From NCBI GenBank assembly GCA_017502305.1, contig JAFVVG010000038.1:1-64000 (forward strand): 64,000 nt of DNA. Reading direction: 5' to 3'. Under the pieces are notes generated by a model. The model made no database searches. It was given only the letters and a program-made list of their open reading frames with translations, and had not been told where the DNA came from. Position numbers and translations under genes: made by a program. Numbering within the stretch: the first letter of the stretch is position 1; each line of letters starts with the position of its first letter. Source of the DNA: Clostridia bacterium. GTDB taxonomy: Bacteria; Bacillota; Clostridia; Christensenellales; Aristaeellaceae. Below are positions 1 through 64,000 of this stretch, piece after piece.

Positions 1-1251
1 GAAGGGGGTGCGCTCGGCGGTCTCAATGCGGCGGGACACGGCGTCCAGCGTGGCGAAGAGCTGATCCTGCACGTACACGTCCGCGCCGGTCATGCGGTTG
101 AGCAGGGTGGATTTGCCCGCGTTGGTATAGCCCACCAGGGCCACCACGGGGATCTCGTTGCGCTCGCGGCTCTTGCGGCGCAGTTCACGCTGCTTTTCCA
201 TGCCCTCCAGGCGGCGGCGCAACTCGGTCATGCGCTCGCGGATGCGGCGGCGGTTCATCTCCAGCTTGGATTCGCCGGGGCCGCGGGTACCGATGCCGCC
301 GGCCAGGCGGCTCAGCACCAGGCCCTGGCCGATGAGGCGGGTGGACTGGTACTGCAGCTGGGCCAGCTCCACCTGCAATTTGCCCTCGGCGCTGGAGGCC
401 CGCTGGGCGAAGATATCCAGGATCAGGGTGGTGCGGTCCACCACCTTCACCCGGAGGATGTCCTCCAGGTTGCGGACCTGAATGCCGGTGAGCTCCTCAT
501 CGAAGATGCACACGTCGGCTTCCAGGGCCTGCACCTGGCGGCAGAGCTCGTCTGCTCGTCCACGGCCGATGAACAGGGCGGTATCGGGCTTGTCGCGCTT
601 CTGCAGGAAGGAGCCTACCACCTCGGCGCCGGCGGTGTCTGCCAGGCGGGCCAATTCGGCCAGGGACTCTTCGCTTTCGATGCCCATGAGCACCGCCCGC
701 TCCTTCAGGCCCTGCTGCTTTTCCTGTTCGTTCCAGCCGACGATCTTATCGCTGATCTCAATCTGCTCCAGCCAGGCGGCGTCGGGAGTGCGGTACCAGC
801 GGGTGGGTTCGTCCATGAGGATATTGGCGTTCTCGCCCAGGAAGGCGGCCTGCACAAAGGTGGGCTCGCCGTCTTTGCAGCCGATGGCGGCCATGGCGTC
901 GTAGCGGAAGGCCCGCAGGGCGCTGATGTCCACATCACTGAGACGGCCGTCTCCGTTGGGGTGGGTGTGGACGCAGCGCACGCAGCTCAGCCGCTGGGCG
1001 TTACGGCGCAGGCGGTAGTCCCGCAGTTCCACGTCTTTGTCCGTGCCCACGGAAACGTCCACCACCTCGCCGTCGCGGGTGATGTAAAGGGCGATTTCCC
1101 GGTTCATGATCTGGGTGAACTTTGCCAGCAGCTGCATCAACTCCCGGGGAAGGAACACGTCCTCGTCCACCTCATAGAGATAAAGCTGGCTCAGCTGGGC
1201 GATGAGCGAATCCCGCAGGCCAGTCAGGTTGCCATGTACTTCTTGCTTCAT
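1..1251 (-). CDS. hflX: GTPase HflX, large form with JAB-like N-terminal domain (C-terminus beyond window)
   Basis: HflX is a ribosome-associated GTPase that splits stalled or hibernating ribosomes. The visible 417 residues start at the ATG ending at 1251, which overlaps the stop of the upstream acetyltransferase gene as ATGA, indicating translational coupling. The middle carries the HflX-specific domain (GRGRADEL, GGIGTRGPGESKLE, then an arginine-rich helix) and the G1 loop GYTNAGKS lies near residue 375; the rest of the G domain runs off the window. Residues 1-190 form an extra N-terminal domain found in the long clostridial forms. It contains HTHP at 95-98 followed by Ser105 and Asp108, with Glu52 upstream, which is the JAMM/RadC zinc-site pattern. 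Identity as HflX is very secure; the function of the N-terminal domain is unknown to me. Confidence 0.95.
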   Translation of the reverse strand, partial: MKQEVHGNLTGLRDSLIAQLSQLYLYEVDEDVFLPRELMQLLAKFTQIMNREIALYITRDGEVVDVSVGTDKDVELRDYRLRRNAQRLSCVRCVHTHPNGDGRLSDVDISALRAFRYDAMAAIGCKDGEPTFVQAAFLGENANILMDEPTRWYRTPDAAWLEQIEISDKIVGWNEQEKQQGLKERAVLMGIESEESLAELARLADTAGAEVVGSFLQKRDKPDTALFIGRGRADELCRQVQALEADVCIFDEELTGIQVRNLEDILRVKVVDRTTLILDIFAQRASSAEGKLQVELAQLQYQSTRLIGQGLVLSRLAGGIGTRGPGESKLEMNRRRIRERMTELRRRLEGMEKQRELRRKSRERNEIPVVALVGYTNAGKSTLLNRMTGADVYVQDQLFATLDAVSRRIETAERTPF

Positions 1252-1763
1252 ATAGTTCCTTTCCGCGGCCAGACGTAGCGCCGCAGGCTTCGGGGCTGGC
1301 CCTGGTAATTGGCTGTGCCCCGGAATTCAAGGGTGAAGCCGCATTTCTCCAGCACCCTGTGGGAGGCGACGTTCTCCTCCAGCACGATGCCGTCGATGCG
1401 GTCTGTGTTCAGCTTGTCCGCAATGAAGGGCAGAAATGCCTTGAGGGCCTCGGTAGCGTAGCCTTTGCCGGTGTAGGGCTTGGCGATGTGATAGCCCACC
1501 TCCCAGCCATGCTCCGCCATGCAGGCCTGCACGTAGCCGATGTTTTCGCCCTCTTTGGTCAGTACGGGATAGAGATAGGGGCCTCCGCTGCCCTTGGCTG
1601 CTTCCATCAGGAATGCCACAACCTCCCGGGCTTCTTCGATGGTGTCAAAAACCTCATCCGGCACAAAGCGGCGGTTGTCCTCGTCCTGGGAATTGCGCAG
1701 GATATCCCCGGCCATGTCGGCGGTGAGCTCTGTGATGACAAGCCTCCTGGTTCCAATGATCAT
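1248..1763 (-). CDS. GNAT family N-acetyltransferase (RimJ/RimL-like)
   Basis: A 171-residue acetyltransferase. The start chosen is the ATG at 1763, seven bases after a GGAGGG Shine-Dalgarno; an in-frame ATG 39 bases upstream lies outside that site. The fold is recognisable from MIIGTRRLVITELT at the start, the acetyl-CoA pyrophosphate loop around KPYTGKGYATEAL, and the ENVASHRVLEKCGF signature near the end, typical of RimJ/RimL-type enzymes that acetylate amino groups of proteins or small molecules. The substrate cannot be read from sequence. The gene precedes hflX with a 4-base ATGA overlap, so the two are very likely one operon and translated together, but no functional link between them is obvious. 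Confidence 0.9.
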   Translation of the reverse strand: MIIGTRRLVITELTADMAGDILRNSQDEDNRRFVPDEVFDTIEEAREVVAFLMEAAKGSGGPYLYPVLTKEGENIGYVQACMAEHGWEVGYHIAKPYTGKGYATEALKAFLPFIADKLNTDRIDGIVLEENVASHRVLEKCGFTLEFRGTANYQGQPRSLRRYVWPRKGTI

Positions 1764-1791
1764 GCGGCATCCCTCCATTCGTACCCACGCA

Positions 1792-1800
1792 TTATAGCAC
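1792..1800 (-). promoter_or_regulatory. Extended -10 promoter for the GNAT-hflX operon
   Basis: On the minus strand TATAAT (1792-1797) is preceded by TGC, giving an extended -10 element. The -35 region is poor, as is common with extended -10 promoters. It lies 29 bases upstream of the chosen GNAT start. Confidence 0.6.
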
Positions 1801-1826
1801 AAGAGACGTGCAAAGAAAAGCGTTGC

Positions 1827-1855
1827 TTGCGTTCTTCCCCTTCACCTGCTATAAT
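1827..1855 (+). promoter_or_regulatory. Sigma-A-type promoter for the DUF5711-like gene
   Basis: TTGCGT (1827-1832) and TATAAT (1850-1855) are separated by 17 bases. The site is divergent from the GNAT-hflX promoter and 33 bases upstream of the ATG at 1889. Confidence 0.75.
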
Positions 1856-1888
1856 AAAATGAATCCCTATAAGCAAAGGAGACCCCTT

Positions 1889-3040
1889 ATGCAAGGTAAA
1901 GGCAAATCCATGTATAACGACCGCCAGGCCATGGACCTGCGCCGCCGCAGGCAGATCCGCAACTGGATCATCCTGATCGTGCTGGTGGTGGCGGTGTTCG
2001 CCGGGCTGCGGATCCTGGGCAACATGGGCAAGACCACGGAGATCGGCGCCGTGACCATGCCCTGCTATGCCACCCAGGACGTGACGCCCTTTGCCGACGG
2101 CGTATTGTATTATGACGGTGCGTCCATCCACTGCCTCTCTTCCACCGGAGCGGTGAGGTGGTCCTTCCCCGTGGGCGGCGGTGCCACGTTCTCTGTTTCG
2201 GATACCCACATGGTGGTGTGGGTCGGCAGTCAGCTGTTTATTGTGGATCAAAACGGCCGTCCCTCCTATAACGAGAACATGGGTGCGGAAATCCAGTTTG
2301 CCCGGGTAGGCGAAAGCTACGCCGCCGTGGTGCTGGGGGATGATACCACCCCGGACCTGGTGATCAAGGACCTGCAGGGCTCCCAGGTAGACGAGGAGGC
2401 CGAGGCCTTCAACGGCATGCTGCTGCTGGACGTGGGCTTCTATGGCGAGAAGGGCCAGTATATGTGGACGCTGGCCATGGATGTTTACGGCACCGCCATC
2501 AACACGGTGATGAACACCTTCCAGGTGGGTAAGATGAACACCGGTGAAGTTTCCCTGGGCGAAAACCTGACCTACAAGGTGCTCTTTGAGGATAACAAGC
2601 TCCGCGTGTTCACCACCCAGCAGATGTACACCTACGACTACAAGGCCGTGCAGGATGTGAACAATTCCATGCTGGTCTACGGCTGGAAGCTGATTGACCA
2701 CTACATCCCTGGCCGGGGCAGCGCCAGCATGCTGCTGGCCCCCACCTCCCAGACCAGCACCGGCAACAGCATTACCGAGCTGCGCATCCTCTCCGGCACG
2801 CTGGACCGCCGATATACCCTGCCCAGCGCATGCGTGGGCGCCGCCGTGCAGGGCAAGAACCTCTACGCTTTCTCCCCGGAGTATCTCTACCGGGCTGATA
2901 TCGACAGCCAGCGCTTTTACGGCTATGCTTTGCCCCTGCCCGGCGGCGTCCGGGCGGATGGGTTCATCGGCCTCACCGGCAACGGCCGGGCTCTGCTGAC
3001 CAGCGGCGATACGGTGTATTCCGTGGGCCTGCCCAAATAA
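1889..3040 (+). CDS. Single-pass membrane protein with extracytoplasmic beta-propeller-like domain (DUF5711-like)
   Basis: A 383-residue protein. The ATG at 1889 is chosen because AAAGGAG sits just upstream; an in-frame ATG at 1808 precedes the promoter -10 and cannot be used. A basic cytoplasmic stretch (DLRRRRQIRN) is followed by one hydrophobic segment at about residues 25-43, then a long extracytoplasmic region of repeated short beta-rich blocks (YYDGASIHCLSSTGAVRW, SDTHMVVWVGSQLFIVDQNG), which resemble blades of a quinoprotein/WD-type propeller. Proteins of this layout in Clostridia are annotated DUF5711. No catalytic motif is visible. It is followed after 12 bases by the LUD-domain gene, so the two probably share a transcript. 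Confidence 0.7.
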   Translation: MQGKGKSMYNDRQAMDLRRRRQIRNWIILIVLVVAVFAGLRILGNMGKTTEIGAVTMPCYATQDVTPFADGVLYYDGASIHCLSSTGAVRWSFPVGGGATFSVSDTHMVVWVGSQLFIVDQNGRPSYNENMGAEIQFARVGESYAAVVLGDDTTPDLVIKDLQGSQVDEEAEAFNGMLLLDVGFYGEKGQYMWTLAMDVYGTAINTVMNTFQVGKMNTGEVSLGENLTYKVLFEDNKLRVFTTQQMYTYDYKAVQDVNNSMLVYGWKLIDHYIPGRGSASMLLAPTSQTSTGNSITELRILSGTLDRRYTLPSACVGAAVQGKNLYAFSPEYLYRADIDSQRFYGYALPLPGGVRADGFIGLTGNGRALLTSGDTVYSVGLPK

Positions 3041-3052
3041 GGAGGAACCATC

Positions 3053-3667
3053 ATGAATGAACTGATGACAACCGCGGCGGAGAACCTCCGCAAGAATGGC
3101 TTCGAGGTATATACCGTGGCTACGGCGGATGAAGCCAAGGCTATGGCTCTTTCCCTGATCGGGGGCGGCTGGAGCGTGGGTGTGGGCGGCTCCATGACCA
3201 TCCGCCAGCTGGGCCTGGTGGAGGCGCTGGAGGAAAAGGGCCATAACGTTTGGTGGCACTGGACCTCACCCGAGGAGAAGCCCATTGTGTGGAACAACGC
3301 CCGCAATGCCGATGTATACCTGGCCTCTGCCAACGCCCTGACCCGTGCCGGCCAGCTGGTGAACATCGACGGCACCGGCAACCGTGTGGCTTCCATGATT
3401 CATGGCCCCGCTGCCGTGCTGACGGTGGTGGGAAGCCAGAAGATCGTGGAGGGCGGCATCACGGCGGCCATTGGCCGTATCAAGCAGGCAGCCTGCCCGC
3501 CCAACGCTTCCCGCCTGGGGCTGAATACCCCCTGCGCCAAAGAGGGCAAGTGCGATGAAGCCAACTGCGGCGATGACTGCATGTGCCGTGCCATCACCGT
3601 GACGAACCGTCCGCTCCGCGGCCAGCGGTATATCGTGATCCTGGCGGAGGAAGCCATTGGTTATTGA
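3053..3667 (+). CDS. LUD-domain protein (LutC/YkgG-related, lactate-utilisation family)
   Basis: A 204-residue protein with the LUD (DUF162) fold: GVGGSMTIRQLGL at about 42-55, a central NADVYLASANALTRAGQLVNIDGTGNR region, and a C-terminal cysteine-rich stretch (TPCAKEGKCDEANCGDDCMC) before the closing beta strand. The family includes LutC/YkgG, linked to iron-sulphur lactate dehydrogenase complexes, but stand-alone members of about 210 residues such as this one are common in Clostridia and their role is not established. No lutA or lutB neighbour is present, so a role in lactate oxidation cannot be assumed. An AAGGAGG ribosome-binding site precedes the ATG, and a terminator follows. Confidence 0.85.
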   Translation: MNELMTTAAENLRKNGFEVYTVATADEAKAMALSLIGGGWSVGVGGSMTIRQLGLVEALEEKGHNVWWHWTSPEEKPIVWNNARNADVYLASANALTRAGQLVNIDGTGNRVASMIHGPAAVLTVVGSQKIVEGGITAAIGRIKQAACPPNASRLGLNTPCAKEGKCDEANCGDDCMCRAITVTNRPLRGQRYIVILAEEAIGY

Positions 3668-3675
3668 TCCCATAT

Positions 3676-3697
3676 AGCCGGCGCCTGCCGGCTTTTA
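3676..3697 (+). terminator. Rho-independent terminator after the LUD gene
   Basis: A perfect 7-bp stem AGCCGGC/GCCGGCT with loop GCCT is followed by TTTT, nine bases after the stop codon. Confidence 0.75.
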
Positions 3698-3727
3698 CAT
3701 TTTGTTCACACACGGCCGCTTCGAACA

Positions 3728-3736
3728 TGGTATAAT
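3728..3736 (+). promoter_or_regulatory. Extended -10 promoter of the Gld-type ABC operon
   Basis: TGGTATAAT (TATAAT at 3731-3736) is an extended -10 element; the -35 hexamer is not recognisable at 17 bases. It lies 35 bases before the ABC ATPase start. Confidence 0.6.
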
Positions 3737-3770
3737 ACCCGTGGCAACCAATTTCCCATGGAGGGCGTTT

Positions 3771-4715
3771 ATGATTGAACTCAAGCATGTGACCAAGCGC
3801 TATGGCGCCACCCTGGCCGTCAGCGACCTTTCCTTCCGGGCGCCGGAGGGGCAGATCGTGGGTCTCCTGGGCCAGAACGGCGCCGGCAAAACCACCACGC
3901 TGAATATGCTCACCGGCTACTTTCCGCCCAACGAGGGTCAGGTGCTGGTGAACGGCATGGATATGCTCCATAATCCCCGGGAATGCAAGCGGTGCATCGG
4001 CTATCTGCCGGAGAAGCCGCCGCTCTACGACGAGATGACCGTGGAGGCATACCTGCGCTTTGTGTGCGAATTGCGGGAGGTGGAGCGCAGGGCCATTGTG
4101 GCGCATATCGGGGAGATCATGGCCATCTGCGGCCTGACGGAGGTGGCGAAGCGGCTGGTGGGACGCCTTTCGAAGGGCTTCCGGCAGCGCGTTGGCGTGG
4201 CCCAGGCTTTGTGCGGCAACCCGCCGGTGATCGTGCTGGACGAACCCACCGTGGGCCTTGACCCCCGGCAGGTGGTGGAGATCCGCGAGCTGATCCGGCA
4301 GCTGGGCAAGACCCACACGGTGATCTTCTCCTCCCATCTGCTGAGCGAGATTCAGCAGCTGTGCCAGCGGGTGATCATCCTGCACAAGGGCAGGGTCATC
4401 CGGGAGGCGGACATGGCGGAGCTCACCGACGGCGGCGACAAGGTGCGCCTGCGGGCATCCATCGCCATGAACGAAGAAAAGCTGCTGCCGGCCCTGAAGG
4501 GCCTTGACTGCGTTTGCCGGGTGAAGGTGCTGCCTGCCACGGAAGAGAACATCACCGAGGTGGAGCTGGAGTGCGACGCCCGGAGCGACAGGGGCGATCC
4601 CCAAACCCAGCTTTTCCGCCTGCTCTGCGGCCTGGACGCCCCCCTGCGCATGCTGGCGCCCCAGCGTGATACCCTGGAGGAAGTTTTCCTCCGGGCCACG
4701 GCAGACGAAGCATAA
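3771..4715 (+). CDS. ABC transporter ATP-binding protein (GldA-like)
   Basis: A 314-residue ABC ATPase that would power the membrane protein encoded next. The start at 3771 follows a GGAGGG site. It has Walker A GQNGAGKT at 34-41, the signature LSKGFRQRVGVAQAL, and Walker B VIVLDEPTVGLDP, with the H-loop in SSHLLSEI. The C-terminal 90 residues are the variable domain typical of ABC-2 exporters. Together with the following three genes it forms the ATPase-permease-GldG-DUF4340 set known from many bacteria; the Bacteroidetes gliding genes gldA, gldF and gldG name the family, but the substrate outside that group is unknown. A gliding role is not implied here. Confidence 0.9.
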   Translation: MIELKHVTKRYGATLAVSDLSFRAPEGQIVGLLGQNGAGKTTTLNMLTGYFPPNEGQVLVNGMDMLHNPRECKRCIGYLPEKPPLYDEMTVEAYLRFVCELREVERRAIVAHIGEIMAICGLTEVAKRLVGRLSKGFRQRVGVAQALCGNPPVIVLDEPTVGLDPRQVVEIRELIRQLGKTHTVIFSSHLLSEIQQLCQRVIILHKGRVIREADMAELTDGGDKVRLRASIAMNEEKLLPALKGLDCVCRVKVLPATEENITEVELECDARSDRGDPQTQLFRLLCGLDAPLRMLAPQRDTLEEVFLRATADEA

Positions 4716-4729
4716 GGAGGAATCACGGC

Positions 4730-5440
4730 TTGATTTCCGTTTGGAAACGTGAATTGCAAAGCTATTTCTACACGCCGGTGGGCTATTTGTTCATGGGCGT
4801 GTTTCTGGCGCTGTCCTCGGTGATGTTCTATCTGCAGATCCTCTCCCAGCGCTCCAGCGATCTGCTTACCTTCATGGGGCAGATCAGCTACCTGTGGATG
4901 CTTTTGACCCCGGTGCTCACCATGCGCCTGCTGGCCGAGGAGCGGCAGAAGCGCACCGACCAGCTGCTGCTTACCAGCCCTGTGTCCCTGACGGGGATCG
5001 TGCTGGGCAAGTATCTGGCGGCGGTGACGGTGATGGTGCTGACGGTGCTGCTCACCATGGTCTACGCGCTGATCGTGGCCATCTATGGCCAGGTGTACCC
5101 TGGGGAGCTCATGGTGGGACTCACGGGCTTTGTCCTGCAGGGATGTGCCTTTATCGCCCTGGATCTGTTCATCTCCGGCTGCGCCTCCAACCCGGTGAGC
5201 GCCGCGGTGATGGCCTTTGGCGTGAACTTCGCTCTGTGGATCCTGGACATGGTGGAATTGAGCGTCACCGCACCCTGGCTCAGCGGCGTGCTCAGCTTTT
5301 TCAGCCTCTATGCCCGCAACGAGCCTTTCCTCATGGGTCAGCTTTCCTTTGCCAGCATCGGCTTTGACCTGTCCTTTGCCGCAGCCTGCCTGGTGTTGAC
5401 CATTCACATGCTGGACAGCCGGCGCTATCGGGGAGGTTGA
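4730..5440 (+). CDS. ABC-2 type permease (GldF-like), TTG start
   Basis: A 236-residue integral membrane protein with about six hydrophobic segments (for example VGYLFMGVFLALSSVMFYL and AAVTVMVLTVLLTMVYALIV). It belongs to the ABC-2 permease family related to GldF and NosY. The conserved ELQSYFYTPVGYLF start and LLTPVLTMRLLAEERQKRTDQLLLTSP loop are characteristic. Translation most likely begins at the TTG at 4730: AAGGAGG lies ten bases upstream and no ATG is suitably placed. It starts 14 bases after the ATPase stop and is followed after 4 bases by the GldG-like gene, so these genes form one operon and presumably one membrane complex. Confidence 0.88.
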   Translation: MISVWKRELQSYFYTPVGYLFMGVFLALSSVMFYLQILSQRSSDLLTFMGQISYLWMLLTPVLTMRLLAEERQKRTDQLLLTSPVSLTGIVLGKYLAAVTVMVLTVLLTMVYALIVAIYGQVYPGELMVGLTGFVLQGCAFIALDLFISGCASNPVSAAVMAFGVNFALWILDMVELSVTAPWLSGVLSFFSLYARNEPFLMGQLSFASIGFDLSFAAACLVLTIHMLDSRRYRGG

Positions 5441-5444
5441 TGAT

Positions 5445-6908
5445 ATGAAGAAATGCAGCCTGTTCAAAAACCCCCGCTTCCGCTACGGCAGCGTGTCCAC
5501 GCTGATCCTGTGCCTCTTGCTGGCGGCGCTCATCGGCGCCAATGCCCTCTTCGGCGCACTGGAAAAGAAAAACGGCTGGCGGGTGGATTTCTCCTTCAAC
5601 GGCATCACCACCCAGAGCGAAACCACCCTGCAGATCCTGGAGCAGCTGCCCCATCCGGTGCATATCTACGCCCTGTTCCCCCGTGGCCAGGAGGACGGCC
5701 CCCTGATGGAGCTGCTGGACCGCTACGCCGCCGCATCCCCCCTGGTGACCTGGGCGCAGACGGACATCACCCTGAACCCTGGTCTGCTTACGCGCTTCCA
5801 GTCCGACACCTCGGAAATGGCGGTGTCCAACGATTCCCTCATTGTTTCCTGCGAGGCCACGGGCCGCTTCAAGGTGCTTTCCCCCGGCGATTTCGTGAGC
5901 CTGAGCCTGGACTATGAGGCAGGCACCTTCACCTCCGCCGGCTATACCTACGAAAGCCGCATTACCTCCGCCATCAACTATGTGACCCGGCAGGAGATCC
6001 CACGTATTCAGGTGCTTCAGGGCCACAACGAGCTGAACGAGAGCGAGATCGCCATGCTGACGGAGCTGCTGGAGGGCAATAACTTTGAGGTGGCGTTCAT
6101 CAGCCTGGCAGACCAGACTGCCGAGCTGGATGCCAGCGATATGCTGGCCATCCTTTCGCCCCTGCGGGACATCACCGACGCGGAGATGGAGAAGATCACC
6201 GCCTTTGCTCAGCAGGGCGGCAGCTTCCTCTTCACCTGCGATTATACCGACCCCATCGACGATATGCCCAACTATCAGTCGCTGCTGCGCTCCTATGGCT
6301 TCCTGCCCAAGGACGGCCTGGTGATTGCCTCGCCGGAGGAGGCGGGCAGCTATTACAGCGACATGCGCATCGCGCTGATCCCCACCATGCTCTCCACCGA
6401 TGTGACCTACGACCTGGTGGCCTCCGGCGTGGATACGCTGCTGCTGGTGGGCAGCCGGGGCTTTGAAATCCCCCAGCAGAACGATCGCAATCTGGACGTT
6501 TCCCCGGTATTGACCAGCGGCTACAAGGCCTATCTGCGCAGCCTCAAGGGCGATATGACCACCCTGGAGCAGCTGGATGAGGACGAGCTGGGGCCCTTTG
6601 CCCTGGGATTGCAGGCACGCCGCGTGACTACCGAGGGGTACATCAGCCGGGCCTTTGTGCTGGGCTGCTCCACCCTGCTGACGGACAGCCAGGTTCACGC
6701 CATGACCGACAGCCAGGAGTTCATCCTGCGGGTGATGGAGTTCCTGCTGGACACGGAGCCGGTGGACCTGGGCATCATGGCCAAGGCGGCCCTGCGCCCC
6801 CAGCTTTCGGTGGAATCGGTGACCCTGGGCAGTGTGCTGCTGGTGGCCCTGCCCCTGGCGGTGCTGGCGGCGGCGTTCGTTGTGCTTTGGCCCCGGAGGA
6901 ACAGATAA
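5445..6908 (+). CDS. GldG-like membrane-anchored ABC accessory protein
   Basis: A 487-residue protein with one transmembrane segment near residues 19-38 and another at the C-terminus (about 458-480, before the final PRRNR). Between them lies a large extracytoplasmic region of the GldG type, including the FSFNGITTQSETTLQILEQL entry and a glutamine-amidotransferase-like fold segment (AILSPLRDITDAEMEKITAF, GGSFLFTCDY). This family always accompanies a GldA/GldF-type exporter. It follows the permease with 4 bases between them and abuts the next gene directly. The biochemical role is not established; it may bind or deliver the transported substrate. Confidence 0.82.
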   Translation: MKKCSLFKNPRFRYGSVSTLILCLLLAALIGANALFGALEKKNGWRVDFSFNGITTQSETTLQILEQLPHPVHIYALFPRGQEDGPLMELLDRYAAASPLVTWAQTDITLNPGLLTRFQSDTSEMAVSNDSLIVSCEATGRFKVLSPGDFVSLSLDYEAGTFTSAGYTYESRITSAINYVTRQEIPRIQVLQGHNELNESEIAMLTELLEGNNFEVAFISLADQTAELDASDMLAILSPLRDITDAEMEKITAFAQQGGSFLFTCDYTDPIDDMPNYQSLLRSYGFLPKDGLVIASPEEAGSYYSDMRIALIPTMLSTDVTYDLVASGVDTLLLVGSRGFEIPQQNDRNLDVSPVLTSGYKAYLRSLKGDMTTLEQLDEDELGPFALGLQARRVTTEGYISRAFVLGCSTLLTDSQVHAMTDSQEFILRVMEFLLDTEPVDLGIMAKAALRPQLSVESVTLGSVLLVALPLAVLAAAFVVLWPRRNR

Positions 6909-8402
6909 ATGCTGGATGTAAGCAAAAAGAAAAAACGCTCTGCCCGGCATGGCCGGCTGTGGCTGGCAATCTTCGCCCTGGCACTGGCGGCGGGCATCGG
7001 CGCGGCGGCGCTGTGGATGAATCAGCCTCAGGAGCCGGTGGAGGAGCATGCGCACGAGACCTCCGGCACCCTGGCGGCATACACCCCCGCCCAGGTGGCG
7101 CGCCTGGCGGTGACGCTGCGCAGCGGCGAAAGCTGGGCGGCCACGCAGACAGCAGAGGGCGTGCTGACCCTGGAGGACGACCCAAGCTATGAGGTCTCCG
7201 CCGCCATGGCCCAGCGGCTGCTTGACGCCGCCGGCAGCGTGAGCTATCAGGAAGTGCTGACGGAAGACCCGGTGGAATACGCCGATCGCCTGGGCGATTT
7301 TGGCCTGGATGTCCCCCGGCTGGTGGCGGAGATCACCTATGCCGACGGCAGCGTCTGGGTGCTGCGGGTGGGCAACACGCTTTCCCTGCAGGAGGACAAC
7401 GCCTATTACATGACTGTGGACGGGGATGACCGCCTGTTCTCCCTGGACAAGGGTACCGCCGAGGATCTGATGGTGGAAAAGGCGCTCCTGCACCCTGTAA
7501 CCCAGCCGACCCTGCACAAGGCCCGGTTTGACAGGATTACCTTTGCTGATGGCAAGGGCAGTACCCTGGCGGAGTGGACGCTGCGGGGGGAGATCGGCGG
7601 CAACGCCCAGGATCGTTGGACGCTCACAGCTCCGGCGGTTTACCCAGCTGACAGCGAAAGCATGGCTACCCTGCTGAAAAATCTGGAGAACCTGCGCCTG
7701 GGTGCCTATGTGGGCGAAGCAACGCCGGAAAACCTGGCGGTCTTCGGGTTTGAGGAGCCCCGGTTTGTCATCACCATTCACCAGGCGGCGGGGTCCATCG
7801 GCACCACCGGGGTGGACGGCGTTTACAGCGTGACGGACTGGCCCGAGGATACCTTCACCATGACCATCGGCGGCGCGAAAAGCGACATGGTGGATTATGT
7901 GCTGGTGGGGGAGAGCATCTACATCACCAGCCACTTCACCCTGGAGGTGTTCATGGATCTGGACGCCGCCTCCACCCTGAGCTGCTACACCGTGCCCGTG
8001 GCCCTGGGCAACCTGCGGGCCATGACCATCCGCACGGCGGCGGGGGAGAGCGTCTATACCGTGACCCGCACAGAGCAGGTGGCGGAGAACAACGAGCTGG
8101 TTACCGACAACCAGGGCAATGTGCTCTACGATCTGACCTGCGATGTGAACGGTACGCCGCTGCCCTATGCGGCCTTTGAATCCGCCTACAACGAGCTGCT
8201 GAAGGTGACGGTTTCCGGCACGCTGCCCAAGGGCTGGCAGGCGACGGAAGCGCCCCACACCACCTATGTTTTTGAAGCGGTGACCGGCGAAAGCTACACC
8301 CTGGAGCTGGTGAAATTCGACGCCATGCACGACGCCGTGCTGCTGGACGGGAACGCGCTGTTCTACCTGATCAGGGATGGGATGGCGTTCCGTGTGGAAT
8401 AA
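6909..8402 (+). CDS. DUF4340 domain protein, last gene of the Gld-type ABC operon
   Basis: A 497-residue protein with a short basic N-terminus (KKKKRSARHGR), a single membrane anchor at about 14-34 and a long extracytoplasmic domain. The YADRLGDFGLDVPRLVAEITYADG and YMTVDGDDRLFSLDKGTAEDL segments are typical of DUF4340, in which the same module occurs twice; here similar blocks appear near residues 120-180 and 270-350. Its ATG immediately follows the stop of the GldG-like gene. DUF4340 proteins are genetically tied to GldG-type transporters, and this position supports a shared complex. Function beyond that is unknown. Confidence 0.85.
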   Translation: MLDVSKKKKRSARHGRLWLAIFALALAAGIGAAALWMNQPQEPVEEHAHETSGTLAAYTPAQVARLAVTLRSGESWAATQTAEGVLTLEDDPSYEVSAAMAQRLLDAAGSVSYQEVLTEDPVEYADRLGDFGLDVPRLVAEITYADGSVWVLRVGNTLSLQEDNAYYMTVDGDDRLFSLDKGTAEDLMVEKALLHPVTQPTLHKARFDRITFADGKGSTLAEWTLRGEIGGNAQDRWTLTAPAVYPADSESMATLLKNLENLRLGAYVGEATPENLAVFGFEEPRFVITIHQAAGSIGTTGVDGVYSVTDWPEDTFTMTIGGAKSDMVDYVLVGESIYITSHFTLEVFMDLDAASTLSCYTVPVALGNLRAMTIRTAAGESVYTVTRTEQVAENNELVTDNQGNVLYDLTCDVNGTPLPYAAFESAYNELLKVTVSGTLPKGWQATEAPHTTYVFEAVTGESYTLELVKFDAMHDAVLLDGNALFYLIRDGMAFRVE

Positions 8403-8405
8403 ACA

Positions 8406-8434
8406 AAGGAGCCTGCTTGTGCAGGCTCCTTATT
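8406..8434. terminator. Bidirectional terminator between the ABC operon and the esterase gene
   Basis: A perfect 11-bp stem AAGGAGCCTGC/GCAGGCTCCTT with loop TTGT lies between two convergent genes. The flanks are A-rich on one side and T-rich on the other, so it can serve both strands. Confidence 0.8.
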
Positions 8435-8435
8435 G

Positions 8436-9239
8436 TTACATCACCTGTTGGAGGAAGCGTCCTGCCAGCTCCGGCCAGAGGGTGCATTCCTCCACGGTCT
8501 GCTCGGGATAGGCGGTGCTGGTGGTGATCTCGTTGGCCAGGGCAATGCCGTGGCCGCCCCGGGGGAAGATGTGCACCTCCGCCTGTACATTGGCCCTGCG
8601 CAGGGCGGTGGCCATCATGAGCGTGTTCTCCACGGGCACCGCGCCATCGAACCAGGTGTGCCACAGGAAGGTAGGCGGTGTGTCCGGGGTGACCATGGTC
8701 TCCAGGGAATAGGCGGTATGGGCGGCGGGGTCGTTTTCGCCGGTGAGGTTCACAAAGGAACCCCGGTGGGCGTACTCGCCGCCGGAAATCACGGGATAGC
8801 ACAGCACCATGGCGTTGGGGCGCACATCCTGCGGGGCCAGGCCCAGGGGCTGCCACAATTCCGCCCGGGGCCACATCACGCCCAGGCTGCCTGCTACGTG
8901 CCCGCCGGCGGAAAAGCCCATCACGGCGATGCTCTCCGGCCGGGTGTGGGTTTCACCGGCGTTCTGGCGCAGCCAGGCCACGGCGGCGGCCACATCCTGC
9001 TGGGGGGCGGGGAAATGGTTGGGGGCCAGGCGATACCACACCACGGCGCAGTTGAAGCCCATCATCAGAAAGCGCAGGGCAATGGGTTCCGCCTCACGCT
9101 CGGAGAGGTGTTCGTACCCGCCGCCGGGGCAGATCACAATGGCGGGGCGCCGCACATCGGGGTAGATTTGCTGGGAAATGTGGGGGATGTAAAGATCCAT
9201 GGGAACGCCGGTGGCCAGGGTGACGCGTTGGTGATTCAT
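8436..9239 (-). CDS. Alpha/beta hydrolase, acetyl-esterase type
   Basis: A 267-residue cytoplasmic esterase with no signal peptide. It shows the oxyanion loop PGGGY (38-42), the nucleophile elbow GFSAGGH with Ser110, a likely catalytic Asp198 in HTWFDGAVP, and His230 in PRGGHG. Clostridial enzymes of this size and motif set commonly deacetylate xylo-oligosaccharides or other acetylated sugars; that is a family inference, and the substrate is not fixed by sequence. The residues just before the catalytic Asp differ from the common HTADD form. It is the last gene of a possible minus-strand run after the lipoprotein gene, 27 bases downstream of it. Confidence 0.85.
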   Translation of the reverse strand: MNHQRVTLATGVPMDLYIPHISQQIYPDVRRPAIVICPGGGYEHLSEREAEPIALRFLMMGFNCAVVWYRLAPNHFPAPQQDVAAAVAWLRQNAGETHTRPESIAVMGFSAGGHVAGSLGVMWPRAELWQPLGLAPQDVRPNAMVLCYPVISGGEYAHRGSFVNLTGENDPAAHTAYSLETMVTPDTPPTFLWHTWFDGAVPVENTLMMATALRRANVQAEVHIFPRGGHGIALANEITTSTAYPEQTVEECTLWPELAGRFLQQVM

Positions 9240-9266
9240 GGTTCAACCTTCTTTCGTGTTGATGGG

Positions 9267-10331
9267 TCATCGGAAGGGGTCGGCGGCGGTACCGGAGCCC
9301 CGGGTGAAAGCGTATTGATCCAGGTCAATGGTCAGACGGGGATATTCAAAGGCGATGATGACCTTTTCCTGCTCCTGGGTGAAGGGGGCTGCCAGGTCGG
9401 TCACGGTGGCGAAGGCCATGCCGGTCTGCGCTTCCAGATGAAGATGACTGCCCTCCACGCCACTGACGCGCCATATGATTCCTTCGCCAAAGGCCACGTA
9501 GGGCCGGGCATGGGCGGCGGAGACCAGCTTCAGGTTGATGGCGAAGCGTCGCTGCAGGTCGGCCAGCCGCTGGGGGCTTTCCAGATAGTCCTCCATCTCC
9601 TCATAGCGGGAGATCAGATCACCGGCGTTGGCCATGGAGGCGGTGGGATATGCCTCCTCCAGCTGTTGATACATGGCGCCCCGGCACATGCGGGCCCGGG
9701 CAGGGGAGTCGAGTGTTTCGCCAAGGGCCAGGAAGGCGTCCAGCGCCTCCTCGTATTTCTCGGCGTCGAACAGGCTCATGGCCTGGTTGTAGGCTTCGCT
9801 GTTGATACGCTCCCGGCATTGCTCCATGAGACGGGCGCTGTCCTCATAGCCGTTCAGGGTTTCGAGGAGCGCCAGCGCCTGCTCCCAGCGGGAGGCGCCC
9901 ATCAGCGCCCGGGCATGGGAAAGGTCCCGTTCCGGAATGGCCTCCGCCAGGTGTTCGGCGTGAAGCAGGCTGTCCTCGAAGGAGCCAAGGTCATTGAAAA
10001 GGGCAAGCGCCTCCTCCAGGTGGCCGGCGGCTTCCGCCTCCAGGGCGGTGATGTATTGCAGATAGCGCTGACTGCTCTTGAAATCGCCCAGCAGGGTCAT
10101 GTTGGCCCGGGCCAGGGGTAGACGGCCTGCTTTCAGGGCGTCCAGGGCAGCGCAGTAGAGGGCGTAATCCGCGGCGTCCTCGTATTCACCCAGCTGGGTG
10201 AACAGGTGAGCGGCGGTATCAAAATCGCCGCTGCCCAGGTACAGCTGCGCCTGCTGATAATAGGCGTCGTTGGCAGGCACGCAGCCGCAGAGACAAAGAA
10301 GCAGGGGAACAAGGAGAAAAATGCGTTTCAT
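9267..10331 (-). CDS. Lipoprotein with tetratricopeptide-like repeats
   Basis: A 354-residue protein with a signal peptide ending in LCGC, so Cys17 is the probable lipidation site. The mature part is built of helical pairs of the TPR kind, with recurring LFxxLGxYEDAAxYxxYC and LLETLNGYEDSARLMEQCR units between about residues 25 and 290. The last 60 residues are beta-rich (LTIDLDQYAFTRGSG). TPR lipoproteins act as protein-binding scaffolds on the outer face of the membrane; no specific partner can be named. Its neighbours are a flippase upstream and an esterase downstream, so a part in envelope polysaccharide handling is possible but unproven. The ribosome-binding site lies in a hairpin, described separately. 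Confidence 0.8.
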   Translation of the reverse strand: MKRIFLLVPLLLCLCGCVPANDAYYQQAQLYLGSGDFDTAAHLFTQLGEYEDAADYALYCAALDALKAGRLPLARANMTLLGDFKSSQRYLQYITALEAEAAGHLEEALALFNDLGSFEDSLLHAEHLAEAIPERDLSHARALMGASRWEQALALLETLNGYEDSARLMEQCRERINSEAYNQAMSLFDAEKYEEALDAFLALGETLDSPARARMCRGAMYQQLEEAYPTASMANAGDLISRYEEMEDYLESPQRLADLQRRFAINLKLVSAAHARPYVAFGEGIIWRVSGVEGSHLHLEAQTGMAFATVTDLAAPFTQEQEKVIIAFEYPRLTIDLDQYAFTRGSGTAADPFR

Positions 10332-10372
10332 CCGGCAAAACCTCCGTTATGTGGTGGAGGTAGTTTGGCCGG
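10332..10372 (-). promoter_or_regulatory. Inverted repeat enclosing the ribosome-binding site of the TPR lipoprotein gene
   Basis: On the minus strand CCGGC...CCTCC (10372 to 10356) can pair with GGAGG...GCCGG (10345 to 10332). The GGAGG is the Shine-Dalgarno of the lipoprotein gene and the ATG directly follows the final CCGG. The stem could terminate the flippase transcript weakly or mask the start site. Confidence 0.45.
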
Positions 10373-10384
10373 ATGAACGGCGGA

Positions 10385-11818
10385 TTATTTCCTCATGCCG
10401 GGAATCAGCCGCAGAATGGCACGGTTGTTGGTTTTGATCCACAAAAGCAGGCACAGCCCACCATACACCGCTGCGCCCACCGCTACCTGAACAGCCAGGC
10501 CCAGCCAGCCTTCCACGGTCACAAGCGTGTCCGCCAGGCGCACGGCAAGCAGCATCACCAGGCCCAAAGCGGCATAGGTCATAGCATGGCGGAGAAGGCG
10601 GCCGTGGGGCAGCTCTTTGCGCAGGTAGAGCCAATGCACCGTGGGCAGGCAGAATTCCGCCGCCAGGGTGCCCACGATGGCGCCCGCCGCGCCGAAGCGG
10701 GGGATCAGCAGGAAGTTCAGCATCAGGTTGATGATGGCGCCCGCCACCACGCTGGTGACGAAAATGTGATCCTTGCCCTGGGGGAGAATCCACTGGGTGC
10801 GCACCACATTGGCGAAGCCCATGCCGATCAGCGTGAAGGCCAGGGGGATCATCAGCGTGCCGGAATAGGCGAAATCCTCGCCGAAGAACAGAGGAGCGAA
10901 ATCCTGCGCCACCGCCGCCACACCAAAGGACAGGGCGCAGACCATGCACATCACGACCTGCATGGAGGCGTCCAGATGGGTGCGCACACGGTCTGCTTCG
11001 CCACGCTTGAACATGGCGGAAACCTTGGGCAGCATTACCGTGCCGATGGCGGTGATAAACCCGCTGAGGCAGAAGATGATCTTTTCGGCGTTTTCATAAT
11101 AGCCGTTCTGCTCCATGGTGCTCAATCCGCCTACCATCACCTTGTCCATGGAGCGGAAAATGCTGATGGCCAGCACGGACACAAACAGCACCGCGCAGGG
11201 CTTGAAGTGGGCAAGGGCAGCCTTCCATGTGACGGGCACCACCCTGACCTTCCCACGCAGGGTAGTCCAGCAGCTCAGGCAGCCCACCAGCGTGGCCAAT
11301 GACCAGGCGAAGGCGTAGATCCACAGATCCTCGACCCCCTGGACAAAGGCAAAGACTGCTGCCGCCGCCAGTAGCTTGATGGCGGTATTCTTCAGGGCAA
11401 TGGGCTTGAACTGGTCAAGGCCCATGAGGCACCAGTCCAGGTTCACCAGGCAGCTTACGGACATCATGGTCAGGTGCAGGGCGATGGCTTTCTCTTCGCC
11501 GGCGAAAAAGAAAACATACCCCAGCCAGCCCAGCAATACCAGCGAAGCCACCAGCAGCTGCATCCTCCAGATTTCAGAAAACGTGCGGTGCAGGGCGCTT
11601 GCGTCGTCCTTCACCCGGGCGATGGCGCGCACGCCATAGCTTTCCAGGCCCAGCATGCCGATGAGCACAAACACATGGCTGATGTTCCAGGCGTAGCTGT
11701 ACAGGCCCACGCCCTCGGTGCCCACCACACGGGAGAGGTAAGGAGCGGTAACCAGGGGAAGAAAAACGGAAAAAACGCGGTAGGCCACGTTGTAAAGAGC
11801 GTTTTTGCGGGTGCTCAC
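10385..11818 (-). CDS. Polysaccharide flippase, Wzx/MurJ-type superfamily
   Basis: A 477-residue integral membrane protein with about 12-14 hydrophobic segments. It starts with NALYNVAYRVFSVFLPLVTAPYLSRVVGTEGVG, the hallmark of oligosaccharide flippases of the PST/MOP group, which move lipid-linked repeat units across the membrane. The GTG at 11818 is preferred because AAAGGAT precedes it by eight bases; an ATG at 11839 overlaps that site and is the alternative. No glycosyltransferase gene is adjacent, which is unusual because wzx genes normally sit inside a polysaccharide cluster. The TPR lipoprotein gene follows 53 bases downstream on the same strand. Confidence 0.9.
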   Translation of the reverse strand: MSTRKNALYNVAYRVFSVFLPLVTAPYLSRVVGTEGVGLYSYAWNISHVFVLIGMLGLESYGVRAIARVKDDASALHRTFSEIWRMQLLVASLVLLGWLGYVFFFAGEEKAIALHLTMMSVSCLVNLDWCLMGLDQFKPIALKNTAIKLLAAAAVFAFVQGVEDLWIYAFAWSLATLVGCLSCWTTLRGKVRVVPVTWKAALAHFKPCAVLFVSVLAISIFRSMDKVMVGGLSTMEQNGYYENAEKIIFCLSGFITAIGTVMLPKVSAMFKRGEADRVRTHLDASMQVVMCMVCALSFGVAAVAQDFAPLFFGEDFAYSGTLMIPLAFTLIGMGFANVVRTQWILPQGKDHIFVTSVVAGAIINLMLNFLLIPRFGAAGAIVGTLAAEFCLPTVHWLYLRKELPHGRLLRHAMTYAALGLVMLLAVRLADTLVTVEGWLGLAVQVAVGAAVYGGLCLLLWIKTNNRAILRLIPGMRK

Positions 11819-11882
11819 AGCGGCAGATCCTTTCTGCATTCAAATATTAGGTAGTATTCGCTGTTTTTCCGCTGCTTCCTGC

Positions 11883-11911
11883 TTGACGGCGGGGGAGGGA
11901 GCATGTATCAT
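11883..11911 (+). promoter_or_regulatory. Promoter of bioY with a small palindrome over the -10
   Basis: TTGACG (11883-11888) and TATCAT (11906-11911) have a 17-base spacer. GCATG-TAT-CATGC (11901-11913) spans the -10 and could be an operator, though five-base arms may be chance. No BirA-type TTGTTAAC box is seen. Confidence 0.6.
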
Positions 11912-11932
11912 GCACACAAAGGAGGCGATGGC

Positions 11933-12439
11933 GTGAGGATCCGGCAGATGACGTTGTGCGCGCTGTTTGCGGCATTGACGGCCGTATGCGCGCAGATTGT
12001 GCTGCCCATCGGGCCGGTGCCGGTGAACCTGGCGCTGCTGCCGGTATTGGTCTGCGGCGCGCTTCTGCCTGCCGGGCAGGCGGCGGTGACAGCCCTGGTG
12101 TACCTCGGCATGGGCGCTGCGGGGCTGCCCGTGCTTGCCGGCATGACCGGCGGTCTGGGGGCGCTGCTGGGCCCCACCGGCGGATACCTGCTGGGTTATG
12201 TGCTGTGCGCCGCTGTGGTGGCGGGGCTTATCCATCGGGGTGTGAAGCGGCCCCTGGCCATGGCGGCGGGGGTAGCGGCGTGCTATCTTCCAGGCGTAAC
12301 ATGGCTGATGATCACCACCGGCATGGCCCTGCCCCAGACGTTGGCGAGCGGCGCGCTTTCATTCCTCCCTGGAGACATTTTGAAATTGTTTGCGGCAGAT
12401 TATTTGTCAAAACGTCTATATCTTGTGGTTCGCCCTTGA
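11933..12439 (+). CDS. bioY: Biotin transporter BioY (S component of an ECF importer), GTG start
   Basis: A 168-residue, six-helix membrane protein. It shows the BioY pattern: LCALFAALTAVCAQIVLPIGPVPVNLALLPVLVCG, then GLPVLAGMTGGLGALLGPTGGYLLGY and a terminal SFLPGDILKLFAADYLSKRL. BioY binds biotin with high affinity and works with a shared energy-coupling module (EcfA, EcfA', EcfT), which is not in this window. The GTG at 11933 is chosen because AAAGGAGG lies seven bases upstream. No other biotin gene is nearby, so uptake by a biotin auxotroph is plausible. The promoter of the following gene overlaps its stop codon. Confidence 0.93.
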   Translation: MRIRQMTLCALFAALTAVCAQIVLPIGPVPVNLALLPVLVCGALLPAGQAAVTALVYLGMGAAGLPVLAGMTGGLGALLGPTGGYLLGYVLCAAVVAGLIHRGVKRPLAMAAGVAACYLPGVTWLMITTGMALPQTLASGALSFLPGDILKLFAADYLSKRLYLVVRP

Positions 12440-12464
12440 CGAAATGGCGATATAAGGATACAAT
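12436..12464 (+). promoter_or_regulatory. Promoter of the YjgR/HerA-like gene
   Basis: TTGACG (12436-12441) and TACAAT (12459-12464) with a 17-base spacer. The -35 overlaps the bioY stop codon. Confidence 0.75.
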
Positions 12465-12506
12465 ATAACCAAATAGGCAGATGCTAAGGAATGGAGGATA
12501 ATCATC

Positions 12507-14390
12507 ATGCTGTTTGAAAATAAAATCTGGGTGGGTACCGGCGCCGCGCCTGTGTACCTGCTGCCCCAGATGGCCAACCGCCACGGCCTGATCGCCGGCG
12601 CTACCGGCACGGGCAAGACGGTTTCCCTGAAGGTGCTGGCTGAGGGCTTCTCCGCCATGGGCGTGCCGGTGTTCCTTTCCGATATCAAGGGTGACCTGAG
12701 CGGCATGGTTCGCCCCGGCGAGCACAGCGACGGCCTGGCCGAGCGCCTGGCCAAGGTGGGCGTTTCCAGCTTCCAGTATCAGTCCTTCCCGACGGTTTTC
12801 TGGGATGTGTATGGCGAGCAGGGCCATCCTGTCCGCGCCACGGTGAGCGAAATGGGCCCCCTGCTGCTCTCCCGCATGCTGGGCCTGAACGATACGCAAA
12901 CAGGCGTAATGAACATCCTCTTCCGGGTGGCCGATGACGAGGGCATGCTGCTCCTGGACATCAAGGACCTGAAGGCCATGCTGGCCTACCTGGGCGAGAA
13001 TGCCCGCAACTATACCCTGGAATACGGCAATGTGTCCGTGGCCACCATTGGCGCTATTCAGCGTGCCGTGGCCGTGCTGGAGGATCAGGGCGGCGATCAG
13101 TTCTTCGGCGAGCCCGCGCTGAACATTGCCGACTGGATGCAGCTGGACGACGAGGGCAAGGGTGTGATCAACATCCTGGCCGCCGATAAGCTCTTCCGCA
13201 ACCCCACCATGTATTCCACCTTCCTTCTGTGGATGCTTTCCGAGCTTTACGAGCTGCTGCCCGAGCAGGGTGATTCCGATAAACCCCGCATGGTGTTCTT
13301 CTTCGATGAGGCGCACCTGCTCTTCAACAACTGCCCCAAGTCCCTGCTGGAGAAGATCGAGCAGGTGGTGCGCCTGATCCGCTCCAAGGGCGTGGGTGTG
13401 TATTTCATCACCCAGTCCCCGGCGGACGTGCCCATGACCATCCTGGGCCAGCTGGGCAACCGCATCCAGCACGCCCTGCGGGCCTATACTCCCCTGGATC
13501 AGAAGGCCGTGAAGGTGGCCGCCCAGACCTTCCGCACCAACCCTGCCTTCGATACCGAGGAGGCCATCACCCTGCTGAAGACCGGCGAGGCCCTGATCTC
13601 CTTACTGGATGAGGAAGGCGCCCCCGGCGTGGTGGACCGTGCCACCATCCTGCCTCCCCAGTCCTACATGAACGCCATTGACCCGGAGCTCCGCAAGACC
13701 TTCATCGAGACAAGCCCCTTCTGCGGCGTGTACGATGAAATGGTGGACCGCGAGAGCGCCTATGAAATGCTGGTGGGCGCTTTCCAGAAGGAACCCGTCC
13801 AGCCTGTGATGCCCATGATGCCTGTGATGCAGCCTGCCGATGTGCAGGTAAGCACCGCTCCTGTGATGAACAAGCCCCAGGGCTTTATGGTTTACGATCC
13901 CACCACCGGCCAGTATGTACAGAAGGAGTTGACCACCATGACCCCCATTCCTACCCAGCAGCCCCAGATTCCCACCGTTCAGCAGCCCCAGGTGCCCACC
14001 ATCCAGATGCAGCCTCAGGTGCAGCAGATGGCTGTGATGGTGCAGGATCCCGTTACCGGTCAGTATGTTCAGAAGATCATGACCATGCAGCTGGATCCCA
14101 CCACCGGCAACTACATCGCTGTGCAGCCTGTGCAGCCCATGGATCCCAAGGAAGCCGAAAAGCTGCGCAAGGAAGCCGAGAAGGCTGAAAAGGAACGCCT
14201 GGCCGAGGAGCGCCGCCTGCGCAACGACGAGCTCCGCGAGGAGCGCGCCGAGCGTGCCCGCCGCAACGACTCCATCCTGGGCCGTTTCAAGAACACCGCC
14301 ATCTCCACCGCCAGCCGTGAAGTGACCCGTACCATCACTCGTGGTATCATGGGCTCCATTTCCAACCTGTTTGGCGGCAAGAAGAAGTAA
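12507..14390 (+). CDS. HerA-like P-loop ATPase of the YjgR (DUF853) family
   Basis: A 627-residue cytoplasmic ATPase. Walker A GATGTGKT is at 31-38, Walker [10 protein letters not shown] is near 262-270, and the [10 protein letters not shown] sensor segment follows. The C-terminus [17 protein letters not shown] matches the conserved end of YjgR proteins. HerA/FtsK-type ATPases pump DNA or protein; the task of YjgR is unknown. Between about residues 450 and 545 this protein has an extra Pro/Gln/Met-rich segment with three copies of a DP(T/V)TG(Q/N)Y motif, followed by a highly charged helix ([20 protein letters not shown]). A GGAGG site precedes the ATG, and a strong terminator follows. Confidence 0.9.
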
Positions 14391-14412
14391 TCTTCATAGC
14401 AAAACAACATCA

Positions 14413-14438
14413 GGGGGCGGAGATTCTCCGCCCCCTTT
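14413..14438 (+). terminator. Terminator after the YjgR/HerA-like gene
   Basis: GGGGGCGGA/TCCGCCCCC pair perfectly around a GATTC loop and are followed by TTT. Confidence 0.78.
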
Positions 14439-14456
14439 CCTGTGGGAGGGTTGATG

Positions 14457-15344
14457 ATGCGTTTGTCACCCAGGCTGGGCCGCATAGCGCTGTTTTCGGC
14501 AGCGCTGATCTGGGGAAGCTCCTTTTTTGTGATGAAGGACGCGGTTTCCGGCGTGCCTGTTTTCCTGCTGCTGGCCTTCCGTTTCACGGTGGGCTGCGGC
14601 CTGCTCAGCGTGGTCTTCTGGCAAAAGTGGAAAAAGTGCAGCCGGCGTTTGCTGTTCCACGGCCTGGTGGTGGGCGTGCTGCTCTTTGCCGCCTACACCG
14701 CCCAGACCTATGGCCTGAAGGAAACCACCCCGGGCAAGAATGCCTTTTTGACCGCCGTCTACTGCGTGCTGGTGCCCTTTGTGAACTGGCTGCTTCTGCG
14801 CCGCAGGCCCAGCCGGTGGAACTGGATCGCCGCGGTGATGTGCCTGGGGGGCATTGGTCTGGTGTCTCTGGACGGCAGCCTGACCATGAACCGGGGCGAC
14901 GCGCTGACCCTGCTGGGCGGCGTGTTCTATGCCCTGCACCTGGTGGCCGTCAGCCGCTATGGGGAGGAGGATGACGCGGTGCTGCTCACCACCGTGCAGT
15001 TCGGCGCCAGCGCCCTGTGCTGCTGGCTGTGCCATGGCCTGTTCGAGACCATGCCTGTCTTTCCGGAGAACGCCTGGGTGGAGCTGATCTACCTGGCGGT
15101 GTTCGCCACCACCATTGCTCTGCTGTTGCAGAATGTGGGGCAATCTGTGACGCCCGCGGCCCAGGCCTCGATCCTGTTGAGCCTGGAGAGCGTCTTCGGC
15201 GTGCTGTTCTCGGTGATCTGCTATGGCGAAACGGTGACGCCGCGGCTGGTGCTGGGCTTCTTGCTGATCTTCCTGGCGGTGGTGGCCAGCGAAACGCAGT
15301 TTTCCTTCATCAAACGCAATTGTGCTCAAAACATCAAGATTTGA
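14457..15344 (+). CDS. EamA-family (DMT superfamily) membrane transporter
   Basis: A 295-residue protein with about ten transmembrane helices in two EamA halves. The opening IALFSAALIWGSSFFVMKDAV, the ETTPGKNAFLTAVYCVLVPFVNWLL region and the second-half TPAAQASILLSLESVFGVLFSVICYGE are hallmarks of drug/metabolite exporters. These proteins usually export amino acids or other metabolites; the substrate is not predictable. The ATG at 14457 is chosen for its seven-base spacing from GGAGGG; the ATG at 14454 is the alternative. It has no obvious operon partner. The next gene starts 59 bases later with its own ribosome-binding site. Confidence 0.9.
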   Translation: MRLSPRLGRIALFSAALIWGSSFFVMKDAVSGVPVFLLLAFRFTVGCGLLSVVFWQKWKKCSRRLLFHGLVVGVLLFAAYTAQTYGLKETTPGKNAFLTAVYCVLVPFVNWLLLRRRPSRWNWIAAVMCLGGIGLVSLDGSLTMNRGDALTLLGGVFYALHLVAVSRYGEEDDAVLLTTVQFGASALCCWLCHGLFETMPVFPENAWVELIYLAVFATTIALLLQNVGQSVTPAAQASILLSLESVFGVLFSVICYGETVTPRLVLGFLLIFLAVVASETQFSFIKRNCAQNIKI

Positions 15345-15403
15345 GGGCGGTGACGTGTTATCCTGATGATGCGGAAACCTCATTCCCTTTGTTGGAGGCA
15401 GGC

Positions 15404-16201
15404 ATGAGTCGATTACAGGTCTTATCGGAGGCGCTGAAGTACATCGAGGCGCATTTGCAGGGGGAGCTTTCCCCGGAGGAAGTGGCCGACAGCTGCGGCT
15501 ACAGCCTTTCAGCGCTGCAAAAAATGTTCCGGTACGCCCTGCGCATCGGCGTGAAGGATTACATCGCCCGCCGCAGGATCACCCTGGCCGCCCGCGACCT
15601 TCTTGGTACCAGGGACACGGTGCTGACCATCGCCCTGCGCTATGGCTATGAATCCCACGAGGTCTTCACCCGGGCGTTCCGGCGCATCTGGGGTGAGACG
15701 CCTTCCAACTTCCGCAGGGAGAGGGGCTTTGCCGACATTTACCCCCAGCTGCAGCCGCAACCCTGCCAAGTGCAGCTACGGGAAGGAGGATATGTTACCG
15801 TGAATCAGTTCAACAATACCGACCTTTTCGACGCCATGAAGACCATGCACGGCACCTGGGCCGTGGCTTTCGATACCCGCCGCCTGATGGAGATCAACGA
15901 TACCTACGGCCACATGGCCGGCGATCTGGTGATCGCCGAGTGCATCCGCCGCATCGATACCCAGCGGGAGGAGGGCATGGTGTTCTTCCGCATCGGCGGT
16001 GACGAGTTCATTCTCCTCACCGGCAGCAAGGAAGAGGCCGTGGCCCAGCGCATGGCGGAGAAGGTTACTGCTGCCAACGGTCAGCCCATTACCTTCGGCG
16101 GCAAGGAGATCCCCGTTGCCCTGCGCAGCGCCCTGACCCTGCTGGATACCCGGGTTCCCGACCGGGCCATGATGCAGGAGCTCAAGTGGGATTTGGACTA
16201 A
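15404..16201 (+). CDS. AraC-type DNA-binding domain fused to a GGDEF diguanylate cyclase domain
   Basis: A 265-residue two-domain protein starting at the ATG at 15404 after GGAGG. Residues 5-105 are a complete AraC double helix-turn-helix (ELSPEEVADSCGYSLSALQKMFR and ALRYGYESHEVFTRAFRRIWGETPSNFR). Residues 140-260 are a GGDEF domain with RIGGDEF at 196-202, the Asp, Asn and Asp expected to hold metal and guanine (DTRRLMEIND, GHMAGD). The usual DxDxFK run is altered to DTRRLM. GGDEF enzymes make cyclic di-GMP; coupling to an AraC reader suggests either nucleotide-responsive transcription or DNA-directed synthesis. No PAS or ligand-binding domain is present. It is followed by two terminators. 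Confidence 0.88.
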   Translation: MSRLQVLSEALKYIEAHLQGELSPEEVADSCGYSLSALQKMFRYALRIGVKDYIARRRITLAARDLLGTRDTVLTIALRYGYESHEVFTRAFRRIWGETPSNFRRERGFADIYPQLQPQPCQVQLREGGYVTVNQFNNTDLFDAMKTMHGTWAVAFDTRRLMEINDTYGHMAGDLVIAECIRRIDTQREEGMVFFRIGGDEFILLTGSKEEAVAQRMAEKVTAANGQPITFGGKEIPVALRSALTLLDTRVPDRAMMQELKWDLD

Positions 16202-16208
16202 TTTGAAA

Positions 16209-16268
16209 AGCTACCGGCTTGTGCCGGTAGCTTCAGCGTGTCAAAAAAGTGGCCTTGGCCACTTTTTT
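16209..16268. terminator. Tandem terminators, the second a perfect 26-bp palindrome
   Basis: AGCTACCGGC-TTGT-GCCGGTAGCT (16209-16232) is followed by AAAAAAGTGGCC-TT-GGCCACTTTTTT (16243-16268). The latter is symmetric and can stop transcription in both directions, between convergent genes. Confidence 0.8.
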
Positions 16269-16288
16269 GAGTTGTGCACTCTCTCACT

Positions 16289-16437
16289 GGTCGGGCTGTA
16301 AATAGCCCGACCGGCCGTTCGTTCGTGTAAGGAAGCGATTTTGCTTGCCAAATCGCGCGGAAATCGCCGCACATGTCGCCGATTTCCGATACAAAGTTGA
16401 AGGGCCTGTGGGCCCTCCGACGCCACCCGGTTTTTTG
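16289..16437. repeat. Cluster of intergenic hairpins, including a copy of the post-gene hairpin element
   Basis: GGTCGGGCT/AGCCCGACC (16289-16312) is a perfect 9-bp stem. AGGGCC-TGTG-GGCCCT (16401-16416) is followed by CCGACGCCACCCGG and a T run, closely resembling the terminal part of the hairpin arrays at 18959 and 23974. No coding sequence is seen in 16202-16437. Confidence 0.6.
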
Positions 16438-16998
16438 TTATGCCTGCTGGTCAATGCGCCAGTAGCCGTTTTTGTCGCGTGCCATCAGGTGTTCGCCGAT
16501 CATGTCACGGCGCAGGGTGCAGAAGTCGTCATGATAGTCTGCCAGGATGATGTTCACCTCCCGCTCGGTGTACACGCGGCCGGGTTCGAAGGACTTCAGC
16601 AATTCTTCCAGAATAATACGTTCTTTCTTTTTCTGGGCGGGAATGGATTTCAGTTTGCCGTGCTGAATAAAGGCCTGAAGCACCTTCTGGCGGTAGGCTT
16701 CGTCCCGCTGGGCCTGCAGGTCGGCCTCGGAGGATTTCTCACGGATCAAATCCAGCATGCTGGGCTTGAAAACCTCGTCGCACAGGGCGTACATGGTGTA
16801 ATACTGCGTTTTGTAGGAACGCACGGCGCCCACGTCCGCCAGTTTTTTCAAATGAAAGGAGATGGTCGGGGCGGTGAGGTCCAGCCGTTCCGCCAGCCGC
16901 TCCACATACATATCCTCTACGGCCAGGGATTTCAAGATCTGCAGCCGGGATTTGTCTGCCAGGCATTTGAACAGCAGCAGGGTTTCAGCTTCAGTCAT
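16438..16998 (-). CDS. ArsR-family winged-helix regulator with C-terminal DUF2087
   Basis: A 186-residue transcription factor. Residues 1-80 form an ArsR winged helix (LLLFKCLADKSRLQILKSL, APTISFHLKKLADVGAV), and residues 110-182 match DUF2087, with FEPGRVYTEREVNIILADYHDD and the closing RDGYW-like DKNGYWRI. No metal-binding ELCV cysteine site is present, so it is unlikely to be a metal sensor of the classical kind. It is the second gene of a two-gene minus-strand operon and overlaps the preceding small gene by 8 bases. The AT-rich dyad over the operon promoter is a candidate for its own operator. Confidence 0.88.
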   Translation of the reverse strand: MTEAETLLLFKCLADKSRLQILKSLAVEDMYVERLAERLDLTAPTISFHLKKLADVGAVRSYKTQYYTMYALCDEVFKPSMLDLIREKSSEADLQAQRDEAYRQKVLQAFIQHGKLKSIPAQKKKERIILEELLKSFEPGRVYTEREVNIILADYHDDFCTLRRDMIGEHLMARDKNGYWRIDQQA

Positions 16999-17308
16999 GG
17001 GGCACCTCCCGCAAAATTTCGGCGGCGGTGTCCAGCTTCAGCTGCTCGATATATGCTTTTTCCGCGTCCCCGTGCTGCTGGGCCAGCTGTAGGCTTTCTT
17101 CCCAGGCGGCGGGAATTTCCCGGAGCTTCTTTCCCAGGGCGGCGGGGTTATTCTGCAATGCGGCATATACGGCCCGGAACACGCCGTACACATTGGCACG
17201 GATCTGCTCAAACCGAGCCTCGTCGATGCGCTGATCGGCGGCCAGCTCTTTGCGGCGCTGCTGGCAGGCGGCGGTGCGTTCGTCGCACCAGATCAGAAAA
17301 TCGTTCAT
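16991..17308 (-). CDS. Small conserved-looking protein upstream of the ArsR regulator, function unknown
   Basis: A 105-residue, mostly helical and soluble protein with tryptophans at the start (MNDFLIWCDERT) and a charged end. I do not recognise the family. GGAGG precedes the ATG at 17308, the gene lies directly behind a textbook promoter, and its end overlaps the ArsR start, so it is certainly expressed as the first gene of this operon. Co-transcription suggests it is the target or partner of the ArsR-type regulator. No signal peptide, membrane helix or metal motif is visible apart from two scattered cysteines. Confidence 0.7.
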   Translation of the reverse strand: MNDFLIWCDERTAACQQRRKELAADQRIDEARFEQIRANVYGVFRAVYAALQNNPAALGKKLREIPAAWEESLQLAQQHGDAEKAYIEQLKLDTAAEILREVPHD

Positions 17309-17334
17309 GATGGTTACCTCCTTTGGACAACATG

Positions 17335-17385
17335 AGTATATGACTATCTTTTCAATTTGTCAATATCTATTTTGATAAATATCAA
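17335..17385 (-). promoter_or_regulatory. Consensus promoter of the ArsR operon with an AT-rich dyad at the -35
   Basis: On the minus strand TTGACA (17363-17358) and TATACT (17340-17335) are separated by exactly 17 bases. TGATATTTA...AGATATTGA (17385-17361) forms an imperfect dyad overlapping the -35, of the kind bound by ArsR proteins. Confidence 0.78.
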
Positions 17386-17398
17386 AATAAAATTCCGG

Positions 17399-17427
17399 TT
17401 GCAATTATTGCAAGAATGGTCTATAAT
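17399..17427 (+). promoter_or_regulatory. Promoter of serS
   Basis: TTGCAA (17399-17404) and TATAAT (17422-17427) have a 17-base spacer. It drives the T-box leader and serS, divergently from the ArsR operon. Confidence 0.85.
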
Positions 17428-17439
17428 AAATTCCGTTAT

Positions 17440-17665
17440 ACGTCCGATGGACGGGAAAAGGTTCTGTGCAAGGCTTCAAGAGAGCTGCCGGGTGGTGCGA
17501 GGCAGCGGCGGCGGCAGGATTTCCATTCCCGGAGGGCGCAGGCGACGAGCCTGCGGGGCGCGCCCCATACAGCGCAGAGAGTGGTCTGCACCATGTGCAG
17601 GCAAACTGGGTGGCAACGCGAGCTTCTCGTCCCGGACAAGGGAGGGGAGGCTCTTACTGTTTTGT
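17440..17665 (+). promoter_or_regulatory. T-box riboswitch (tRNA-Ser) in the serS leader
   Basis: The leader has the Stem I landmarks in order: a GATGGA-like opening, AGAGAG at about 17480, and the apical GGTGGTGCGA with flanking GCTGCC/GGCAGC arms. The antiterminator T-box follows as TGGGTGGCAACGCG near 17609-17622. Next come the terminator arms GAGCTTCTCGTCCC and GGGAGGGGAGGCTC, then a weak T run. T-boxes read the charging state of the matching tRNA and allow read-through when it is uncharged. Serine specificity is inferred from the downstream gene; a TCC in the ATTTCCATTCCC segment is a possible specifier, but I could not fix the loop with certainty. Confidence 0.88.
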
Positions 17666-17681
17666 AAGGAGGAATGAACCC

Positions 17682-18962
17682 ATGCTGGACATGAATTTTG
17701 TTCGCAACAACCCGGAAATCGTGAAGGAAAACATCAAAAAGAAGTTCCAGGACCAGAAGCTGGTGCTGGTGGACGAAGTCATCGAGCTGGATAAGCAGTA
17801 CCGCGCTGCTATCCAGAAGGCCGATGGCCTGCGCAACCAGCGCAAGACCATCTCCAAGCAGATCGGCGGCCTGATGGCCAAGGGCCAGAAGGAAGAAGCC
17901 GAGGCCCTGAAGGCCAAGGTCAACGCCATGGCCGACGAGCTGGCCGCCACCGAGAAGCTGGAGGAGGAGCTCCAGGCCGAGGTGCGCAAGCGCATGCTGG
18001 TGATCCCCAATATCATTGATGATTCCGTGCCTGTTGGCAAGGACGACAGCGAAAACGTTGAGGTGGAGCGCTTTGGCGAGCCTGTGGTGCCGGACTTTGA
18101 GGTGCCCTACCATGTGGACATCATGGAGCGGCTCAGCGGCATCGACCTGGACAGCGCCCGCAAGACCAGCGGCAACGGCTTCTATTATCTGATGGGTGAT
18201 ATCGCCCGCCTGCACAGCGCTATCCTGAGCTATGCCCGGGATTTCATGATCGACCGCGGCTTCACCTACTGCATTCCCCCCTACATGATCCACGGCAACG
18301 TGGTGACCGGCGTCATGTCCTTCGCTGAGATGGAAAACATGATGTACAAGATCGAAGGCGAGGATCTGTACCTGATCGGTACTTCCGAGCACTCCATGAT
18401 CGGCAAGTTCATCGATACCATCCTGGAGGAGAAGCAGCTGCCCCAGACTCTGACCAGCTATTCCCCTTGCTTCCGCAAGGAAGTGGGCGCCCACGGCATC
18501 GAGGAACGCGGCGTGTACCGCATCCACCAGTTCGAGAAGCAGGAGATGATCGTGGTCTGCAAGCCCGAGGAGAGCCCCGAGTGGTTCAACAAGCTCTGGC
18601 AGAACACCGTTGATTTCTTCCGTACGCTGGATATCCCCGTCCGCACCCTGGAGTGCTGCTCCGGTGACCTGGCCGACCTGAAGGTCAAGTCTGTGGACGT
18701 GGAGGCCTGGAGCCCCCGCCAGCAGAAGTACTTCGAGGTGGGCAGCTGCTCCAACCTGGGCGACGCCCAGGCCCGCCGCCTGCAGATCCGCGTCAAGGGC
18801 GAGGACGGCAAGAAGTATTTCGCTCACACCCTGAACAACACCGTGGTGGCCCCGCCCCGCATGCTCATCGCCTTCCTGGAGAACAACCTCCAGGCCGACG
18901 GCACCGTGCGCATCCCCGAAGCCCTGCGCATGTACATGGGCGGCAAGGCAACCATCGGTTAA
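17682..18962 (+). CDS. serS: Seryl-tRNA synthetase
   Basis: A 426-residue class II aminoacyl-tRNA synthetase that charges tRNA-Ser with serine. It starts at the ATG at 17682 after TAAGGAGG. Residues 1-110 form the long antiparallel coiled-coil arm that grips the tRNA (MLDMNFVRNNPEIVKENIKKK). The catalytic core shows motif 2 (FRKEVGAHGIEERGVYRIHQF) and motif 3 (GSCSNLGDAQARRLQIR). Its length is normal for the family. Expression is controlled by the T-box leader, so the gene is induced when uncharged tRNA-Ser accumulates. The stop codon lies inside the first stem of a downstream hairpin array. Confidence 0.98.
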   Translation: MLDMNFVRNNPEIVKENIKKKFQDQKLVLVDEVIELDKQYRAAIQKADGLRNQRKTISKQIGGLMAKGQKEEAEALKAKVNAMADELAATEKLEEELQAEVRKRMLVIPNIIDDSVPVGKDDSENVEVERFGEPVVPDFEVPYHVDIMERLSGIDLDSARKTSGNGFYYLMGDIARLHSAILSYARDFMIDRGFTYCIPPYMIHGNVVTGVMSFAEMENMMYKIEGEDLYLIGTSEHSMIGKFIDTILEEKQLPQTLTSYSPCFRKEVGAHGIEERGVYRIHQFEKQEMIVVCKPEESPEWFNKLWQNTVDFFRTLDIPVRTLECCSGDLADLKVKSVDVEAWSPRQQKYFEVGSCSNLGDAQARRLQIRVKGEDGKKYFAHTLNNTVVAPPRMLIAFLENNLQADGTVRIPEALRMYMGGKATIG

Positions 18963-19125
18963 GGGCTCTGCCCTTAACAATCCCGCCAAAGGGGCTTTGC
19001 CCCTTTGGAAACCCTAGTCAGGGCGCTGCCCTGACAACCTGCCCAAGGGCGCTGCCCTTGGGAATCCCGCGAAGGGCCCTTCGGCCCTCTCGACACCCAC
19101 TTTCTGTATTGGAAGTGGGTTTTCT
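18959..19125 (+). repeat. Array of six consecutive hairpins after serS, ending in a terminator
   Basis: Perfect stems follow one another: TTAAGGG/CCCTTAA (18959-18977, containing the serS stop), CCAAAGGGGC/GCCCCTTTGG (18986-19008), TCAGGGC/GCCCTGA (19018-19034), CCCAAGGGC/GCCCTTGGG (19042-19062), AGGGCC/GGCCCT (19073-19088), and ACCCACTT/AAGTGGGT plus TTT (19095-19123). Loops are three to five bases except in the last. The CCCGCCAAAGGG and GGCCCTCTCGACACCCA strings recur at 23992-24026. This is an interspersed element, not a coding region. Confidence 0.75.
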
Positions 19126-19490
19126 TTGGCGGGGGTCACGGCGCGAATACGGTCGCGCCGCGACGCGATCCAGCAGCGCCTGATTCATCCCAAGCGCCGG
19201 GTTGCGATCATGGGGTGGCGCGCTGCCCGCGCCGCCAACCCTGCTGTGAAGGTCGCCCCGCGCAGGCTTGCCCGCAGGCGAACCTGAGAAGTGCACCGGG
19301 GTCCGGGGGCCACACCCTCCATTGTGGCCCCCGGGCGCTCTTTGGTACTTTCTCGCGAGAGAGAAAGTACAACCTCGCACATAAGCATTGCTGCAAGAGA
19401 ACCGCAACGCAGCGGGCGATCACAGATCGCCCCTACACATAAACAGCCATGCAGCAGGCGACTATACCTCGCCCTGTCCATGCGCACACA
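19126..19490. repeat. Palindrome-rich intergenic stretch without genes
   Basis: No credible coding sequence. Perfect inverted repeats include CCGGGGGCCACA/TGTGGCCCCCGG (19303-19334), GTACTTTCTC/GAGAAAGTAC (19345-19370) and GGGCGATC-ACA-GATCGCCC (19414-19432). A degenerate relative of the last (GGCGACTATACCTCGCC) follows at about 19457. Short palindromes of this kind are typical of dispersed non-autonomous repeats; no transposase or terminal target duplication was recognised. Confidence 0.6.
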
Positions 19491-19526
19491 AAAGGAGCGC
19501 TCCATTGACCGGAGCGCTCCTTTTTT
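19491..19526. terminator. Terminator downstream of pepV (bidirectional)
   Basis: AAAGGAGCGCTCC/GGAGCGCTCCTTT pair perfectly around ATTGACC. The T run is on the plus side and a shorter TTTT on the minus side. Confidence 0.75.
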
Positions 19527-19536
19527 CATATGCAGT

Positions 19537-20901
19537 TTATTCAGCGCACAACCGCAGAAGCGCGTTGGCGTAAATCTTGGCAGCCATCATCAGGCCGTCA
19601 ATGCGGGCATATTCGCCAGCCTGGTGAGCGAGATCCTCGTCCGCGGGGAAAGCGGCGCCAAAGGCAACGCCCTGCTTGAGCACCTTGGCATAGGTGCCGC
19701 CGCCGGTGGAGGTGGGGTAGGCATCCAGGCCACTTTCCTCGTGATAGGCAGCCAGCAGCTGGCTTACCAGTTCACCCTCGGCGGGCACATGATGGGGTTC
19801 CTTCTTCTCCACGGTGGTGAAGGCGAAGCCCTCCAGCGCAGCACGGGCGTTTTTCTCCAGCTGGTCCAGATCGGCGGTGACGGGCACGCGCATATCCAGC
19901 GTGGCGGTGATGGCGCCGTTTTCCAGGTGAAGGATGCCCATATTGCAGGTCAGGGGGCCGGAAACATCGTCGCGGCAGGCACAGCCCAGGGAAGCGCCGT
20001 CGTGCTCCATGCCGTAAACATTGGCCAGGGTCAGCAGGGGGCCTTCCACGCCCAGCTCCTTCAGGAGCAGCAGCATCATGCCAATGGCGTTGCGGCGGCC
20101 TTCCGGATAAGCGGAGTGGCCGGGGATGCCCTCGGCGGTGACCCACACGCCCTCGGCGGTGATCTCTGATGTATAGGGCAGGCTGACCTTGGCGGCATAG
20201 GCAGCGACCTTCTCAGCCAGCTCGGCGCCGCCTTCCAGCAGAGCCTTGCACTCGCCGGGGATTACGTTCAACCGCTCGCCTGTCCACAGCTGCTTTACCT
20301 TAAGGCCAGTGGTGGCCAGGGGTGCGCTGATATAGGCATGCAGCATGGCCTTTTCCGTGTTGATGATGGGGAAGGACGCGTCGGGGGAGAAACCTGCCTC
20401 GGGCATATCGGCATGGGCGGCGTAGTACTCCATATCCTCCCAGCCGCTTTCCTCATCGCAGCCCAGGATCATACGGATGGACTTCTTCAGCGGCACGCCG
20501 GCTTCCTTGATGGCGCGCATGGCGTACAGGGCGGCCAGGGAGGGGCCTTTATCGTCGATGGAGCCGCGGCCGATGACCTTGCCGTCCTCAATCACAGCGG
20601 TGAAAGGCGGGGTCTGCCAGCCGTCGCCCGCAGGTACAATATCCAGGTGGCCCAGCACAGCCACGGCCTCGGGAGCGTCGCCCAGGGTAATGTCGCAGGC
20701 GTAGCCCTCGTAATCACGGACGGCAAAGCCCATGGCGGAAGCATCGGCCATGGCCATGTCCAGCATGCGGCGAACCTCCCCGCCAAAGGGAGCGCCGGGG
20801 GCAGGGGTATCCTTCAGGGAAGGAATGCTGATCCACCGCACCAGGGTGGCGACCAGCTCGTCGCGGTAGGAATCAATCAGGGCGGAAATCTTCTGGTCCA
20901 T
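19537..20901 (-). CDS. pepV: Dipeptidase PepV (M20 metallopeptidase)
   Basis: A 454-residue cytoplasmic zinc dipeptidase that finishes peptide breakdown by cleaving dipeptides. The ATG at 20901 follows AAGGAGGT; longer readings overlap the upstream gene. Zinc and catalytic motifs are all present: GHLDIVPAGDGW near 84-95, the bridging Asp in RGSIDDKGP, the DEESGW pair, and the C-terminal His in LAHQAGEYARIDGL. The PepV-type lid insertion lies between about residues 185 and 330. It follows a small gene by 13 bases; that gene's end contains the pepV ribosome-binding site. Residue patterns and length match PepV/Sapep closely. Confidence 0.93.
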   Translation of the reverse strand: MDQKISALIDSYRDELVATLVRWISIPSLKDTPAPGAPFGGEVRRMLDMAMADASAMGFAVRDYEGYACDITLGDAPEAVAVLGHLDIVPAGDGWQTPPFTAVIEDGKVIGRGSIDDKGPSLAALYAMRAIKEAGVPLKKSIRMILGCDEESGWEDMEYYAAHADMPEAGFSPDASFPIINTEKAMLHAYISAPLATTGLKVKQLWTGERLNVIPGECKALLEGGAELAEKVAAYAAKVSLPYTSEITAEGVWVTAEGIPGHSAYPEGRRNAIGMMLLLLKELGVEGPLLTLANVYGMEHDGASLGCACRDDVSGPLTCNMGILHLENGAITATLDMRVPVTADLDQLEKNARAALEGFAFTTVEKKEPHHVPAEGELVSQLLAAYHEESGLDAYPTSTGGGTYAKVLKQGVAFGAAFPADEDLAHQAGEYARIDGLMMAAKIYANALLRLCAE

Positions 20902-20914
20902 TGAGATGACCTCC

Positions 20915-21208
20915 TTAAAATGCATTTCGGGGATCGGTGGAGCGCTTTTTCTTGGCGTCGGGATCGATGAACTCAATCTCCAGGCGTTCAAAGTCCACAG
21001 CGTCCATAAAGTCGTCGGGCAGGAAACGGGTCTGGCCGAACTCCTCCCACTCACGCTGGTTTTTGTCCAGCCACAGGGGACGGGAGATGTCCAGCTTGTG
21101 GCAGGCCTCGGCCAGGGCGTCGTGGGGGTCGTCCCGCAGGCAGGGCTCGGTGACCTGCTTGTCCATGCGGTGGTGGCGGATGGTGCGCACCCAAAGGGCA
21201 GTAGCCAC
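20915..21208 (-). CDS. Small conserved-looking protein upstream of pepV, function unknown, GTG start
   Basis: A 97-residue soluble protein. The GTG at 21208 is preferred because AAGAGGT stands just upstream and a good promoter lies 44 bases before it. The sequence has an aromatic and acidic centre (RPLWLDKNQREWEEFGQTRFLPDDFMDAVDFERLEIEFI) and a basic tail (DAKKKRS). I do not recognise a domain. It shares promoter and transcript with pepV, 13 bases downstream, which suggests translational coupling, but nothing indicates a role in peptide breakdown. Confidence 0.65.
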   Translation of the reverse strand: MATALWVRTIRHHRMDKQVTEPCLRDDPHDALAEACHKLDISRPLWLDKNQREWEEFGQTRFLPDDFMDAVDFERLEIEFIDPDAKKKRSTDPRNAF

Positions 21209-21251
21209 GGTTTGTACCTCTTTTACGATATTGCGGAAAGCCGCTGGGGTC

Positions 21252-21280
21252 ATTATGCCACGAAACCGCCACGGATGCAA
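21252..21280 (-). promoter_or_regulatory. Promoter of the small gene-pepV operon
   Basis: On the minus strand TTGCAT (21280-21275), a 17-base spacer and CATAAT (21257-21252) preceded by TGG (extended -10). TGCCACGAAA occurs here (21256-21265) and again at about 21296, a direct repeat of unknown meaning. Confidence 0.65.
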
Positions 21281-21429
21281 GGGGAAATATGAACTTGCCA
21301 CGAAAACGCGATTTCGCTCACCATATTTGACAAATTGAAACACTGGCGGAAAATTTGTTGAAGATAAAGGGTTTGCCGGACTGCGGTGCCGCAAAAAAGG
21401 TAACATAAAGGAAATTTTCACGAAATTTG

Positions 21430-21467
21430 CGAAACCGTTTGCGTTACAGGCGGTATTGTGCTATACT
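21430..21467 (+). promoter_or_regulatory. Promoter of cellobiose phosphorylase with LacI-type operator
   Basis: TTGCGT (21439-21444) and TATACT (21462-21467) have a 17-base spacer. GCGAAACCGTTTGC, with AAAC-C-GTTT symmetry, overlaps the -35. This is the usual core of operators bound by LacI-family repressors or CcpA. No such regulator is encoded in this window. Confidence 0.65.
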
Positions 21468-21527
21468 GTATTTCAGAATACAAATAACCGCCATGCAACC
21501 AGCAAGGCGGATGGAGGAGAAATAGAT

Positions 21528-23972
21528 ATGAAGTACGGCCATTTCGACGATAAAGCCCGTGAATATGTTATCGAAACGCCCCGGACGCCCTATCCCTGGA
21601 TCAACTACCTGGGCTGCGAGCAGTTCTTCGGCATCATCAGCAACACGGCTGGTGGCTATTGCTTCTACCGCGACGCCCGCCTGCGCCGCGTGACCCGCTA
21701 TCGCTATAACAACATGCCTGTGGACAACGGCGGCCGCTATTTCTACATCAACGATAACGGTACCGTGTGGAATCCCGGCTGGAAGCCCGTGAAGACGGAG
21801 CTGGACGAGTACACCTGCCGCCACGGCATGGGTTACACCGTGATTACCGGCAAGAAAAACGGTCTGAAGGCCCGCCAGCTGAGCTTTGTGCCCATGGGCG
21901 TGAATGCCGAGGTGCACCAGATCACCCTGACCAACGAAAGCGACGCTGCCAAGGACGTGATCCTCACTTCCTTTGTTGAATTCTGCCTGTGGGACGCTTC
22001 CGACGACATGCTGAACTTCCAGCGCAACTTCTCCACTGGCGAAGTTGAAGTCGAGGACGGCGTGATCTACCACAAGACCGAGTACCGCGAGCGCCGCAAT
22101 CACTACGCTTTCTACACCGTGAATACCCCCATCGATGGTTTCGATACCGATATGGAAACCTTCCTGGGCATGTACAATGGCTTTGACGCCCCCCAGGCCG
22201 TGATGACCGGCGAAATGGGCAATTCCGTGGCTTCCGGCTGGCAGCCCATGGCCGCCCATCAGGTGAAGGTGCACCTGGAAAAGGGCGAGAGCAAGAAGTT
22301 CAACTTCGTGCTGGGCTATGTGGAAGTGCCCGTGGACGAGAAGTGGGCTGCCCCCGGCATCATCAACAAGGCTCACGCCAAGGCCATGATTGCCGAACTG
22401 ACCACCGACGAGCAGATCCAGGCCAAGTTCGACGCCCTGAAGGCCCACTGGGATAACCTGCTGAGCGCCTACACTCTCACCACCGACGACGAGAAGCTGG
22501 GCCGCATGGTGAACATCTGGAACCCCTATCAGTGCATGGTCACCTTCAACATGAGCCGCTCCACTTCCATGTTCGAAAGCGGCGTTGGCCGCGGCATGGG
22601 CTTCCGCGATTCCTCCCAGGACCTGCTGGGCTTTGTGCACCAGATCCCCGAGCGTGCCCGCGATCGCATCCTGGACATCGCCGCTACCCAGTTCCGTGAC
22701 GGCGGCTGCTACCACCAGTATCAGCCCCTGACCAAGAAGGGCAACAACGACATCGGCGGCGGCTTCAACGACGATCCCCTGTGGCTGATTGCCGGCACCG
22801 CCGCCTACATCAAGGAGACCGGCGACTTCGGCATCCTGGACGAGGCCACCCCCTACGACTGCAATCCCGCCGACTGCGGCACCCTGCTGGAGCACCTGGA
22901 GAACAGCTTCTACCACGTGGTGAACAACAAGGGTCCCCACGGCCTGCCCCTCATCGGCCGCGCCGACTGGAATGACTGCCTGAACCTGAACTGCTTCTCC
23001 GACGCTCCCGGCGAATCCTTCCAGACCTTCTCCAACCCCAACGCCCCCGACGACCGTGTGGCTGAATCCGTGCTGATCGCTGGCATGTTCGTGTCCATCG
23101 GCCCTGAACTGGTGGCCATCCTGCGCCGCAAGGGAGAGAACGCCAAGGCCGATGCCTGCCAGGCTGAGATCGAGGCCATGAAGCAGGCCATCCTGACCCA
23201 CGGCTGGGACGGCGAATGGTTCGTCCGCGCCTACGACGCCATGGGCAACAAGGTTGGCTCCAAGGAATGCGAGGACGGCAAGATCTTCATCGAGAGCCAG
23301 GGCTATTGCGTGATGGCCGGCGTTGGCGTGGAAGACGGCAAGGCTGAGAAGGCCCTGAAGTCCGTTGAGAAATGGCTGGAGACCGAGCACGGCATCGTGC
23401 TGCTGCAGCCCGGCTACAAGGATTATCATGTGGAGCTGGGCGAAGTGTCCTCCTATCCTCCGGGATACAAGGAGAACGCCGGCATCTTCTGCCACAACAA
23501 CCCCTGGATCATCGCCGCCGAGACCGTTGTGGGCCATGGCGACCGTGCCTTCAAGCTCTACAGCAAGATCGCTCCCGCCTATCGCGAGGACATCAGCGAT
23601 AAGCACAAGATGGAGCCTTACGTCTACAGCCAGATGATCGCCGGCAAGGATGCCAAGAACTTCGGCCAGGCCAAGAACAGCTGGCTCACCGGCACTGCTG
23701 CCTGGAACTTCTATGTCATCAGCAACTACATTCTGGGCATCAAGCCTGACTACGAAGGCCTGAAGGTTGATCCCTGCATTCCCCACACCTGGGATGGCTA
23801 CAAGGTCAGCCGCCGCTTCCGGGGTGCCACCTACGACATCACCATCGACAACGCTGCCCATGTGTGCCGCGGCGTGAAGAGCGTGACCGTGGACGGCAAG
23901 GCCATTGAGGGCAATGTGCTGCCCGCCTTCGGTGATGGCAAGGTTCACGAAGTGAAGGTTGTGCTCGGTTAA
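21528..23972 (+). CDS. Cellobiose phosphorylase (GH94)
   Basis: An 814-residue cytoplasmic enzyme that splits cellobiose with phosphate into glucose 1-phosphate and glucose, saving ATP. The ATG at 21528 follows GGAGGAG. The N-terminal [28 protein letters not shown] and [24 protein letters not shown] are nearly diagnostic for cellobiose phosphorylase rather than the longer cellodextrin or chitobiose enzymes. The (alpha/alpha)6 barrel holds the acid Asp480 in [11 protein letters not shown], and the phosphate-binding region follows. Length is normal. It implies uptake of cellobiose made by cellulose degraders, but the importer is not clearly identified here. Control by a LacI-type repressor is suggested by the promoter. 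Confidence 0.95.
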
Positions 23973-23973
23973 C

Positions 23974-24026
23974 CAGGGCTCTGCCCTGGACCCGCCAAAG
24001 GGCTGTCGGCCCTCTGGACACCCATT
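23974..24026 (+). repeat. Second copy of the post-gene hairpin element
   Basis: CCAGGG-CTCTG-CCCTGG (23974-23990) is followed by CCCGCCAAAGGG and then by AGGG/CCCT (24000-24014) and CTCTGGACACCCA. The order and strings match the ends of the array after serS, with the middle hairpins absent. Confidence 0.65.
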
Positions 24027-24082
24027 TTGCGATTCAGTTGGTTTCCTCCGGAAAAACTGGATGCGCATGAAACGATGAATCA

Positions 24083-24110
24083 GGCGGAGAGGCTATCCTC
24101 TCCGCCTTTT
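24083..24110 (+). terminator. Terminator after the cellobiose phosphorylase gene
   Basis: GGCGGAGAGG/CCTCTCCGCC, a perfect 10-bp stem with loop CTAT, followed by TTTT. Confidence 0.8.
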
Positions 24111-24124
24111 CCATAGGAGTTTAT

Positions 24125-24904
24125 ATGAAAAACGAATCCCTCACCCTGTTCATTCCCCTCTACGGCAAGGCCATGATGAGCCGTGAAGGCATCTTCCCGG
24201 ACGGAACTGCCGAAAGGATCGTTTCCTCGGTGGACTATGACTTCGGCAAGGTGGATCAAAGCCGGAAGCTGGCCATCTACATGGCCATGCGTGCCGCCCA
24301 CTACGACCGCATGGTGGAGGAGTATGCCCGGAAGCACCCCGAGGGCATCATCCTCCAGCTGGGCGTGGGCCTGGATAGCCGCGTCAACCGGGTGAAGGTT
24401 GATTTGCCCTGGTATGACCTTGATTTCCCGGAGGTCATCGCCCTGCGCCGGGATTATTATCCGGAAAGCGGGCAGTATCACCTCATTGCCGTGCCTGCCC
24501 TGCCGGCGGACTGGCTGGCGGGGATTTCCCAGCACCGCCACGCGCTGATCATTGCCGAGGGGCTGAGCATGTACCTTTCCGAAAAGGATATGCGGGCCCT
24601 GGTGGCGGCCTTCCGTGCCCACTTTGACGAGGCGGAGTTTGTCTTTGACGCCTACTCGCCCCTGGCGGCGAAGCTCTCGAAGTTCAAGAACCCCATCAAC
24701 GCCGTGGACGCGAAGATCGATTTCGCCATGGATGATCCCGCGCTCCTGACCGGCGAGGGCTGCGAGTGTGTGCTGAACAGCGACATCATTACACCAGACA
24801 TGATTGCCCAGCTCCGGGGCAGCGACGCGGTGCGCTTCCGCTTCATGGGCAGGGCAGGGAAGAATTTCTACCGGATCTTTGGCTATCGACTGATAAAGAT
24901 GTGA
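24125..24904 (+). CDS. Class I SAM-dependent methyltransferase, leucine carboxyl methyltransferase-like
   Basis: A 259-residue methyltransferase of the LCM/PPM family seen also in polyketide O-methyltransferases of the TcmP type. The SAM-binding motif is IILQLGVGLDSR (76-87), with an acidic residue ending the second strand in WYDLDFPEVI and a post-motif AEGLSMYLSE. In bacteria these enzymes methylate carboxyl or hydroxyl groups of diverse small molecules, and the acceptor cannot be inferred. It stands alone, directly after a terminator, with AGGAG before the ATG. The end of the gene is followed by the hpf promoter region. Confidence 0.85.
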   Translation: MKNESLTLFIPLYGKAMMSREGIFPDGTAERIVSSVDYDFGKVDQSRKLAIYMAMRAAHYDRMVEEYARKHPEGIILQLGVGLDSRVNRVKVDLPWYDLDFPEVIALRRDYYPESGQYHLIAVPALPADWLAGISQHRHALIIAEGLSMYLSEKDMRALVAAFRAHFDEAEFVFDAYSPLAAKLSKFKNPINAVDAKIDFAMDDPALLTGEGCECVLNSDIITPDMIAQLRGSDAVRFRFMGRAGKNFYRIFGYRLIKM

Positions 24905-24950
24905 CAAACGGAAAAATTTTTCTCAAAAAGAACATTTTCAAGCAGGAGGT

Positions 24951-24978
24951 TTCACTGGGCACGTCGAATGGGTATAAT
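24951..24978 (+). promoter_or_regulatory. Possible promoter of hpf and start of its leader
   Basis: TATAAT (24973-24978) is clear; TTCACT (24951-24956) at 16 bases is a weak -35. About 120 bases of untranslated leader follow, with a GTGCC-AGT-GGCAC hairpin near 25012. Confidence 0.55.
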
Positions 24979-25107
24979 ACAGACACCAGATCATCTGAAA
25001 GAGAGGACGTGGTGCCAGTGGCACATTCTTTCCAGCGGAGGCAGCCGAGACAGTAACCGGCATGCGTCCGCTTTTTGTCATCCCATCCGGAAAGGAGCTT
25101 ATGATTT

Positions 25108-25653
25108 ATGAAGATGACCATCAATGCCCGCAATATGGTAGTCACCCCTGCCGTGACCAAGCGTATCGAAAAGAAGACCTTCAAGATGGAACGCTACCTC
25201 CTGCCTGAGACGGAAGTGCAGATCAAAATGCAGAAGGGCAAGAAGGATCAGCGCATCGTTGAGATTACTGTGCCCATGGGCAACAACGTGATTCTTCGCA
25301 GCGAAGCCGTCGCTGACGACAACAACCTCTTCCTGGCCATTGACCAGGCTCTGGCCAAGATCGAGCGCCAGATCCACCGCCATCGCACGAAGCTGGGCAA
25401 GCGCCTGCGTGAAGATGCCTTCGTGCCTGAAGTACCCGAGTATATCGACGAAGAACCCGCCGAGGAGAACGCTCCCCAGATCGTCCGCCACAAGACCTTC
25501 CCCGTCCGCCCCATGTCTGTGGAAGACGCCGCCATCCAGATGGAGCTTCTGGGCCATGACTTCTTCGCCTTTGTGAATATCGAAACCGAGCGCACCAATA
25601 TCCTCTACCGCCGCAAGGACGGGGATCTGGGCTTGCTGGAGCCTGAAGCATAA
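25108..25653 (+). CDS. hpf: Ribosome hibernation promoting factor, long form
   Basis: A 181-residue protein with two domains. Residues 1-100 are the ribosome-binding HPF/YfiA domain (MTINARNMVVTPAVTKRIEKK, then LFLAIDQALAKIERQIHRHRTKL). After an acidic linker (EYIDEEPAEEN), residues 125-181 are the C-terminal dimerisation domain (KTFPVRPMSVEDAAIQMELLGHDFFAFVN, YRRKDGDLGLLEP). The long form pairs two 70S ribosomes into inactive 100S dimers during starvation and is standard in Gram-positive bacteria. AAAGGAG precedes the ATG. It is a single-gene unit with its own promoter region and terminator. Confidence 0.96.
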   Translation: MKMTINARNMVVTPAVTKRIEKKTFKMERYLLPETEVQIKMQKGKKDQRIVEITVPMGNNVILRSEAVADDNNLFLAIDQALAKIERQIHRHRTKLGKRLREDAFVPEVPEYIDEEPAEENAPQIVRHKTFPVRPMSVEDAAIQMELLGHDFFAFVNIETERTNILYRRKDGDLGLLEPEA

Positions 25654-25689
25654 GGGAAGGCATAAGCACATATTTGTTTCATTTATCTA

Positions 25690-25720
25690 CGCTCCGTCGG
25701 TTGCCGGCGGAGCGTTTTTT
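25690..25720 (+). terminator. Terminator after hpf
   Basis: CGCTCCG/CGGAGCG with inner CGG/CCG pairs and loop TTG, then TTTTTT. Confidence 0.82.
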
Positions 25721-25749
25721 GTGTATGCTTGGGGAGAGGTGATCAAAGC

Positions 25750-26322
25750 ATGAGCATGGGAAAAATGATCCGTGCGCTGCGTGGCGAACTGGGCTGGACG
25801 CAGCTCCAGCTGGCGGAGAAGCTGCACGTGAGCGACAAAGCGGTGAGTAAATGGGAGCGGGACGCCGGTTGTCCTGACGTACTGATGATTCCAAAGCTGG
25901 CCAGGGAGCTGGGCGTTGGTGTGGAAACGCTGCTGGGCGGGAATCTGCCGGCGAATAAAAAGGATGTGGGAAGCATGAAAAGAATCAGCGTATATCAATG
26001 CCCGATATGCGGCAATCTGTTGACAGCGACAGGGAAGGCGGAAATCTCCTGCTGCGGACGGCCCCTGCAGCCCATGAAGGTTCAGCCTGCGGATGAATCC
26101 CATCGGCTGTGCATCACGCCCATGGAGGACGAATGGCACGTGGCTTTTTCGCATCCCATGGAGAAAGAGCACTACCTGAGCTTTATTCTGGAGGTGGGCT
26201 ATGACCGGATTGCCCTGGTGCGTTTGTACCCGGAGGGAGCAAATGAGGTTCGACTTCCCAGGCTGAGCGGCGGCAGATTCTTCTGCGGATGCTCCGGTGA
26301 AGATGCGCTTTTCAGGCAATAA
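25750..26322 (+). CDS. XRE helix-turn-helix regulator fused to a desulfoferrodoxin-like domain
   Basis: A 190-residue protein. Residues 5-60 are an XRE-type helix-turn-helix (GWTQLQLAEKLHVSDKAVSKWERDAGCPDV). From residue 82 the sequence follows desulfoferrodoxin: a four-cysteine site (Cys84, Cys87, Cys101, Cys102, with the characteristic C-x2-C...C-C spacing) and then the superoxide-reductase-like module with His118, His135-Pro-Met and His141-Tyr, and Cys181 near the end. The final histidine of the iron site (HGLW in true enzymes) is missing, being replaced by EDALF. This suggests an iron- or redox-sensing repressor that has lost full superoxide reductase activity. It may regulate itself or distant genes. 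Confidence 0.82.
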   Translation: MSMGKMIRALRGELGWTQLQLAEKLHVSDKAVSKWERDAGCPDVLMIPKLARELGVGVETLLGGNLPANKKDVGSMKRISVYQCPICGNLLTATGKAEISCCGRPLQPMKVQPADESHRLCITPMEDEWHVAFSHPMEKEHYLSFILEVGYDRIALVRLYPEGANEVRLPRLSGGRFFCGCSGEDALFRQ

Positions 26323-26353
26323 CGGAAGCGATTGTACGAAATGTGTTCTTCCC

Positions 26354-26382
26354 TTGCATCTTGTGGCGAATGATATTATAAT
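26354..26382 (+). promoter_or_regulatory. Promoter of glyA
   Basis: TTGCAT (26354-26359) and TATAAT (26377-26382) with a 17-base spacer, 36 bases before the start codon. Confidence 0.82.
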
Positions 26383-26417
26383 GATATGGAATATTGTTCG
26401 GATGGAGGGATTCATCA

Positions 26418-27653
26418 ATGGAAATGGAAACCATCCGCCTTGCCGACCCTGAGGTCGCCCAGGCGATTGAAGCCGAGCTGGAACGCCAGCGCAGCCATAT
26501 TGAACTGATTGCCTCGGAGAACTTTGTTTCTCCTGCGGTGATGGCAGCCATGGGTACCTGCCTGACCAACAAATATGCCGAGGGTTATCCCGGCAAGCGC
26601 TATTACGGCGGCTGCGAGTGCGTGGATGTGGTGGAAAACCTGGCCCGCGACCGTGCCTGCCAGCTCTTTGGCGCCGAGCATGCCAACGTGCAGCCCCACT
26701 CCGGCGCCCAGGCCAACATGGCGGTTTACTTTGCCATGCTGCAGCCCGGCGATACTGTGATGGGCATGAACCTCTCCCACGGCGGCCACCTGACCCATGG
26801 CAGCCCCGTGAACATGAGCGGCAAGTATTTCAACTTCGTGGCCTATGGCGTGGATCCCGAAACGGAGACCATCAACTACGACACCGTCCGTGCCACCGCC
26901 CTGGAGTGCAAGCCCAAGCTCATCGTGGCCGGCGCTTCTGCCTATCCCCGTGTGATCGACTTTGCCAAGCTCCGTGAGATCGCCGATGAAGTGGGCGCGC
27001 TGCTGATGGTGGACATGGCCCATATCGCCGGTCTGGTGGCCGCGGGTGAGCATCCCAATCCCGTGCCCTACGCCGATTTTGTGACCACTACCACCCACAA
27101 GACCCTGCGCGGCCCCCGCGGCGGTATGATCCTGTGCAAGGAAGAGTATGCCAAGGCCATCGACAAGGCCATCTTCCCCGGCACCCAGGGCGGCCCCCTG
27201 GAGCACATCATCGCTGCCAAGGCGGTCTGCTTCGGCGAGGCCCTGAAGCCCGAGTTCAAGGCGTATCAGCACCAGATCGTCCTCAACGCCAAGGCCCTCG
27301 AGAACGCTTTCCGCAAGGAAGGCATCCGCATGGTGTCCGACGGCACGGACAACCACCTGCTGCTGCTGGACTTCACCGGCACCGAGATGACCGGCAAGCT
27401 GCTGGAGAACCTGCTGGAGGAAGCCAACATCACCGTGAACAAGAACACCGTGCCCAACGAGACCCGCTCTCCCTTTGTGACCAGTGGTGTGCGCGTGGGT
27501 ACCCCCGCCATTACCTCCCGCGGCCTGAAGGAAGCCGACATGGAGAAGGTGGCTGCCTGGATCGCCCGCATCGTGAAGGAAGGCGAAGCCGCTGTGCCCC
27601 AGGTCAAGGCAGAGGTGGAAGCCTTCATGAAGAACTTTCCGCTTTATGCATAA
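26418..27653 (+). CDS. glyA: Serine hydroxymethyltransferase
   Basis: A 411-residue PLP enzyme that converts serine and tetrahydrofolate to glycine and methylene-tetrahydrofolate, the main source of one-carbon units. The ATG at 26418 follows GGAGGG. Diagnostic segments are [54 protein letters not shown] and the PLP lysine Lys228 in [14 protein letters not shown]. Length and motifs are normal. It is a single gene between its own promoter and terminator. No glycine or folate riboswitch is visible in the short leader. Confidence 0.98.
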
Positions 27654-27673
27654 GAAAATCTGATGACCAACAT

Positions 27674-27710
27674 GCCGGAGGAGCAAGAGCTCTTCCGGCT
27701 TTTGTTTTTT
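27674..27710 (+). terminator. Terminator after glyA
   Basis: GCCGGAGGAGC/GCTCTTCCGGC (one G-T pair) around AAGA, then TTTTGTTTTTT. Confidence 0.82.
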
Positions 27711-27773
27711 GAAAAGAAATTTTCATTTCGCCGAAAATTTTTTGCTTTTTTTATGGTACTTTTCGCCTGGTTG

Positions 27774-27782
27774 TGATATAAT
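27774..27782 (+). promoter_or_regulatory. Extended -10 promoter for RNase J
   Basis: TGATATAAT with TATAAT at 27777-27782. An untranslated leader of about 215 bases follows. Confidence 0.7.
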
Positions 27783-27788
27783 AACAGA

Positions 27789-28000
27789 ACGAAGGGGCTT
27801 TTGGCACCGTGGGAAAGCCAGACCCCGCAACATTGATTGACTGCAATCAAATAACCGGACCGATACGGCTGACAGAGGAGCGCGAATCTGTTCTCTGCCG
27901 ACCGCCTCTGTTGCGGTTATCAAAATGAGAAAATTCAGCGACAGGCCCGGCCTGCTGCTTCGTTTGATGTTTATGTTATCTGAGAGGCTGAAAGGAGGCT
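27789..28000 (+). ncRNA. Unassigned structured leader RNA upstream of RNase J
   Basis: No open reading frame with a ribosome-binding site is seen. Paired segments include GGCTTT/AAAGCC (27796-27819), TTGATT/AATCAA (27833-27850), ATAACCG/CGGTTAT (27851-27857 with 27914-27920), CGGC/GCCG plus CAGAG/CTCTG (27866-27900) and CAGGC/GCCTG (27942-27954). Competing pairs exist, such as GCAAC/GTTGC (27827-27831 with 27910-27914) and ACAGA/TCTGT. I could not match it to a riboswitch class I know. No terminator is apparent before the gene, so it would act as a 5' UTR, perhaps as an RNase J autoregulatory site. Confidence 0.5.
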
Positions 28001-28004
28001 TCCC

Positions 28005-29681
28005 GTGAATTCAAGAATGAACCCCAACGCGCCCAGCAAGCTGCGCATTGTTTCCCTGGGCGGCGTGGATGAGATCGGCAAGAACATGACTGTCTTCGAG
28101 TATGAAGACGATATTGTGGTTATCGACTGCGGCAGCATTTTCCCCAAGGAGGATCTGCTGGGCATTGACCTGGTGATTCCTGATGTGAGCTACCTGGTAG
28201 AAAAGAAGCGCAACGTGCGCGGCTATCTTTTCACCCACGGCCACGAGGATCACATCGGCGCCACGCCCTATATCCTCCGCCAGGTGCCTGCCCCCCTTTA
28301 TGGCACCAAGCTGACCCTGGCGCTGGTGGATATCAAGCTCAAGGAGCACCGCCTGGGCAACATTCCCATGCGGGTGGTGCAGCCCCGGGATGAAATCCAG
28401 CTGGGCAAGTTCACTGCCAAGTTTATCCATGTGAGCCACTCCATTGCCGGCGCCTGCGCCATCGCGCTGACCTGCCCCGCCGGCACCGTGGTGGTTACCG
28501 GCGACTTTAAGGTGGACTATACCCCCATCGATGGTCACGTTACCGACCTGGCCACCTTTGCCGCTCTGGGCGAAAAGGGCGTGCTGGCCATGCTGTGCGA
28601 ATCCACCAATGTGGAACGCCCCGGCCATACCATGAGCGAAATGAAGATCGGCACCACCTTCGAGAAGCTCTTCCGCGACGCCAAGGGCCGTGTGGTGGTG
28701 GCTATGTTTGCCAGTAACATCCACCGCATGCAGATGATCATCGACAGCGGTATCCGCTATGGCCGCCGGGTTTGCTTCATCGGCCGCAGTATGGTGAACA
28801 ACAGCCGTGTGGCCATGCAGATTGGTGAATTGCACATTCCCGAGGAGTGCATTATCGACCAGGATGACCTGGACCAGTACCCGGATGAAGAGATTCTGGT
28901 GATGACCACCGGCGCCCAGGGCGAGGCCATGGCCGGCCTGACCCGCATGGCCTATGCCGAGCACCGCAAGCTGCAAATCCGCCAGAGCGACATGGTGATC
29001 ATCTCCGCCAACCCCATTCCCGGCAACGAGAAGTTCATCTCCCGGGTGATCAACCAGCTGTACCGCTGCGGCGCCCAGGTGGTTTACGAGGCCCTTGCCG
29101 AGGTTCACGTTTCCGGCCACGCCCGCCAGGAGGAGCTGAAGCTGATTCACGCCCTGGTGAAGCCCAAGTATTTCATTCCTGTTCACGGCGAATACCGCAT
29201 GCTGTGGCAGCATGCCGAGCTGGCCGCCAGCATGGGCATGGACGACAAGAACATCGTGATTCCCGAGATCGGTCAGGTTATTGAGATGACTGAAGATACC
29301 CTGGCCCTGGGCGAGGTTGTTCCCACCGGCGGTGTGCTGGTGGATGGCCTGGGCATCGGCGACGTGGGCAATGTGGTGCTCCGCGACCGCAAGCACCTGA
29401 GCCAGGACGGCCTGATCATCGTATGCATGGGTATCGACCGGGACGAGGCCAAGCTGATCTCCGGTCCGGATATCATCAGTCGCGGCTTCATCTATGTGCG
29501 CGAGAATGAGGACATCATCGAGAATACCCGCGAGGTGGTGCGCCAGATTCTCATGAACAGCGATCTCTCCGGCGAGAACTGGCCCAACATCAAGAATCGC
29601 ATCAAGGATGATCTCCACCGCTTCATCTACGAGAAGATCAAGCGCAACCCCATGATCCTTCCCATCATCCTGGATATTTAA
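28005..29681 (+). CDS. rnj: Ribonuclease J, GTG start
   Basis: A 558-residue metallo-beta-lactamase/beta-CASP nuclease with 5'-3' exonuclease and endonuclease activity in mRNA decay and rRNA maturation. The GTG at 28005 lies behind AAAGGAGG. The zinc site HGHEDH is at 78-83, further zinc residues follow in VSHSIAGACA and TGDFKVD, and the beta-CASP motifs are in ESTNVERPGHT and FASNIHRMQM, with the later HVSGHARQEELKLI and VHGEYRML. The C-terminal dimerisation domain is present and the length is typical. Whether it corresponds to J1 or J2 cannot be said from one gene. It is preceded by a long structured leader. Confidence 0.96.
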   Translation: MNSRMNPNAPSKLRIVSLGGVDEIGKNMTVFEYEDDIVVIDCGSIFPKEDLLGIDLVIPDVSYLVEKKRNVRGYLFTHGHEDHIGATPYILRQVPAPLYGTKLTLALVDIKLKEHRLGNIPMRVVQPRDEIQLGKFTAKFIHVSHSIAGACAIALTCPAGTVVVTGDFKVDYTPIDGHVTDLATFAALGEKGVLAMLCESTNVERPGHTMSEMKIGTTFEKLFRDAKGRVVVAMFASNIHRMQMIIDSGIRYGRRVCFIGRSMVNNSRVAMQIGELHIPEECIIDQDDLDQYPDEEILVMTTGAQGEAMAGLTRMAYAEHRKLQIRQSDMVIISANPIPGNEKFISRVINQLYRCGAQVVYEALAEVHVSGHARQEELKLIHALVKPKYFIPVHGEYRMLWQHAELAASMGMDDKNIVIPEIGQVIEMTEDTLALGEVVPTGGVLVDGLGIGDVGNVVLRDRKHLSQDGLIIVCMGIDRDEAKLISGPDIISRGFIYVRENEDIIENTREVVRQILMNSDLSGENWPNIKNRIKDDLHRFIYEKIKRNPMILPIILDI

Positions 29682-29700
29682 CGATGCTTTCATAACAAGC

Positions 29701-29731
29701 AGGAGACACTCCTGGGGAGTGTCTCCTCTTG
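29701..29731 (+). terminator. Hairpin after RNase J, weak T run
   Basis: AGGAGACACTCC/GGAGTGTCTCCT pair perfectly around TGG. Only CTCTT follows, so termination may be partial. Confidence 0.55.
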
Positions 29732-29799
29732 AATGTTTTGGCCGCTGCATGAAAAGAACGGCCCCATCCGTTATACATCATGAAAGGCAGGTACACCCT

Positions 29800-30144
29800 A
29801 TGGAATACTCCGCTGCCCATCGCCTGGCCAACGAACTGCGCCAGAGCGAAGAATACATGACCTACCACCGTCTGAAGGACGAAGTCATGGCCGATGAAAC
29901 CCAGGCTGCCCTTATCCGCGAATACAAGAAGCTGCAGATCCAGCTGCAGATGGCCGCCATGTCCGGTCAGCAGCCGGACGGCGAGGACATGCAGCGCTTT
30001 TCCGGCATTTCCGCGCTGCTCTTCGGCAAGCCGGAGGTAAGCCAGTATCTGCTGGCCGAAATGCGCCTGCAGCAGGCCATGGCGGATATCTTCAAGATCA
30101 TCACCGATGCCGCCGGGCTGGACATGCAGCTGCCCGGCATGTAA
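29800..30144 (+). CDS. YlbF/YmcA-family protein
   Basis: A 114-residue helical protein of the YlbF/YmcA family (EYSAAHRLANELRQSEEYMTYHRLKDEV, then FGKPEVSQYLLAEMRLQQAMADIFKIITDAAGLD). In Bacillus, YlbF and YmcA with YaaT form a complex that helps RNase Y mature certain transcripts and affects competence, sporulation and biofilm formation. The position directly after RNase J fits a link with RNA processing, though no RNase Y gene is in this window. The start at 29800 is the first sensible ATG, with only a modest GGCAGG site. The next gene follows after 24 bases. Confidence 0.85.
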   Translation: MEYSAAHRLANELRQSEEYMTYHRLKDEVMADETQAALIREYKKLQIQLQMAAMSGQQPDGEDMQRFSGISALLFGKPEVSQYLLAEMRLQQAMADIFKIITDAAGLDMQLPGM

Positions 30145-30168
30145 ACCTGCCTCAAAGGAGGTTTCCAC

Positions 30169-31350
30169 GTGAAGAAAAAACGTAACTATACCTACCGCAC
30201 CATGCGGGACGAGCGGCAATACGGCCTGTATTGGTATTCCGCCCTGTGGAATATCCTGCGCCCTGTGTTGGTGGCGCTGGGCGCATTCATTGTGGTGACC
30301 GGGCTGGTCTATGCAGCCTGGAACGGTGTGTATAACAACTACCTGGCGCCGGCGGATATCGAGGACCGCACCGATATCGCCTTTGAGGTGGAAAGCGGCC
30401 AGAGCCTTACCCGGGTGGCCAATAACCTGGAGCAGGCGGGGCTGATCCGCAGCCGCACGGTGTTCAAGTATTACTGCGATTTCGCCGGCATGGGCCAGAA
30501 GATACAGGCAGGCAATTACCTTTTGCGGCCCTCCATGTCCATGCAGGAGATCGCCGACCAGCTCACCCGTGGCGACGGCAACCCGCTGGTGCGGAACATT
30601 ACCATGATCCCCGGCTGGACGCTGGAGGACTTTGCTTCCAAACTGGTGGAAAACGGCGTGCTGGAAAGCGCTGACGAGTTCCTCAGCCTGTGCCGTACAG
30701 GCGAGAAGTTCAGCGATTATTATTACGTGGCCGACGTGCTGGAAAGCCGCAACGCCGCCCAGCGGAAATACATGCTGGAGGGCTACCTGGCCCCCAACAC
30801 CTATGAGGTATACACCTCTGCCACGGCGGAGGATATCATCCGCAAGCTGCTTTCCCAGACGGAGCGGGCCTTCCCTGCGGACTATCAGGACTATGCCCAG
30901 CAGCTGGGCTACACCATGGATGAGATCCTTACCCTGGCCTCTATGATCGAAAAGGAGGCCAAGAACAGCGATTTTGCCAAGGTGTCCGCTGTGTTCCACA
31001 ACCGTCTCAAGCAGGGGATGAAGCTGCAGAGCGACGTGACCATCCACTATGTGACCGGCGTGAGGAAGATGTCCCTGGACAACAATGACCTGGGCACCCA
31101 CAGCCTGTATAATACCTACGAGAACGCCGGATTGCCCCTGGGGCCCATCTGCGCCCCCTCGGTGGAGGCCATCAACGCGGCCCTCTTCCCGGATGCGTCC
31201 TATGTGGCGGAGAATTATCTCTACTTCTGCGCCAAGGATCCTGAAAGCGGCGAGCTATACTTCTCCCGCACCCTGCAGGAGCACGAGCAGGCGGTGGCCA
31301 TTTATGCGCCCCTGTGGAAAGAATACGATCAGTCACGAGGAATCCAATGA
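30169..31350 (+). CDS. mltG: Endolytic murein transglycosylase MltG, GTG start
   Basis: A 393-residue membrane-anchored lytic transglycosylase (YceG family) that cuts nascent glycan strands and ends their polymerisation. The GTG at 30169 follows AAAGGAGG. A basic cytoplasmic N-terminus precedes one transmembrane segment at about 37-56. The LysM-like region (FEVESGQSLTRVANNLEQAGLI) is followed by the catalytic domain with Glu261 in ASMIEKEAKNSDF and the conserved TSHLYNTY-like THSLYNTYENAGLPLGPICAPS. It overlaps the U32 peptidase gene by four bases (ATGA). The mltG-U32 neighbourhood is also found in Bacillus (yrrL-yrrO). Confidence 0.95.
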   Translation: MKKKRNYTYRTMRDERQYGLYWYSALWNILRPVLVALGAFIVVTGLVYAAWNGVYNNYLAPADIEDRTDIAFEVESGQSLTRVANNLEQAGLIRSRTVFKYYCDFAGMGQKIQAGNYLLRPSMSMQEIADQLTRGDGNPLVRNITMIPGWTLEDFASKLVENGVLESADEFLSLCRTGEKFSDYYYVADVLESRNAAQRKYMLEGYLAPNTYEVYTSATAEDIIRKLLSQTERAFPADYQDYAQQLGYTMDEILTLASMIEKEAKNSDFAKVSAVFHNRLKQGMKLQSDVTIHYVTGVRKMSLDNNDLGTHSLYNTYENAGLPLGPICAPSVEAINAALFPDASYVAENYLYFCAKDPESGELYFSRTLQEHEQAVAIYAPLWKEYDQSRGIQ

Positions 31351-32585
31351 TGAAGACAATGCCTGAGCTCCTCTGTCCCGCCGGCAGCATGGAAAGCCTG
31401 CGGGCCGCCCTGCACTTTGGGGCGGACGCTGTTTACGGCGGCATGAAGCGCTTTGGCCTGCGGGCCTTTGCCGGAAACTTTGACGAGGAGCAGCTGAAGG
31501 AAGCGGTGCGCCTGACCCACGGGGCCGGGAAGAAATTCTACCTGACCATGAACGTGCTGCCCTTCGACGACCAGCTGGACGATTTTGTGGAAACCGCCCG
31601 CATCGCCCATGCCATTGGTGTGGACGCGGCCATCGTCAGCGATATCGGCGCCATTGTGACCCTGCGGGAAAAGGTGCCGGGGCTGCCTCTTCACGTCAGC
31701 ACCCAGGCCAGCACGGTGAATGCCGCCGCCGTGAAGCACTACCAGGCCCTGGGCTGCCAGCGGGTGATCCTGGCCCGTGAGGTCAGCCTGGAGCGCATGA
31801 AGGCCATGCGCGCCCAGCTGGACGACACCATGGAGCTGGAGACCTTCGTCCACGGCGCGGCCTGCGTGGCCTATTCCGGGCGGTGCCTGCTCAGTGCGGC
31901 ACTGGCCGGCCGCAGCGGCAACCAGGGCACCTGCGCCCAGCCCTGCCGCTGGCAATATGCCGTGATGGAGCAGAAACGCCCCGGGGAATACCTGCCCGTG
32001 TGCGAGGATCTCAACGGCACCTACATTTTCTCCGCCAAGGACCTGAACCTGATGCCCCTTTTGCCCCAGCTGGTGGATGCGGGCATCAGCAGCCTGAAGA
32101 TCGAGGGCCGGATGAAAACCGAATACTATGTGGCGGTGGTCACGGGGGCCTATCGCCGTGCTATTGATCTGCTGGCCCAGGGGGAGGAGGCCTTCCGCGC
32201 CGCGTTGCCGGAATTGCTTGCGGAGCTCAGCTGCGCCAGCCACCGGGAGAGCGACACTGGCTTTGCCCTGGAAAAGCCCCAGCAGCCCGGCGGGGCCGAG
32301 GGCTTCTACCAGGAGCGCGAGTATATCGCCCGGGTGATGGAGCCTGCTGCCGCCGGCACGCAGGCCCGGCTGATGCTGAAGAACCGCTTCCATGCCGGCG
32401 ATGAGCTGGAGATCATGACCAGCCGCGGTGTTTTCCGGGCGGAGGGAAAGCCTTTCCTGCGGGAAAAGACCGGCGAAACCATCGATACCCTGGGCGTGGC
32501 GGGGGAGTATATCCGCATGGAGTTGCCCGTTGCGGTGGAAGAGGGCGATCTGATCCGGGGCCAGGTGAGAAATCACCGCAAATGA
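31347..32585 (+). CDS. U32-family peptidase-like protein, probable tRNA hydroxylation factor (TrhP-like)
   Basis: A 412-residue protein of the U32 family. It begins LLCPAGSMESLRAALHFGADAVYGGMKRFGLRA and contains the family signature ETFVHGAACVAYSGRCLLS with further cysteines in NQGTCAQPCRW, which can hold an iron-sulphur cluster in relatives. U32 members named TrhP/YrrO are needed for 5-hydroxyuridine formation in tRNA, while others act on rRNA; peptidase activity is documented for only a few. The mltG linkage favours the YrrO-like role. The ATG at 31347 overlaps the mltG stop as ATGA, so translation is probably coupled. Confidence 0.88.
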   Translation: MMKTMPELLCPAGSMESLRAALHFGADAVYGGMKRFGLRAFAGNFDEEQLKEAVRLTHGAGKKFYLTMNVLPFDDQLDDFVETARIAHAIGVDAAIVSDIGAIVTLREKVPGLPLHVSTQASTVNAAAVKHYQALGCQRVILAREVSLERMKAMRAQLDDTMELETFVHGAACVAYSGRCLLSAALAGRSGNQGTCAQPCRWQYAVMEQKRPGEYLPVCEDLNGTYIFSAKDLNLMPLLPQLVDAGISSLKIEGRMKTEYYVAVVTGAYRRAIDLLAQGEEAFRAALPELLAELSCASHRESDTGFALEKPQQPGGAEGFYQEREYIARVMEPAAAGTQARLMLKNRFHAGDELEIMTSRGVFRAEGKPFLREKTGETIDTLGVAGEYIRMELPVAVEEGDLIRGQVRNHRK

Positions 32586-32621
32586 TATTGATGAATAAAT
32601 ATTTATAATAGGTTGGAAAAC

Positions 32622-32664
32622 TTGCACGCAGCCGGGAAATGTGGTATAGTTATTTGGTTAACAA
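32622..32664 (+). promoter_or_regulatory. rex promoter with an overlapping Rex operator
   Basis: TTGCAC (32622-32627) and TATAGT (32645-32650, extended by TGG) have a 17-base spacer. At 32647-32664 the sequence matches the Rex box TTGTTAA-N4-TTAACAA at 12 of 14 defined positions, including a complete right half. It covers the -10, so Rex bound there would block its own transcription. Confidence 0.82.
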
Positions 32665-32702
32665 TGTACAAATGCGACTGCTTTTAGCAAGGAGGCAAAG
32701 CT

Positions 32703-33332
32703 ATGGCAGGCTATGTTTCGGATGCGGTGATCCGTCGTTTGCCCGGGTACTATCGTCATCTCCGCGAGCTGGAGGCCGCGGGCGTGACGTCCATTTCTTC
32801 CCAGGAGCTGGGTAAGCGCATGCAGCTGACCCCCTCCCAGATCCGCCAGGACATCAATTGTTTTGGTGGTTTCGGCCGCCAGGGGTATGGGTATAACGTC
32901 AGTGAGCTGAAGGGCCACATTGGCGAGATCCTGGGCCTGGACCGGCTGCACCGGATGATCATCCTGGGCGCCGGCAGCATCGGCACCGCTGTGGCCCATT
33001 ACCCCACCTTCTCCCGGGAAGGCTTCAAAACCATTGCCATGTTTGATGTGGCCACCGATAAAATCGGCACACGCATGAACGATATTCCCGTGCTGCCCAT
33101 GGAGGAGCTGGAGAAGTTCCTTTCTGAAAATCACGTGGACATTGCCGTGCTGGCCCTGCCGGCAGCCTATGCCCAGGAAACCATGAACCGCCTGTACGAG
33201 GGCGGTGTCCGCGCGGTGTGGAACTTCGCGCCTACGGACCTGAATCACCCCGAAGATATGATCGCGGTGAATGTGCACCTCAGCGACAGTTTGCAGATCC
33301 TTTCCTACAGGATCGCCCACCGCGGGGAATAA
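32703..33332 (+). CDS. rex: Redox-sensing transcriptional repressor Rex
   Basis: A 209-residue repressor that senses the NADH/NAD+ ratio and controls fermentation and anaerobic energy genes. Residues 1-75 are the winged helix (RRLPGYYRHLRELEAAGVTSISSQELGKRMQLTPSQIRQDINCFGGFGRQGYGY), and residues 85-205 are the Rossmann domain with GAGSIGTAVAHY for NADH binding and the domain-swapped C-terminal helix. AAGGAGG precedes the ATG. The upstream Rex box indicates autoregulation. The VanW-domain gene begins 18 bases after the stop and is likely co-transcribed, and so presumably under redox control too. Confidence 0.96.
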   Translation: MAGYVSDAVIRRLPGYYRHLRELEAAGVTSISSQELGKRMQLTPSQIRQDINCFGGFGRQGYGYNVSELKGHIGEILGLDRLHRMIILGAGSIGTAVAHYPTFSREGFKTIAMFDVATDKIGTRMNDIPVLPMEELEKFLSENHVDIAVLALPAAYAQETMNRLYEGGVRAVWNFAPTDLNHPEDMIAVNVHLSDSLQILSYRIAHRGE

Positions 33333-33350
33333 TCAACCAGGAGGAAGCTT

Positions 33351-35171
33351 ATGGCTCAGACGCCCGCGCCGCCCAGGCGGACGCGCCGCACACAGACGCA
33401 TACCTACGAGGGCAATGGCGAGGTTATCCGCACCAGCCCCTCCACCGCTGCGCCGCGGCGTTCCACTGTGACCAAGGCGGCACCTGCGCGCCAGCCCATG
33501 GGCCGCTCGGAAGAGCTGCGGGAGAAGCAGCGGGCCTACCAGCAGGCCTACCGCCAGGTGGAGGAGCATGAGCGCCGCTTCAAGCAGCCGGTGGACACCA
33601 ATGCCATCTACGACGATTTCGATGTTTACGACAGGGACGCCCGGAAGGTTTATTCCACCGGAAGCCAGCGCAAGCGCCGGGACCCACACCGTGGGCTGTG
33701 GGCGGCGCTGATCTTCCTGTGCCTGCTGTGCATGGGGGCCATCGGCATGTTCCTGGCACCCCAGCTGCTGGGCATTCAGTATGCCGCTATGCCCAACTGT
33801 GCTTTTGTCAACGGCAGCGTCATTACCCTGGATCAGGCCAGGTACGATACCTATAAAACCTATCGCAGCTACATGAGCAGCGATGTGATCTACCCCGGCG
33901 TGTATGTGGACGGGGTGGACGTGGGGGGTATGACGCTGGACCAGGCCAGGGCGGCTGTGAGCCAGGTGGGCGCCTCCGGCGGAGGCGACTTCGCCATTAC
34001 GGTGAACATCGGCAACAAGAGCTGGAGCATTGATTCCGGCAAGGTGCCCATGACCCGCAACGTGGACGAGATCCTCGCCCAGGCCTACGCCTATGGCCGC
34101 AGCAATACCACCACCATCCGGGGAACCAGGGTGACGCCCTTCCAGGAGCGGCTCAACGCCGCGCTGAACTTGCGTTCCACCCCTGTCAGCCTGCAGACCA
34201 GCCTGACCTATGATAAACAGACCATCCGCCAGCTGACAGACAGCATTGCCCAGTTTGTCAACCGGGAGCCGGTGAATGCCTCGGTGGCCACGTTTGATTT
34301 CAACACCCGCAGCTTTACCTTCAACAGCGATTCCGCCGGCAGCTATATCGACGGCGAGGGGCTGTACAACCAGGTGATTGCCATGCTGGAGGGCGGTCAG
34401 CGCTATGCCACCGTTGTGGTGGAGCCGCAAATTGTGCTGGCTTCCGTCACCAAGGCGGAGCTGATGAACTCCTTCCGCAAGATCTCCAGCTATACCACGG
34501 AGACCACCTCCAACAGCAACCGCAACACCAATGTGAAGCTCTCTGCCGCGGCCATCAACGGCACCACCGTGCTGCCGGGGGAGACCTTCTCCTTCAACAA
34601 GGCCACAGGCCAGCGAACCTCGGAGAAAGGCTACCTGCCCGCCGCGGCTATTGCCGGCGGCCAGAGCGTGGACGAGATTGGCGGCGGCGTCTGCCAGACC
34701 AGCTCCACCCTTTTCAACGCTGTGGCCCGGGCCAACCTGAAGATCGTTGACCGCAGCCCCCACGCCTGGCCCTCCAACTATGTGGCCAAGGGCATGGATG
34801 CCACGGTGAACTGGCCCAACCTGGATTTCAAATTCAAGAATGACACGGAGTGGCCCATCTTTATTGTGAGCTACTACCAGAGCCGCAAGGTGACGGTGGA
34901 AATCTACGGCATGACCCTGGGAGATGGCATCACCATCGACCTGGAAAGCAAAGTGACCTATACCTCCGACCCGCCCAGCGAACCCAAGTACGTCTTTAAC
35001 CCGGAGCTTGCCCCCGGCGAAATGAAGACCACCATCAAGGCCCGCCAGGGATACGAGGTGGACACCTACAAGGTCTGGTATCAGAACGGCAGGGAGATCA
35101 ACCGCGAAAAGCTGTGCAAATCCACCTACCGCACCTACCAGGAAACCATTGAGTATAACGACATGTACTAA
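33351..35171 (+). CDS. VanW-family cell-envelope protein with one membrane anchor
   Basis: A 606-residue protein. The first 115 residues are basic and proline-rich (TPAPPRRTRRTQTH), followed by a transmembrane helix at about 119-140 (GLWAALIFLCLLCMGAIGMFLAP). The outer part has peptidoglycan-binding-4-like modules (YPGVYVDGVDVGGMTLDQARAAV) around residues 180-370 and a VanW domain from about 395 (INGTTVLPGETFSFNKATGQRTSEKGY, ADEIGGGVCQTSSTLFNA) ending in a G5-like segment. VanW proteins were named from a vancomycin cluster but have no proven biochemical role; YoaR-type relatives are wall-associated. Co-transcription with rex is likely. Confidence 0.88.
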   Translation: MAQTPAPPRRTRRTQTHTYEGNGEVIRTSPSTAAPRRSTVTKAAPARQPMGRSEELREKQRAYQQAYRQVEEHERRFKQPVDTNAIYDDFDVYDRDARKVYSTGSQRKRRDPHRGLWAALIFLCLLCMGAIGMFLAPQLLGIQYAAMPNCAFVNGSVITLDQARYDTYKTYRSYMSSDVIYPGVYVDGVDVGGMTLDQARAAVSQVGASGGGDFAITVNIGNKSWSIDSGKVPMTRNVDEILAQAYAYGRSNTTTIRGTRVTPFQERLNAALNLRSTPVSLQTSLTYDKQTIRQLTDSIAQFVNREPVNASVATFDFNTRSFTFNSDSAGSYIDGEGLYNQVIAMLEGGQRYATVVVEPQIVLASVTKAELMNSFRKISSYTTETTSNSNRNTNVKLSAAAINGTTVLPGETFSFNKATGQRTSEKGYLPAAAIAGGQSVDEIGGGVCQTSSTLFNAVARANLKIVDRSPHAWPSNYVAKGMDATVNWPNLDFKFKNDTEWPIFIVSYYQSRKVTVEIYGMTLGDGITIDLESKVTYTSDPPSEPKYVFNPELAPGEMKTTIKARQGYEVDTYKVWYQNGREINREKLCKSTYRTYQETIEYNDMY

Positions 35172-35206
35172 AAAACAGGCTGTGCGAGATTGCACAGCCT
35201 GTTTTG
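35172..35206. terminator. Bidirectional terminator between the VanW and peptidoglycan-binding genes
   Basis: AAACAGGCTGTGC/GCACAGCCTGTTT around GAGATT, with A and T runs on the two sides. Confidence 0.82.
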
Positions 35207-35214
35207 CATTGTCA

Positions 35215-36216
35215 TCAGCCGTTGGTCTGGGCTTGCTCCTTGGGGAGAATCCGCAGGATCAGGGTGGTTTCCTCGGCATCCCAGATGAACTCGGCGGCCA
35301 GAGCCTTGCGGAGGAAATCAGCGGTAACGCAGGGATCGCCCTCTGCCATGGAAACGTCGCCCTCCGCCAGGGAAATGCTGGTGCTGTCCACCATGCAAGA
35401 ATACTGGCCGGAGATGCGCATCATGGTGACCACATAGCCGGAGGCGGTCAGGGAGATCAGGTTGCCGTCCACGGTCACGCTCCAGCCGTCGATGGCATCA
35501 GCCAGGTCGGTCAGGGAGAGCTGAATGCGTCCGTCCTCCAGCTGGTAGACCCGGGGCTGCCGGGCCACGGTAACGCCATCCTCCTGGCTCAGGGCGGAGA
35601 GGGGAGCAGCGCCGTCGTTATAGACGATGCTGGCACCCACCAGCTGCTGCCGGGCAAGGGGAACCTCCGTGGGTTCAGGGGTGACGGTTTCCTCGGCGGG
35701 AGCGGCGATGGTGGGCTCCGGGGTGGCGGTAGGCTCCGGGGTGGGGGTGGCCAGCAGGGGGCCGGTGATCACATCGGGATTCTCGTAGAGGTGGGTCTGG
35801 GTAGCGTCGCCGGCAATGCCGTCGGCGCCCAGGCCGTTGGCCTGCTGGAAAGCTACCAGCGCCCGGCGGGTCTGATTGCCGAAAACGCCGTCAGCATTGC
35901 CCTTTTCCAGGTAGCCCAGCTCGATGAGCCGCTTCTGCAGCTTCTTCACGCTATCGCCCCGCTGGCCCTGCTTCACGTTGAAATAACGGGTGTTGGGGGT
36001 GATGGTGGGTTCGGGGGCAACGGTGGGCTCGGCGGTGATCTGCATGGTGGGCAGGGCGGCGGTCACGGCTGCCATGGGGTCATCCACGGGCACGGCGGTT
36101 TCGGCCACAATAGGGGCCGGTGTGGGCACGGGGGTAACCTCCGGCGTGGGCACAGCCTGCACCGAGGCAGCAAAGGTCAGGGACATATAAAGCATCAGGC
36201 TCTTCAAAAAGTCCAT
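35215..36216 (-). CDS. Secreted peptidoglycan-binding-domain protein with a copper-amine-oxidase-like C-terminal fold
   Basis: A 333-residue exported protein with a signal-like start (FLKSLMLYMSLTFAASVQA). Two threonine/proline/glutamate-rich linkers (PTPEVTPVPTPAP and TPTPEPTATPEPT) flank a PG_binding_1 domain at about residues 80-145 (GQRGDSVKKLQKRLIELGYLEKG, ADGVFGNQTRRALVAFQQANGLGADGIAG). The last 130 residues (LEDGRIQLSLTDLADAIDGWSVTVDGNLISL) resemble the copper amine oxidase N-like domain common on Gram-positive surfaces. No catalytic motif was found, so it probably attaches to the wall and binds or scaffolds. It has its own promoter divergent from the nucleotidyltransferase gene. Confidence 0.85.
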   Translation of the reverse strand: MDFLKSLMLYMSLTFAASVQAVPTPEVTPVPTPAPIVAETAVPVDDPMAAVTAALPTMQITAEPTVAPEPTITPNTRYFNVKQGQRGDSVKKLQKRLIELGYLEKGNADGVFGNQTRRALVAFQQANGLGADGIAGDATQTHLYENPDVITGPLLATPTPEPTATPEPTIAAPAEETVTPEPTEVPLARQQLVGASIVYNDGAAPLSALSQEDGVTVARQPRVYQLEDGRIQLSLTDLADAIDGWSVTVDGNLISLTASGYVVTMMRISGQYSCMVDSTSISLAEGDVSMAEGDPCVTADFLRKALAAEFIWDAEETTLILRILPKEQAQTNG

Positions 36217-36256
36217 GGCGGTGTCTCCTTCCGTGTATACAGGGGTACTACCCCCT

Positions 36257-36285
36257 ATTATACTTCATTCCGGTCGTAAACACAA
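36257..36285 (-). promoter_or_regulatory. Promoter of the peptidoglycan-binding protein gene
   Basis: On the minus strand TTGTGT (36285-36280) and TATAAT (36262-36257), 17-base spacer. Confidence 0.7.
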
Positions 36286-36323
36286 TGGAAAACCGCCGGA
36301 ATTTGCAACTATCACGGGAGCGC

Positions 36324-36352
36324 TTGCATTTCCGCCCTCTTTGGGGTATGAT
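36324..36352 (+). promoter_or_regulatory. Promoter of the nucleotidyltransferase gene
   Basis: TTGCAT (36324-36329) and TATGAT (36347-36352), 17-base spacer. Confidence 0.75.
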
Positions 36353-36389
36353 GAAGAAGGAAAATCCGATCAGGAAGGAGATCCTTTCA

Positions 36390-37310
36390 ATGAATAAAGA
36401 ACCGATTCTGCTGATTATGGCTGCCGGCATGGGCAGCCGCTACGGCGGACTGAAGCAGATGGATCCTGTGGGCCCCAGCGGCGAGGTAATCCTGGATTAC
36501 AGCATTTTCGACGCCCGGCGCGCCGGCTTCAAGCGCGTGATTTTCCTCATCAAGCATGAGATCGAAGAGGACTTCAAGCGCCTGGTGGGCAGCCATATCG
36601 AAAAATATATGGAGGTGCGCTACGCCTTTCAGCAGGTGGATAAGATTCCCGCACCTTTCACTGTGCCCGAGGGCCGTGTGAAACCCTGGGGTACCGGTCA
36701 TGCCGTTTTGTGCTGCAAGGAATTGATCGACGCGCCCTTTGCCGTCATCAACGCGGACGACTATTATGGCGTCAGCGCTTTCCAGACGGCTTATGACACC
36801 CTGACCCGGCTCCGGGACGATGACAAGCAGCGGTTCATCATGGTGGGCTATCAGCTGCACAACACCCTGACGGATAACGGTCATGTGGCCCGGGGCGTGT
36901 GCGAGGTGGATGAAAAGGGCTATCTTATCTCTGTGACGGAGCGCACCCATATCATCAAGAGCTGCGACGGCGCCCTGTTTACCGAGGACGGCAAAACCTA
37001 TCATCTGCTGCCGGAGGGTGCTCTGGTCAGCATGAACATGTGGGGCTTCACCCCCAGCTTTGTGCAGTCCCTGGAGGAGGGCTTCCCGGCCTTCCTGGAG
37101 AAGGCGGTTGCCGAGAATCCCCTTAAAGGTGAGTATTTCCTGCCCAGCGTGGTCAGCGGCCTGCTGGAAAAGGACGCGGCCACCGTGCAGGTGCTGCCCA
37201 GCCGTGACCGCTGGTACGGCGTGACCTATCAGGAGGATAAGCCGGTGGTGACCTCTGCTCTGCGCAGCATGGGCGAAAGCGGCCTGTACCCCGCACCTCT
37301 TTGGCCCTGA
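36390..37310 (+). CDS. Sugar-phosphate nucleotidyltransferase family protein
   Basis: A 306-residue NTP-transferase. The ATG at 36390 follows AAGGAGATCC. The N-terminal ILLIMAAGMGSRYGGLKQMDPVGPSGEVILDYSIFDA is the nucleotide-binding signature, and INADDYYG carries the metal-binding aspartates. The chain is shorter than GlmU and lacks its left-handed helix. Proteins of this subgroup resemble GalU/RmlA-type enzymes that make NDP-sugars, but relatives in Clostridia are annotated only as nucleotidyltransferase, and the sugar cannot be assigned. It is monocistronic, with a promoter and terminator of its own. Confidence 0.85.
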   Translation: MNKEPILLIMAAGMGSRYGGLKQMDPVGPSGEVILDYSIFDARRAGFKRVIFLIKHEIEEDFKRLVGSHIEKYMEVRYAFQQVDKIPAPFTVPEGRVKPWGTGHAVLCCKELIDAPFAVINADDYYGVSAFQTAYDTLTRLRDDDKQRFIMVGYQLHNTLTDNGHVARGVCEVDEKGYLISVTERTHIIKSCDGALFTEDGKTYHLLPEGALVSMNMWGFTPSFVQSLEEGFPAFLEKAVAENPLKGEYFLPSVVSGLLEKDAATVQVLPSRDRWYGVTYQEDKPVVTSALRSMGESGLYPAPLWP

Positions 37311-37328
37311 GACAGAAAAAACAAAGCA

Positions 37329-37361
37329 AGCGGCTGTTCCTGCGGGACAGTCGCTTTTTTT
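37329..37361 (+). terminator. Terminator after the nucleotidyltransferase gene
   Basis: AGCGGCTGTTCC/GGGACAGTCGCT (two G-T pairs) around TGC, followed by TTTTTT. Confidence 0.82.
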
Positions 37362-37395
37362 ACATTTGCACAAGGGGAATCTGTGGCGGCGGCAG

Positions 37396-37424
37396 TAGAC
37401 TTTCATGTCGAAATATGATATACT
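37396..37424 (+). promoter_or_regulatory. Promoter of the SGNH hydrolase operon
   Basis: TAGACT (37396-37401) and TATACT (37419-37424, extended by TGA) with a 17-base spacer. Confidence 0.7.
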
Positions 37425-37464
37425 TTCTCCAGCCAGACACGTTTTTTGCTCAGGGGGAAATGAA

Positions 37465-38238
37465 ATGAAACGTTTACTCGCGTGCATTCTGGCGCTGATC
37501 TGCCTGGCCGGTGTGGCCGGAGCTGAGGCGCTGGATAGGAATACTTTGTTCGAATTCTATGAAGACAGCGTGTTCTTCGGCGATTCGGTGATGCATGACT
37601 TCCGCCGCTACCGTTCCGGAATCAGGCAGAAGGACGAAAGCTTCCTGCCTGATGTGGACATGATCTGCACCACCAGCATCTCGCTGTATGAGGGCAGCCG
37701 GCGCTATGTCTCGGATGATCATTACTTCCAGTTCCGCGGCGTGAAGTCCTCTATGTACAAGCTGGCGAAGATGGTGAAGCCCAGCAAGGTGTTCGTCTTG
37801 CTTGGCATGAACGACCCGGTGGGCGTGAGAATCGACAACTCGCTGATCTACATTCAGGATATCATCGATGGCATGAAAGAGTTCGTTCCCGAGGCGAAGG
37901 TGTATTTCTTCTCCATGACGCCTATCACACCCCGGTATTGCCTGCAGCGGAAACGTCCGGAGTATCAGGAGCAGCTGAATGAATACAACAGGCGACTGAA
38001 GGCACTCTGCGAGGAGCAGGGCGTAGGGTACATCGAAATTGCTGAGCCGCTGAAGGATGCGGACGGTTACCTGAACATGGAATATTCCAGCGACGAGGTG
38101 TGCCACCTGAACAGCGCCGGTATGGATGTGTGGGTACAGGCCATGTGTGATTACGCCCAGGAGCAGTATGAACTGGATCAGTGGATCCCCAGGGCGGAAT
38201 TGTTCAAGGTGCGGGAAGAGACACCGGAGGGGGACTGA
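37465..38238 (+). CDS. Secreted SGNH/GDSL hydrolase
   Basis: A 257-residue exported protein with signal peptide MKRLLACILALICLAGVAGAEA. SGNH blocks are visible: block I FFGDSV with nucleophile Ser41, block III LGMND with Asn116, and block V around CHLNSAG with His214; the aspartate that normally precedes the histidine by three residues is Glu211 here, with Asp210 next to it. Such enzymes remove acetyl or acyl groups from wall polymers or polysaccharides. It is followed after three bases by a DUF4358 gene, a pairing that suggests a shared envelope task. The start follows a GGGGGAAATG region rather than a strong site. Confidence 0.85.
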   Translation: MKRLLACILALICLAGVAGAEALDRNTLFEFYEDSVFFGDSVMHDFRRYRSGIRQKDESFLPDVDMICTTSISLYEGSRRYVSDDHYFQFRGVKSSMYKLAKMVKPSKVFVLLGMNDPVGVRIDNSLIYIQDIIDGMKEFVPEAKVYFFSMTPITPRYCLQRKRPEYQEQLNEYNRRLKALCEEQGVGYIEIAEPLKDADGYLNMEYSSDEVCHLNSAGMDVWVQAMCDYAQEQYELDQWIPRAELFKVREETPEGD

Positions 38239-38241
38239 CGA

Positions 38242-38739
38242 ATGAAGAAGCAATGGTTTGTGATCGCTCTTTGCTGTTTGCTGAGCTGCTTTGCTCTCTG
38301 CGCCTGTGCGGAAACCGTTGAGGAAGAGCCCCATCCGCTGACCGAATACGTGCTGTCGATCGCCCAGGACGGCGAGGAGCTGATTCACCTGACAGAGGAT
38401 GACCTGCTGGACCTGATCGGCATCGAGCCCCAGGAGTACACGGATTTTGTATATCTGGCGGCGACCAACGCGCTGACCGGTCGGGAGATCATTGTGCTGA
38501 AGGCTGTGGATGAAGAGGCCGCTGAACGCCTGGCGGAGCTTTTGCAGGCCTACCTGGAGCAGCGCATGAATGAAATGCGCAACTATCTGCCTGAGGTTTA
38601 TCAGATCCTGAGCAAGGCGGAAGTGCTCCGGAAGGATCTGACGCTGGTGCTGTCCATGGCTGCCCCCACAGAGGACGAGCCGCTGCTGCTTCTGGAGCCC
38701 GTGGAACTGCCGGAGGAAGCTGCGGCAGACGGCGTGTAA
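38242..38739 (+). CDS. DUF4358 family lipoprotein or secreted protein
   Basis: A 165-residue exported protein. The hydrophobic start (QWFVIALCCLLSCFALCACAE) contains several cysteines; LCAC or LSC could serve as lipobox. The mature part matches DUF4358 in layout (EEPHPLTEYVLSIAQDGEELI, LTGREIIVLKAVDEEAAERLAELLQAYLEQRMNEMRNYLPEVYQIL). The family is widespread in Clostridia, often beside SGNH hydrolases or membrane O-acyltransferases, and has no known function. It is in an operon with the SGNH gene. The YfbR-like gene starts 29 bases later and may be on the same transcript. Confidence 0.78.
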   Translation: MKKQWFVIALCCLLSCFALCACAETVEEEPHPLTEYVLSIAQDGEELIHLTEDDLLDLIGIEPQEYTDFVYLAATNALTGREIIVLKAVDEEAAERLAELLQAYLEQRMNEMRNYLPEVYQILSKAEVLRKDLTLVLSMAAPTEDEPLLLLEPVELPEEAAADGV

Positions 38740-38768
38740 AAAACAAGGGAAGGACCATCAAGAAGACT

Positions 38769-39359
38769 ATGTATCACTTTTTCGCTTACCTCTCCCGGCT
38801 GAAGTTCATCAGGCGCTGGGGCCTGATGCGCTCCACCCAGCCGGAAAACGACGCCGAGCATTCCCTGCAGGTGGCCATGATCGCCCACGGTATCGCGGCT
38901 ATTGCCCGGGATCGCTATGGCCGGGATGTGAATCCGGAACATGTGCTGGCGCTGGCCGTCTACCACGATGCGACGGAGGTCATCACCGGCGATATGCCCA
39001 CCCCCGTCAAGTATCACAGCCCGGAGCTGCGCGCTTCCTACAAGCAGCTGGAGAGCCTGGCTGCCCGCAAGCTGCTGACCATGCTGCCCGAAAGCATGCA
39101 GACGGAGTTTGGCGCGTATCTTACCGATGGCGATGATAACGCCCACCAGCTGGTGAAGGCGGCTGACCGCATCAGCGCATACAGCAAGTGCGTGGTGGAA
39201 AAGCGGGCCGGCAACCACGAGTTTGACGCCGCCGGCGATAATGTGCTCAAGGCCATCCAGCAGATTGATCTGCCGGAGGTGCGGGACTTTATGGAGGAGT
39301 TCATTCCTTCCTTTGCCCTGACGCTGGATGAAATGAACAACCACGGCGAACCGATTTGA
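38769..39359 (+). CDS. HD-domain 5'-deoxynucleotidase, YfbR-like
   Basis: A 196-residue HD phosphohydrolase. The metal site residues are in ENDAEHS, YHDATE and the later KAADRISAY, with the typical YfbR opening FFAYLSRLKFIRRWGLMRSTQPEND. YfbR removes the phosphate from deoxyribonucleoside 5'-monophosphates, feeding nucleoside salvage or balancing dNTP pools. No strong ribosome-binding site is seen, so it may be translated through the preceding DUF4358 message. It is convergent with surE and only a terminator separates the two nucleotidase genes. Confidence 0.9.
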   Translation: MYHFFAYLSRLKFIRRWGLMRSTQPENDAEHSLQVAMIAHGIAAIARDRYGRDVNPEHVLALAVYHDATEVITGDMPTPVKYHSPELRASYKQLESLAARKLLTMLPESMQTEFGAYLTDGDDNAHQLVKAADRISAYSKCVVEKRAGNHEFDAAGDNVLKAIQQIDLPEVRDFMEEFIPSFALTLDEMNNHGEPI

Positions 39360-39364
39360 TCAAC

Positions 39365-39393
39365 AAAAAAACTCTGCTAAGCAGAGTTTTTTG
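39365..39393. terminator. Bidirectional terminator between the YfbR-like gene and surE
   Basis: ACTCTGC-TAA-GCAGAGT flanked by AAAAAA and TTTTTT. Confidence 0.85.
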
Positions 39394-39400
39394 TTTGCGC

Positions 39401-40114
39401 TTATTTCAGCAGATCATACACGGCGGTATTGGTTCTGTCCACGGTGATGGGCGTGATGGAAATGTGCCCGCTGATGGTGGCGTCCGTGTCCAGGGAAAGG
39501 TCGCCCTGATTTCTGTGGACGCACACGCCGGTGGGCATATACAGGTGCTCGCCGCAAGAAGGGAACTCATCGGAATAATAGGGGCCGCCCTGACGGGTGA
39601 TGCGGATCTCGCCTGTGTATTGCTCGGGGATGTTCACGTTGTAGTGGCCGCACTTGTCCAAGAGGCTGCGGCGGGTGAAATATGCCCACACGTTGTCCAG
39701 CTGCGCTTCCGCGGTGGCAAAGGTTTCGAACCCGGTGGAGATGGCAATGCCCTTCACACCCAGGGCAGCGGCTTCGAAAATCGCGCCCACGGTGCCGGAA
39801 TAGATGATATCCATGCCGATGTTGGGGCCGCGGTTTACGCCGGAGAGCACTAGGTCAACGGTCTCGTGCTTGCCCAGAAGGGCGTAGCGCACACAATCCG
39901 CCGGGGTGGAATCCACGCTGTAGCCCTGGATGCCATGGGGCAGGGACACAGGTTCCACCGAAAAGGGCTGATGAATTTCAATGGCGTGGCTTTTGCCGCT
40001 TTGCTCAGATTTGGGGGCGTACACAACCACCTCACCCAGGCGGCGGGCAAAGTCCATCATGACCCGCATGCCGGGGGCGAAGATGCCGTCGTCGTTCGTC
40101 AGGAGTATTCTCAT
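39401..40114 (-). CDS. surE: 5'/3'-nucleotidase SurE
   Basis: A 237-residue nucleotidase that dephosphorylates 5'- and 3'-nucleoside monophosphates and can trim short polyphosphate. The metal site is MRILLTNDDG with Asp8 and Asp9, Ser40 in EQSGKSHAI, and Asn in LSGVNRGPNIG; YSGTVGAIFEA is also typical. The ATG at 40114 overlaps the stop of the upstream DHH gene as ATGA. It is the third gene of a tight minus-strand operon with two DHH phosphoesterases. Its ability to act on 3'-nucleotides matters because staphylococcal-type nuclease, encoded 4 kb away, yields 3'-phosphates. Confidence 0.95.
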   Translation of the reverse strand: MRILLTNDDGIFAPGMRVMMDFARRLGEVVVYAPKSEQSGKSHAIEIHQPFSVEPVSLPHGIQGYSVDSTPADCVRYALLGKHETVDLVLSGVNRGPNIGMDIIYSGTVGAIFEAAALGVKGIAISTGFETFATAEAQLDNVWAYFTRRSLLDKCGHYNVNIPEQYTGEIRITRQGGPYYSDEFPSCGEHLYMPTGVCVHRNQGDLSLDTDATISGHISITPITVDRTNTAVYDLLK

Positions 40115-41085
40115 AGCCAATCCTCGTGTGTTTCTTTGTATTCCTTTACCAGTGTGTCCGCGTCAGCCAGGAGGGCCTGCATTTCTTCCATGTTATAGAT
40201 GGTGGCGCCGCTGGCGCAGGCATGACCGCCGCCGCGGTACTTTTCAGCCAGGGTGTTGATGGCGACGAAGCGGCTGCGCAGACGGACGCGGATGGTCTGG
40301 GTTTCGCCGCTTTCGATAAAGGCCAGCCAGCACAGGCAGCCGCGGATGCCGTCCAGATAGCCGATGGCCGCGCAGGCCTCCTCGAAGGTGAGGCCGAAAC
40401 GGTTCTGAGCCTCCTGGCTGATGGCGACATAAGCCACGCCGTTTTCGGTGATGTGCATGGTCTCGTAGATGTAGGCCTTGAATTTCAGGGTGTGGAAATC
40501 CCGCAGGTACAGGTGGGCGTAGAGTCTTTCGGTATCCACGCCGTGATCCAGCATCAGCGCGGCCAGGCGCAGGGTTTCGCCGGTGACGCCCTCATACTGG
40601 AAACGGCCGGAATCGGTGACCATGCCGGTATAGATATAGGTGGCGGCGCGGCTGGTCAGGGTCAGCTCGTCCTGGAAGGTCTGATAGAAATCGGCGATCA
40701 TCTCGCAGGCGGAGGAGCGCTCCTCTTCCACCCAGCGGATATCACCATAGGGTTCGCGCTCGATATGGTGGTCGATCTTGATCAGCTCGCGGCAGAGCAG
40801 GTAGCGCTTGTTGGAAATGCGGTCCTCGGAGCCCACGTCGATAACGATGCCCAGCGCGTCTTCGTAGAGAGCATTGTCCACAGGCGCGTCATCCGGCCCG
40901 AGGAAGGCCAGGTAATCGGAATGCTCGTCGTCAATAAGATAGACTTCCTTTTCAGGCCAGGTGGCGCTGATAATTTCCTTCATACCCTTGGTGGCGCCCA
41001 CGCAGTCGCCGTCGATGCGCACATGCCGGAAAAGCATGATGCGGGAATAATCCTTGATCTTTTGCAGAATCAGCTCTTTGCTCAT
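40111..41085 (-). CDS. DHH-family phosphoesterase, NrnA-like (second of a tandem pair)
   Basis: A 324-residue DHH-DHHA1 protein of the NrnA group (nano-RNase and 3'-phosphoadenosine 5'-phosphate phosphatase). Manganese-binding motifs are RHVRIDGDCVGA, IVIDVGSEDR, KIDHHIERE and the DHHA1 signature GGGHACASGA at the C-terminus. It is a paralogue of the next gene upstream, with the same length and motif order but clearly diverged (RIDGDC here against NPDGDALGS there). The ATG overlaps the upstream stop and its own stop overlaps surE, both as ATGA, so the three products are made together. The substrate could be short oligonucleotides, pAp or cyclic dinucleotide products such as pApA. Confidence 0.9.
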   Translation of the reverse strand: MSKELILQKIKDYSRIMLFRHVRIDGDCVGATKGMKEIISATWPEKEVYLIDDEHSDYLAFLGPDDAPVDNALYEDALGIVIDVGSEDRISNKRYLLCRELIKIDHHIEREPYGDIRWVEEERSSACEMIADFYQTFQDELTLTSRAATYIYTGMVTDSGRFQYEGVTGETLRLAALMLDHGVDTERLYAHLYLRDFHTLKFKAYIYETMHITENGVAYVAISQEAQNRFGLTFEEACAAIGYLDGIRGCLCWLAFIESGETQTIRVRLRSRFVAINTLAEKYRGGGHACASGATIYNMEEMQALLADADTLVKEYKETHEDWL

Positions 41086-42023
41086 GAGGGTTCTCCTGTC
41101 AGCTCGTCCAGTTCGGCCAGCACGTCCATTGCCTCCTGGCGGTCCCGAAGGGTAGCGCCGCTGGCTTTGGCGTGGCCGCCGCCGCCGTGCCTGGCGGCAA
41201 TGGGATTGATGTTATAGCGGCTGGAGCGCAATTCGCACAGCACGCCCTTTTCTGTTTCGGTAAAGTTGACCCAGCTGTCCACGCCCTTGATATCCGCCAT
41301 CACGTTCACCATGCCCCGGGAGATGGTGAAGGTATCGGCGTTCAGCTGCGCCATTTCCTCCAGGGTGGTATAGATATAGGCCACGTTGCGGGGGGTGAAC
41401 TGGACCTTCAGCGTAAACTGGGCCCGCAGCTTCATCTGGTCGAAATCGGCGGCATATAGGCAGCGATACAGCTCATTGACGTCGATGGGATGCTCCATCA
41501 GAAAGGATGCCCGCTGAAAGGTGCGGGAGGAGGTGCAATCGTAGCGGAAACGGCCGGAATCGGTGACCATGCCGGTATATAGCAGCGTTGCCGCCGTGGG
41601 GCTGATCATCAGGCCGCATTCCATGACCATATCGGTGATCAGGCCGCAGCAGCTTTCGCTGGCGGCGTCGATGACCTCCACGGGGGCGATCTGCTCGCAG
41701 AAAACATGGTGGTCAATGCGTGCCAGAGCCTGGGCCAGGGTATAGCGCTCGTCGCTGATCAGGTGGCTTGAGCCGCAGTCAAGGATCACCGCCAGTGCGC
41801 CCTGATAGGATGAATCGGGGATGTCATCCATGACGGCGTCCGCCATGAAGCCGTAGCGCCCGGCACCGTCGCCCACGGCATACACCTTTTTGTCGGGAAA
41901 GTTCTCCCGGAGGATATGCTTCAGGCCCAGCTGGCTGCCCAGGGCATCGCCATCAGGGTTGTGATGCCGGTGAATGATGATGGTGTTGTGATCCTGGACG
42001 GCCTGGATGATCTGTTCAAACAT
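41082..42023 (-). CDS. DHH-family phosphoesterase, NrnA-like (first of a tandem pair)
   Basis: A 313-residue protein of the same DHH-DHHA1 family. Motifs are HRHHNPDGDALGSQLGL, VILDCGSS, RIDHH and GGGGHAKASGA, closer to canonical NrnA than its downstream paralogue. The ATG at 42023 follows an AGGAA site; a longer reading would begin inside the promoter. NrnA enzymes degrade oligonucleotides of two to five bases from the end and dephosphorylate pAp, completing RNA or DNA breakdown. It leads the DHH-DHH-surE operon behind a consensus promoter. Two copies in tandem suggest split substrate preferences. Confidence 0.92.
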   Translation of the reverse strand: MFEQIIQAVQDHNTIIIHRHHNPDGDALGSQLGLKHILRENFPDKKVYAVGDGAGRYGFMADAVMDDIPDSSYQGALAVILDCGSSHLISDERYTLAQALARIDHHVFCEQIAPVEVIDAASESCCGLITDMVMECGLMISPTAATLLYTGMVTDSGRFRYDCTSSRTFQRASFLMEHPIDVNELYRCLYAADFDQMKLRAQFTLKVQFTPRNVAYIYTTLEEMAQLNADTFTISRGMVNVMADIKGVDSWVNFTETEKGVLCELRSSRYNINPIAARHGGGGHAKASGATLRDRQEAMDVLAELDELTGEPS

Positions 42024-42054
42024 AGGCGTTCCTCGCTGAAAAAACATGATATCT

Positions 42055-42083
42055 ATTATATAATGAACCGGGCGTAATTGCAA
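42055..42083 (-). promoter_or_regulatory. Consensus promoter of the DHH-DHH-surE operon
   Basis: On the minus strand TTGCAA (42083-42078) and TATAAT (42060-42055) are separated by exactly 17 bases. Confidence 0.85.
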
Positions 42084-42084
42084 A

Positions 42085-42121
42085 CAAAAACGGAGGCCGC
42101 ATCCAATCCGGATACGGCCTC
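42085..42121 (-). terminator. Terminator of the RDD-ABC-nuclease-OB-repeat operon
   Basis: Read on the minus strand, GAGGCCGTATCC/GGATGCGGCCTC around GGATT is followed by CGTTTTTGTTT. It lies 15 bases after the OB-repeat gene stop. Confidence 0.8.
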
Positions 42122-42136
42122 ACGCTGTTGATCGGC

Positions 42137-43984
42137 TTACTTCACAATGGTGCAGCCCTTGTCGAATTCAATGGTGCCCTTGTAGTTCTTGATGATGCCG
42201 TTCACGGTGATCACGTCGCCCACAGCCAGGGTCTCGGCGCCTTCGCCGGTCAGGCGGTAGCACATGACCTTGTAATCAGCCATGCCGCCGGGCACGATGG
42301 TCACGGTGATATTCTTATACTCGTCGCTCCAGGCAGTATCGATGGTGACGATCTCGCCGGTCAGGGTCTTGGCTTTATCCTGGGCCAGGCCCTCTTCCAG
42401 GGTGTAGGCGCCCATGGCCACACGGACGTCATTGACGGAACCCACGGGGATCATCACGCAGCCCTTGTCAAACTCGATGGTGCCCTTGTAGTTCTTGATG
42501 GTGCCGGCCACGGCGATGGTCTGGCCCACAGCCAGGTCCTGGGCGCCTTCGCCGGTCAGGCGGTAGCACATGATCTTCTGCTCGGCCTTGCCGTCGCACA
42601 CGATGGACACGGTGATGTTCTTGTATTCCTCGCTCCAGGGGGTGTCGATGGCGACGATCTCGCCTTCCAGGGCGGTGGGGGCGGGCATGGCAGCGCCGTC
42701 TTCCAGGGCATAGGCAGCGTCCAGGATAGCAGCCTGGCTGATGATTTCGCCCATACCGACCAGCACGCAGCCCTTATCGAACTCGATGGTGCCCTTGTAG
42801 TTCTTGATGATGCCTTCCACGGTGATCTTGTCGCCCACGGCCAGGGTCGCGCAGCCCTCGCCGGAGAGACGGTAGCACTGGATGGTCTGGTCGGCCAGAT
42901 CGCCCACCTGGATGGTCACAGTGATGTTCTTGTATTCCTCGCTCCAGGGAGTGTCGATCTTCACGATTTCGCCATACAGGCGCTGGGCGTCTTCCAGGGC
43001 CAGGCCGTCTTCCAGGGTGTAGGCGGCAGCCACGATCTCCTCATAGCTCAGGCCTTCCAGGATCATGGCGGCGGGAACCTTGTGCTTGAAGGTCAGTTCA
43101 GCGGTCTGGCCGGTCTTGCCGGTGAGGGTGGCGGTCAACACATACTGCACTTCTTCGGGGTTCTTTTCATCCACGTCGATGGTGACCATCTTGTCGTCGC
43201 CGGGGATGATCTTGACGGTCTCGGAATCAGCCGTCCACTGGATGGGATACTCCTCGCCGCCGATGTTGATTACGCCCACAACGGTGTAATCCACAGGGGT
43301 GGTCTCGGTAGCGCTCTTGTACATGGTGCGCAGATAGGAGCGGGCAGCAGCCAGCTCGGTGTCCTTCTCTGCGGGGACCTCAGCAGGAACCTCGGCGGGT
43401 TCTTCGGCGGGTTCTTCGGCGGGAACCTCGGCGGGTTCTTCAGCGGGCACTTCCACGGCGGTCACAGCAGCGGCAGCGGCTTCCAGCTCAGCGATCTTGG
43501 TCAGGCTGGCTTCATTCTCAGCCTTGGCAGCAGCCAGGTCGGCAGCGGCGGTCTCGGCGGCAGCGTTCAGGCTGGCCACGCTGGCTTCCAGCTCAGCGAT
43601 CTTGGCCAGGCCGGTTTCGGCTTCGGCCTTGGCGGCAGCCAGGTCGGCAGCAGCGGTCTCAGCAGCGGTCTCGGCGGCAGCGGTCAGGCTGGTGACGTTG
43701 GCCTCCAGCTCGGCGATCTTGGCCACAGAGGTTTCGTTCTCGGCCTTGGCGGCAGCCAGGTCGGCAGCGGCGGTCTCGGCGGCAGCGTTCAGGCTGGCCA
43801 CGCTGGCTTCCAGCTCGGTCACCTTGGCGGTGGCGTCGTTCAGCTGGGTCTGCAGGGAATCGCGCTCGGCGGTGATGCTGTTCAGGTCAGCGGAGACATT
43901 GGACTTCTGCACGCCGAACAGGCCGGCAACGGCCACGGCGATGGCCAGCAGGATAGCGAGAATTGCAACTGGCTTCTTCATCAA
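42137..43984 (-). CDS. Membrane-anchored surface protein: coiled-coil stalk plus three tandem OB-like repeats
   Basis: A 615-residue protein. The N-terminal hydrophobic segment (VAILAILLAIAVAVAGLFG) is a signal anchor. Residues 35-190 are an Ala-rich coiled coil of about three near-copies of a 33-39-residue unit (KIAELEASVASLNAAAETAA). A PAEEPAEVPAEE linker follows, then a beta domain (230-310). Three copies of a roughly 100-residue module occur at about 319-422, 423-523 and 524-615, each with GEIV-IDTPWS-EYKNITV, CYRL-GEGA--LAVGD and IKNYKGTIEFDKGC; these look like OB folds. I know of no assigned function. It is the last gene of the operon with the SNase lipoprotein and ABC importer, 15 bases after the SNase stop, so nucleic-acid binding at the surface is plausible. 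Confidence 0.8.
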   Translation of the reverse strand: MMKKPVAILAILLAIAVAVAGLFGVQKSNVSADLNSITAERDSLQTQLNDATAKVTELEASVASLNAAAETAAADLAAAKAENETSVAKIAELEANVTSLTAAAETAAETAAADLAAAKAEAETGLAKIAELEASVASLNAAAETAAADLAAAKAENEASLTKIAELEAAAAAVTAVEVPAEEPAEVPAEEPAEEPAEVPAEVPAEKDTELAAARSYLRTMYKSATETTPVDYTVVGVINIGGEEYPIQWTADSETVKIIPGDDKMVTIDVDEKNPEEVQYVLTATLTGKTGQTAELTFKHKVPAAMILEGLSYEEIVAAAYTLEDGLALEDAQRLYGEIVKIDTPWSEEYKNITVTIQVGDLADQTIQCYRLSGEGCATLAVGDKITVEGIIKNYKGTIEFDKGCVLVGMGEIISQAAILDAAYALEDGAAMPAPTALEGEIVAIDTPWSEEYKNITVSIVCDGKAEQKIMCYRLTGEGAQDLAVGQTIAVAGTIKNYKGTIEFDKGCVMIPVGSVNDVRVAMGAYTLEEGLAQDKAKTLTGEIVTIDTAWSDEYKNITVTIVPGGMADYKVMCYRLTGEGAETLAVGDVITVNGIIKNYKGTIEFDKGCTIVK

Positions 43985-43999
43985 TAGGAACCTCCCTTT

Positions 44000-45295
44000 T
44001 TATTCGATGGTGATGCTGTTCATGGTCAATACCTTGATCTGGTAAGCGCCCTCGTAATAGTCCACAACGCCTTTCACATGGATGGTCTTGCCCAGGAAGG
44101 CCTCGGCGGTGACCGGTTTGTTCTCTGCATCGTAGAGCACGGCGGTGCGCACCAGCACTGTTTCGCCGTCCCTGGTACAGGTCAGCGTCAGGGCGCCGTT
44201 GGAGGAGCTGTCCTCGTTTTCGGTGGTGTAGACTTCCTGCACCTCAAGGCCCTTCATTTCCACCGTGGTGGCCAGGGCCAGCTCCGCATAGGCGTAGGTG
44301 GTGGGGCCCTCCTCGGTGATGATGGTAACGCTGCCCTTCGCGAAGGTTTCGGCTTCGGTGGGTACATAGGCGGGCTGATGCCCGCTGGAGAGAAGCTGGA
44401 TGTTGCCTGGATCCTTCGGCTTGATCATGCGGTAGGTCAGGCCGGAAACCTGCCAGGTGCCGCCTGCCTCGTAGTACTGCATCGTACCCACGATCCGGGC
44501 TTCGTTGCCCACGGACAGGATGTCCAGGCCCTTGCCGCTCATGTTGTAGCCGTAGTAGACGGACATGCCGTAGTACAGACCGGTTTCCGCGTCGTAATCC
44601 TCAATGAAAACGGCGTTGTTGTGGTTCAGGGTAATGATGCCCTTGAAGGCCACCTTCTTGCCGTTATATGCCTGGGGATGGGTCCGGAGCTCCTTCAGGG
44701 TCAGCTCAATGGCGTCGCCGTAATAGAAATCAGGATCCTTCTGACCGGAATAAACATTCAGCTTCTGCTCCCGGGCCTGGTTGATCGCCGCCATGCAGAC
44801 AGAGCCGTAGCGGTTCTGAAAGGACGAGTTGGCGATGGCCAGGCCGTTTTGCAGGATTTCGATGTTCAGGTTGCGGTAAGCTTCGCCCTCGGCGGTTTGA
44901 TACCACACCCATACCAGATGGCGCTCGGAAGTGGAATCAAGGTTCCAGCTGCCATCATCGCTCTCAATGATGATGGATGTCGCCTGGGAAAGCTTTTCGC
45001 GGGTGAACTCGGCGGCTTTTTTGCCATATTCCTCGATCTTGCCTGTGATTTCCGGGGTGTTGATGGCCAGGTATCTGGCCTTGATCACGCCACCGGGGAT
45101 CACGCTTTCGGATACGTGGAAATGCGTGGTGTCGCCATCCACAAAGGTTTTGACGCTCACTTCAGCCTTGGCCGTTTCGCTGGCCATGTTCAGCCTGATG
45201 GAGCCGGCATAGTCGGTGATCTCACCGGCCATGCCGCAGCCCATCATGCTCACAAGCAACGCGAGCGCAAGAATCAAACATGCACAGTGCTTCAT
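44000..45295 (-). CDS. Staphylococcal-nuclease-type lipoprotein with OB-fold (YhcR-like) tail domains
   Basis: A 431-residue extracellular nuclease candidate. The signal peptide ends at MMGC, giving lipidated Cys20. Residues 45-160 are an SNase domain: VDGDT (Asp53, Asp55), ARYLAINTPE with Arg74 and Glu82, and ERHLVWVWY with Arg125. These match the catalytic Arg-Glu-Arg of the family; the metal-ligand Asp between them is Asn79. Residues 190-300 resemble the OB-like domain of Bacillus YhcR (LKELRTHPQAYNGKKVAFKG, LDILSVGNEARIVGTM), and a last OB-like segment follows (FLGKTIHVKGVVDYYEGAYQIKV). It starts one base after the stop of the solute-binding protein gene, so the two are co-translated. Its likely role is to cut extracellular DNA or RNA at the cell surface. 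Confidence 0.85.
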   Translation of the reverse strand: MKHCACLILALALLVSMMGCGMAGEITDYAGSIRLNMASETAKAEVSVKTFVDGDTTHFHVSESVIPGGVIKARYLAINTPEITGKIEEYGKKAAEFTREKLSQATSIIIESDDGSWNLDSTSERHLVWVWYQTAEGEAYRNLNIEILQNGLAIANSSFQNRYGSVCMAAINQAREQKLNVYSGQKDPDFYYGDAIELTLKELRTHPQAYNGKKVAFKGIITLNHNNAVFIEDYDAETGLYYGMSVYYGYNMSGKGLDILSVGNEARIVGTMQYYEAGGTWQVSGLTYRMIKPKDPGNIQLLSSGHQPAYVPTEAETFAKGSVTIITEEGPTTYAYAELALATTVEMKGLEVQEVYTTENEDSSSNGALTLTCTRDGETVLVRTAVLYDAENKPVTAEAFLGKTIHVKGVVDYYEGAYQIKVLTMNSITIE

Positions 45296-45296
45296 C

Positions 45297-46682
45297 TTAC
45301 CAGATCGCGTATTCGCACTCCTCGATAGCGGTGGCGAAAGCGTCGGCGATCACGGTGTCGTCATCGCCTTCGGTGGTCAGGCAGGCGCACAGCAGGTCGC
45401 CGACCTGGTCACGGGCTTCGGAGGAGCCGTTGAAGGCGGGGGAGGTGTAGTAGGCGTCGGCCTGCTCCAGGCAAACCTTGGCAGACAGGGCGGAGACGTA
45501 GTTGCCGCCGTCAGCGCTGGCCAGGAACTCGGCATAGGCCTCGTTTTCGGCAACGGACTTCAGCACGGGCACATAGCCGGAGGCCATGGAGAACTCGGCC
45601 TGGAATTCCACGTTGGTGGTCAGGAACTTCACAAACAGCCAGGAGGCGATGACTTCCTGGGGGTTGGCCTTCTTGAAGATGGTCACGCTGGGACCCTGGG
45701 AGATGACCTTCTTGTTCTCGGCGTTCATCTGGGGAATGGTGGCGATGCCCACTTCAAAGGGATAGGTGCCGTCGGGGCCGGCCGCAGGACGCTGATAGGT
45801 AGCGCCGGCGGAGGAGCCGATGGACATGTAGCTCTTGACCTCGGTGGTGGAGGTGAACAGGCCGGAGGTGTAAGCGCCATACAGGGTCTGGGTGGTGATG
45901 TAGCCCTTCTTGTACCACTCGCGGAAGGTCTTCATGGTGGCGTGGTTCTGCTCGTTGTCGAACAGGAAGTGGGGCTCGGTGGCGGAAGTGTAGGGAGCCT
46001 GGTTCTGCTCGCACATGGTGATGAACCAGTTGGCTTCGGAGTCATAGCCCAGGGGGATGGAGTTGGGGTCAAGCTCCTTGATCTTGGCGCAGACGGCTTC
46101 CAGCTCGTCCCAGGTGGTGGGCACGGCGATACCATTGGCCTCGAAGAAGGTCTTGTTGTAATACAGAACCTCGGTGGACTTGGACAGGGGCATGGTGTAC
46201 ATCAGGCCGTCGCCGTACTGCATGCCCTCGTTGTAATAACCTTCGATGAAATCATCCTTCTGCTCGGCGGTCAGGCCCAGAATTTCGGTGGTGCCGTCGG
46301 CGCGGGTGATCACCGTTTCGCTGTTGATCATCTCGTCCAGGGGCTGCACAGCCTTGGCAAGGTTATACAGGGCCACGTGGTCGGGATAGCAGTAGGCGAT
46401 GTGGGGCTGGCTGCCCACGGTGATTTCGGTGGAAATCTGGTCGCGGACGTCGTCGTAGCCGCCCAGGGAAGAATGCTCAACCTTGATGTTGGGGTAGAGC
46501 TGGTTGAACTCGGCGATGTAGCTTTCCAGAACGCCAACCAGGTTGGCACCCATGGTGTGGTAGAACTTGATGGTGACTTCGCTGCCGTCGTAGCCTTCAG
46601 CAGGCACTTCGAAAGCGAAGGCGCTGGTCATGCAGGAGAGCAGCATGGCTACCAGCAGGAGCATGGAAACGAGCTTTTTCAT
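45297..46682 (-). CDS. ABC importer solute-binding protein, Ugp/Mal type
   Basis: A 461-residue family 1 extracellular solute-binding protein. The signal peptide may be cleaved after AFA, or Cys17 in LLSC may be lipidated. Characteristic segments are VTIKFYHTMGANLVGVLESYIAEFNQLYPNIKVEHSSLGGYDDVRDQIS, MPLSKSTEVLYYNKTFFEANGI and PTTWDELEAVCAKIKE, which resemble UgpB, the glycerol-3-phosphate binder, more than maltose binders. The ligand cannot be deduced with certainty. It is the fifth gene of an operon encoding ATPase and two permeases, and directly precedes the nuclease lipoprotein, which suggests that nuclease products or sugar phosphates are the cargo. Confidence 0.92.
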   Translation of the reverse strand: MKKLVSMLLLVAMLLSCMTSAFAFEVPAEGYDGSEVTIKFYHTMGANLVGVLESYIAEFNQLYPNIKVEHSSLGGYDDVRDQISTEITVGSQPHIAYCYPDHVALYNLAKAVQPLDEMINSETVITRADGTTEILGLTAEQKDDFIEGYYNEGMQYGDGLMYTMPLSKSTEVLYYNKTFFEANGIAVPTTWDELEAVCAKIKELDPNSIPLGYDSEANWFITMCEQNQAPYTSATEPHFLFDNEQNHATMKTFREWYKKGYITTQTLYGAYTSGLFTSTTEVKSYMSIGSSAGATYQRPAAGPDGTYPFEVGIATIPQMNAENKKVISQGPSVTIFKKANPQEVIASWLFVKFLTTNVEFQAEFSMASGYVPVLKSVAENEAYAEFLASADGGNYVSALSAKVCLEQADAYYTSPAFNGSSEARDQVGDLLCACLTTEGDDDTVIADAFATAIEECEYAIW

Positions 46683-46751
46683 GTTGTGTTCCTTCCTTTT
46701 GTTTATATTTTTTTGGCACCAGCCATTGGTAACAGGGTGGATGTTTTCTGC

Positions 46752-47621
46752 TTAGCCCTTGATGCCCGAGCGGCTCACGCCGGACATGATGTACTTGCGC
46801 AGGAAAACGAAAACCAGGAAAAGGGGCAGGGAAACCAGAGCCACGGCGGCCATCTGCACGGGGTAGTTCACGTCGCCGGAGGTCTCGGTAAAGGCGTTGC
46901 GCAGGCCGTTGGTGATCATGCGGTGCGCCTCGTCGTTAGCCACCAGGCGGGGCCAGATGTAGGAGTTCCACGCGCCCATCATCTTCAGGATGGTGATGGA
47001 GATCAGCGTGGGAAGGGACAGGGGAACCATGACCTTCCACAGGTACTTCCAATCGCTGGTACCGTCCACCTTGGCGGCCAGATACAGCTCGTTGGGAATC
47101 TGCAGGAAATTCTGGCGCAGCAGATAGATGTAGAACACGCTTACCAGGAAGGGGACGATCAGCACCGTGTAGGTGTTGATCCAGCCCAGGGAGGTTACGG
47201 TGGAGTAGTTGGTGATGGTGAACAGTTCGCCGGGGATCATCATGGTAGCCAGCAGCAGGGCGAAGAGGGTCTCCTTGCCCTTGAACTCAAGCCTGGCGAA
47301 GGCGAAGGCCGTCAGGATGGTGATCACCAGGGAAAGCAGCGTGGATACCAGGCCCACGATCATGGTGTTGATGAACAGGCGGCCCAGGTTGGCGGTGGTG
47401 AAGGCGTCGATATAGTTGCTCCACAGGATAATCTGGGGCCAGAAGGTGGGCGTGGACATGCGGTACTCGTCCAGGGACTTCAGGGAGGAGATGATCATCC
47501 AGTAGAAGGGGAAGAGCACGATCAGCGCCATGACCAGCAGAAAAATGTAGTTCAGGCTCAGGGAAAAGGTGCGGCCAATCTTCTGTGCGAAGGAGACCTT
47601 CTGCATGTTTTTCGCTTGCAT
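46752..47621 (-). CDS. Carbohydrate-type ABC permease, UgpE/MalG-like
   Basis: A 289-residue inner-membrane component with six transmembrane helices (LNYIFLLVMALIVLFPFYWMIISSLK opens the family). The EAA loop that docks the ATPase is ELYLAAKVDGTSDWKYLWKVMVPLSLPTLISI. It pairs with the UgpA-like permease encoded 15 bases upstream to form the channel. It belongs to the CUT1 class of importers that take up oligosaccharides, glycerol 3-phosphate or similar solutes. A 69-base gap separates it from the solute-binding protein gene; no strong terminator is seen there. Confidence 0.94.
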   Translation of the reverse strand: MQAKNMQKVSFAQKIGRTFSLSLNYIFLLVMALIVLFPFYWMIISSLKSLDEYRMSTPTFWPQIILWSNYIDAFTTANLGRLFINTMIVGLVSTLLSLVITILTAFAFARLEFKGKETLFALLLATMMIPGELFTITNYSTVTSLGWINTYTVLIVPFLVSVFYIYLLRQNFLQIPNELYLAAKVDGTSDWKYLWKVMVPLSLPTLISITILKMMGAWNSYIWPRLVANDEAHRMITNGLRNAFTETSGDVNYPVQMAAVALVSLPLFLVFVFLRKYIMSGVSRSGIKG

Positions 47622-47636
47622 TGTCAGTCCCCTTTC

Positions 47637-48581
47637 TTAATAGTGCACGCGCTTTTTGCTGACCTGCAGGTTGATCAGGGTTACCACCAGGATGATGGCA
47701 AACAGGATCAGCGCTGCGGCGCTGGCGCGGCCCTGGCTGTTGGTGCTCAGAGCGTCGTAGATGAAGCCGACCATGGTGTTCAGCCGGCCTGCGCTGTCGG
47801 GCGGGCCCATCTTCTCGCCGAAGATACCCACGATGCTGGTGTATTCCTTGAAGCCGCCGATAAAGCCGGTGATGATCACATAGGCCAGCATGGGGGAAAG
47901 CAGCGGCACGGTGATGCGGGTGAAGATGCGGCGGCGGGGGGTGCCGTCCACCTTGGCGGCATCGTAATACTGCTTGTTGATGCTCTGCAGGCCGCCCAGC
48001 AGCACCAGGATCTTGAAGGGCAGGGCGTTCCACACGATGTAGACGATCATAACGAACATGTTCGCCTCATAGGTGGAGCCGTAGTTGATCCAGTTGATGG
48101 GGTTGCCGCCGAAGAACTGAATCACATTGTTGATGATACCCGCGGTGACGATGATCTCGTTCTCGGTGCCATAGAAGCCGCCCACGATGTTGAACATGGC
48201 GGCAAACACCATGCCGATGGCGATGGAGTTGGTCACATAGGGCAGGAAGAAGATGGTCTGCAGGCCCTTCTGCAGGAATTTAATGGAGTTCAGCGCCACG
48301 GCGATCAGCAGTGCCAGCAGGGTGGAGATGGGCACTGTCCACACGCACAGGAGCACGGTGTTTTTCAGGCAGGAAACAAACCTGCGGTACTTGATGACCT
48401 TTTCAAAATTGCCCAGGCCAAACTCGAAAACGGCGCCGCCGGCAGCCTTCAGGCCGGAGTAGTTTTCCAGGAAGGCCATGCGGACGGTGTTGATGATGGG
48501 CCATACGGTGAACACCAGCAGCAGCGCGATGGCCGGCGCCAGGTACAGCCAGGCTTTCCATTGATGCTTGCTTTCAACCAT
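47637..48581 (-). CDS. Carbohydrate-type ABC permease, UgpA/MalF-like
   Basis: A 314-residue permease with six transmembrane helices (AWLYLAPAIALLLVFTVWPIINTVRMAF) and an EAA loop NKQYYDAAKVDGTPRRRIFTRITVPLLSPMLAY. It forms a heterodimer with the UgpE-like protein. Its ATG lies one base after the ATPase stop. In place of MalF it lacks the large periplasmic P2 loop, as is normal for Gram-positive CUT1 importers. Confidence 0.94.
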   Translation of the reverse strand: MVESKHQWKAWLYLAPAIALLLVFTVWPIINTVRMAFLENYSGLKAAGGAVFEFGLGNFEKVIKYRRFVSCLKNTVLLCVWTVPISTLLALLIAVALNSIKFLQKGLQTIFFLPYVTNSIAIGMVFAAMFNIVGGFYGTENEIIVTAGIINNVIQFFGGNPINWINYGSTYEANMFVMIVYIVWNALPFKILVLLGGLQSINKQYYDAAKVDGTPRRRIFTRITVPLLSPMLAYVIITGFIGGFKEYTSIVGIFGEKMGPPDSAGRLNTMVGFIYDALSTNSQGRASAAALILFAIILVVTLINLQVSKKRVHY

Positions 48582-48582
48582 G

Positions 48583-49686
48583 TTACTTCACCTCGAAATG
48601 GATCCGCTCCTCGGTTTCCCGGTTGAAGAGGAAAACCTTGTGAGCCTTGAGGGAATAACGGACGGTTTCCTTGGCGGCGTCCAGCTTGTTGTCGGCATTG
48701 ATAATGGAACGGACCACCGGGTTGACCGAGGCCTCGTGGGTGGAAACGATGCTTACATCGCGGCCCATGACCTCCACATTGCTCAGCTGGCAGTGCAGCG
48801 GGCCCTTCTTGTCCAGGGTGAAGCCCTCGGGGCGGATGCCCACATAGACCTTCTGGTCGGGCACTTTCTTCATATCCAGCACATGATCCTGGCCAATGAA
48901 CAGCTTGCCGCCCACGACCTCGCCCTCAAAGACGTTGATGGGGGGCGTGCCCAGGAACTTGGCCACGAACAGGTTGGCGGGGCTGTCGTAAACCTCTTGC
49001 GGTTTGCCGATCTGCTGCACCACGCCCAGCTTCATCACCACGATCATATCGGAGATGGACATGGCCTCCTCCTGGTCGTGGGTGACGAACACGGTGGTGA
49101 TCTTCGTTTCCTTCTGGATGCGGCGGATCTCCTCGCGGGTCTGCAGTCTCAGACGGGCGTCCAGGTTGGAAAGGGGCTCGTCCAGCAGCAGCACCCGGGG
49201 CATCTTCACCAGGGCGCGGGCGATGGCCACACGCTGCTGCTGGCCGCCGGAAAGCTCCGAGGGCTTGCGATCCATCAGTTCCTCGATCTGCACCAGGCGG
49301 GCGGCCTCGTGTGAGCGCTCCAGCATGGTTTCCTTGCTCAGCTTATCCTTGCCCTTCAGGTTCTGCAGGGGGAAGAGGATGTTCTGCTTCACCGTCATGT
49401 GGGGATAGAGGGCATAGTTCTGGAAAACCAGGCCGATGCCGCGGTTTTCGGTGGAGAGCGAGGTAACGTCGTCATCGCCGAAATAAATCTTGCCGCTGGT
49501 GGGCTTCTGCAGGCCGGAGATCATATACAGCGTGGTGGACTTGCCGCAGCCCGAGGGGCCAAGCAGGCCGATCAGCTTGCCATCGGGGATGGTGAAGCTG
49601 AAATCATTCACGGCAACGACTTCCTTATCCGCCTTCTTATCGCGGCTGGGGAAGATTTTGGTGAGGTTTTCCAGTACGATTTTCAT
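48583..49686 (-). CDS. ABC importer ATPase, UgpC/MsmK-like
   Basis: A 367-residue ATPase. The ATG at 49686 is the family start (MKIVLENLTKIFPSRDKK). Walker A GPSGCGKST, signature LSGGQQQRVAIARAL, Walker B VLLLDEPLSNLD and the H-loop VTHDQEEAM are intact. The C-terminal 130 residues carry the TOBE/MOP regulatory domain of MalK/UgpC proteins (KVYVGIRPEGF). Many Clostridia use one shared MsmX-type ATPase for several CUT1 importers, so a dedicated copy within this operon is notable and suggests the importer works as a self-contained unit. The permease gene follows after one base. Confidence 0.95.
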   Translation of the reverse strand: MKIVLENLTKIFPSRDKKADKEVVAVNDFSFTIPDGKLIGLLGPSGCGKSTTLYMISGLQKPTSGKIYFGDDDVTSLSTENRGIGLVFQNYALYPHMTVKQNILFPLQNLKGKDKLSKETMLERSHEAARLVQIEELMDRKPSELSGGQQQRVAIARALVKMPRVLLLDEPLSNLDARLRLQTREEIRRIQKETKITTVFVTHDQEEAMSISDMIVVMKLGVVQQIGKPQEVYDSPANLFVAKFLGTPPINVFEGEVVGGKLFIGQDHVLDMKKVPDQKVYVGIRPEGFTLDKKGPLHCQLSNVEVMGRDVSIVSTHEASVNPVVRSIINADNKLDAAKETVRYSLKAHKVFLFNRETEERIHFEVK

Positions 49687-49720
49687 GGCATATCCCTTTC
49701 TTATGTAAAGAATTGGTTGA

Positions 49721-50482
49721 TCAGTAGGTTTCCTGAGCGGCCTTTTCAGCATGCAGCTTTTTCTTGTAGGCGATCATATCCTCCCGGGTGTTGAAGATCA
49801 TCTGGCTGGGAAGGTCCACGCACACGGTGGAGGCGATGCCGTCGTGAATGGCGGCGTTGGTGCGGGTGGCGATCAGCATGATGATGTTGATCAGCACGAT
49901 GGCGCCGATGATCAGGGGAGCCACAATGCCGACGCTGCCAAAGAAGATCATCAGGAGCATCAGCACGGGGATCATGGTTTCGATGGTGTATTTTCCCAGC
50001 ACCGTGCGGATAAACAGGGTGGTGCCGCTGATCTTCACGCCATCCTGCCGCATAACGCCGATGGCGAAAATCTTCTTGCCCAGGGTTTGGCCGTTGCCCA
50101 GGCACATGGGAATGGTGAACTCCATGACCATGTATCCCAGCAGAATGGAAAGGCTGGTGACCACCAGCGTCAGCTGCATGGTCATGTTGTAGGCATAAAC
50201 AGCCTCCGCATCGGCGGCCAGCGCGTCGTAGGCCGCGTTCAGCCGGCTGAGCGCTTCTTCCTCCAGGGCTTCATATTCGGCCAGGGAGAGGCGAAGGTTT
50301 ACGTCGTAGGCTTCCTCATATCTGGCATAGCATGCGTCCAGCGTGGCGCTGTATCCGTCAAAGCCCAGCGCGGCGGACATGATCCAGGCGAAGAGCACGA
50401 TCACAATGCACAACAGAATAAAATCAAACAGCGCCGCGGAGCAACGTTTCCACATGCTCGCCTTTTGCAGGTCACAGATCAT
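49721..50482 (-). CDS. RDD-family membrane protein
   Basis: A 253-residue membrane protein. The ATG at 50482 is preferred for its GAAAGG site; an ATG at 50506 is possible. It starts with KRCSAALFDFILLCIVIVLFAWIM, in which R, D (and a second D later) give the RDD signature, and has about four or five transmembrane segments with a GQTLGKKIFAIGVM loop typical of the family. A soluble stretch at about 45-100 is inserted after the first helix. RDD proteins have no firm general role; some are sodium/proton antiporters. It is the first gene of the importer-nuclease operon, ending 34 bases before the ATPase start. Confidence 0.85.
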   Translation of the reverse strand: MICDLQKASMWKRCSAALFDFILLCIVIVLFAWIMSAALGFDGYSATLDACYARYEEAYDVNLRLSLAEYEALEEEALSRLNAAYDALAADAEAVYAYNMTMQLTLVVTSLSILLGYMVMEFTIPMCLGNGQTLGKKIFAIGVMRQDGVKISGTTLFIRTVLGKYTIETMIPVLMLLMIFFGSVGIVAPLIIGAIVLINIIMLIATRTNAAIHDGIASTVCVDLPSQMIFNTREDMIAYKKKLHAEKAAQETY

Positions 50483-50537
50483 GGAATCGCCTTTCTCGAA
50501 ATCCATATTCTTTTCAATCCACAGGATCTCTACATAC

Positions 50538-50566
50538 ATTATACTACATGCTTTTTGGAAAATCTA
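50538..50566 (-). promoter_or_regulatory. Probable promoter of the RDD-ABC-nuclease operon
   Basis: On the minus strand TATAAT (50543-50538) is clear; TAGATT (50566-50561) at 17 bases is a poor -35, so activation may be required. Confidence 0.5.
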
Positions 50567-50694
50567 CATCTTTTGATAATGTATACATTACAACATTGTT
50601 GCTGTGGGCAGCCTGCGTGAGCCTTGAAGGCGCCCGTCGCGTTTCTCGCTTCTCCGTCAAAAGAAGTTGGGAAAAGAATGTTGGTTTTCGCTGC

Positions 50695-50865
50695 AACCAG
50701 GAAGAAGCGGCTATTGTTGACACCAACGGAAGCGGGGTGGTAGAATACAAGTGCGATGCTTGGGGGAGGCACCTGAGCAAGACAGGAAGCGTGGCCAGCA
50801 CCTTGGGTACGCTGAATCCGTTCTGCTACCGGGGTTATGTTTATGATAAAAAAACGGAGGTATTT
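50695..50865 (+). pseudogene. Remnant of an RHS-repeat protein core
   Basis: About 57 codons match the end of a clostridial RHS core: AIVDTNGSGVVEYKCDAWG, then STLGTLNPFCYRGYVYD and KKTEVF in place of the usual ETGLYYLQSRYYDP. Upstream, 50567-50694 holds no recognisable RHS sequence, and there is no signal or full repeat array, so only the terminal core piece survives. RHS proteins are large polymorphic toxins delivered on contact, with the toxin tip after the core and an immunity gene behind. Here the core runs in frame into a small membrane-protein gene. Confidence 0.72.
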
Positions 50866-51183
50866 ATGAGCAGGAAGAATCTCGCCGAAAAGTTGCTATA
50901 CATCCCTATTGCTCATATCTACTCATTGTGGCACTTTACAAAAAGGCTAAACTATTTTGAAAGCATCACTGTTGGGTTGTCACTTATAGTCGAAGCCATG
51001 TTATTCAGTCACCTTCTACCCTTTATTGAGCCTTTTATACCCGATCCAATCAAAACGCTTTTTAACGGTCTGATTCTTTATCTTTGCTTTTTAGGTCCGA
51101 TTATTGTTGCAAGGCATCTTCAAACGAGACATGACATGAGGAAGCAATCTTCTCAATTGCGTGAAAAACAACGCAATAAGTAG
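50866..51183 (+). CDS. Small two-helix membrane protein after the RHS remnant, possible orphan immunity protein
   Basis: A 105-residue protein with ACGGAGGT before the ATG at 50866. It is noticeably AT-rich compared with its neighbours. Two hydrophobic segments are present (ESITVGLSLIVEAMLFSHLLPFI and FNGLILYLCFLGPIIVARHL), with a charged C-terminus (QTRHDMRKQSSQLREKQRNK). I do not recognise the family. Its position immediately behind an RHS core, in the same frame, and its foreign base composition suggest an immunity protein or part of a toxin cassette left after decay. The start and first codons may derive from RHS coding sequence. A terminator follows. Confidence 0.55.
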   Translation: MSRKNLAEKLLYIPIAHIYSLWHFTKRLNYFESITVGLSLIVEAMLFSHLLPFIEPFIPDPIKTLFNGLILYLCFLGPIIVARHLQTRHDMRKQSSQLREKQRNK

Positions 51184-51208
51184 TCAGAAATTATTTACTG
51201 ATTGTAAG

Positions 51209-51239
51209 GTGGAGCTTCTTCGGGAGTTCCGCTTTTTTT
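51209..51239 (+). terminator. Terminator after the small membrane protein gene
   Basis: GTGGAGCTTC/GGAGTTCCGC (with G-T pairs) capped by a TTCG tetraloop, then TTTTTTT. Confidence 0.78.
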
Positions 51240-51326
51240 GTTCTACGCGGCTGGCTGCCCGGGCGAAAACAGCACCAGCCCGCCAATGGAAAGCATTACG
51301 TTTCATCACGAAATTCACCGCAAAGG

Positions 51327-51355
51327 TTGACTTTGCCGGTGAGATGTGCTATCAT
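51327..51355 (+). promoter_or_regulatory. Promoter of tRNA-Arg
   Basis: TTGACT (51327-51332) and TATCAT (51350-51355), 17-base spacer, 25 bases before the tRNA. Confidence 0.8.
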
Positions 51356-51379
51356 GCAAGGGCTGTGAAAACAGCCTGC

Positions 51380-51453
51380 GCGCCCGTAGCTCAGTTGGAT
51401 AGAGTGACAGACTCCGACTCTGTAGGCCACTGGTTCGAATCCAGCCGGGCGTA
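51380..51453 (+). tRNA. tRNA-Arg, anticodon CCG (codon CGG)
   Basis: A 74-base cloverleaf. The acceptor stem is GCGCCCG/CGGGCGT, the D arm GCTC/GAGT, the anticodon stem ACAGA/TCTGT with loop CTCCGAC, the variable loop AGGCC, the T arm ACTGG-TTCGAAT-CCAGC, and the discriminator A. CCA is not encoded. The outermost T-stem pair is an A-C mismatch and the first acceptor pair is G-U, so the structure is slightly weak. Reads the CGG codon. Confidence 0.93.
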
Positions 51454-51460
51454 CATCTCA

Positions 51461-51497
51461 AACCCTTGGAAATACAACATTCCAAGGGTTTTTCTTT
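51461..51497 (+). terminator. Terminator after tRNA-Arg
   Basis: AACCCTTGGAA/TTCCAAGGGTT around ATACAACA, followed by TTTCTTTTT. Confidence 0.82.
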
Positions 51498-51691
51498 TTG
51501 CTTTGCTACTGTCAAAATGCGCGAAATGCGTCTTTTTTCGCATTATAATTCGGCAGTAAATTCGGCATTGCAAACACTGGCAACAAATGGAATTATAAAG
51601 GTAACGTCTCCCTCTTGCACTGTGAAACGCGACAGGGGAGCAGTTATTCGTGAGAGCCACAATATATCGGATGAACACGGAGGATGATTGG

Positions 51692-54600
51692 ATGCGTAAG
51701 CTGATGAACTGCCTGGTATGCCTGGCGCTGATGGCGCTGCTTTTTGCGCTGCCTATGACTGCCATCGCCGAGGACATTGATTTTGACAGCTTTATTGGTT
51801 ACGTCGAATGCGGTGATAGTCTTGGCGTGGGGGTTGACAAAAGCGGAACGCTGACGATCTTCAACTGGGATATGTATGATACGTCCGCAAGAAGCCTGTA
51901 TGATATCGATTATACGGATGACGTCAATCAATGGGAGGATTGGTTCGGCATTGATATTGTCAACGTGGTTTTTGCGACCAAGGTTGACTATATTGGTGCG
52001 TACTTTTTTGCAAACTGCGACACGCTGACCAGCATCACTTTGCCGGATACGCTGGTCGAGATCGGCTCCGGGGCTTTCATGGGCTGTGAAAACCTGACCA
52101 GCATTAACCTGCCCGAGGGCCTGACTACCATCGGCGCGGAAGCGTTCTATGCTTGCGAGAGCCTGACCAGCCTTGACCTGCCGGAAAGCATGACCACCAT
52201 TGGCGCCGGCGCTTTTTCCGACTGCAAAGGCCTGACCGGCATGGAGCTGCCGGAGGGCGTAACGGCGATCAAAGAATATACGTTCAGCGGCTGCGAGAAG
52301 CTGGCCGCCATCTCCCTTCCCGACAATGTGACAAGCGTTTCTGCCAATGCTTTCCAGGACTGCGCGGCGAAATTGTATGCCGGAATCAGCAGCAAAACCG
52401 CCCTGGCCCTTTCCAAGGCCAGCATTGCCTTTACCCTGCCGGGATACGAAGCGGTGGGCCTGAAGGTTACGGAAACCTCCGGTTACCGCACCTGTTCCCT
52501 TTGGCGTTATGATGCGGATGCCACCGAGATTGTTGTTCCCGAAGGTGTGACGATCATCGACGCATCTTTTATGAACAACACAACGCTTGTCAGCATCACC
52601 CTGCCGGAAAGCCTGACCAGTCTTAAATCCTCCCAGTTCTCTGGCTGCACCGCGCTGACCACCGTCAAGCTTTCGGAAGAGCTGACCAGCATTGGTTCTT
52701 CTGCGTTCAAGAACTGTTCCAGCCTGACCACCGTCAATCTGCCGGAAACGCTGACCAGCTTGGCCACATATATGTTCCAGAACTGCACCAGCCTGACCAG
52801 CATTACCTTGCCGGAAAAACTGAAAAGTATCCCCAGCTATGCTTTTTCCGGCTGCACCAGCCTGACGGATGTGAATCTTCCTGCCGGCGTGACCTCCCTT
52901 GGCAACGGGGCGTTCAACGGCTGCCCCGTCCAGTGGAGCGTGGACAGGCACAGCACCCAGGCGCAGATGCTTTCCAAGGCCGGTTACACCTTTGTTGACC
53001 CGGAATACCCCGAATTTAGCCTGAAAACAGATGTCTACGACAACGCCAAGTTTGTTATTGTGGATTGCAAAGATGACGTTACCAGCGTCACCATTCCCGA
53101 TGATATGGTCGGCATCAAGGATAACGCTTTCTCCGGCTGCACGGCCCTTGAGAGCATCACCCTCCACGATAACTTTGAGGACATCGGCACCTATGCCTTT
53201 AAGGACTGCCCTGCCACCATTTACGCTAATCTCCTTACCCTGACGGCCACCAGGCTTCCCGAGGGTTCCTTCGTTGTGCCTGAATATCCCAACCTGCTCT
53301 TCAGCGTTTGGTGCAGCAGCTCTCCCTTCAACGTCAGCAATACTTCGGTCACGCTGATCGGCATCCGTGAGCACACCGATGTGCTTACCGTGCCCGATGT
53401 GGTCTCTACCGTGAGAGCCTCCGGCTTTGCCGATTTTACCGGCAAGTTCTGCGCCAATATGAACAGCAAGGCTGCCCTTGCGCTGACAAAGGCCAATCTG
53501 CCTTTCTCTCCCGTGGAATGCCTTGACCTGACCATCACCGTCACCGGAAGCGGCTCCACGCGTACCGTTGCCGTTACGGGCTGCGCCGAAAGTGCCACGG
53601 AGGTGGTGCTTCCCGAAGGCGTTACCACCATTGCCGCTTCCGCCTTTGCCAACTGCCCCAACCTGAAAAGCATTACCCTGCCGGAGAGCCTCACCAGTGT
53701 GAATGCCAAGGCGTTTGACGGCTGCACGGCGCTGCGCTATGCCGCCGTTGGCGGTAAGGCGGCCAGGGTGCTGGGCACCAAGGGCTATACCACGCCGGAC
53801 TGCCCCCAGCTGACGCTGAATACCACCTACGCCGGCATGGCTGTGGTGGTGGACTGTGCCGCGGACGCAACGGAAATTGTGGTTCCCGAGGGCGTTACCT
53901 CCATTGCCGCCTCCGCCTTTGCCGAGTGCGCCTCCCTGACCAGCGTTACCCTTCCGGAAGGCGTGACCTCCATTGGCAACAATGCTTTCAAAGGCTGCAC
54001 CGCCCTGACCAGCGTTACTCTGCCGGAAAGCCTGAAAAGCATTGATTACAACGCATTCCTCAACTGTACCAGCCTGAATAGCATCCATCTGCCGGATCAT
54101 ATGACCTCTGTAAACAACAGTGCTTTCGTTGGCTGCCCGGCTGCCCGATATGTGAACATGGACAGCGCAACGGCGCTTACGATCTCGAAGTCCCTTTCCT
54201 TCAACGTGCCCGGGTATGAATATCTGGACCTGAAGGCGACGGAAGATGCCGATGGCGTCCGTACCTTTACGGTGGCGGATTGCAAAACGGACGTCACCTC
54301 GGCTGCTTTCCCTGAGCGGGTGACCGCCATTGGCGCCTATGCGTTCGAGGGCTGCGCCGCGCTGACAAGCATTGTCATTCCCGAGGGCGTGACCAGCATT
54401 GACAATTACGCGTTCAAAAACTGCATCGCTCTGGCAAGCGTTTCCCTGCCCAAGAGCCTGACCAGCATCGGTTCCGCGTTTGACGGCTGCACCGCCCTGA
54501 CCAGCCTGACGCTGCCTGATAACCTGACCACCATCAGCAGATATATTTTCGACAATTTTTCCACTACGCTCTACGCGCAGATGGACAGCGACACCGTCAA

Positions 54601-56950
54601 GGCAATGGCGGCCGCATATATCTATGATGATTTCATCGATCTGGACTATCCTGACCTGAGCCTGAGCGTATACAAGAATAGCGACAACACGCTCTATTAC
54701 AATGTCACGGGCTGCAAAAAGGATGCCGTCAACGTTGTCATTCCCGAGGGTGTGACCTATATCGGCTCCGACACATTCAAGGATTGTGCCAGCCTGAAGA
54801 GTGTTACCATCCCCGACGGTGTGAGCGGTATCGGCGAATCTGCTTTCTACGGCTGCACCAGCCTGGAGCGTGTGAACATCCCCGATGGTGTGACGAATCT
54901 TGGCAAATACGCGTTCTATGGCTGCACCAGCCTGACCAGTATCGTGCTGCCCGAAGGCATTACGTCCCTCACCAATTATGTTTTTATGAATTGTACCAGC
55001 CTGGCCAGTGTTACGATACCTGACAGCCTGACCTCCATTTACAGCTATGTATTCGAAAACTGCACCAGCCTGGCCAGCATTACGTTCCCGGACAATATTA
55101 CAACCTTCAGCGCTGCTGTGTTTGATGGCGCTTCCCCCGACATCTATGTAACGCCGGAAAGCACCACGGCTGTGACGCTTACAAAGAATACCTCCTATAC
55201 CTACAAGATATCCGGATATCCGGCACTTTCTTTTGAAACCACGGAATCCGCTGAGGGCGAGCGCATCATTGTGGTTGTCGGCTGTGACCCGGATGTCAGG
55301 GACGTTGTCATCCCCGAAGGCACTGGTGTCATTGGCTACAACGCTTTTGAGGAATGCACGGATCTCCGGAGCGTCAAGTTCCCTGCCGGGCTGACCGAGA
55401 TCAGATCGAATGCCTTCAACTGCTGCAGCAGCCTGACAGTTGTTGATATTCCGGAGGGTGTGACCACCATCGGCGGTTACGCGTTCAACAACTGCTATAA
55501 CCTGCTGCGCGTTTCCCTGCCCGAAAGCCTGACCACCATTGGCGATAGAGCATTCAGCTATTGCAGTAAGCTTGATGCCATCAATCTCCCTGCCGGCCTG
55601 GCAAGCATGGGTTCGGCTGCCTTCTACAACTGCAAAGCCCTGACCTCCATCAACATTCCCGGCAGCCTGAAGAAAATCCCTGAACAGGCCTTCTACTATA
55701 CGAATGTATCCACTATCACCATCGAGGAGGGCGTGGAGAGCATCGAATGGGCGGCCTTCAATTACAGCGGCGCGTCCAAGGTATACCTTCCCAACAGCGT
55801 AACGCAGATCGATTCCTACGCCTTCAACAGCAACGACAAGGATTTCACCATTTACTGCTACGAGTATTCCTACGCGGAATCCTGGTCGGTGGAGAAAAAG
55901 TACAAGCACATCCTGCTGGACGGCAAGCAGACCGGCAGCTATGCCACCGTCTCCATGCCGAAGAATACGATTGTTTCCATGGGCATCCCTGTCAAGATGA
56001 ACGCGGATATCTTCCCCACGTATGAAGGACAGCAGGTAACCTGGACCTCCGGCAATACCGCTGTGGCCACCATCAGTGCCGATGGCGTGGTAACGCCTGT
56101 GAACCCCGGCATTGCCACCATCACCGTGACGGCTGAAGGTAAGTCCGCCAGCGGCACCGTGACGGTTGCCCCCGCCATTACCGAACTGACACTGCCGGAT
56201 ACCGTCTATGCCATCGCCAAGACCTCCACGCAGGTTCCGCTGGTGCTCAACCCCGCCAATGCGGCTCATGAACTGGAGTATTCCATCAGCGATACCACCT
56301 ATGCGAAGGTTAATGACAGCGGCCTGATCTCCGCCAGCGCTGTGGGCGAAACCACCATCGAGGTGCTGGAGCGCGTGAGCGGCAAGGTGCTGCGGGCGAA
56401 GCTTCGCATCACCTATCCCGTTTCTTCCGTCAGCTTCGCGGAACCTGTGGCAAACGTGCCTTTGAACGGCAGCAAAATGCTGACGGCCAACGTCACCATG
56501 CGGACGGACAGCTGCGTGAACCAGCTGGTCACCTTCTCCTCCAGCAATGAGAGCGTCGCGAAGGTGGATCAGAACGGCTATGTGACCGGCGTCAGGCTGG
56601 GTACCGCCACCATTACCGCCACGGCGGCAAGCGGTGTGAGCGCCACCTGCACGGTCACGGTGGTCAAGGAAGCCGGGTTGGCGTTCCCCGCCATGCTGGA
56701 AGTGATCGAAGACGAAGCCTTCATGGGCGCCGCCTTCGAGAGCGTCACCCTGCGCCAGGGCTGCACGGCCATCGGCAGCCGCGCCTTCGCGCAGTGCGCC
56801 GGCCTGAATACGATCTACGTGCCGGATTCTGTGAAGAGCATCGCGGACGATGCGTTTGAGGGCTGCAGCGGGCTGACCATTGTTGCGCCCCAGGGCAGCT
56901 TCGCCCATACCTTTGCGGAAAGCCACGGCATCAACTGGCGCGGCAATTAA
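51692..56950 (+). CDS. Giant BspA-type leucine-rich-repeat (LRR_5) surface protein with Ig-like (Big_2) domains
   Basis: A 1752-residue exported protein. The ATG at 51692 follows GGAGGA by seven bases; the signal peptide is RKLMNCLVCLALMALLFALPMTAIA. Residues of about 40-1420 are LRR_5 repeats of roughly 23 residues (LTSITLPEGVTSIGNNAFKGC), grouped in about eight blocks, each opened by a YP-L-L...C..D...VVIPEGV header. Residues 1425-1665 contain about three bacterial Ig-like domains (VTWTSGNTAVATISADGVVTPVNPGIATITVTA). A last LRR block closes the protein. No LPxTG or S-layer motif was seen at the C-terminus, so attachment is unclear. BspA-like proteins bind host or microbial ligands; this one is probably an adhesin. 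Confidence 0.9.
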   Translation: MRKLMNCLVCLALMALLFALPMTAIAEDIDFDSFIGYVECGDSLGVGVDKSGTLTIFNWDMYDTSARSLYDIDYTDDVNQWEDWFGIDIVNVVFATKVDYIGAYFFANCDTLTSITLPDTLVEIGSGAFMGCENLTSINLPEGLTTIGAEAFYACESLTSLDLPESMTTIGAGAFSDCKGLTGMELPEGVTAIKEYTFSGCEKLAAISLPDNVTSVSANAFQDCAAKLYAGISSKTALALSKASIAFTLPGYEAVGLKVTETSGYRTCSLWRYDADATEIVVPEGVTIIDASFMNNTTLVSITLPESLTSLKSSQFSGCTALTTVKLSEELTSIGSSAFKNCSSLTTVNLPETLTSLATYMFQNCTSLTSITLPEKLKSIPSYAFSGCTSLTDVNLPAGVTSLGNGAFNGCPVQWSVDRHSTQAQMLSKAGYTFVDPEYPEFSLKTDVYDNAKFVIVDCKDDVTSVTIPDDMVGIKDNAFSGCTALESITLHDNFEDIGTYAFKDCPATIYANLLTLTATRLPEGSFVVPEYPNLLFSVWCSSSPFNVSNTSVTLIGIREHTDVLTVPDVVSTVRASGFADFTGKFCANMNSKAALALTKANLPFSPVECLDLTITVTGSGSTRTVAVTGCAESATEVVLPEGVTTIAASAFANCPNLKSITLPESLTSVNAKAFDGCTALRYAAVGGKAARVLGTKGYTTPDCPQLTLNTTYAGMAVVVDCAADATEIVVPEGVTSIAASAFAECASLTSVTLPEGVTSIGNNAFKGCTALTSVTLPESLKSIDYNAFLNCTSLNSIHLPDHMTSVNNSAFVGCPAARYVNMDSATALTISKSLSFNVPGYEYLDLKATEDADGVRTFTVADCKTDVTSAAFPERVTAIGAYAFEGCAALTSIVIPEGVTSIDNYAFKNCIALASVSLPKSLTSIGSAFDGCTALTSLTLPDNLTTISRYIFDNFSTTLYAQMDSDTVKAMAAAYIYDDFIDLDYPDLSLSVYKNSDNTLYYNVTGCKKDAVNVVIPEGVTYIGSDTFKDCASLKSVTIPDGVSGIGESAFYGCTSLERVNIPDGVTNLGKYAFYGCTSLTSIVLPEGITSLTNYVFMNCTSLASVTIPDSLTSIYSYVFENCTSLASITFPDNITTFSAAVFDGASPDIYVTPESTTAVTLTKNTSYTYKISGYPALSFETTESAEGERIIVVVGCDPDVRDVVIPEGTGVIGYNAFEECTDLRSVKFPAGLTEIRSNAFNCCSSLTVVDIPEGVTTIGGYAFNNCYNLLRVSLPESLTTIGDRAFSYCSKLDAINLPAGLASMGSAAFYNCKALTSINIPGSLKKIPEQAFYYTNVSTITIEEGVESIEWAAFNYSGASKVYLPNSVTQIDSYAFNSNDKDFTIYCYEYSYAESWSVEKKYKHILLDGKQTGSYATVSMPKNTIVSMGIPVKMNADIFPTYEGQQVTWTSGNTAVATISADGVVTPVNPGIATITVTAEGKSASGTVTVAPAITELTLPDTVYAIAKTSTQVPLVLNPANAAHELEYSISDTTYAKVNDSGLISASAVGETTIEVLERVSGKVLRAKLRITYPVSSVSFAEPVANVPLNGSKMLTANVTMRTDSCVNQLVTFSSSNESVAKVDQNGYVTGVRLGTATITATAASGVSATCTVTVVKEAGLAFPAMLEVIEDEAFMGAAFESVTLRQGCTAIGSRAFAQCAGLNTIYVPDSVKSIADDAFEGCSGLTIVAPQGSFAHTFAESHGINWRGN

Positions 56951-56965
56951 TCAACCAACCTATCA

Positions 56966-56996
56966 GCGTCCGTGATGGCTTCACGGACGCTTTTTT
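56966..56996 (+). terminator. Terminator after the first LRR gene
   Basis: GCGTCCGTGA/TCACGGACGC around TGGCT, followed by TTTTTT. Confidence 0.85.
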
Positions 56997-57051
56997 GTGC
57001 GACGTTTATTCGAGAAGCGAACGGCCGAAGGGGAAAATGAGATATTTGCTC

Positions 57052-57080
57052 TTGATAAATGTTGTAAAAGCTTGTAAAAT
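57052..57080 (+). promoter_or_regulatory. Promoter of the 57156 lipoprotein gene
   Basis: TTGATA (57052-57057) and TAAAAT (57075-57080), 17-base spacer. Confidence 0.65.
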
Positions 57081-57155
57081 AGAACCAACGGGCAGTTGAC
57101 CCCGAGGGGACGCGCCTGTGAGCGACTTTTATATGGATGATGGGAGGAACAATGA

Positions 57156-57836
57156 ATGAAGAAGCTGCTTTCTCTGCTGCTGGCCCTGTGCCTGCTGGTG
57201 GCTTGCGGCGCTGCCGGCGCTGAAGCTGTGGACCTGACCGGCGCCTGGTATGGCGACCTGTTCGGCATGAGCATGAACCTGAACCTGGCTGCCGATGGCA
57301 CCTATACCATGGAGCTGATGGGCGAAACGGACAACGGCACCTGGGCGCAGACGGAAACCGGGCTGACGCTGGATGATGGCGAGATCACGCTGACCTATGA
57401 CGCTGCTGCCAATACCCTGGGCATGGAAATCGAAGGCATGCCGCTGGTGTTCAGCCGTGAGGCTGCCGCGGCCGTCGGCCCCGCCGAGGTTGATACCGCG
57501 GCTGTGCTGGAGGACTTTGCCGGCACCTGGAGCGCTGACCGCGTTGATTTCATGGGCTTGGTCATGCCGATTGCCGAAATGGGCATGGGTATGGAGCTGG
57601 TCATCGAAGAGGCCAATGTGACGGTGAACATGATCGAAGGCGAAACTGTGGAAAGCGTTGTGTGCGCCGGTACGTTCGAAAATGCCGAACTCACCATCGC
57701 CCTGCCTGCTGCGGCCGAAGAAGAACCCCAGACGTTCGTCATCCGCCGTCTGGTGGACGGCACCGTGTCCTGCACGACCGTTCTGATGGAACTGCCCATG
57801 ACCTTCTACCTGCAGCCTGTGGTGGTGGCGGAATAA
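57156..57836 (+). CDS. Exported, probably lipidated protein with two lipocalin-like halves
   Basis: A 226-residue protein with signal peptide KKLLSLLLALCLLVACGAAGAEA; LVAC forms a lipobox with Cys18, although cleavage after AEA is possible. The mature part contains two similar segments of about 95 residues, each starting with an LTGAWYGDL- or FAGTWSADR-type strand and continuing as beta strands (GTYTMELMGETDNGTWAQTETGLTLDDGEITLTYD). This resembles the lipocalin-like or DUF-type beta domains often seen in clostridial secreted proteins. Ligand and role are unknown. It lies between the two giant LRR genes and has its own promoter and terminator. Confidence 0.75.
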   Translation: MKKLLSLLLALCLLVACGAAGAEAVDLTGAWYGDLFGMSMNLNLAADGTYTMELMGETDNGTWAQTETGLTLDDGEITLTYDAAANTLGMEIEGMPLVFSREAAAAVGPAEVDTAAVLEDFAGTWSADRVDFMGLVMPIAEMGMGMELVIEEANVTVNMIEGETVESVVCAGTFENAELTIALPAAAEEEPQTFVIRRLVDGTVSCTTVLMELPMTFYLQPVVVAE

Positions 57837-57867
57837 AGCTTCCGCCCCTGGAAGGCAAAACCATTCC

Positions 57868-57900
57868 AAGAGCCTGCGCATACGGCGCGGGCTCTTTTCT
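57868..57900 (+). terminator. Terminator after the 57156 lipoprotein gene
   Basis: AAGAGCCTGCGC/GCGCGGGCTCTT around ATACG, followed by TTCTT. Confidence 0.75.
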
Positions 57901-57948
57901 TGCGCCCAAATGCTGGCTTAAGGCTGGGGCGTTTCGTTGGGGAACATG

Positions 57949-57984
57949 AAAAAGCCCCGGACCAGTATACCGCTGGCCGGGGCC
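57949..57984 (-). terminator. Terminator of the second LRR gene
   Basis: On the minus strand GCCCCGGCCAG/CTGGTCCGGGGC around CGGTATA, followed by TTTTTC. Confidence 0.8.
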
Positions 57985-58002
57985 CGTATTGGGATTCGGG
58001 GA

Positions 58003-61000
58003 TCAGGGGTCAATGCACGCAAAGCCGTGGGCGAGGGCCCATTCCTCGGCGTAGGTGCCGTTGGCGCAGATGATGGATAGCTGGCATCCGTCGAACGCGT
58101 CATCCGCGATGTCTGTTACGCTGGCGGGAATGCTGACATACCGCAGCGCCGCACTCCCGGCGAAGGCCCTGGCGGTGATGGCGGCGACACCGCCGGGAAT
58201 GACCACGGCCTGGGCGGAGATACCCTCGAAGGCCGAAGCGTCAATGGTTGTCAGGGCTGAGGGAAGGCGGAGCACATTCTTCAGCTTGGAAAGGGGATTA
58301 GCCTGCTGATAGCTCCATTCCGCATCGGTAAGCGGCGCGTTGCCGGCGTCGATCTGGAGATAGAAGGCATCCTCGGGGGAAAGGTAGTAGCAGTAGAGCA
58401 CCTGGCTCAGGTCATTGCAGCCTTCGAAAGCGTAGTTCCGCACAGTCTGCAGCGATGCGGGAAGCGTGATGGATTCCAGGCCGTAGCAGGCACCGAAGGC
58501 GTAGCTGCCGATGGTTGTAACCCCCTCGGGGAGACGGATGCTCCTGAGCTTGTTGCAGTTCCAGAACATGTTGGCGGGGATGGTCTCCAGGCCTTTGGGA
58601 AGCTGAACGGAGGTCAGGCTGTCGCAATTCTCAAGCAAACCGTCGCCCAGGGAGGATACGCCTGCCGGAATGGTGATGCTCACAAGGCCGGAGCCGGAGA
58701 ATGCATAATTCCCGATGGAGGTGACGCCGGCGGGAAGCGTGAGCTCGCTCAGGGCCGAGGCGCCGCTGAAGGCGCTGGCGCCGATGCTTGTCACCGTTTC
58801 GGGAATGGAGGCCTGCGTCATGCGGGAGAGGGAGCTGAACGCATTGTCGCCAATAGACCTGACGCCATCGCCGATCACGATGGACTCAATCCTGGCGGCA
58901 TGGGCCTGCCAGGGGGCGGTGCTGCCGCCGGTAAAATTGGGCATGGTGCCGCGGCCTGTGATGGAAAGGATGTTTTCCTCCACACGCCATTGCAATCCGG
59001 CGGTCAGCAGACCGGAGGTGGCGGCGGGATATTGGTCGTTTCCATCCGGGAACTGCCACAGGGCACTGGTGAGGGGAATGTTGCCCGAGCCGATGGAAAT
59101 GGTGGAAGCGTTGGATTTCGGGCCGCGGTAGACAACGGTGCCCAGGGAGGAGCAGCTGCTGAAGGCGCTGTTTCCAACCGCGAGCAGGGTATCGGGCAGG
59201 GAAACCTCCGTCAGCTTGCTGCAGCCCGTGAAGACGTCGGTGCCGATGGTGGTCACGCCATCGGGGATCGTCAGGCTGCTCAGGCGGCGGCAATACCAGA
59301 AGAGGCTGTCGGGCAGCGTGGTCAGTCCGGCGGAAAGCGTGATTTTCTCCAGGTCGGAGCAGTTGGTAAAGACGCCCCACTGAAGGCTTGTGACGGAATC
59401 CGGCAGAACGATCTCCTTCAGGCCGCTGTCGCTGAAGGCGGAATCCTCCAGGATGGTAACATGGGCAGGAAGGGTAAGGGAAGCCAGGCTTCTGGTGCCG
59501 GAGAAGGCGCTGCTGCCAATGCGGGTGATTGTATCGGGCAGGGATGCGTCCTTCAGCGCGCTCAGCCGGTTGAAGGCGTAATCGCCAATACTGTCGATGC
59601 CGGCGTCCACGGTCACATGCTCAATGGCGGAGGCCAGGTTGTTCCAGGGGCTGGGCCGGTCATAGGTGAAGTCAGGCATGGGGCCTGTGCCGGCGATGGA
59701 CAGGATGCCATCGCTGAAGGACCAGCTTATGGCGGCAGTCAGCATGCCGGAGGTGGCGGCGGGGAAATCGCCGGTATAGTCTGTGCAGCGCCACACAGCT
59801 TTGTTCAGGGGGCCGTTTTCCATGGAGATCTGGATGATGGAAGCCTCGGCGGCTGTGCCGCGGAAGGTTACGTCCGTCAGCTTGCTGCAGCCGAAGAAGG
59901 CGGAACTCTCAATGGATTGGAGCGAGGCGGGCAGGGAAACGCTGGTCAGCCCGCTGCAGAACCAGAAAGCGGAATAATCAATGCGCTGGAGCTGGTCGGG
60001 GAGGGTGATGGAGGTCAGGGCCTCGGAGTTGGCAAGGAGATTATCCGGCAGCGAAGCCAGGCCGGAAGGCAGGTTGAGCGTCACCAGCTGATCGCAGCTG
60101 CTGAAGGCGCCGCTGCCCAGCTCGGTGACGGACGCGGGCAGCGTCAGCTCCTGAATGCCCGAGCCGGAGAAGGCATTCGCCATGATGGTGGTCACGCTTG
60201 GGGGGATGACAAGGCCCGCCAGGCTGGTATCATTGCTGAAGGCGCCCCGGCCGATGCTTTTGACCGTATCGGGAATGCTGACGCTGGTCAGGTTGGTGAA
60301 ATCGCTGAAGGTGTAATCGCCGATGGTCTTCACACCGGGTTCGATGATCAGCGTGCGGATCTGGGCGGCATATCTGTTCCAGGGGGCGTGGAAGGTGGAG
60401 CTGCAGTCAGGCATGGCGCTGCGGCCGGATACAACAAGGGTGCCGTTGAAGTCCAGGTGCCAGTCAAAATCGGGGCTGAGAATGCCCTCGTCATAGGCGG
60501 GATAGCTACCGATGCTGTCGGTGCAGGTCCAGGTCGCGTTGATCAGGGAAGCGTTGCTCAGGCCGATGATCAGCTTGCCGGCGTCCTCCAGGGTGCCGTT
60601 GAAGGTAACGCTGCGCAGGTTTTCCGTCTGATCAAAGGCAGCGTTGCCGATGGCGTTCAGCACATAGGGCAGGGAAACGGACTCCAGGGCTTCGCAGTTC
60701 GCGAAGGCGGAAGCGCCGATGGAGCTGACGCTGGGGGGAATGGTGATGGACTTCAGACCGGAACGGAAGAACAAGCTGTCCGGGATCTGGCTCAGTCCGG
60801 CGGAAAGCGTGACCTGGGTCAGGCTGGAGCAGTTGGCGAATGCGCTGTATCCCAGGGTAGTCAGGGTGGAGGGCAGCGTGAGGTGGGTGAGAGCCTCGCA
60901 GTTGAAGAAGGCGTTATAATCGATGGTGGTGAGGCCCTCAGGCAGCGTGATTCCGGTCAGCGCGGAGCAGCCGTAGAAAGCATAGCGCCCGATGCTTACC

Positions 61001-64000
61001 AGCGTGGAGGGAAGCTCAGCCGTTGCGAGCTGCCTCAGATTCTGGAAGGCATTGGCGCTGATGCCGGTGATGCCCTCGGAAATCTTCAGGGTGGTGATCG
61101 TGGAACGGTGGTGGTGCCAGGGAATGAGATTATCCGGCATGGAGCCGGTGCCGGAAATGCTCAGCGTGGAGCCCTCCAGCGCCCAGCGGATGTCTGCGGT
61201 GAGGTAGCCGGAAACAGCGGGGATATAGGCCGTGTCGCCATCGGCGCAGTGCCAGGTGGCGGAGGCCAGCGGCGTGTTGTTGTCGCTCAGGGAGATGTTT
61301 TGCATGTCTGCCTTGGTGCCGGCGTAATATACGTCGGTCACGGCGGTGCCGCCGAAGGCGCTGGAGTAGATGGCCTTGACGGAAGCAGGCAGGGTCACGG
61401 CAGTCAGCGCCTCGTTGCTGTTGAAGGCGGATGCGTAAATCGTGTTGACCTGACCCGGCACGGTCAGGGAAGTCAGGGCAGAGCCGTTCAAGATGGAATC
61501 GGGGATCTGGGAAATGCCCTCCGGCAGGGTGACGGAGGCCAGGGCCCCGCACCTGCTGAATACGCCGTTCCCCAGCGTTTTTAGGGAGGCGGGCAGCGCG
61601 ATGGCGGTCATCCCGCTGCAGCCGGTGAATGCGTAGTTATCAAGCGTGCGGAGCTGCGTGGGCAGCGTGACGCTCTCGAGGCCGGAGCAGCCTGAGAACG
61701 CATAGGCACGGATGGCAAGGAGCGATTCCGGCAGGATAAGGGAAGTCGCCTGGCTGCAATCTTTGAAGGCGTAATTGCCGATGCTGCGTACGCCCTCCGT
61801 GATGGCGATGGAGGTGATGCCTTCCCTGTTGACATACCAGGGCGCGGGGAAATCGTTGGTGTAATTGGGAATCACGCCGCTGCCGGAAACAGACAGCACA
61901 CCGCTTTGATCCAGCGTCCAGCTCAGGCCGGTGGTCAGCAGGCCGCCGTTCAGCAGCGGATAGGCGCCGGAGGTGTCGGCGCAATGCCAGGTTGCCTGCT
62001 GCAGGGGGTGATTGTCCAGGGCGATCTGGATCAGCGCCACGTCAGCCATCTCGCCGGCATAGGTCACGTCGGTGAGGGCGGTGCCGTAAAACGCGCCGAC
62101 ATAGATGCGTTCCACGGCGGCAGGCAGCGTGACGTTTGTCAGATCATCGCAGCCGTAGAAGGCGCTGCCCTGGATCTTGGTCACAGAAGCGGGAATGGTG
62201 ATCCGGGTGATGCCTGAATAGCTCATCAGGCCCGAGGGGATCTCCGTCAGCTTGTCGGGCAGAACGATCGTCTGGAGCTTCTCGCAGGAGGCGAAGGCGG
62301 ATTCGCCCAACCGCACCTTGCCGGTGGGCAGGGTGACCTGAGCAAGCTCTGCGCAGTTGGCGAAGGCACAGTAGCCGATGGAGGAGACGGAAGAGGGAAC
62401 AACAATCTTCTTCAGAGCGGAACAGTCGCTGAAGGCATGCGCGCCGATGGTGGTGAGGGAAGGGGGCAATTCTGCCGAAACCAGCGAGGTGCAGCCGTGG
62501 AACAGGTAGCTGCCCAGGTTCTGCACGCCGTTTTCCACCACAACGCGGAGAATCTTTTCCTGGCTGGCGTGCCACGGCACGGAATAATCCTGGGAATAAT
62601 CCGGCATCCGGCCTTCGCCGTAGATCCGCAGTGTGCCGTCCTCGGCAAGGGACCAATAGACCGCGCTTTCCAGGTTGCCCTCGTTATCCATCCGATAATG
62701 CCAGTGGGCGCGAACCAGGTATTCGTTCCCCTCGCCGATGGGCAGCATCTTTGCCTGCTCCTCGGAGCCGGCGAAGTACACATCCTTCAGGCTGGAGCAG
62801 CCGCTCAGGGCACGGTCGTCAATGGTTTCAATGGAGAGGGGAAGGGTCAGCTCTGTCAGGGCTGTACAACCGGAGAGCAGGCCTTCCGGCACGGCGGTGA
62901 TATTCTCCGGCAGCGTCAGGCCTTTCAGACTGGTGCAGTTGGCCAGCGCGCTTTGACCGATGGTTTCGACGGTGGCGGGCAGGCTGATGCTTTCAAGCAT
63001 CGGCATGTCGCTGAAGGCACCCTCGGAAATGGAAGTAACGCCGCTGTCGATGGTCAGCTCGGTGATGAAATCCTTGTACTCCGACCAGGGCGCGGGATTG
63101 AGGGCGTCAAACACGCCCATTTCACCCTCGCCGGAAATGGAAAGCTGAGCGCCGTCGAAGGTCCATTGCATGCTGCTGCCGCAGATGCCATCCTTGGCGC
63201 CGATGCCCTGCATCACGCCGTCACTGCAATGCCAGCGGGCGCTGCCCAGGTGCGTGTTGTTGCTTTCGATGGCGATGGTGAAGGTCTGCGCCTTGGTGCC
63301 GGCAAAATAAACGTCCTCCAGGCTGGAGCAGTAAGCGAAGGCTGAATCGGCGACGTAGGTCAGACCGGCGGGAAGAGAGACGGATTTCAGGCCGTCGGCA
63401 TAGAAAAAAGCATTGGTGCGAATGGTTGTCACGTGCTCCGGCACGGTAACGCTGGTGAGGAGGCTGTCGCCATAACAGACCATGCCTGGGATCTCCGTCA
63501 GCCCGGAGGAAAACCGGAGCTCAGAAAGCGCATAGCAATGCGCAAAGGCGACATCGCCAAGGGATGTGACCGAATCGGGAACGATGATCCTGCGCAAGGC
63601 CGTTTCGCTGAAAGCATAGGAACCGATTTTGGCAAGGCTATCGGGCAGGTCAACAGACTGCAGGCTGGAGCAGCGCTGGAACGCATAATCTTCAATGCTT
63701 TCCAGGCTTTCGGGCAGCTGGACGGAGGCGAGGTTATTGCATACGGCAAAGGCATAGCTGCCGATGGAGGTCACGCCCTCCTCCACCACGATGGAGGTGA
63801 TTTCCGGCTTGCGCATTTCCCAGGGCGGCGTGCTGCCAGCGGAGTAATTGGTCATGGCGCCCTGGCCGGAGATGGTCATAACGCCCTCGGAGAGGCTCCA
63901 GGTCAGCACGTTGCCGCCTACGCCGCTTTCGGCGCAGGCAAACAGGCACGGGGACAGGAGCATCATCACGAGCAGCGCGGTCAACAGAACGCGGGAGATG
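58003..64000 (-). CDS. Giant BspA-type leucine-rich-repeat (LRR_5) surface protein built of eight large repeat units (5' end beyond window)
   Basis: At least 1998 residues; the reading frame is open to the window edge, and the visible start (ISRVLLTALLVMMLLSPCLFACA) is the core of a signal peptide, so only a few N-terminal residues are missing. The rest is LRR_5 repeats of about 23 residues (LTSVTLPAGVTSIGNYAF). Eight times a header module occurs, with W-x-L...G.L.I.G.G.MP(D/N)...PW. Each unit ends with a linker of the YAGT...I...N.PLxxAxWHC kind. The PW tryptophan codons are spaced 735, 513, 735, 720, 738, 735 and 735 bases apart. No cell-wall sorting motif is seen at the C-terminus. Likely an adhesin or ligand-binding surface protein, convergent with the first giant gene. 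Confidence 0.9.
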   Translation of the reverse strand, partial: ISRVLLTALLVMMLLSPCLFACAESGVGGNVLTWSLSEGVMTISGQGAMTNYSAGSTPPWEMRKPEITSIVVEEGVTSIGSYAFAVCNNLASVQLPESLESIEDYAFQRCSSLQSVDLPDSLAKIGSYAFSETALRRIIVPDSVTSLGDVAFAHCYALSELRFSSGLTEIPGMVCYGDSLLTSVTVPEHVTTIRTNAFFYADGLKSVSLPAGLTYVADSAFAYCSSLEDVYFAGTKAQTFTIAIESNNTHLGSARWHCSDGVMQGIGAKDGICGSSMQWTFDGAQLSISGEGEMGVFDALNPAPWSEYKDFITELTIDSGVTSISEGAFSDMPMLESISLPATVETIGQSALANCTSLKGLTLPENITAVPEGLLSGCTALTELTLPLSIETIDDRALSGCSSLKDVYFAGSEEQAKMLPIGEGNEYLVRAHWHYRMDNEGNLESAVYWSLAEDGTLRIYGEGRMPDYSQDYSVPWHASQEKILRVVVENGVQNLGSYLFHGCTSLVSAELPPSLTTIGAHAFSDCSALKKIVVPSSVSSIGYCAFANCAELAQVTLPTGKVRLGESAFASCEKLQTIVLPDKLTEIPSGLMSYSGITRITIPASVTKIQGSAFYGCDDLTNVTLPAAVERIYVGAFYGTALTDVTYAGEMADVALIQIALDNHPLQQATWHCADTSGAYPLLNGGLLTTGLSWTLDQSGVLSVSGSGVIPNYTNDFPAPWYVNREGITSIAITEGVRSIGNYAFKDCSQATSLILPESLLAIRAYAFSGCSGLESVTLPTQLRTLDNYAFTGCSGMTAIALPASLKTLGNGVFSRCGALASVTLPEGISQIPDSILNGSALTSLTVPGQVNTIYASAFNSNEALTAVTLPASVKAIYSSAFGGTAVTDVYYAGTKADMQNISLSDNNTPLASATWHCADGDTAYIPAVSGYLTADIRWALEGSTLSISGTGSMPDNLIPWHHHRSTITTLKISEGITGISANAFQNLRQLATAELPSTLVSIGRYAFYGCSALTGITLPEGLTTIDYNAFFNCEALTHLTLPSTLTTLGYSAFANCSSLTQVTLSAGLSQIPDSLFFRSGLKSITIPPSVSSIGASAFANCEALESVSLPYVLNAIGNAAFDQTENLRSVTFNGTLEDAGKLIIGLSNASLINATWTCTDSIGSYPAYDEGILSPDFDWHLDFNGTLVVSGRSAMPDCSSTFHAPWNRYAAQIRTLIIEPGVKTIGDYTFSDFTNLTSVSIPDTVKSIGRGAFSNDTSLAGLVIPPSVTTIMANAFSGSGIQELTLPASVTELGSGAFSSCDQLVTLNLPSGLASLPDNLLANSEALTSITLPDQLQRIDYSAFWFCSGLTSVSLPASLQSIESSAFFGCSKLTDVTFRGTAAEASIIQISMENGPLNKAVWRCTDYTGDFPAATSGMLTAAISWSFSDGILSIAGTGPMPDFTYDRPSPWNNLASAIEHVTVDAGIDSIGDYAFNRLSALKDASLPDTITRIGSSAFSGTRSLASLTLPAHVTILEDSAFSDSGLKEIVLPDSVTSLQWGVFTNCSDLEKITLSAGLTTLPDSLFWYCRRLSSLTIPDGVTTIGTDVFTGCSKLTEVSLPDTLLAVGNSAFSSCSSLGTVVYRGPKSNASTISIGSGNIPLTSALWQFPDGNDQYPAATSGLLTAGLQWRVEENILSITGRGTMPNFTGGSTAPWQAHAARIESIVIGDGVRSIGDNAFSSLSRMTQASIPETVTSIGASAFSGASALSELTLPAGVTSIGNYAFSGSGLVSITIPAGVSSLGDGLLENCDSLTSVQLPKGLETIPANMFWNCNKLRSIRLPEGVTTIGSYAFGACYGLESITLPASLQTVRNYAFEGCNDLSQVLYCYYLSPEDAFYLQIDAGNAPLTDAEWSYQQANPLSKLKNVLRLPSALTTIDASAFEGISAQAVVIPGGVAAITARAFAGSAALRYVSIPASVTDIADDAFDGCQLSIICANGTYAEEWALAHGFACIDP

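Follow-up and report, generated by a model that had tools for sequence, protein, structure and literature searches.

The window, by which we mean the whole 64,000-nucleotide stretch of DNA that was analysed, carries on its minus strand a run of genes encoding, in order, an RDD-family membrane protein, an ABC ATPase, two permeases, a solute-binding protein (SBP), a staphylococcal-nuclease-type protein (SNase; P0002) and a protein with three OB-like modules (P0001). Gaps between the genes from the ATPase through the OB gene are 1–69 bp, and by the coordinates below the ORFs for the RDD protein and the ATPase overlap. A terminator-like hairpin lies 3' of the OB gene and is followed by two DHH/DHHA1 genes and SurE:

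49721–50539, minus strand: RDD-family membrane protein, with which the conserved run begins (PF06271; synteny).
48583–49752, minus strand: MalK/UgpC-type ABC ATPase (ABC_tran; OB_MalK at 25.3, cutoff 27, and TOBE_2 at 16.7, cutoff 21, fall below their Pfam cutoffs).
47637–48581, minus strand: ABC permease 1 (PF00528).
46752–47621, minus strand: ABC permease 2 (PF00528).
45297–46682, minus strand: importer solute-binding protein (SBP_bac_8, E 3.5e-36).
44000–45295, minus strand: secreted or lipoprotein SNase-family nuclease with a C-terminal OB-like region, P0002 (PF00565).
42137–43981, minus strand: OB-repeat surface protein gene, P0001, 614 aa (sequence; orthologues in the same operon slot at 38 loci).
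42093–42121, minus strand: candidate Rho-independent terminator, 13-bp stem and T-run, directly 3' of the OB gene (consensus match only).
41082–42026, minus strand: DHH/DHHA1 phosphoesterase 1, NrnA-like (Pfam; co-occurs with SNase and SBP in 60 genomes).
40111–41085, minus strand: DHH/DHHA1 phosphoesterase 2 (Pfam; synteny).
39401–40120, minus strand: SurE nucleotidase (PF01975, E 3.2e-49).

The DHH genes form a separate transcription unit behind the candidate terminator and lie on the opposite strand in most relatives. Adjoining the SurE/DHH/DHH block is a gene for a YfbR-like 5'-deoxynucleotidase (38769–39356, plus strand, E 7.5e-73), which may be part of one neighbourhood for nucleotide salvage with them. 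Next to the operon there are also two very long ORFs of secreted type (58003–63984, minus strand, 1993 aa; 51650–56950, plus strand, 1766 aa).

A single ORF was confirmed at 42137–43984 on the minus strand, with the ATG at 43981 as the better start. Its product reads from a hydrophobic N-terminus through an Ala-rich coil, a PAEE linker and an Ig-like domain into three OB modules:

43904–43981, minus strand: N-terminal hydrophobic anchor or signal peptide, aa 1–26 (sequence; without a lipobox Cys).
43460–43903, minus strand: Ala-rich coiled-coil region of 35-aa repeats, aa 27–174 (105-bp period; missing in most orthologues).
43364–43459, minus strand: PAEE-rich linker, aa 175–206 (net charge -10; TRF periods).
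43064–43363, minus strand: Ig-like domain, aa 207–306 (constant part of the gene across relatives).
42758–43024, minus strand: OB module R1, aa 320–408, HMM-bounded (repeat alignment; AF2 pLDDT 97.6).
42449–42715, minus strand: OB module R2, aa 423–511, HMM-bounded (repeat alignment; Ig + three-OB AF2 model).
42143–42409, minus strand: OB module R3, aa 525–613, HMM-bounded (repeat alignment; Ig + three-OB AF2 model).

Unlike P0001 itself, many of its relatives have a lipobox at the N-terminus. The coil is a tandem array of its own (TRF: 105-bp period, equal to 35 aa or five heptads, 3.1 copies), and the PAEE linker shows periods of 12, 24 and 36 bp. The original prediction of a coiled coil with its own repeats followed by a PAEE-rich linker is borne out by these periods; the coil as an essential stalk is ruled out by its lack in most orthologues, and it is lineage-specific. 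The Ig-like domain is retained even in relatives in which the OB modules have been replaced. In the AlphaFold2 (AF2) model it consists of an N-terminal helix and is then all-beta; a weak match to aBig_2 was obtained for it in one relative only.

The OB-like character of the modules, which had been put forward as open to refutation by a non-OB prediction, held up in structural modelling. An AF2 model built with 116 module sequences (pLDDT 97.6, pTM 0.89) shows five main strands after an N-terminal helix. Its best match in the PDB, by Foldseek and VIA-align, is the anticodon-binding OB domain of LysRS (Z 9.7, rmsd 3.0, 93 residues; 16–18% identity with most LysRS matches), followed by AIM2/p202 HIN, telomere end-binding and PolC OB domains. 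In a model of the Ig-like domain with all three modules (pLDDT 90), the first module again matches LysRS. The module is thus predicted with confidence to be an OB fold. At the profile level, 48 of the 116 modules match PF01336 (OB-fold nucleic acid binding domain) with E 0.01 or better; whole P0001 reaches 27.6 bits against a gathering cutoff of 27, with no single stretch passing. Weak profile matches to STN1 and RPA32 (E 0.04–0.45) were seen among PDB sequences, and a PDB search with a single sequence returned one irrelevant match.

Across the 116 modules, near-invariant residues (N45, R64, N87, Y88) fall in the L12 loop, in strand 3 and in the L45 hairpin, where OB folds usually bind their ligands, and position 63 in the same region is mostly Tyr or Phe. 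The modules share their fold with PF01336 and the LysRS anticodon-binding domain but differ from these in being extracellular, tandem and acidic, and in carrying two conserved Cys. The latter, at alignment positions C62 and C98, are conserved in 89% and 92% of the 116 modules and may form a disulfide or bind a metal, the protein being extracellular and its host an anaerobe. Mean net charge over the 116 modules is -6 (-10, -8 and -5 for R1, R2 and R3 of the window), which argues against simple electrostatic binding of nucleic acid and so makes a plain DNA tether less convincing. Glycans and proteins are ligands of OB folds as well, and a common fold shows no function.

The three consecutive modules, of ~102 aa each, had been described as near-identical and as more alike than expected for old duplications. 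Near-identity applies to long exact stretches, as EYKNITV, CYRL-x-GEG and IKNYKGTIEFDKGC are exact in R1, R2 and R3 as had been claimed; it does not apply overall, with 66–72% protein identity and 76–78% DNA identity. TRF independently recovers the array (309-bp period, 2.8 copies, score 933). The inference about age fails on comparison with relatives: window R1 and the R1 of the nearest relative (L039) are 94% identical, against 72% for R1 and R3 and 66% for R1 and R2 within the window's own protein. Across relatives each module is nearest to the module at its own position (R1 to R1, R2 to R2, R3 to R3), and in a tree of 51 repeats the grouping follows position, needing 3 label changes where at least 2 are required and shuffled labels need 24.4 on average. 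R1, R2 and R3 are thus position-specific lineages across genera and not recent copies, and recent amplification or gene conversion is ruled out by the positional orthology. The triplication is older than the genera compared, and it is constraint that has kept the modules alike.

A genome scan with the repeat alignment yielded 47 loci, which, having been found through OB-module patterns, are a sample of close relatives. The SNase gene lies directly upstream of the OB gene in 38 of them, always with a gap of 0–65 bp, and in 29 all six upstream genes are present in order on one strand. The expectation that the repeats accompany a nuclease and an importer, which mainly unrelated contexts would have contradicted, is in keeping with these 38 loci. 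Among the nine without an upstream SNase, three end at a contig edge (L042, L073, L075), one keeps DHH and SurE (L084), and five have OB modules in other contexts (L062, L079, L082, L083, L085). Outside the operon, modules occur in a dockerin protein (L062), in L079, L082 and L085, and in genome G001, which has one OB module, in an unrelated protein.

The DHH/DHHA1 pair, often with SurE, adjoins the OB gene in relatives' loci. Across 60 related genomes the sets with SNase (16), SBP (16), DHH1 (17) and OB modules (15) nearly coincide: all 16 genomes with SNase have DHH1 and 43 have neither (Fisher P 1e-13, kinship ignored). SurE largely tracks the gene set, and within the genus the set is found in 11 genomes and missing in 7. 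G013 is without SBP, its contig starting just upstream. Unlinked co-occurrence of DHH in G032, G046 and G053 was dropped as independent evidence, because the OB matches of G032 and G046 lie near a contig end and may yet be linked to the DHH genes. A further locus (L104, genome G028) has the importer and the DHH pair but not the SNase and OB genes, with genes resembling a branched-chain-amino-acid-type ABC transporter adjoining the SBP instead.

In a class-wide sample of 291 genomes, G313, from a different lineage of the class, has the full operon in the same order with two OB proteins (L115); G292 has the importer and SNase with an OB protein downstream of them (L118), and in G187 and G254 OB proteins adjoin DHH and SurE. 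At the cut-offs applied, phylum-wide samples of 299 genomes each for SBP and SNase yielded no genome but that of the window, and the system therefore looks lineage-restricted. For a phage origin, no tblastn match was found in 50,697 phage records. Anti-phage defence drew no support from PADLOC: its models gave no match for P0001, the RDD protein or either DHH protein, and P0002 matched a single SNc+LTD model, with 40.5 bits and by way of its SNase part.

Among the relatives inspected, the gene at this position is built from an anchor and the Ig-like domain followed by one to seven OB modules, mostly three. Alternatives after the Ig-like domain are another repeat module of ~150 aa, both module types together, or a C-terminal Endonuclease I (L074). 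In two genomes of the same genus (G002 and G010), two copies of the ~150-aa module, which is unrelated, replace the OB modules (L102:6285–8513 and L103:7340–8665, both minus strand); the two types coexist in L046, L068, L070, L071, L074 and L077. A search for a solved relative of the substitute module gave none that was convincing, the only match being a designed beta-trefoil (E 0.002, 24 residues). OB modules are also fused to Endonuclease I (PF04231) in L074:7578–12095 and in L083:1733–6379, the latter outside the operon and with CBM and ricin-type lectin domains as well. This fusion to a second, unrelated nuclease family is the best evidence that the modules act on nucleic acids. At L062:4242–10853, OB modules form part of a dockerin and F5/8C protein that adjoins a dockerin GDPD (glycerophosphodiesterase) protein, an arrangement which suggests use of the modules in a cellulosome-like setting.

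P0002 matches the staphylococcal nuclease family PF00565 with 41.1 bits (cutoff 21). Equivalents of SNase D21, R35, T41, E43 and R87 are invariant in 39 sequences, so that five catalytic or Ca positions are kept, and at the equivalent of D40, which binds Ca in the Staphylococcus enzyme, 36 of the 39 have Asn. Of the components of a CUT1/MalK-type sugar importer, the SBP, both permeases and the ATPase core score above their Pfam cutoffs, and the C-terminal MalK/TOBE domain of the ATPase scores below. The nearest solved relatives of the SBP are sugar-type and UgpB-type (glycerol-phosphate-type) binding proteins, and we know of no nucleotide ligand.

Since the OB gene nearly always lies directly behind a secreted nuclease and an importer, its product probably helps to capture DNA or RNA as food. 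We consider it on balance probable that the operon serves foraging for nucleic acid and that the OB-repeat protein is its capture component at the cell surface. In such a system the secreted SNase-type nuclease would cut environmental DNA and/or RNA, and the surface-held OB-repeat protein would bind the polymer or its fragments via the canonical OB faces of its tandem modules, keeping them close to nuclease and importer. The MalK/UgpC-type ABC importer with its SBP would take up the products as oligonucleotides, nucleotides or a derived sugar phosphate, and the two cytoplasmic DHH/DHHA1 phosphoesterases and SurE would finish degradation to nucleosides and phosphate. Here we infer three steps: the binding of nucleic acid by the modules, the cargo of the importer, and the action of DHH and SurE on imported products. 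The original prediction of a surface tether for the nuclease substrate thus stands as the best reading, because of the OB fold, the adjacency to nuclease and importer and the Endonuclease I fusions, and with the support of operon structure and co-occurrence; what the acidity weakens is the simple DNA-tether form of it. Against foraging speak, besides this acidity, the sugar-type SBP relatives, the change of D40 to Asn, the module swap in G002 and G010, the modules outside the operon and the separate DHH unit.

The acidity also keeps two other explanations in play. The OB modules might be a protein–protein scaffold that joins SNase and SBP at the surface with no contact to nucleic acid. Acidic modules, the strict adjacency of OB and SNase genes and the two relatives in which a different repeat takes the place of the OB modules above the same Ig-like base would all fit such a scaffold. 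It is made unlikely by the other proteins, a nuclease fusion and the dockerin protein among them, in which modules occur with neither SNase nor importer, and by the position of conserved polar and aromatic residues, which lie on the usual ligand face. We are somewhat more doubtful that the modules bind glycans for a sugar-type importer while the nuclease merely clears DNA from mucus or neighbouring cells. The sugar-type SBP structures point that way, as do L062 and L083, where OB modules stand alongside dockerin, F5/8C and carbohydrate-binding modules, and an alpha-rhamnosidase gene near the G313 locus, but the conserved operon has no glycoside hydrolase, its constant partners are SNase, DHH/DHHA1 and often SurE, and Endonuclease I is fused to OB modules. 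A non-nutritional role, whether in eDNA-based attachment, in anchoring a biofilm or in salvaging phosphate alone while the importer meets some other need, would suit a surface protein and recalls the reclaiming of biofilm eDNA for phosphate by B. subtilis YhcR, NucA and NucB (PMC11458576), but is improbable given an importer and nuclease kept in one order across genera and present or absent together.

Read as a foraging system, the operon resembles the DNA-degradation loci of Izemoplasma in kind and differs in importer, nuclease and capture protein. In loci of Ca. Izemoplasmatales and Hujiaoplasma, secreted nucleases are encoded together with ABC transporters and with phosphoesterases, which in Hujiaoplasma include NrnA, and there are genes in these loci that nucleic acids induce (PMC8289736, PMC8397711, PMC10470597). 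As in the window, a secreted nuclease, a surface protein (nucleic-acid-binding there), phosphoesterases and an ABC transporter share one locus. The Izemoplasmatales loci differ in their several nucleases, in a lamin-tail nuclease protein and in transporters that are probably for nucleosides or nucleobases and for phosphate; the window operon instead has a single SNase, an importer of the MalK/UgpC type, an RDD protein and the Ig + OB-repeat protein. The lamin-tail Pfam domain found no match in the operon proteins scanned, including both secreted ones. The Izemoplasmatales loci were likened by their authors to polysaccharide utilisation loci (PULs). The window shares with these loci the arrangement of a surface binding protein beside a degradative enzyme and an importer, the first being a SusD/SusE-type capture protein in PULs. 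In the window the importer is of the ABC type and nucleic acid the presumed substrate, and no sequence relation is claimed.

Secreted or wall-bound nucleases carrying OB-type regions are known in YhcR and ExeM. B. subtilis YhcR reclaims eDNA phosphate (PMC11458576), and deletion of the OB region of Shewanella ExeM nearly abolishes nuclease activity (PMC6085458). In both, OB region and nuclease share one polypeptide, whereas the window has two adjacent genes with an importer in the operon, and fusion is seen only in L074 and L083. By Pfam, P0001 is without a nuclease domain, and P0002 has SNase only, with its OB-like C-terminal part and no EEP or calcineurin match. Literature searches found no paper describing this gene order or the OB-repeat protein.

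More tentatively, the operon may represent a PUL-like nucleic-acid utilisation system of animal-gut Clostridia, with a MalK/UgpC-type importer of oligonucleotides or nucleotides, a secreted nuclease and a capture protein in which exchangeable modules (OB arrays, the other repeat or a nuclease fusion) sit on a fixed Ig-like base. Gut bacteria living on dietary, host and phage DNA or RNA, and the machinery they use, are poorly known. If the foraging reading is true, the operon would mark that niche genetically in gut Clostridia of ruminants and poultry. It would also provide a case in which to test whether an importer of the sugar type can carry nucleotides or oligonucleotides.
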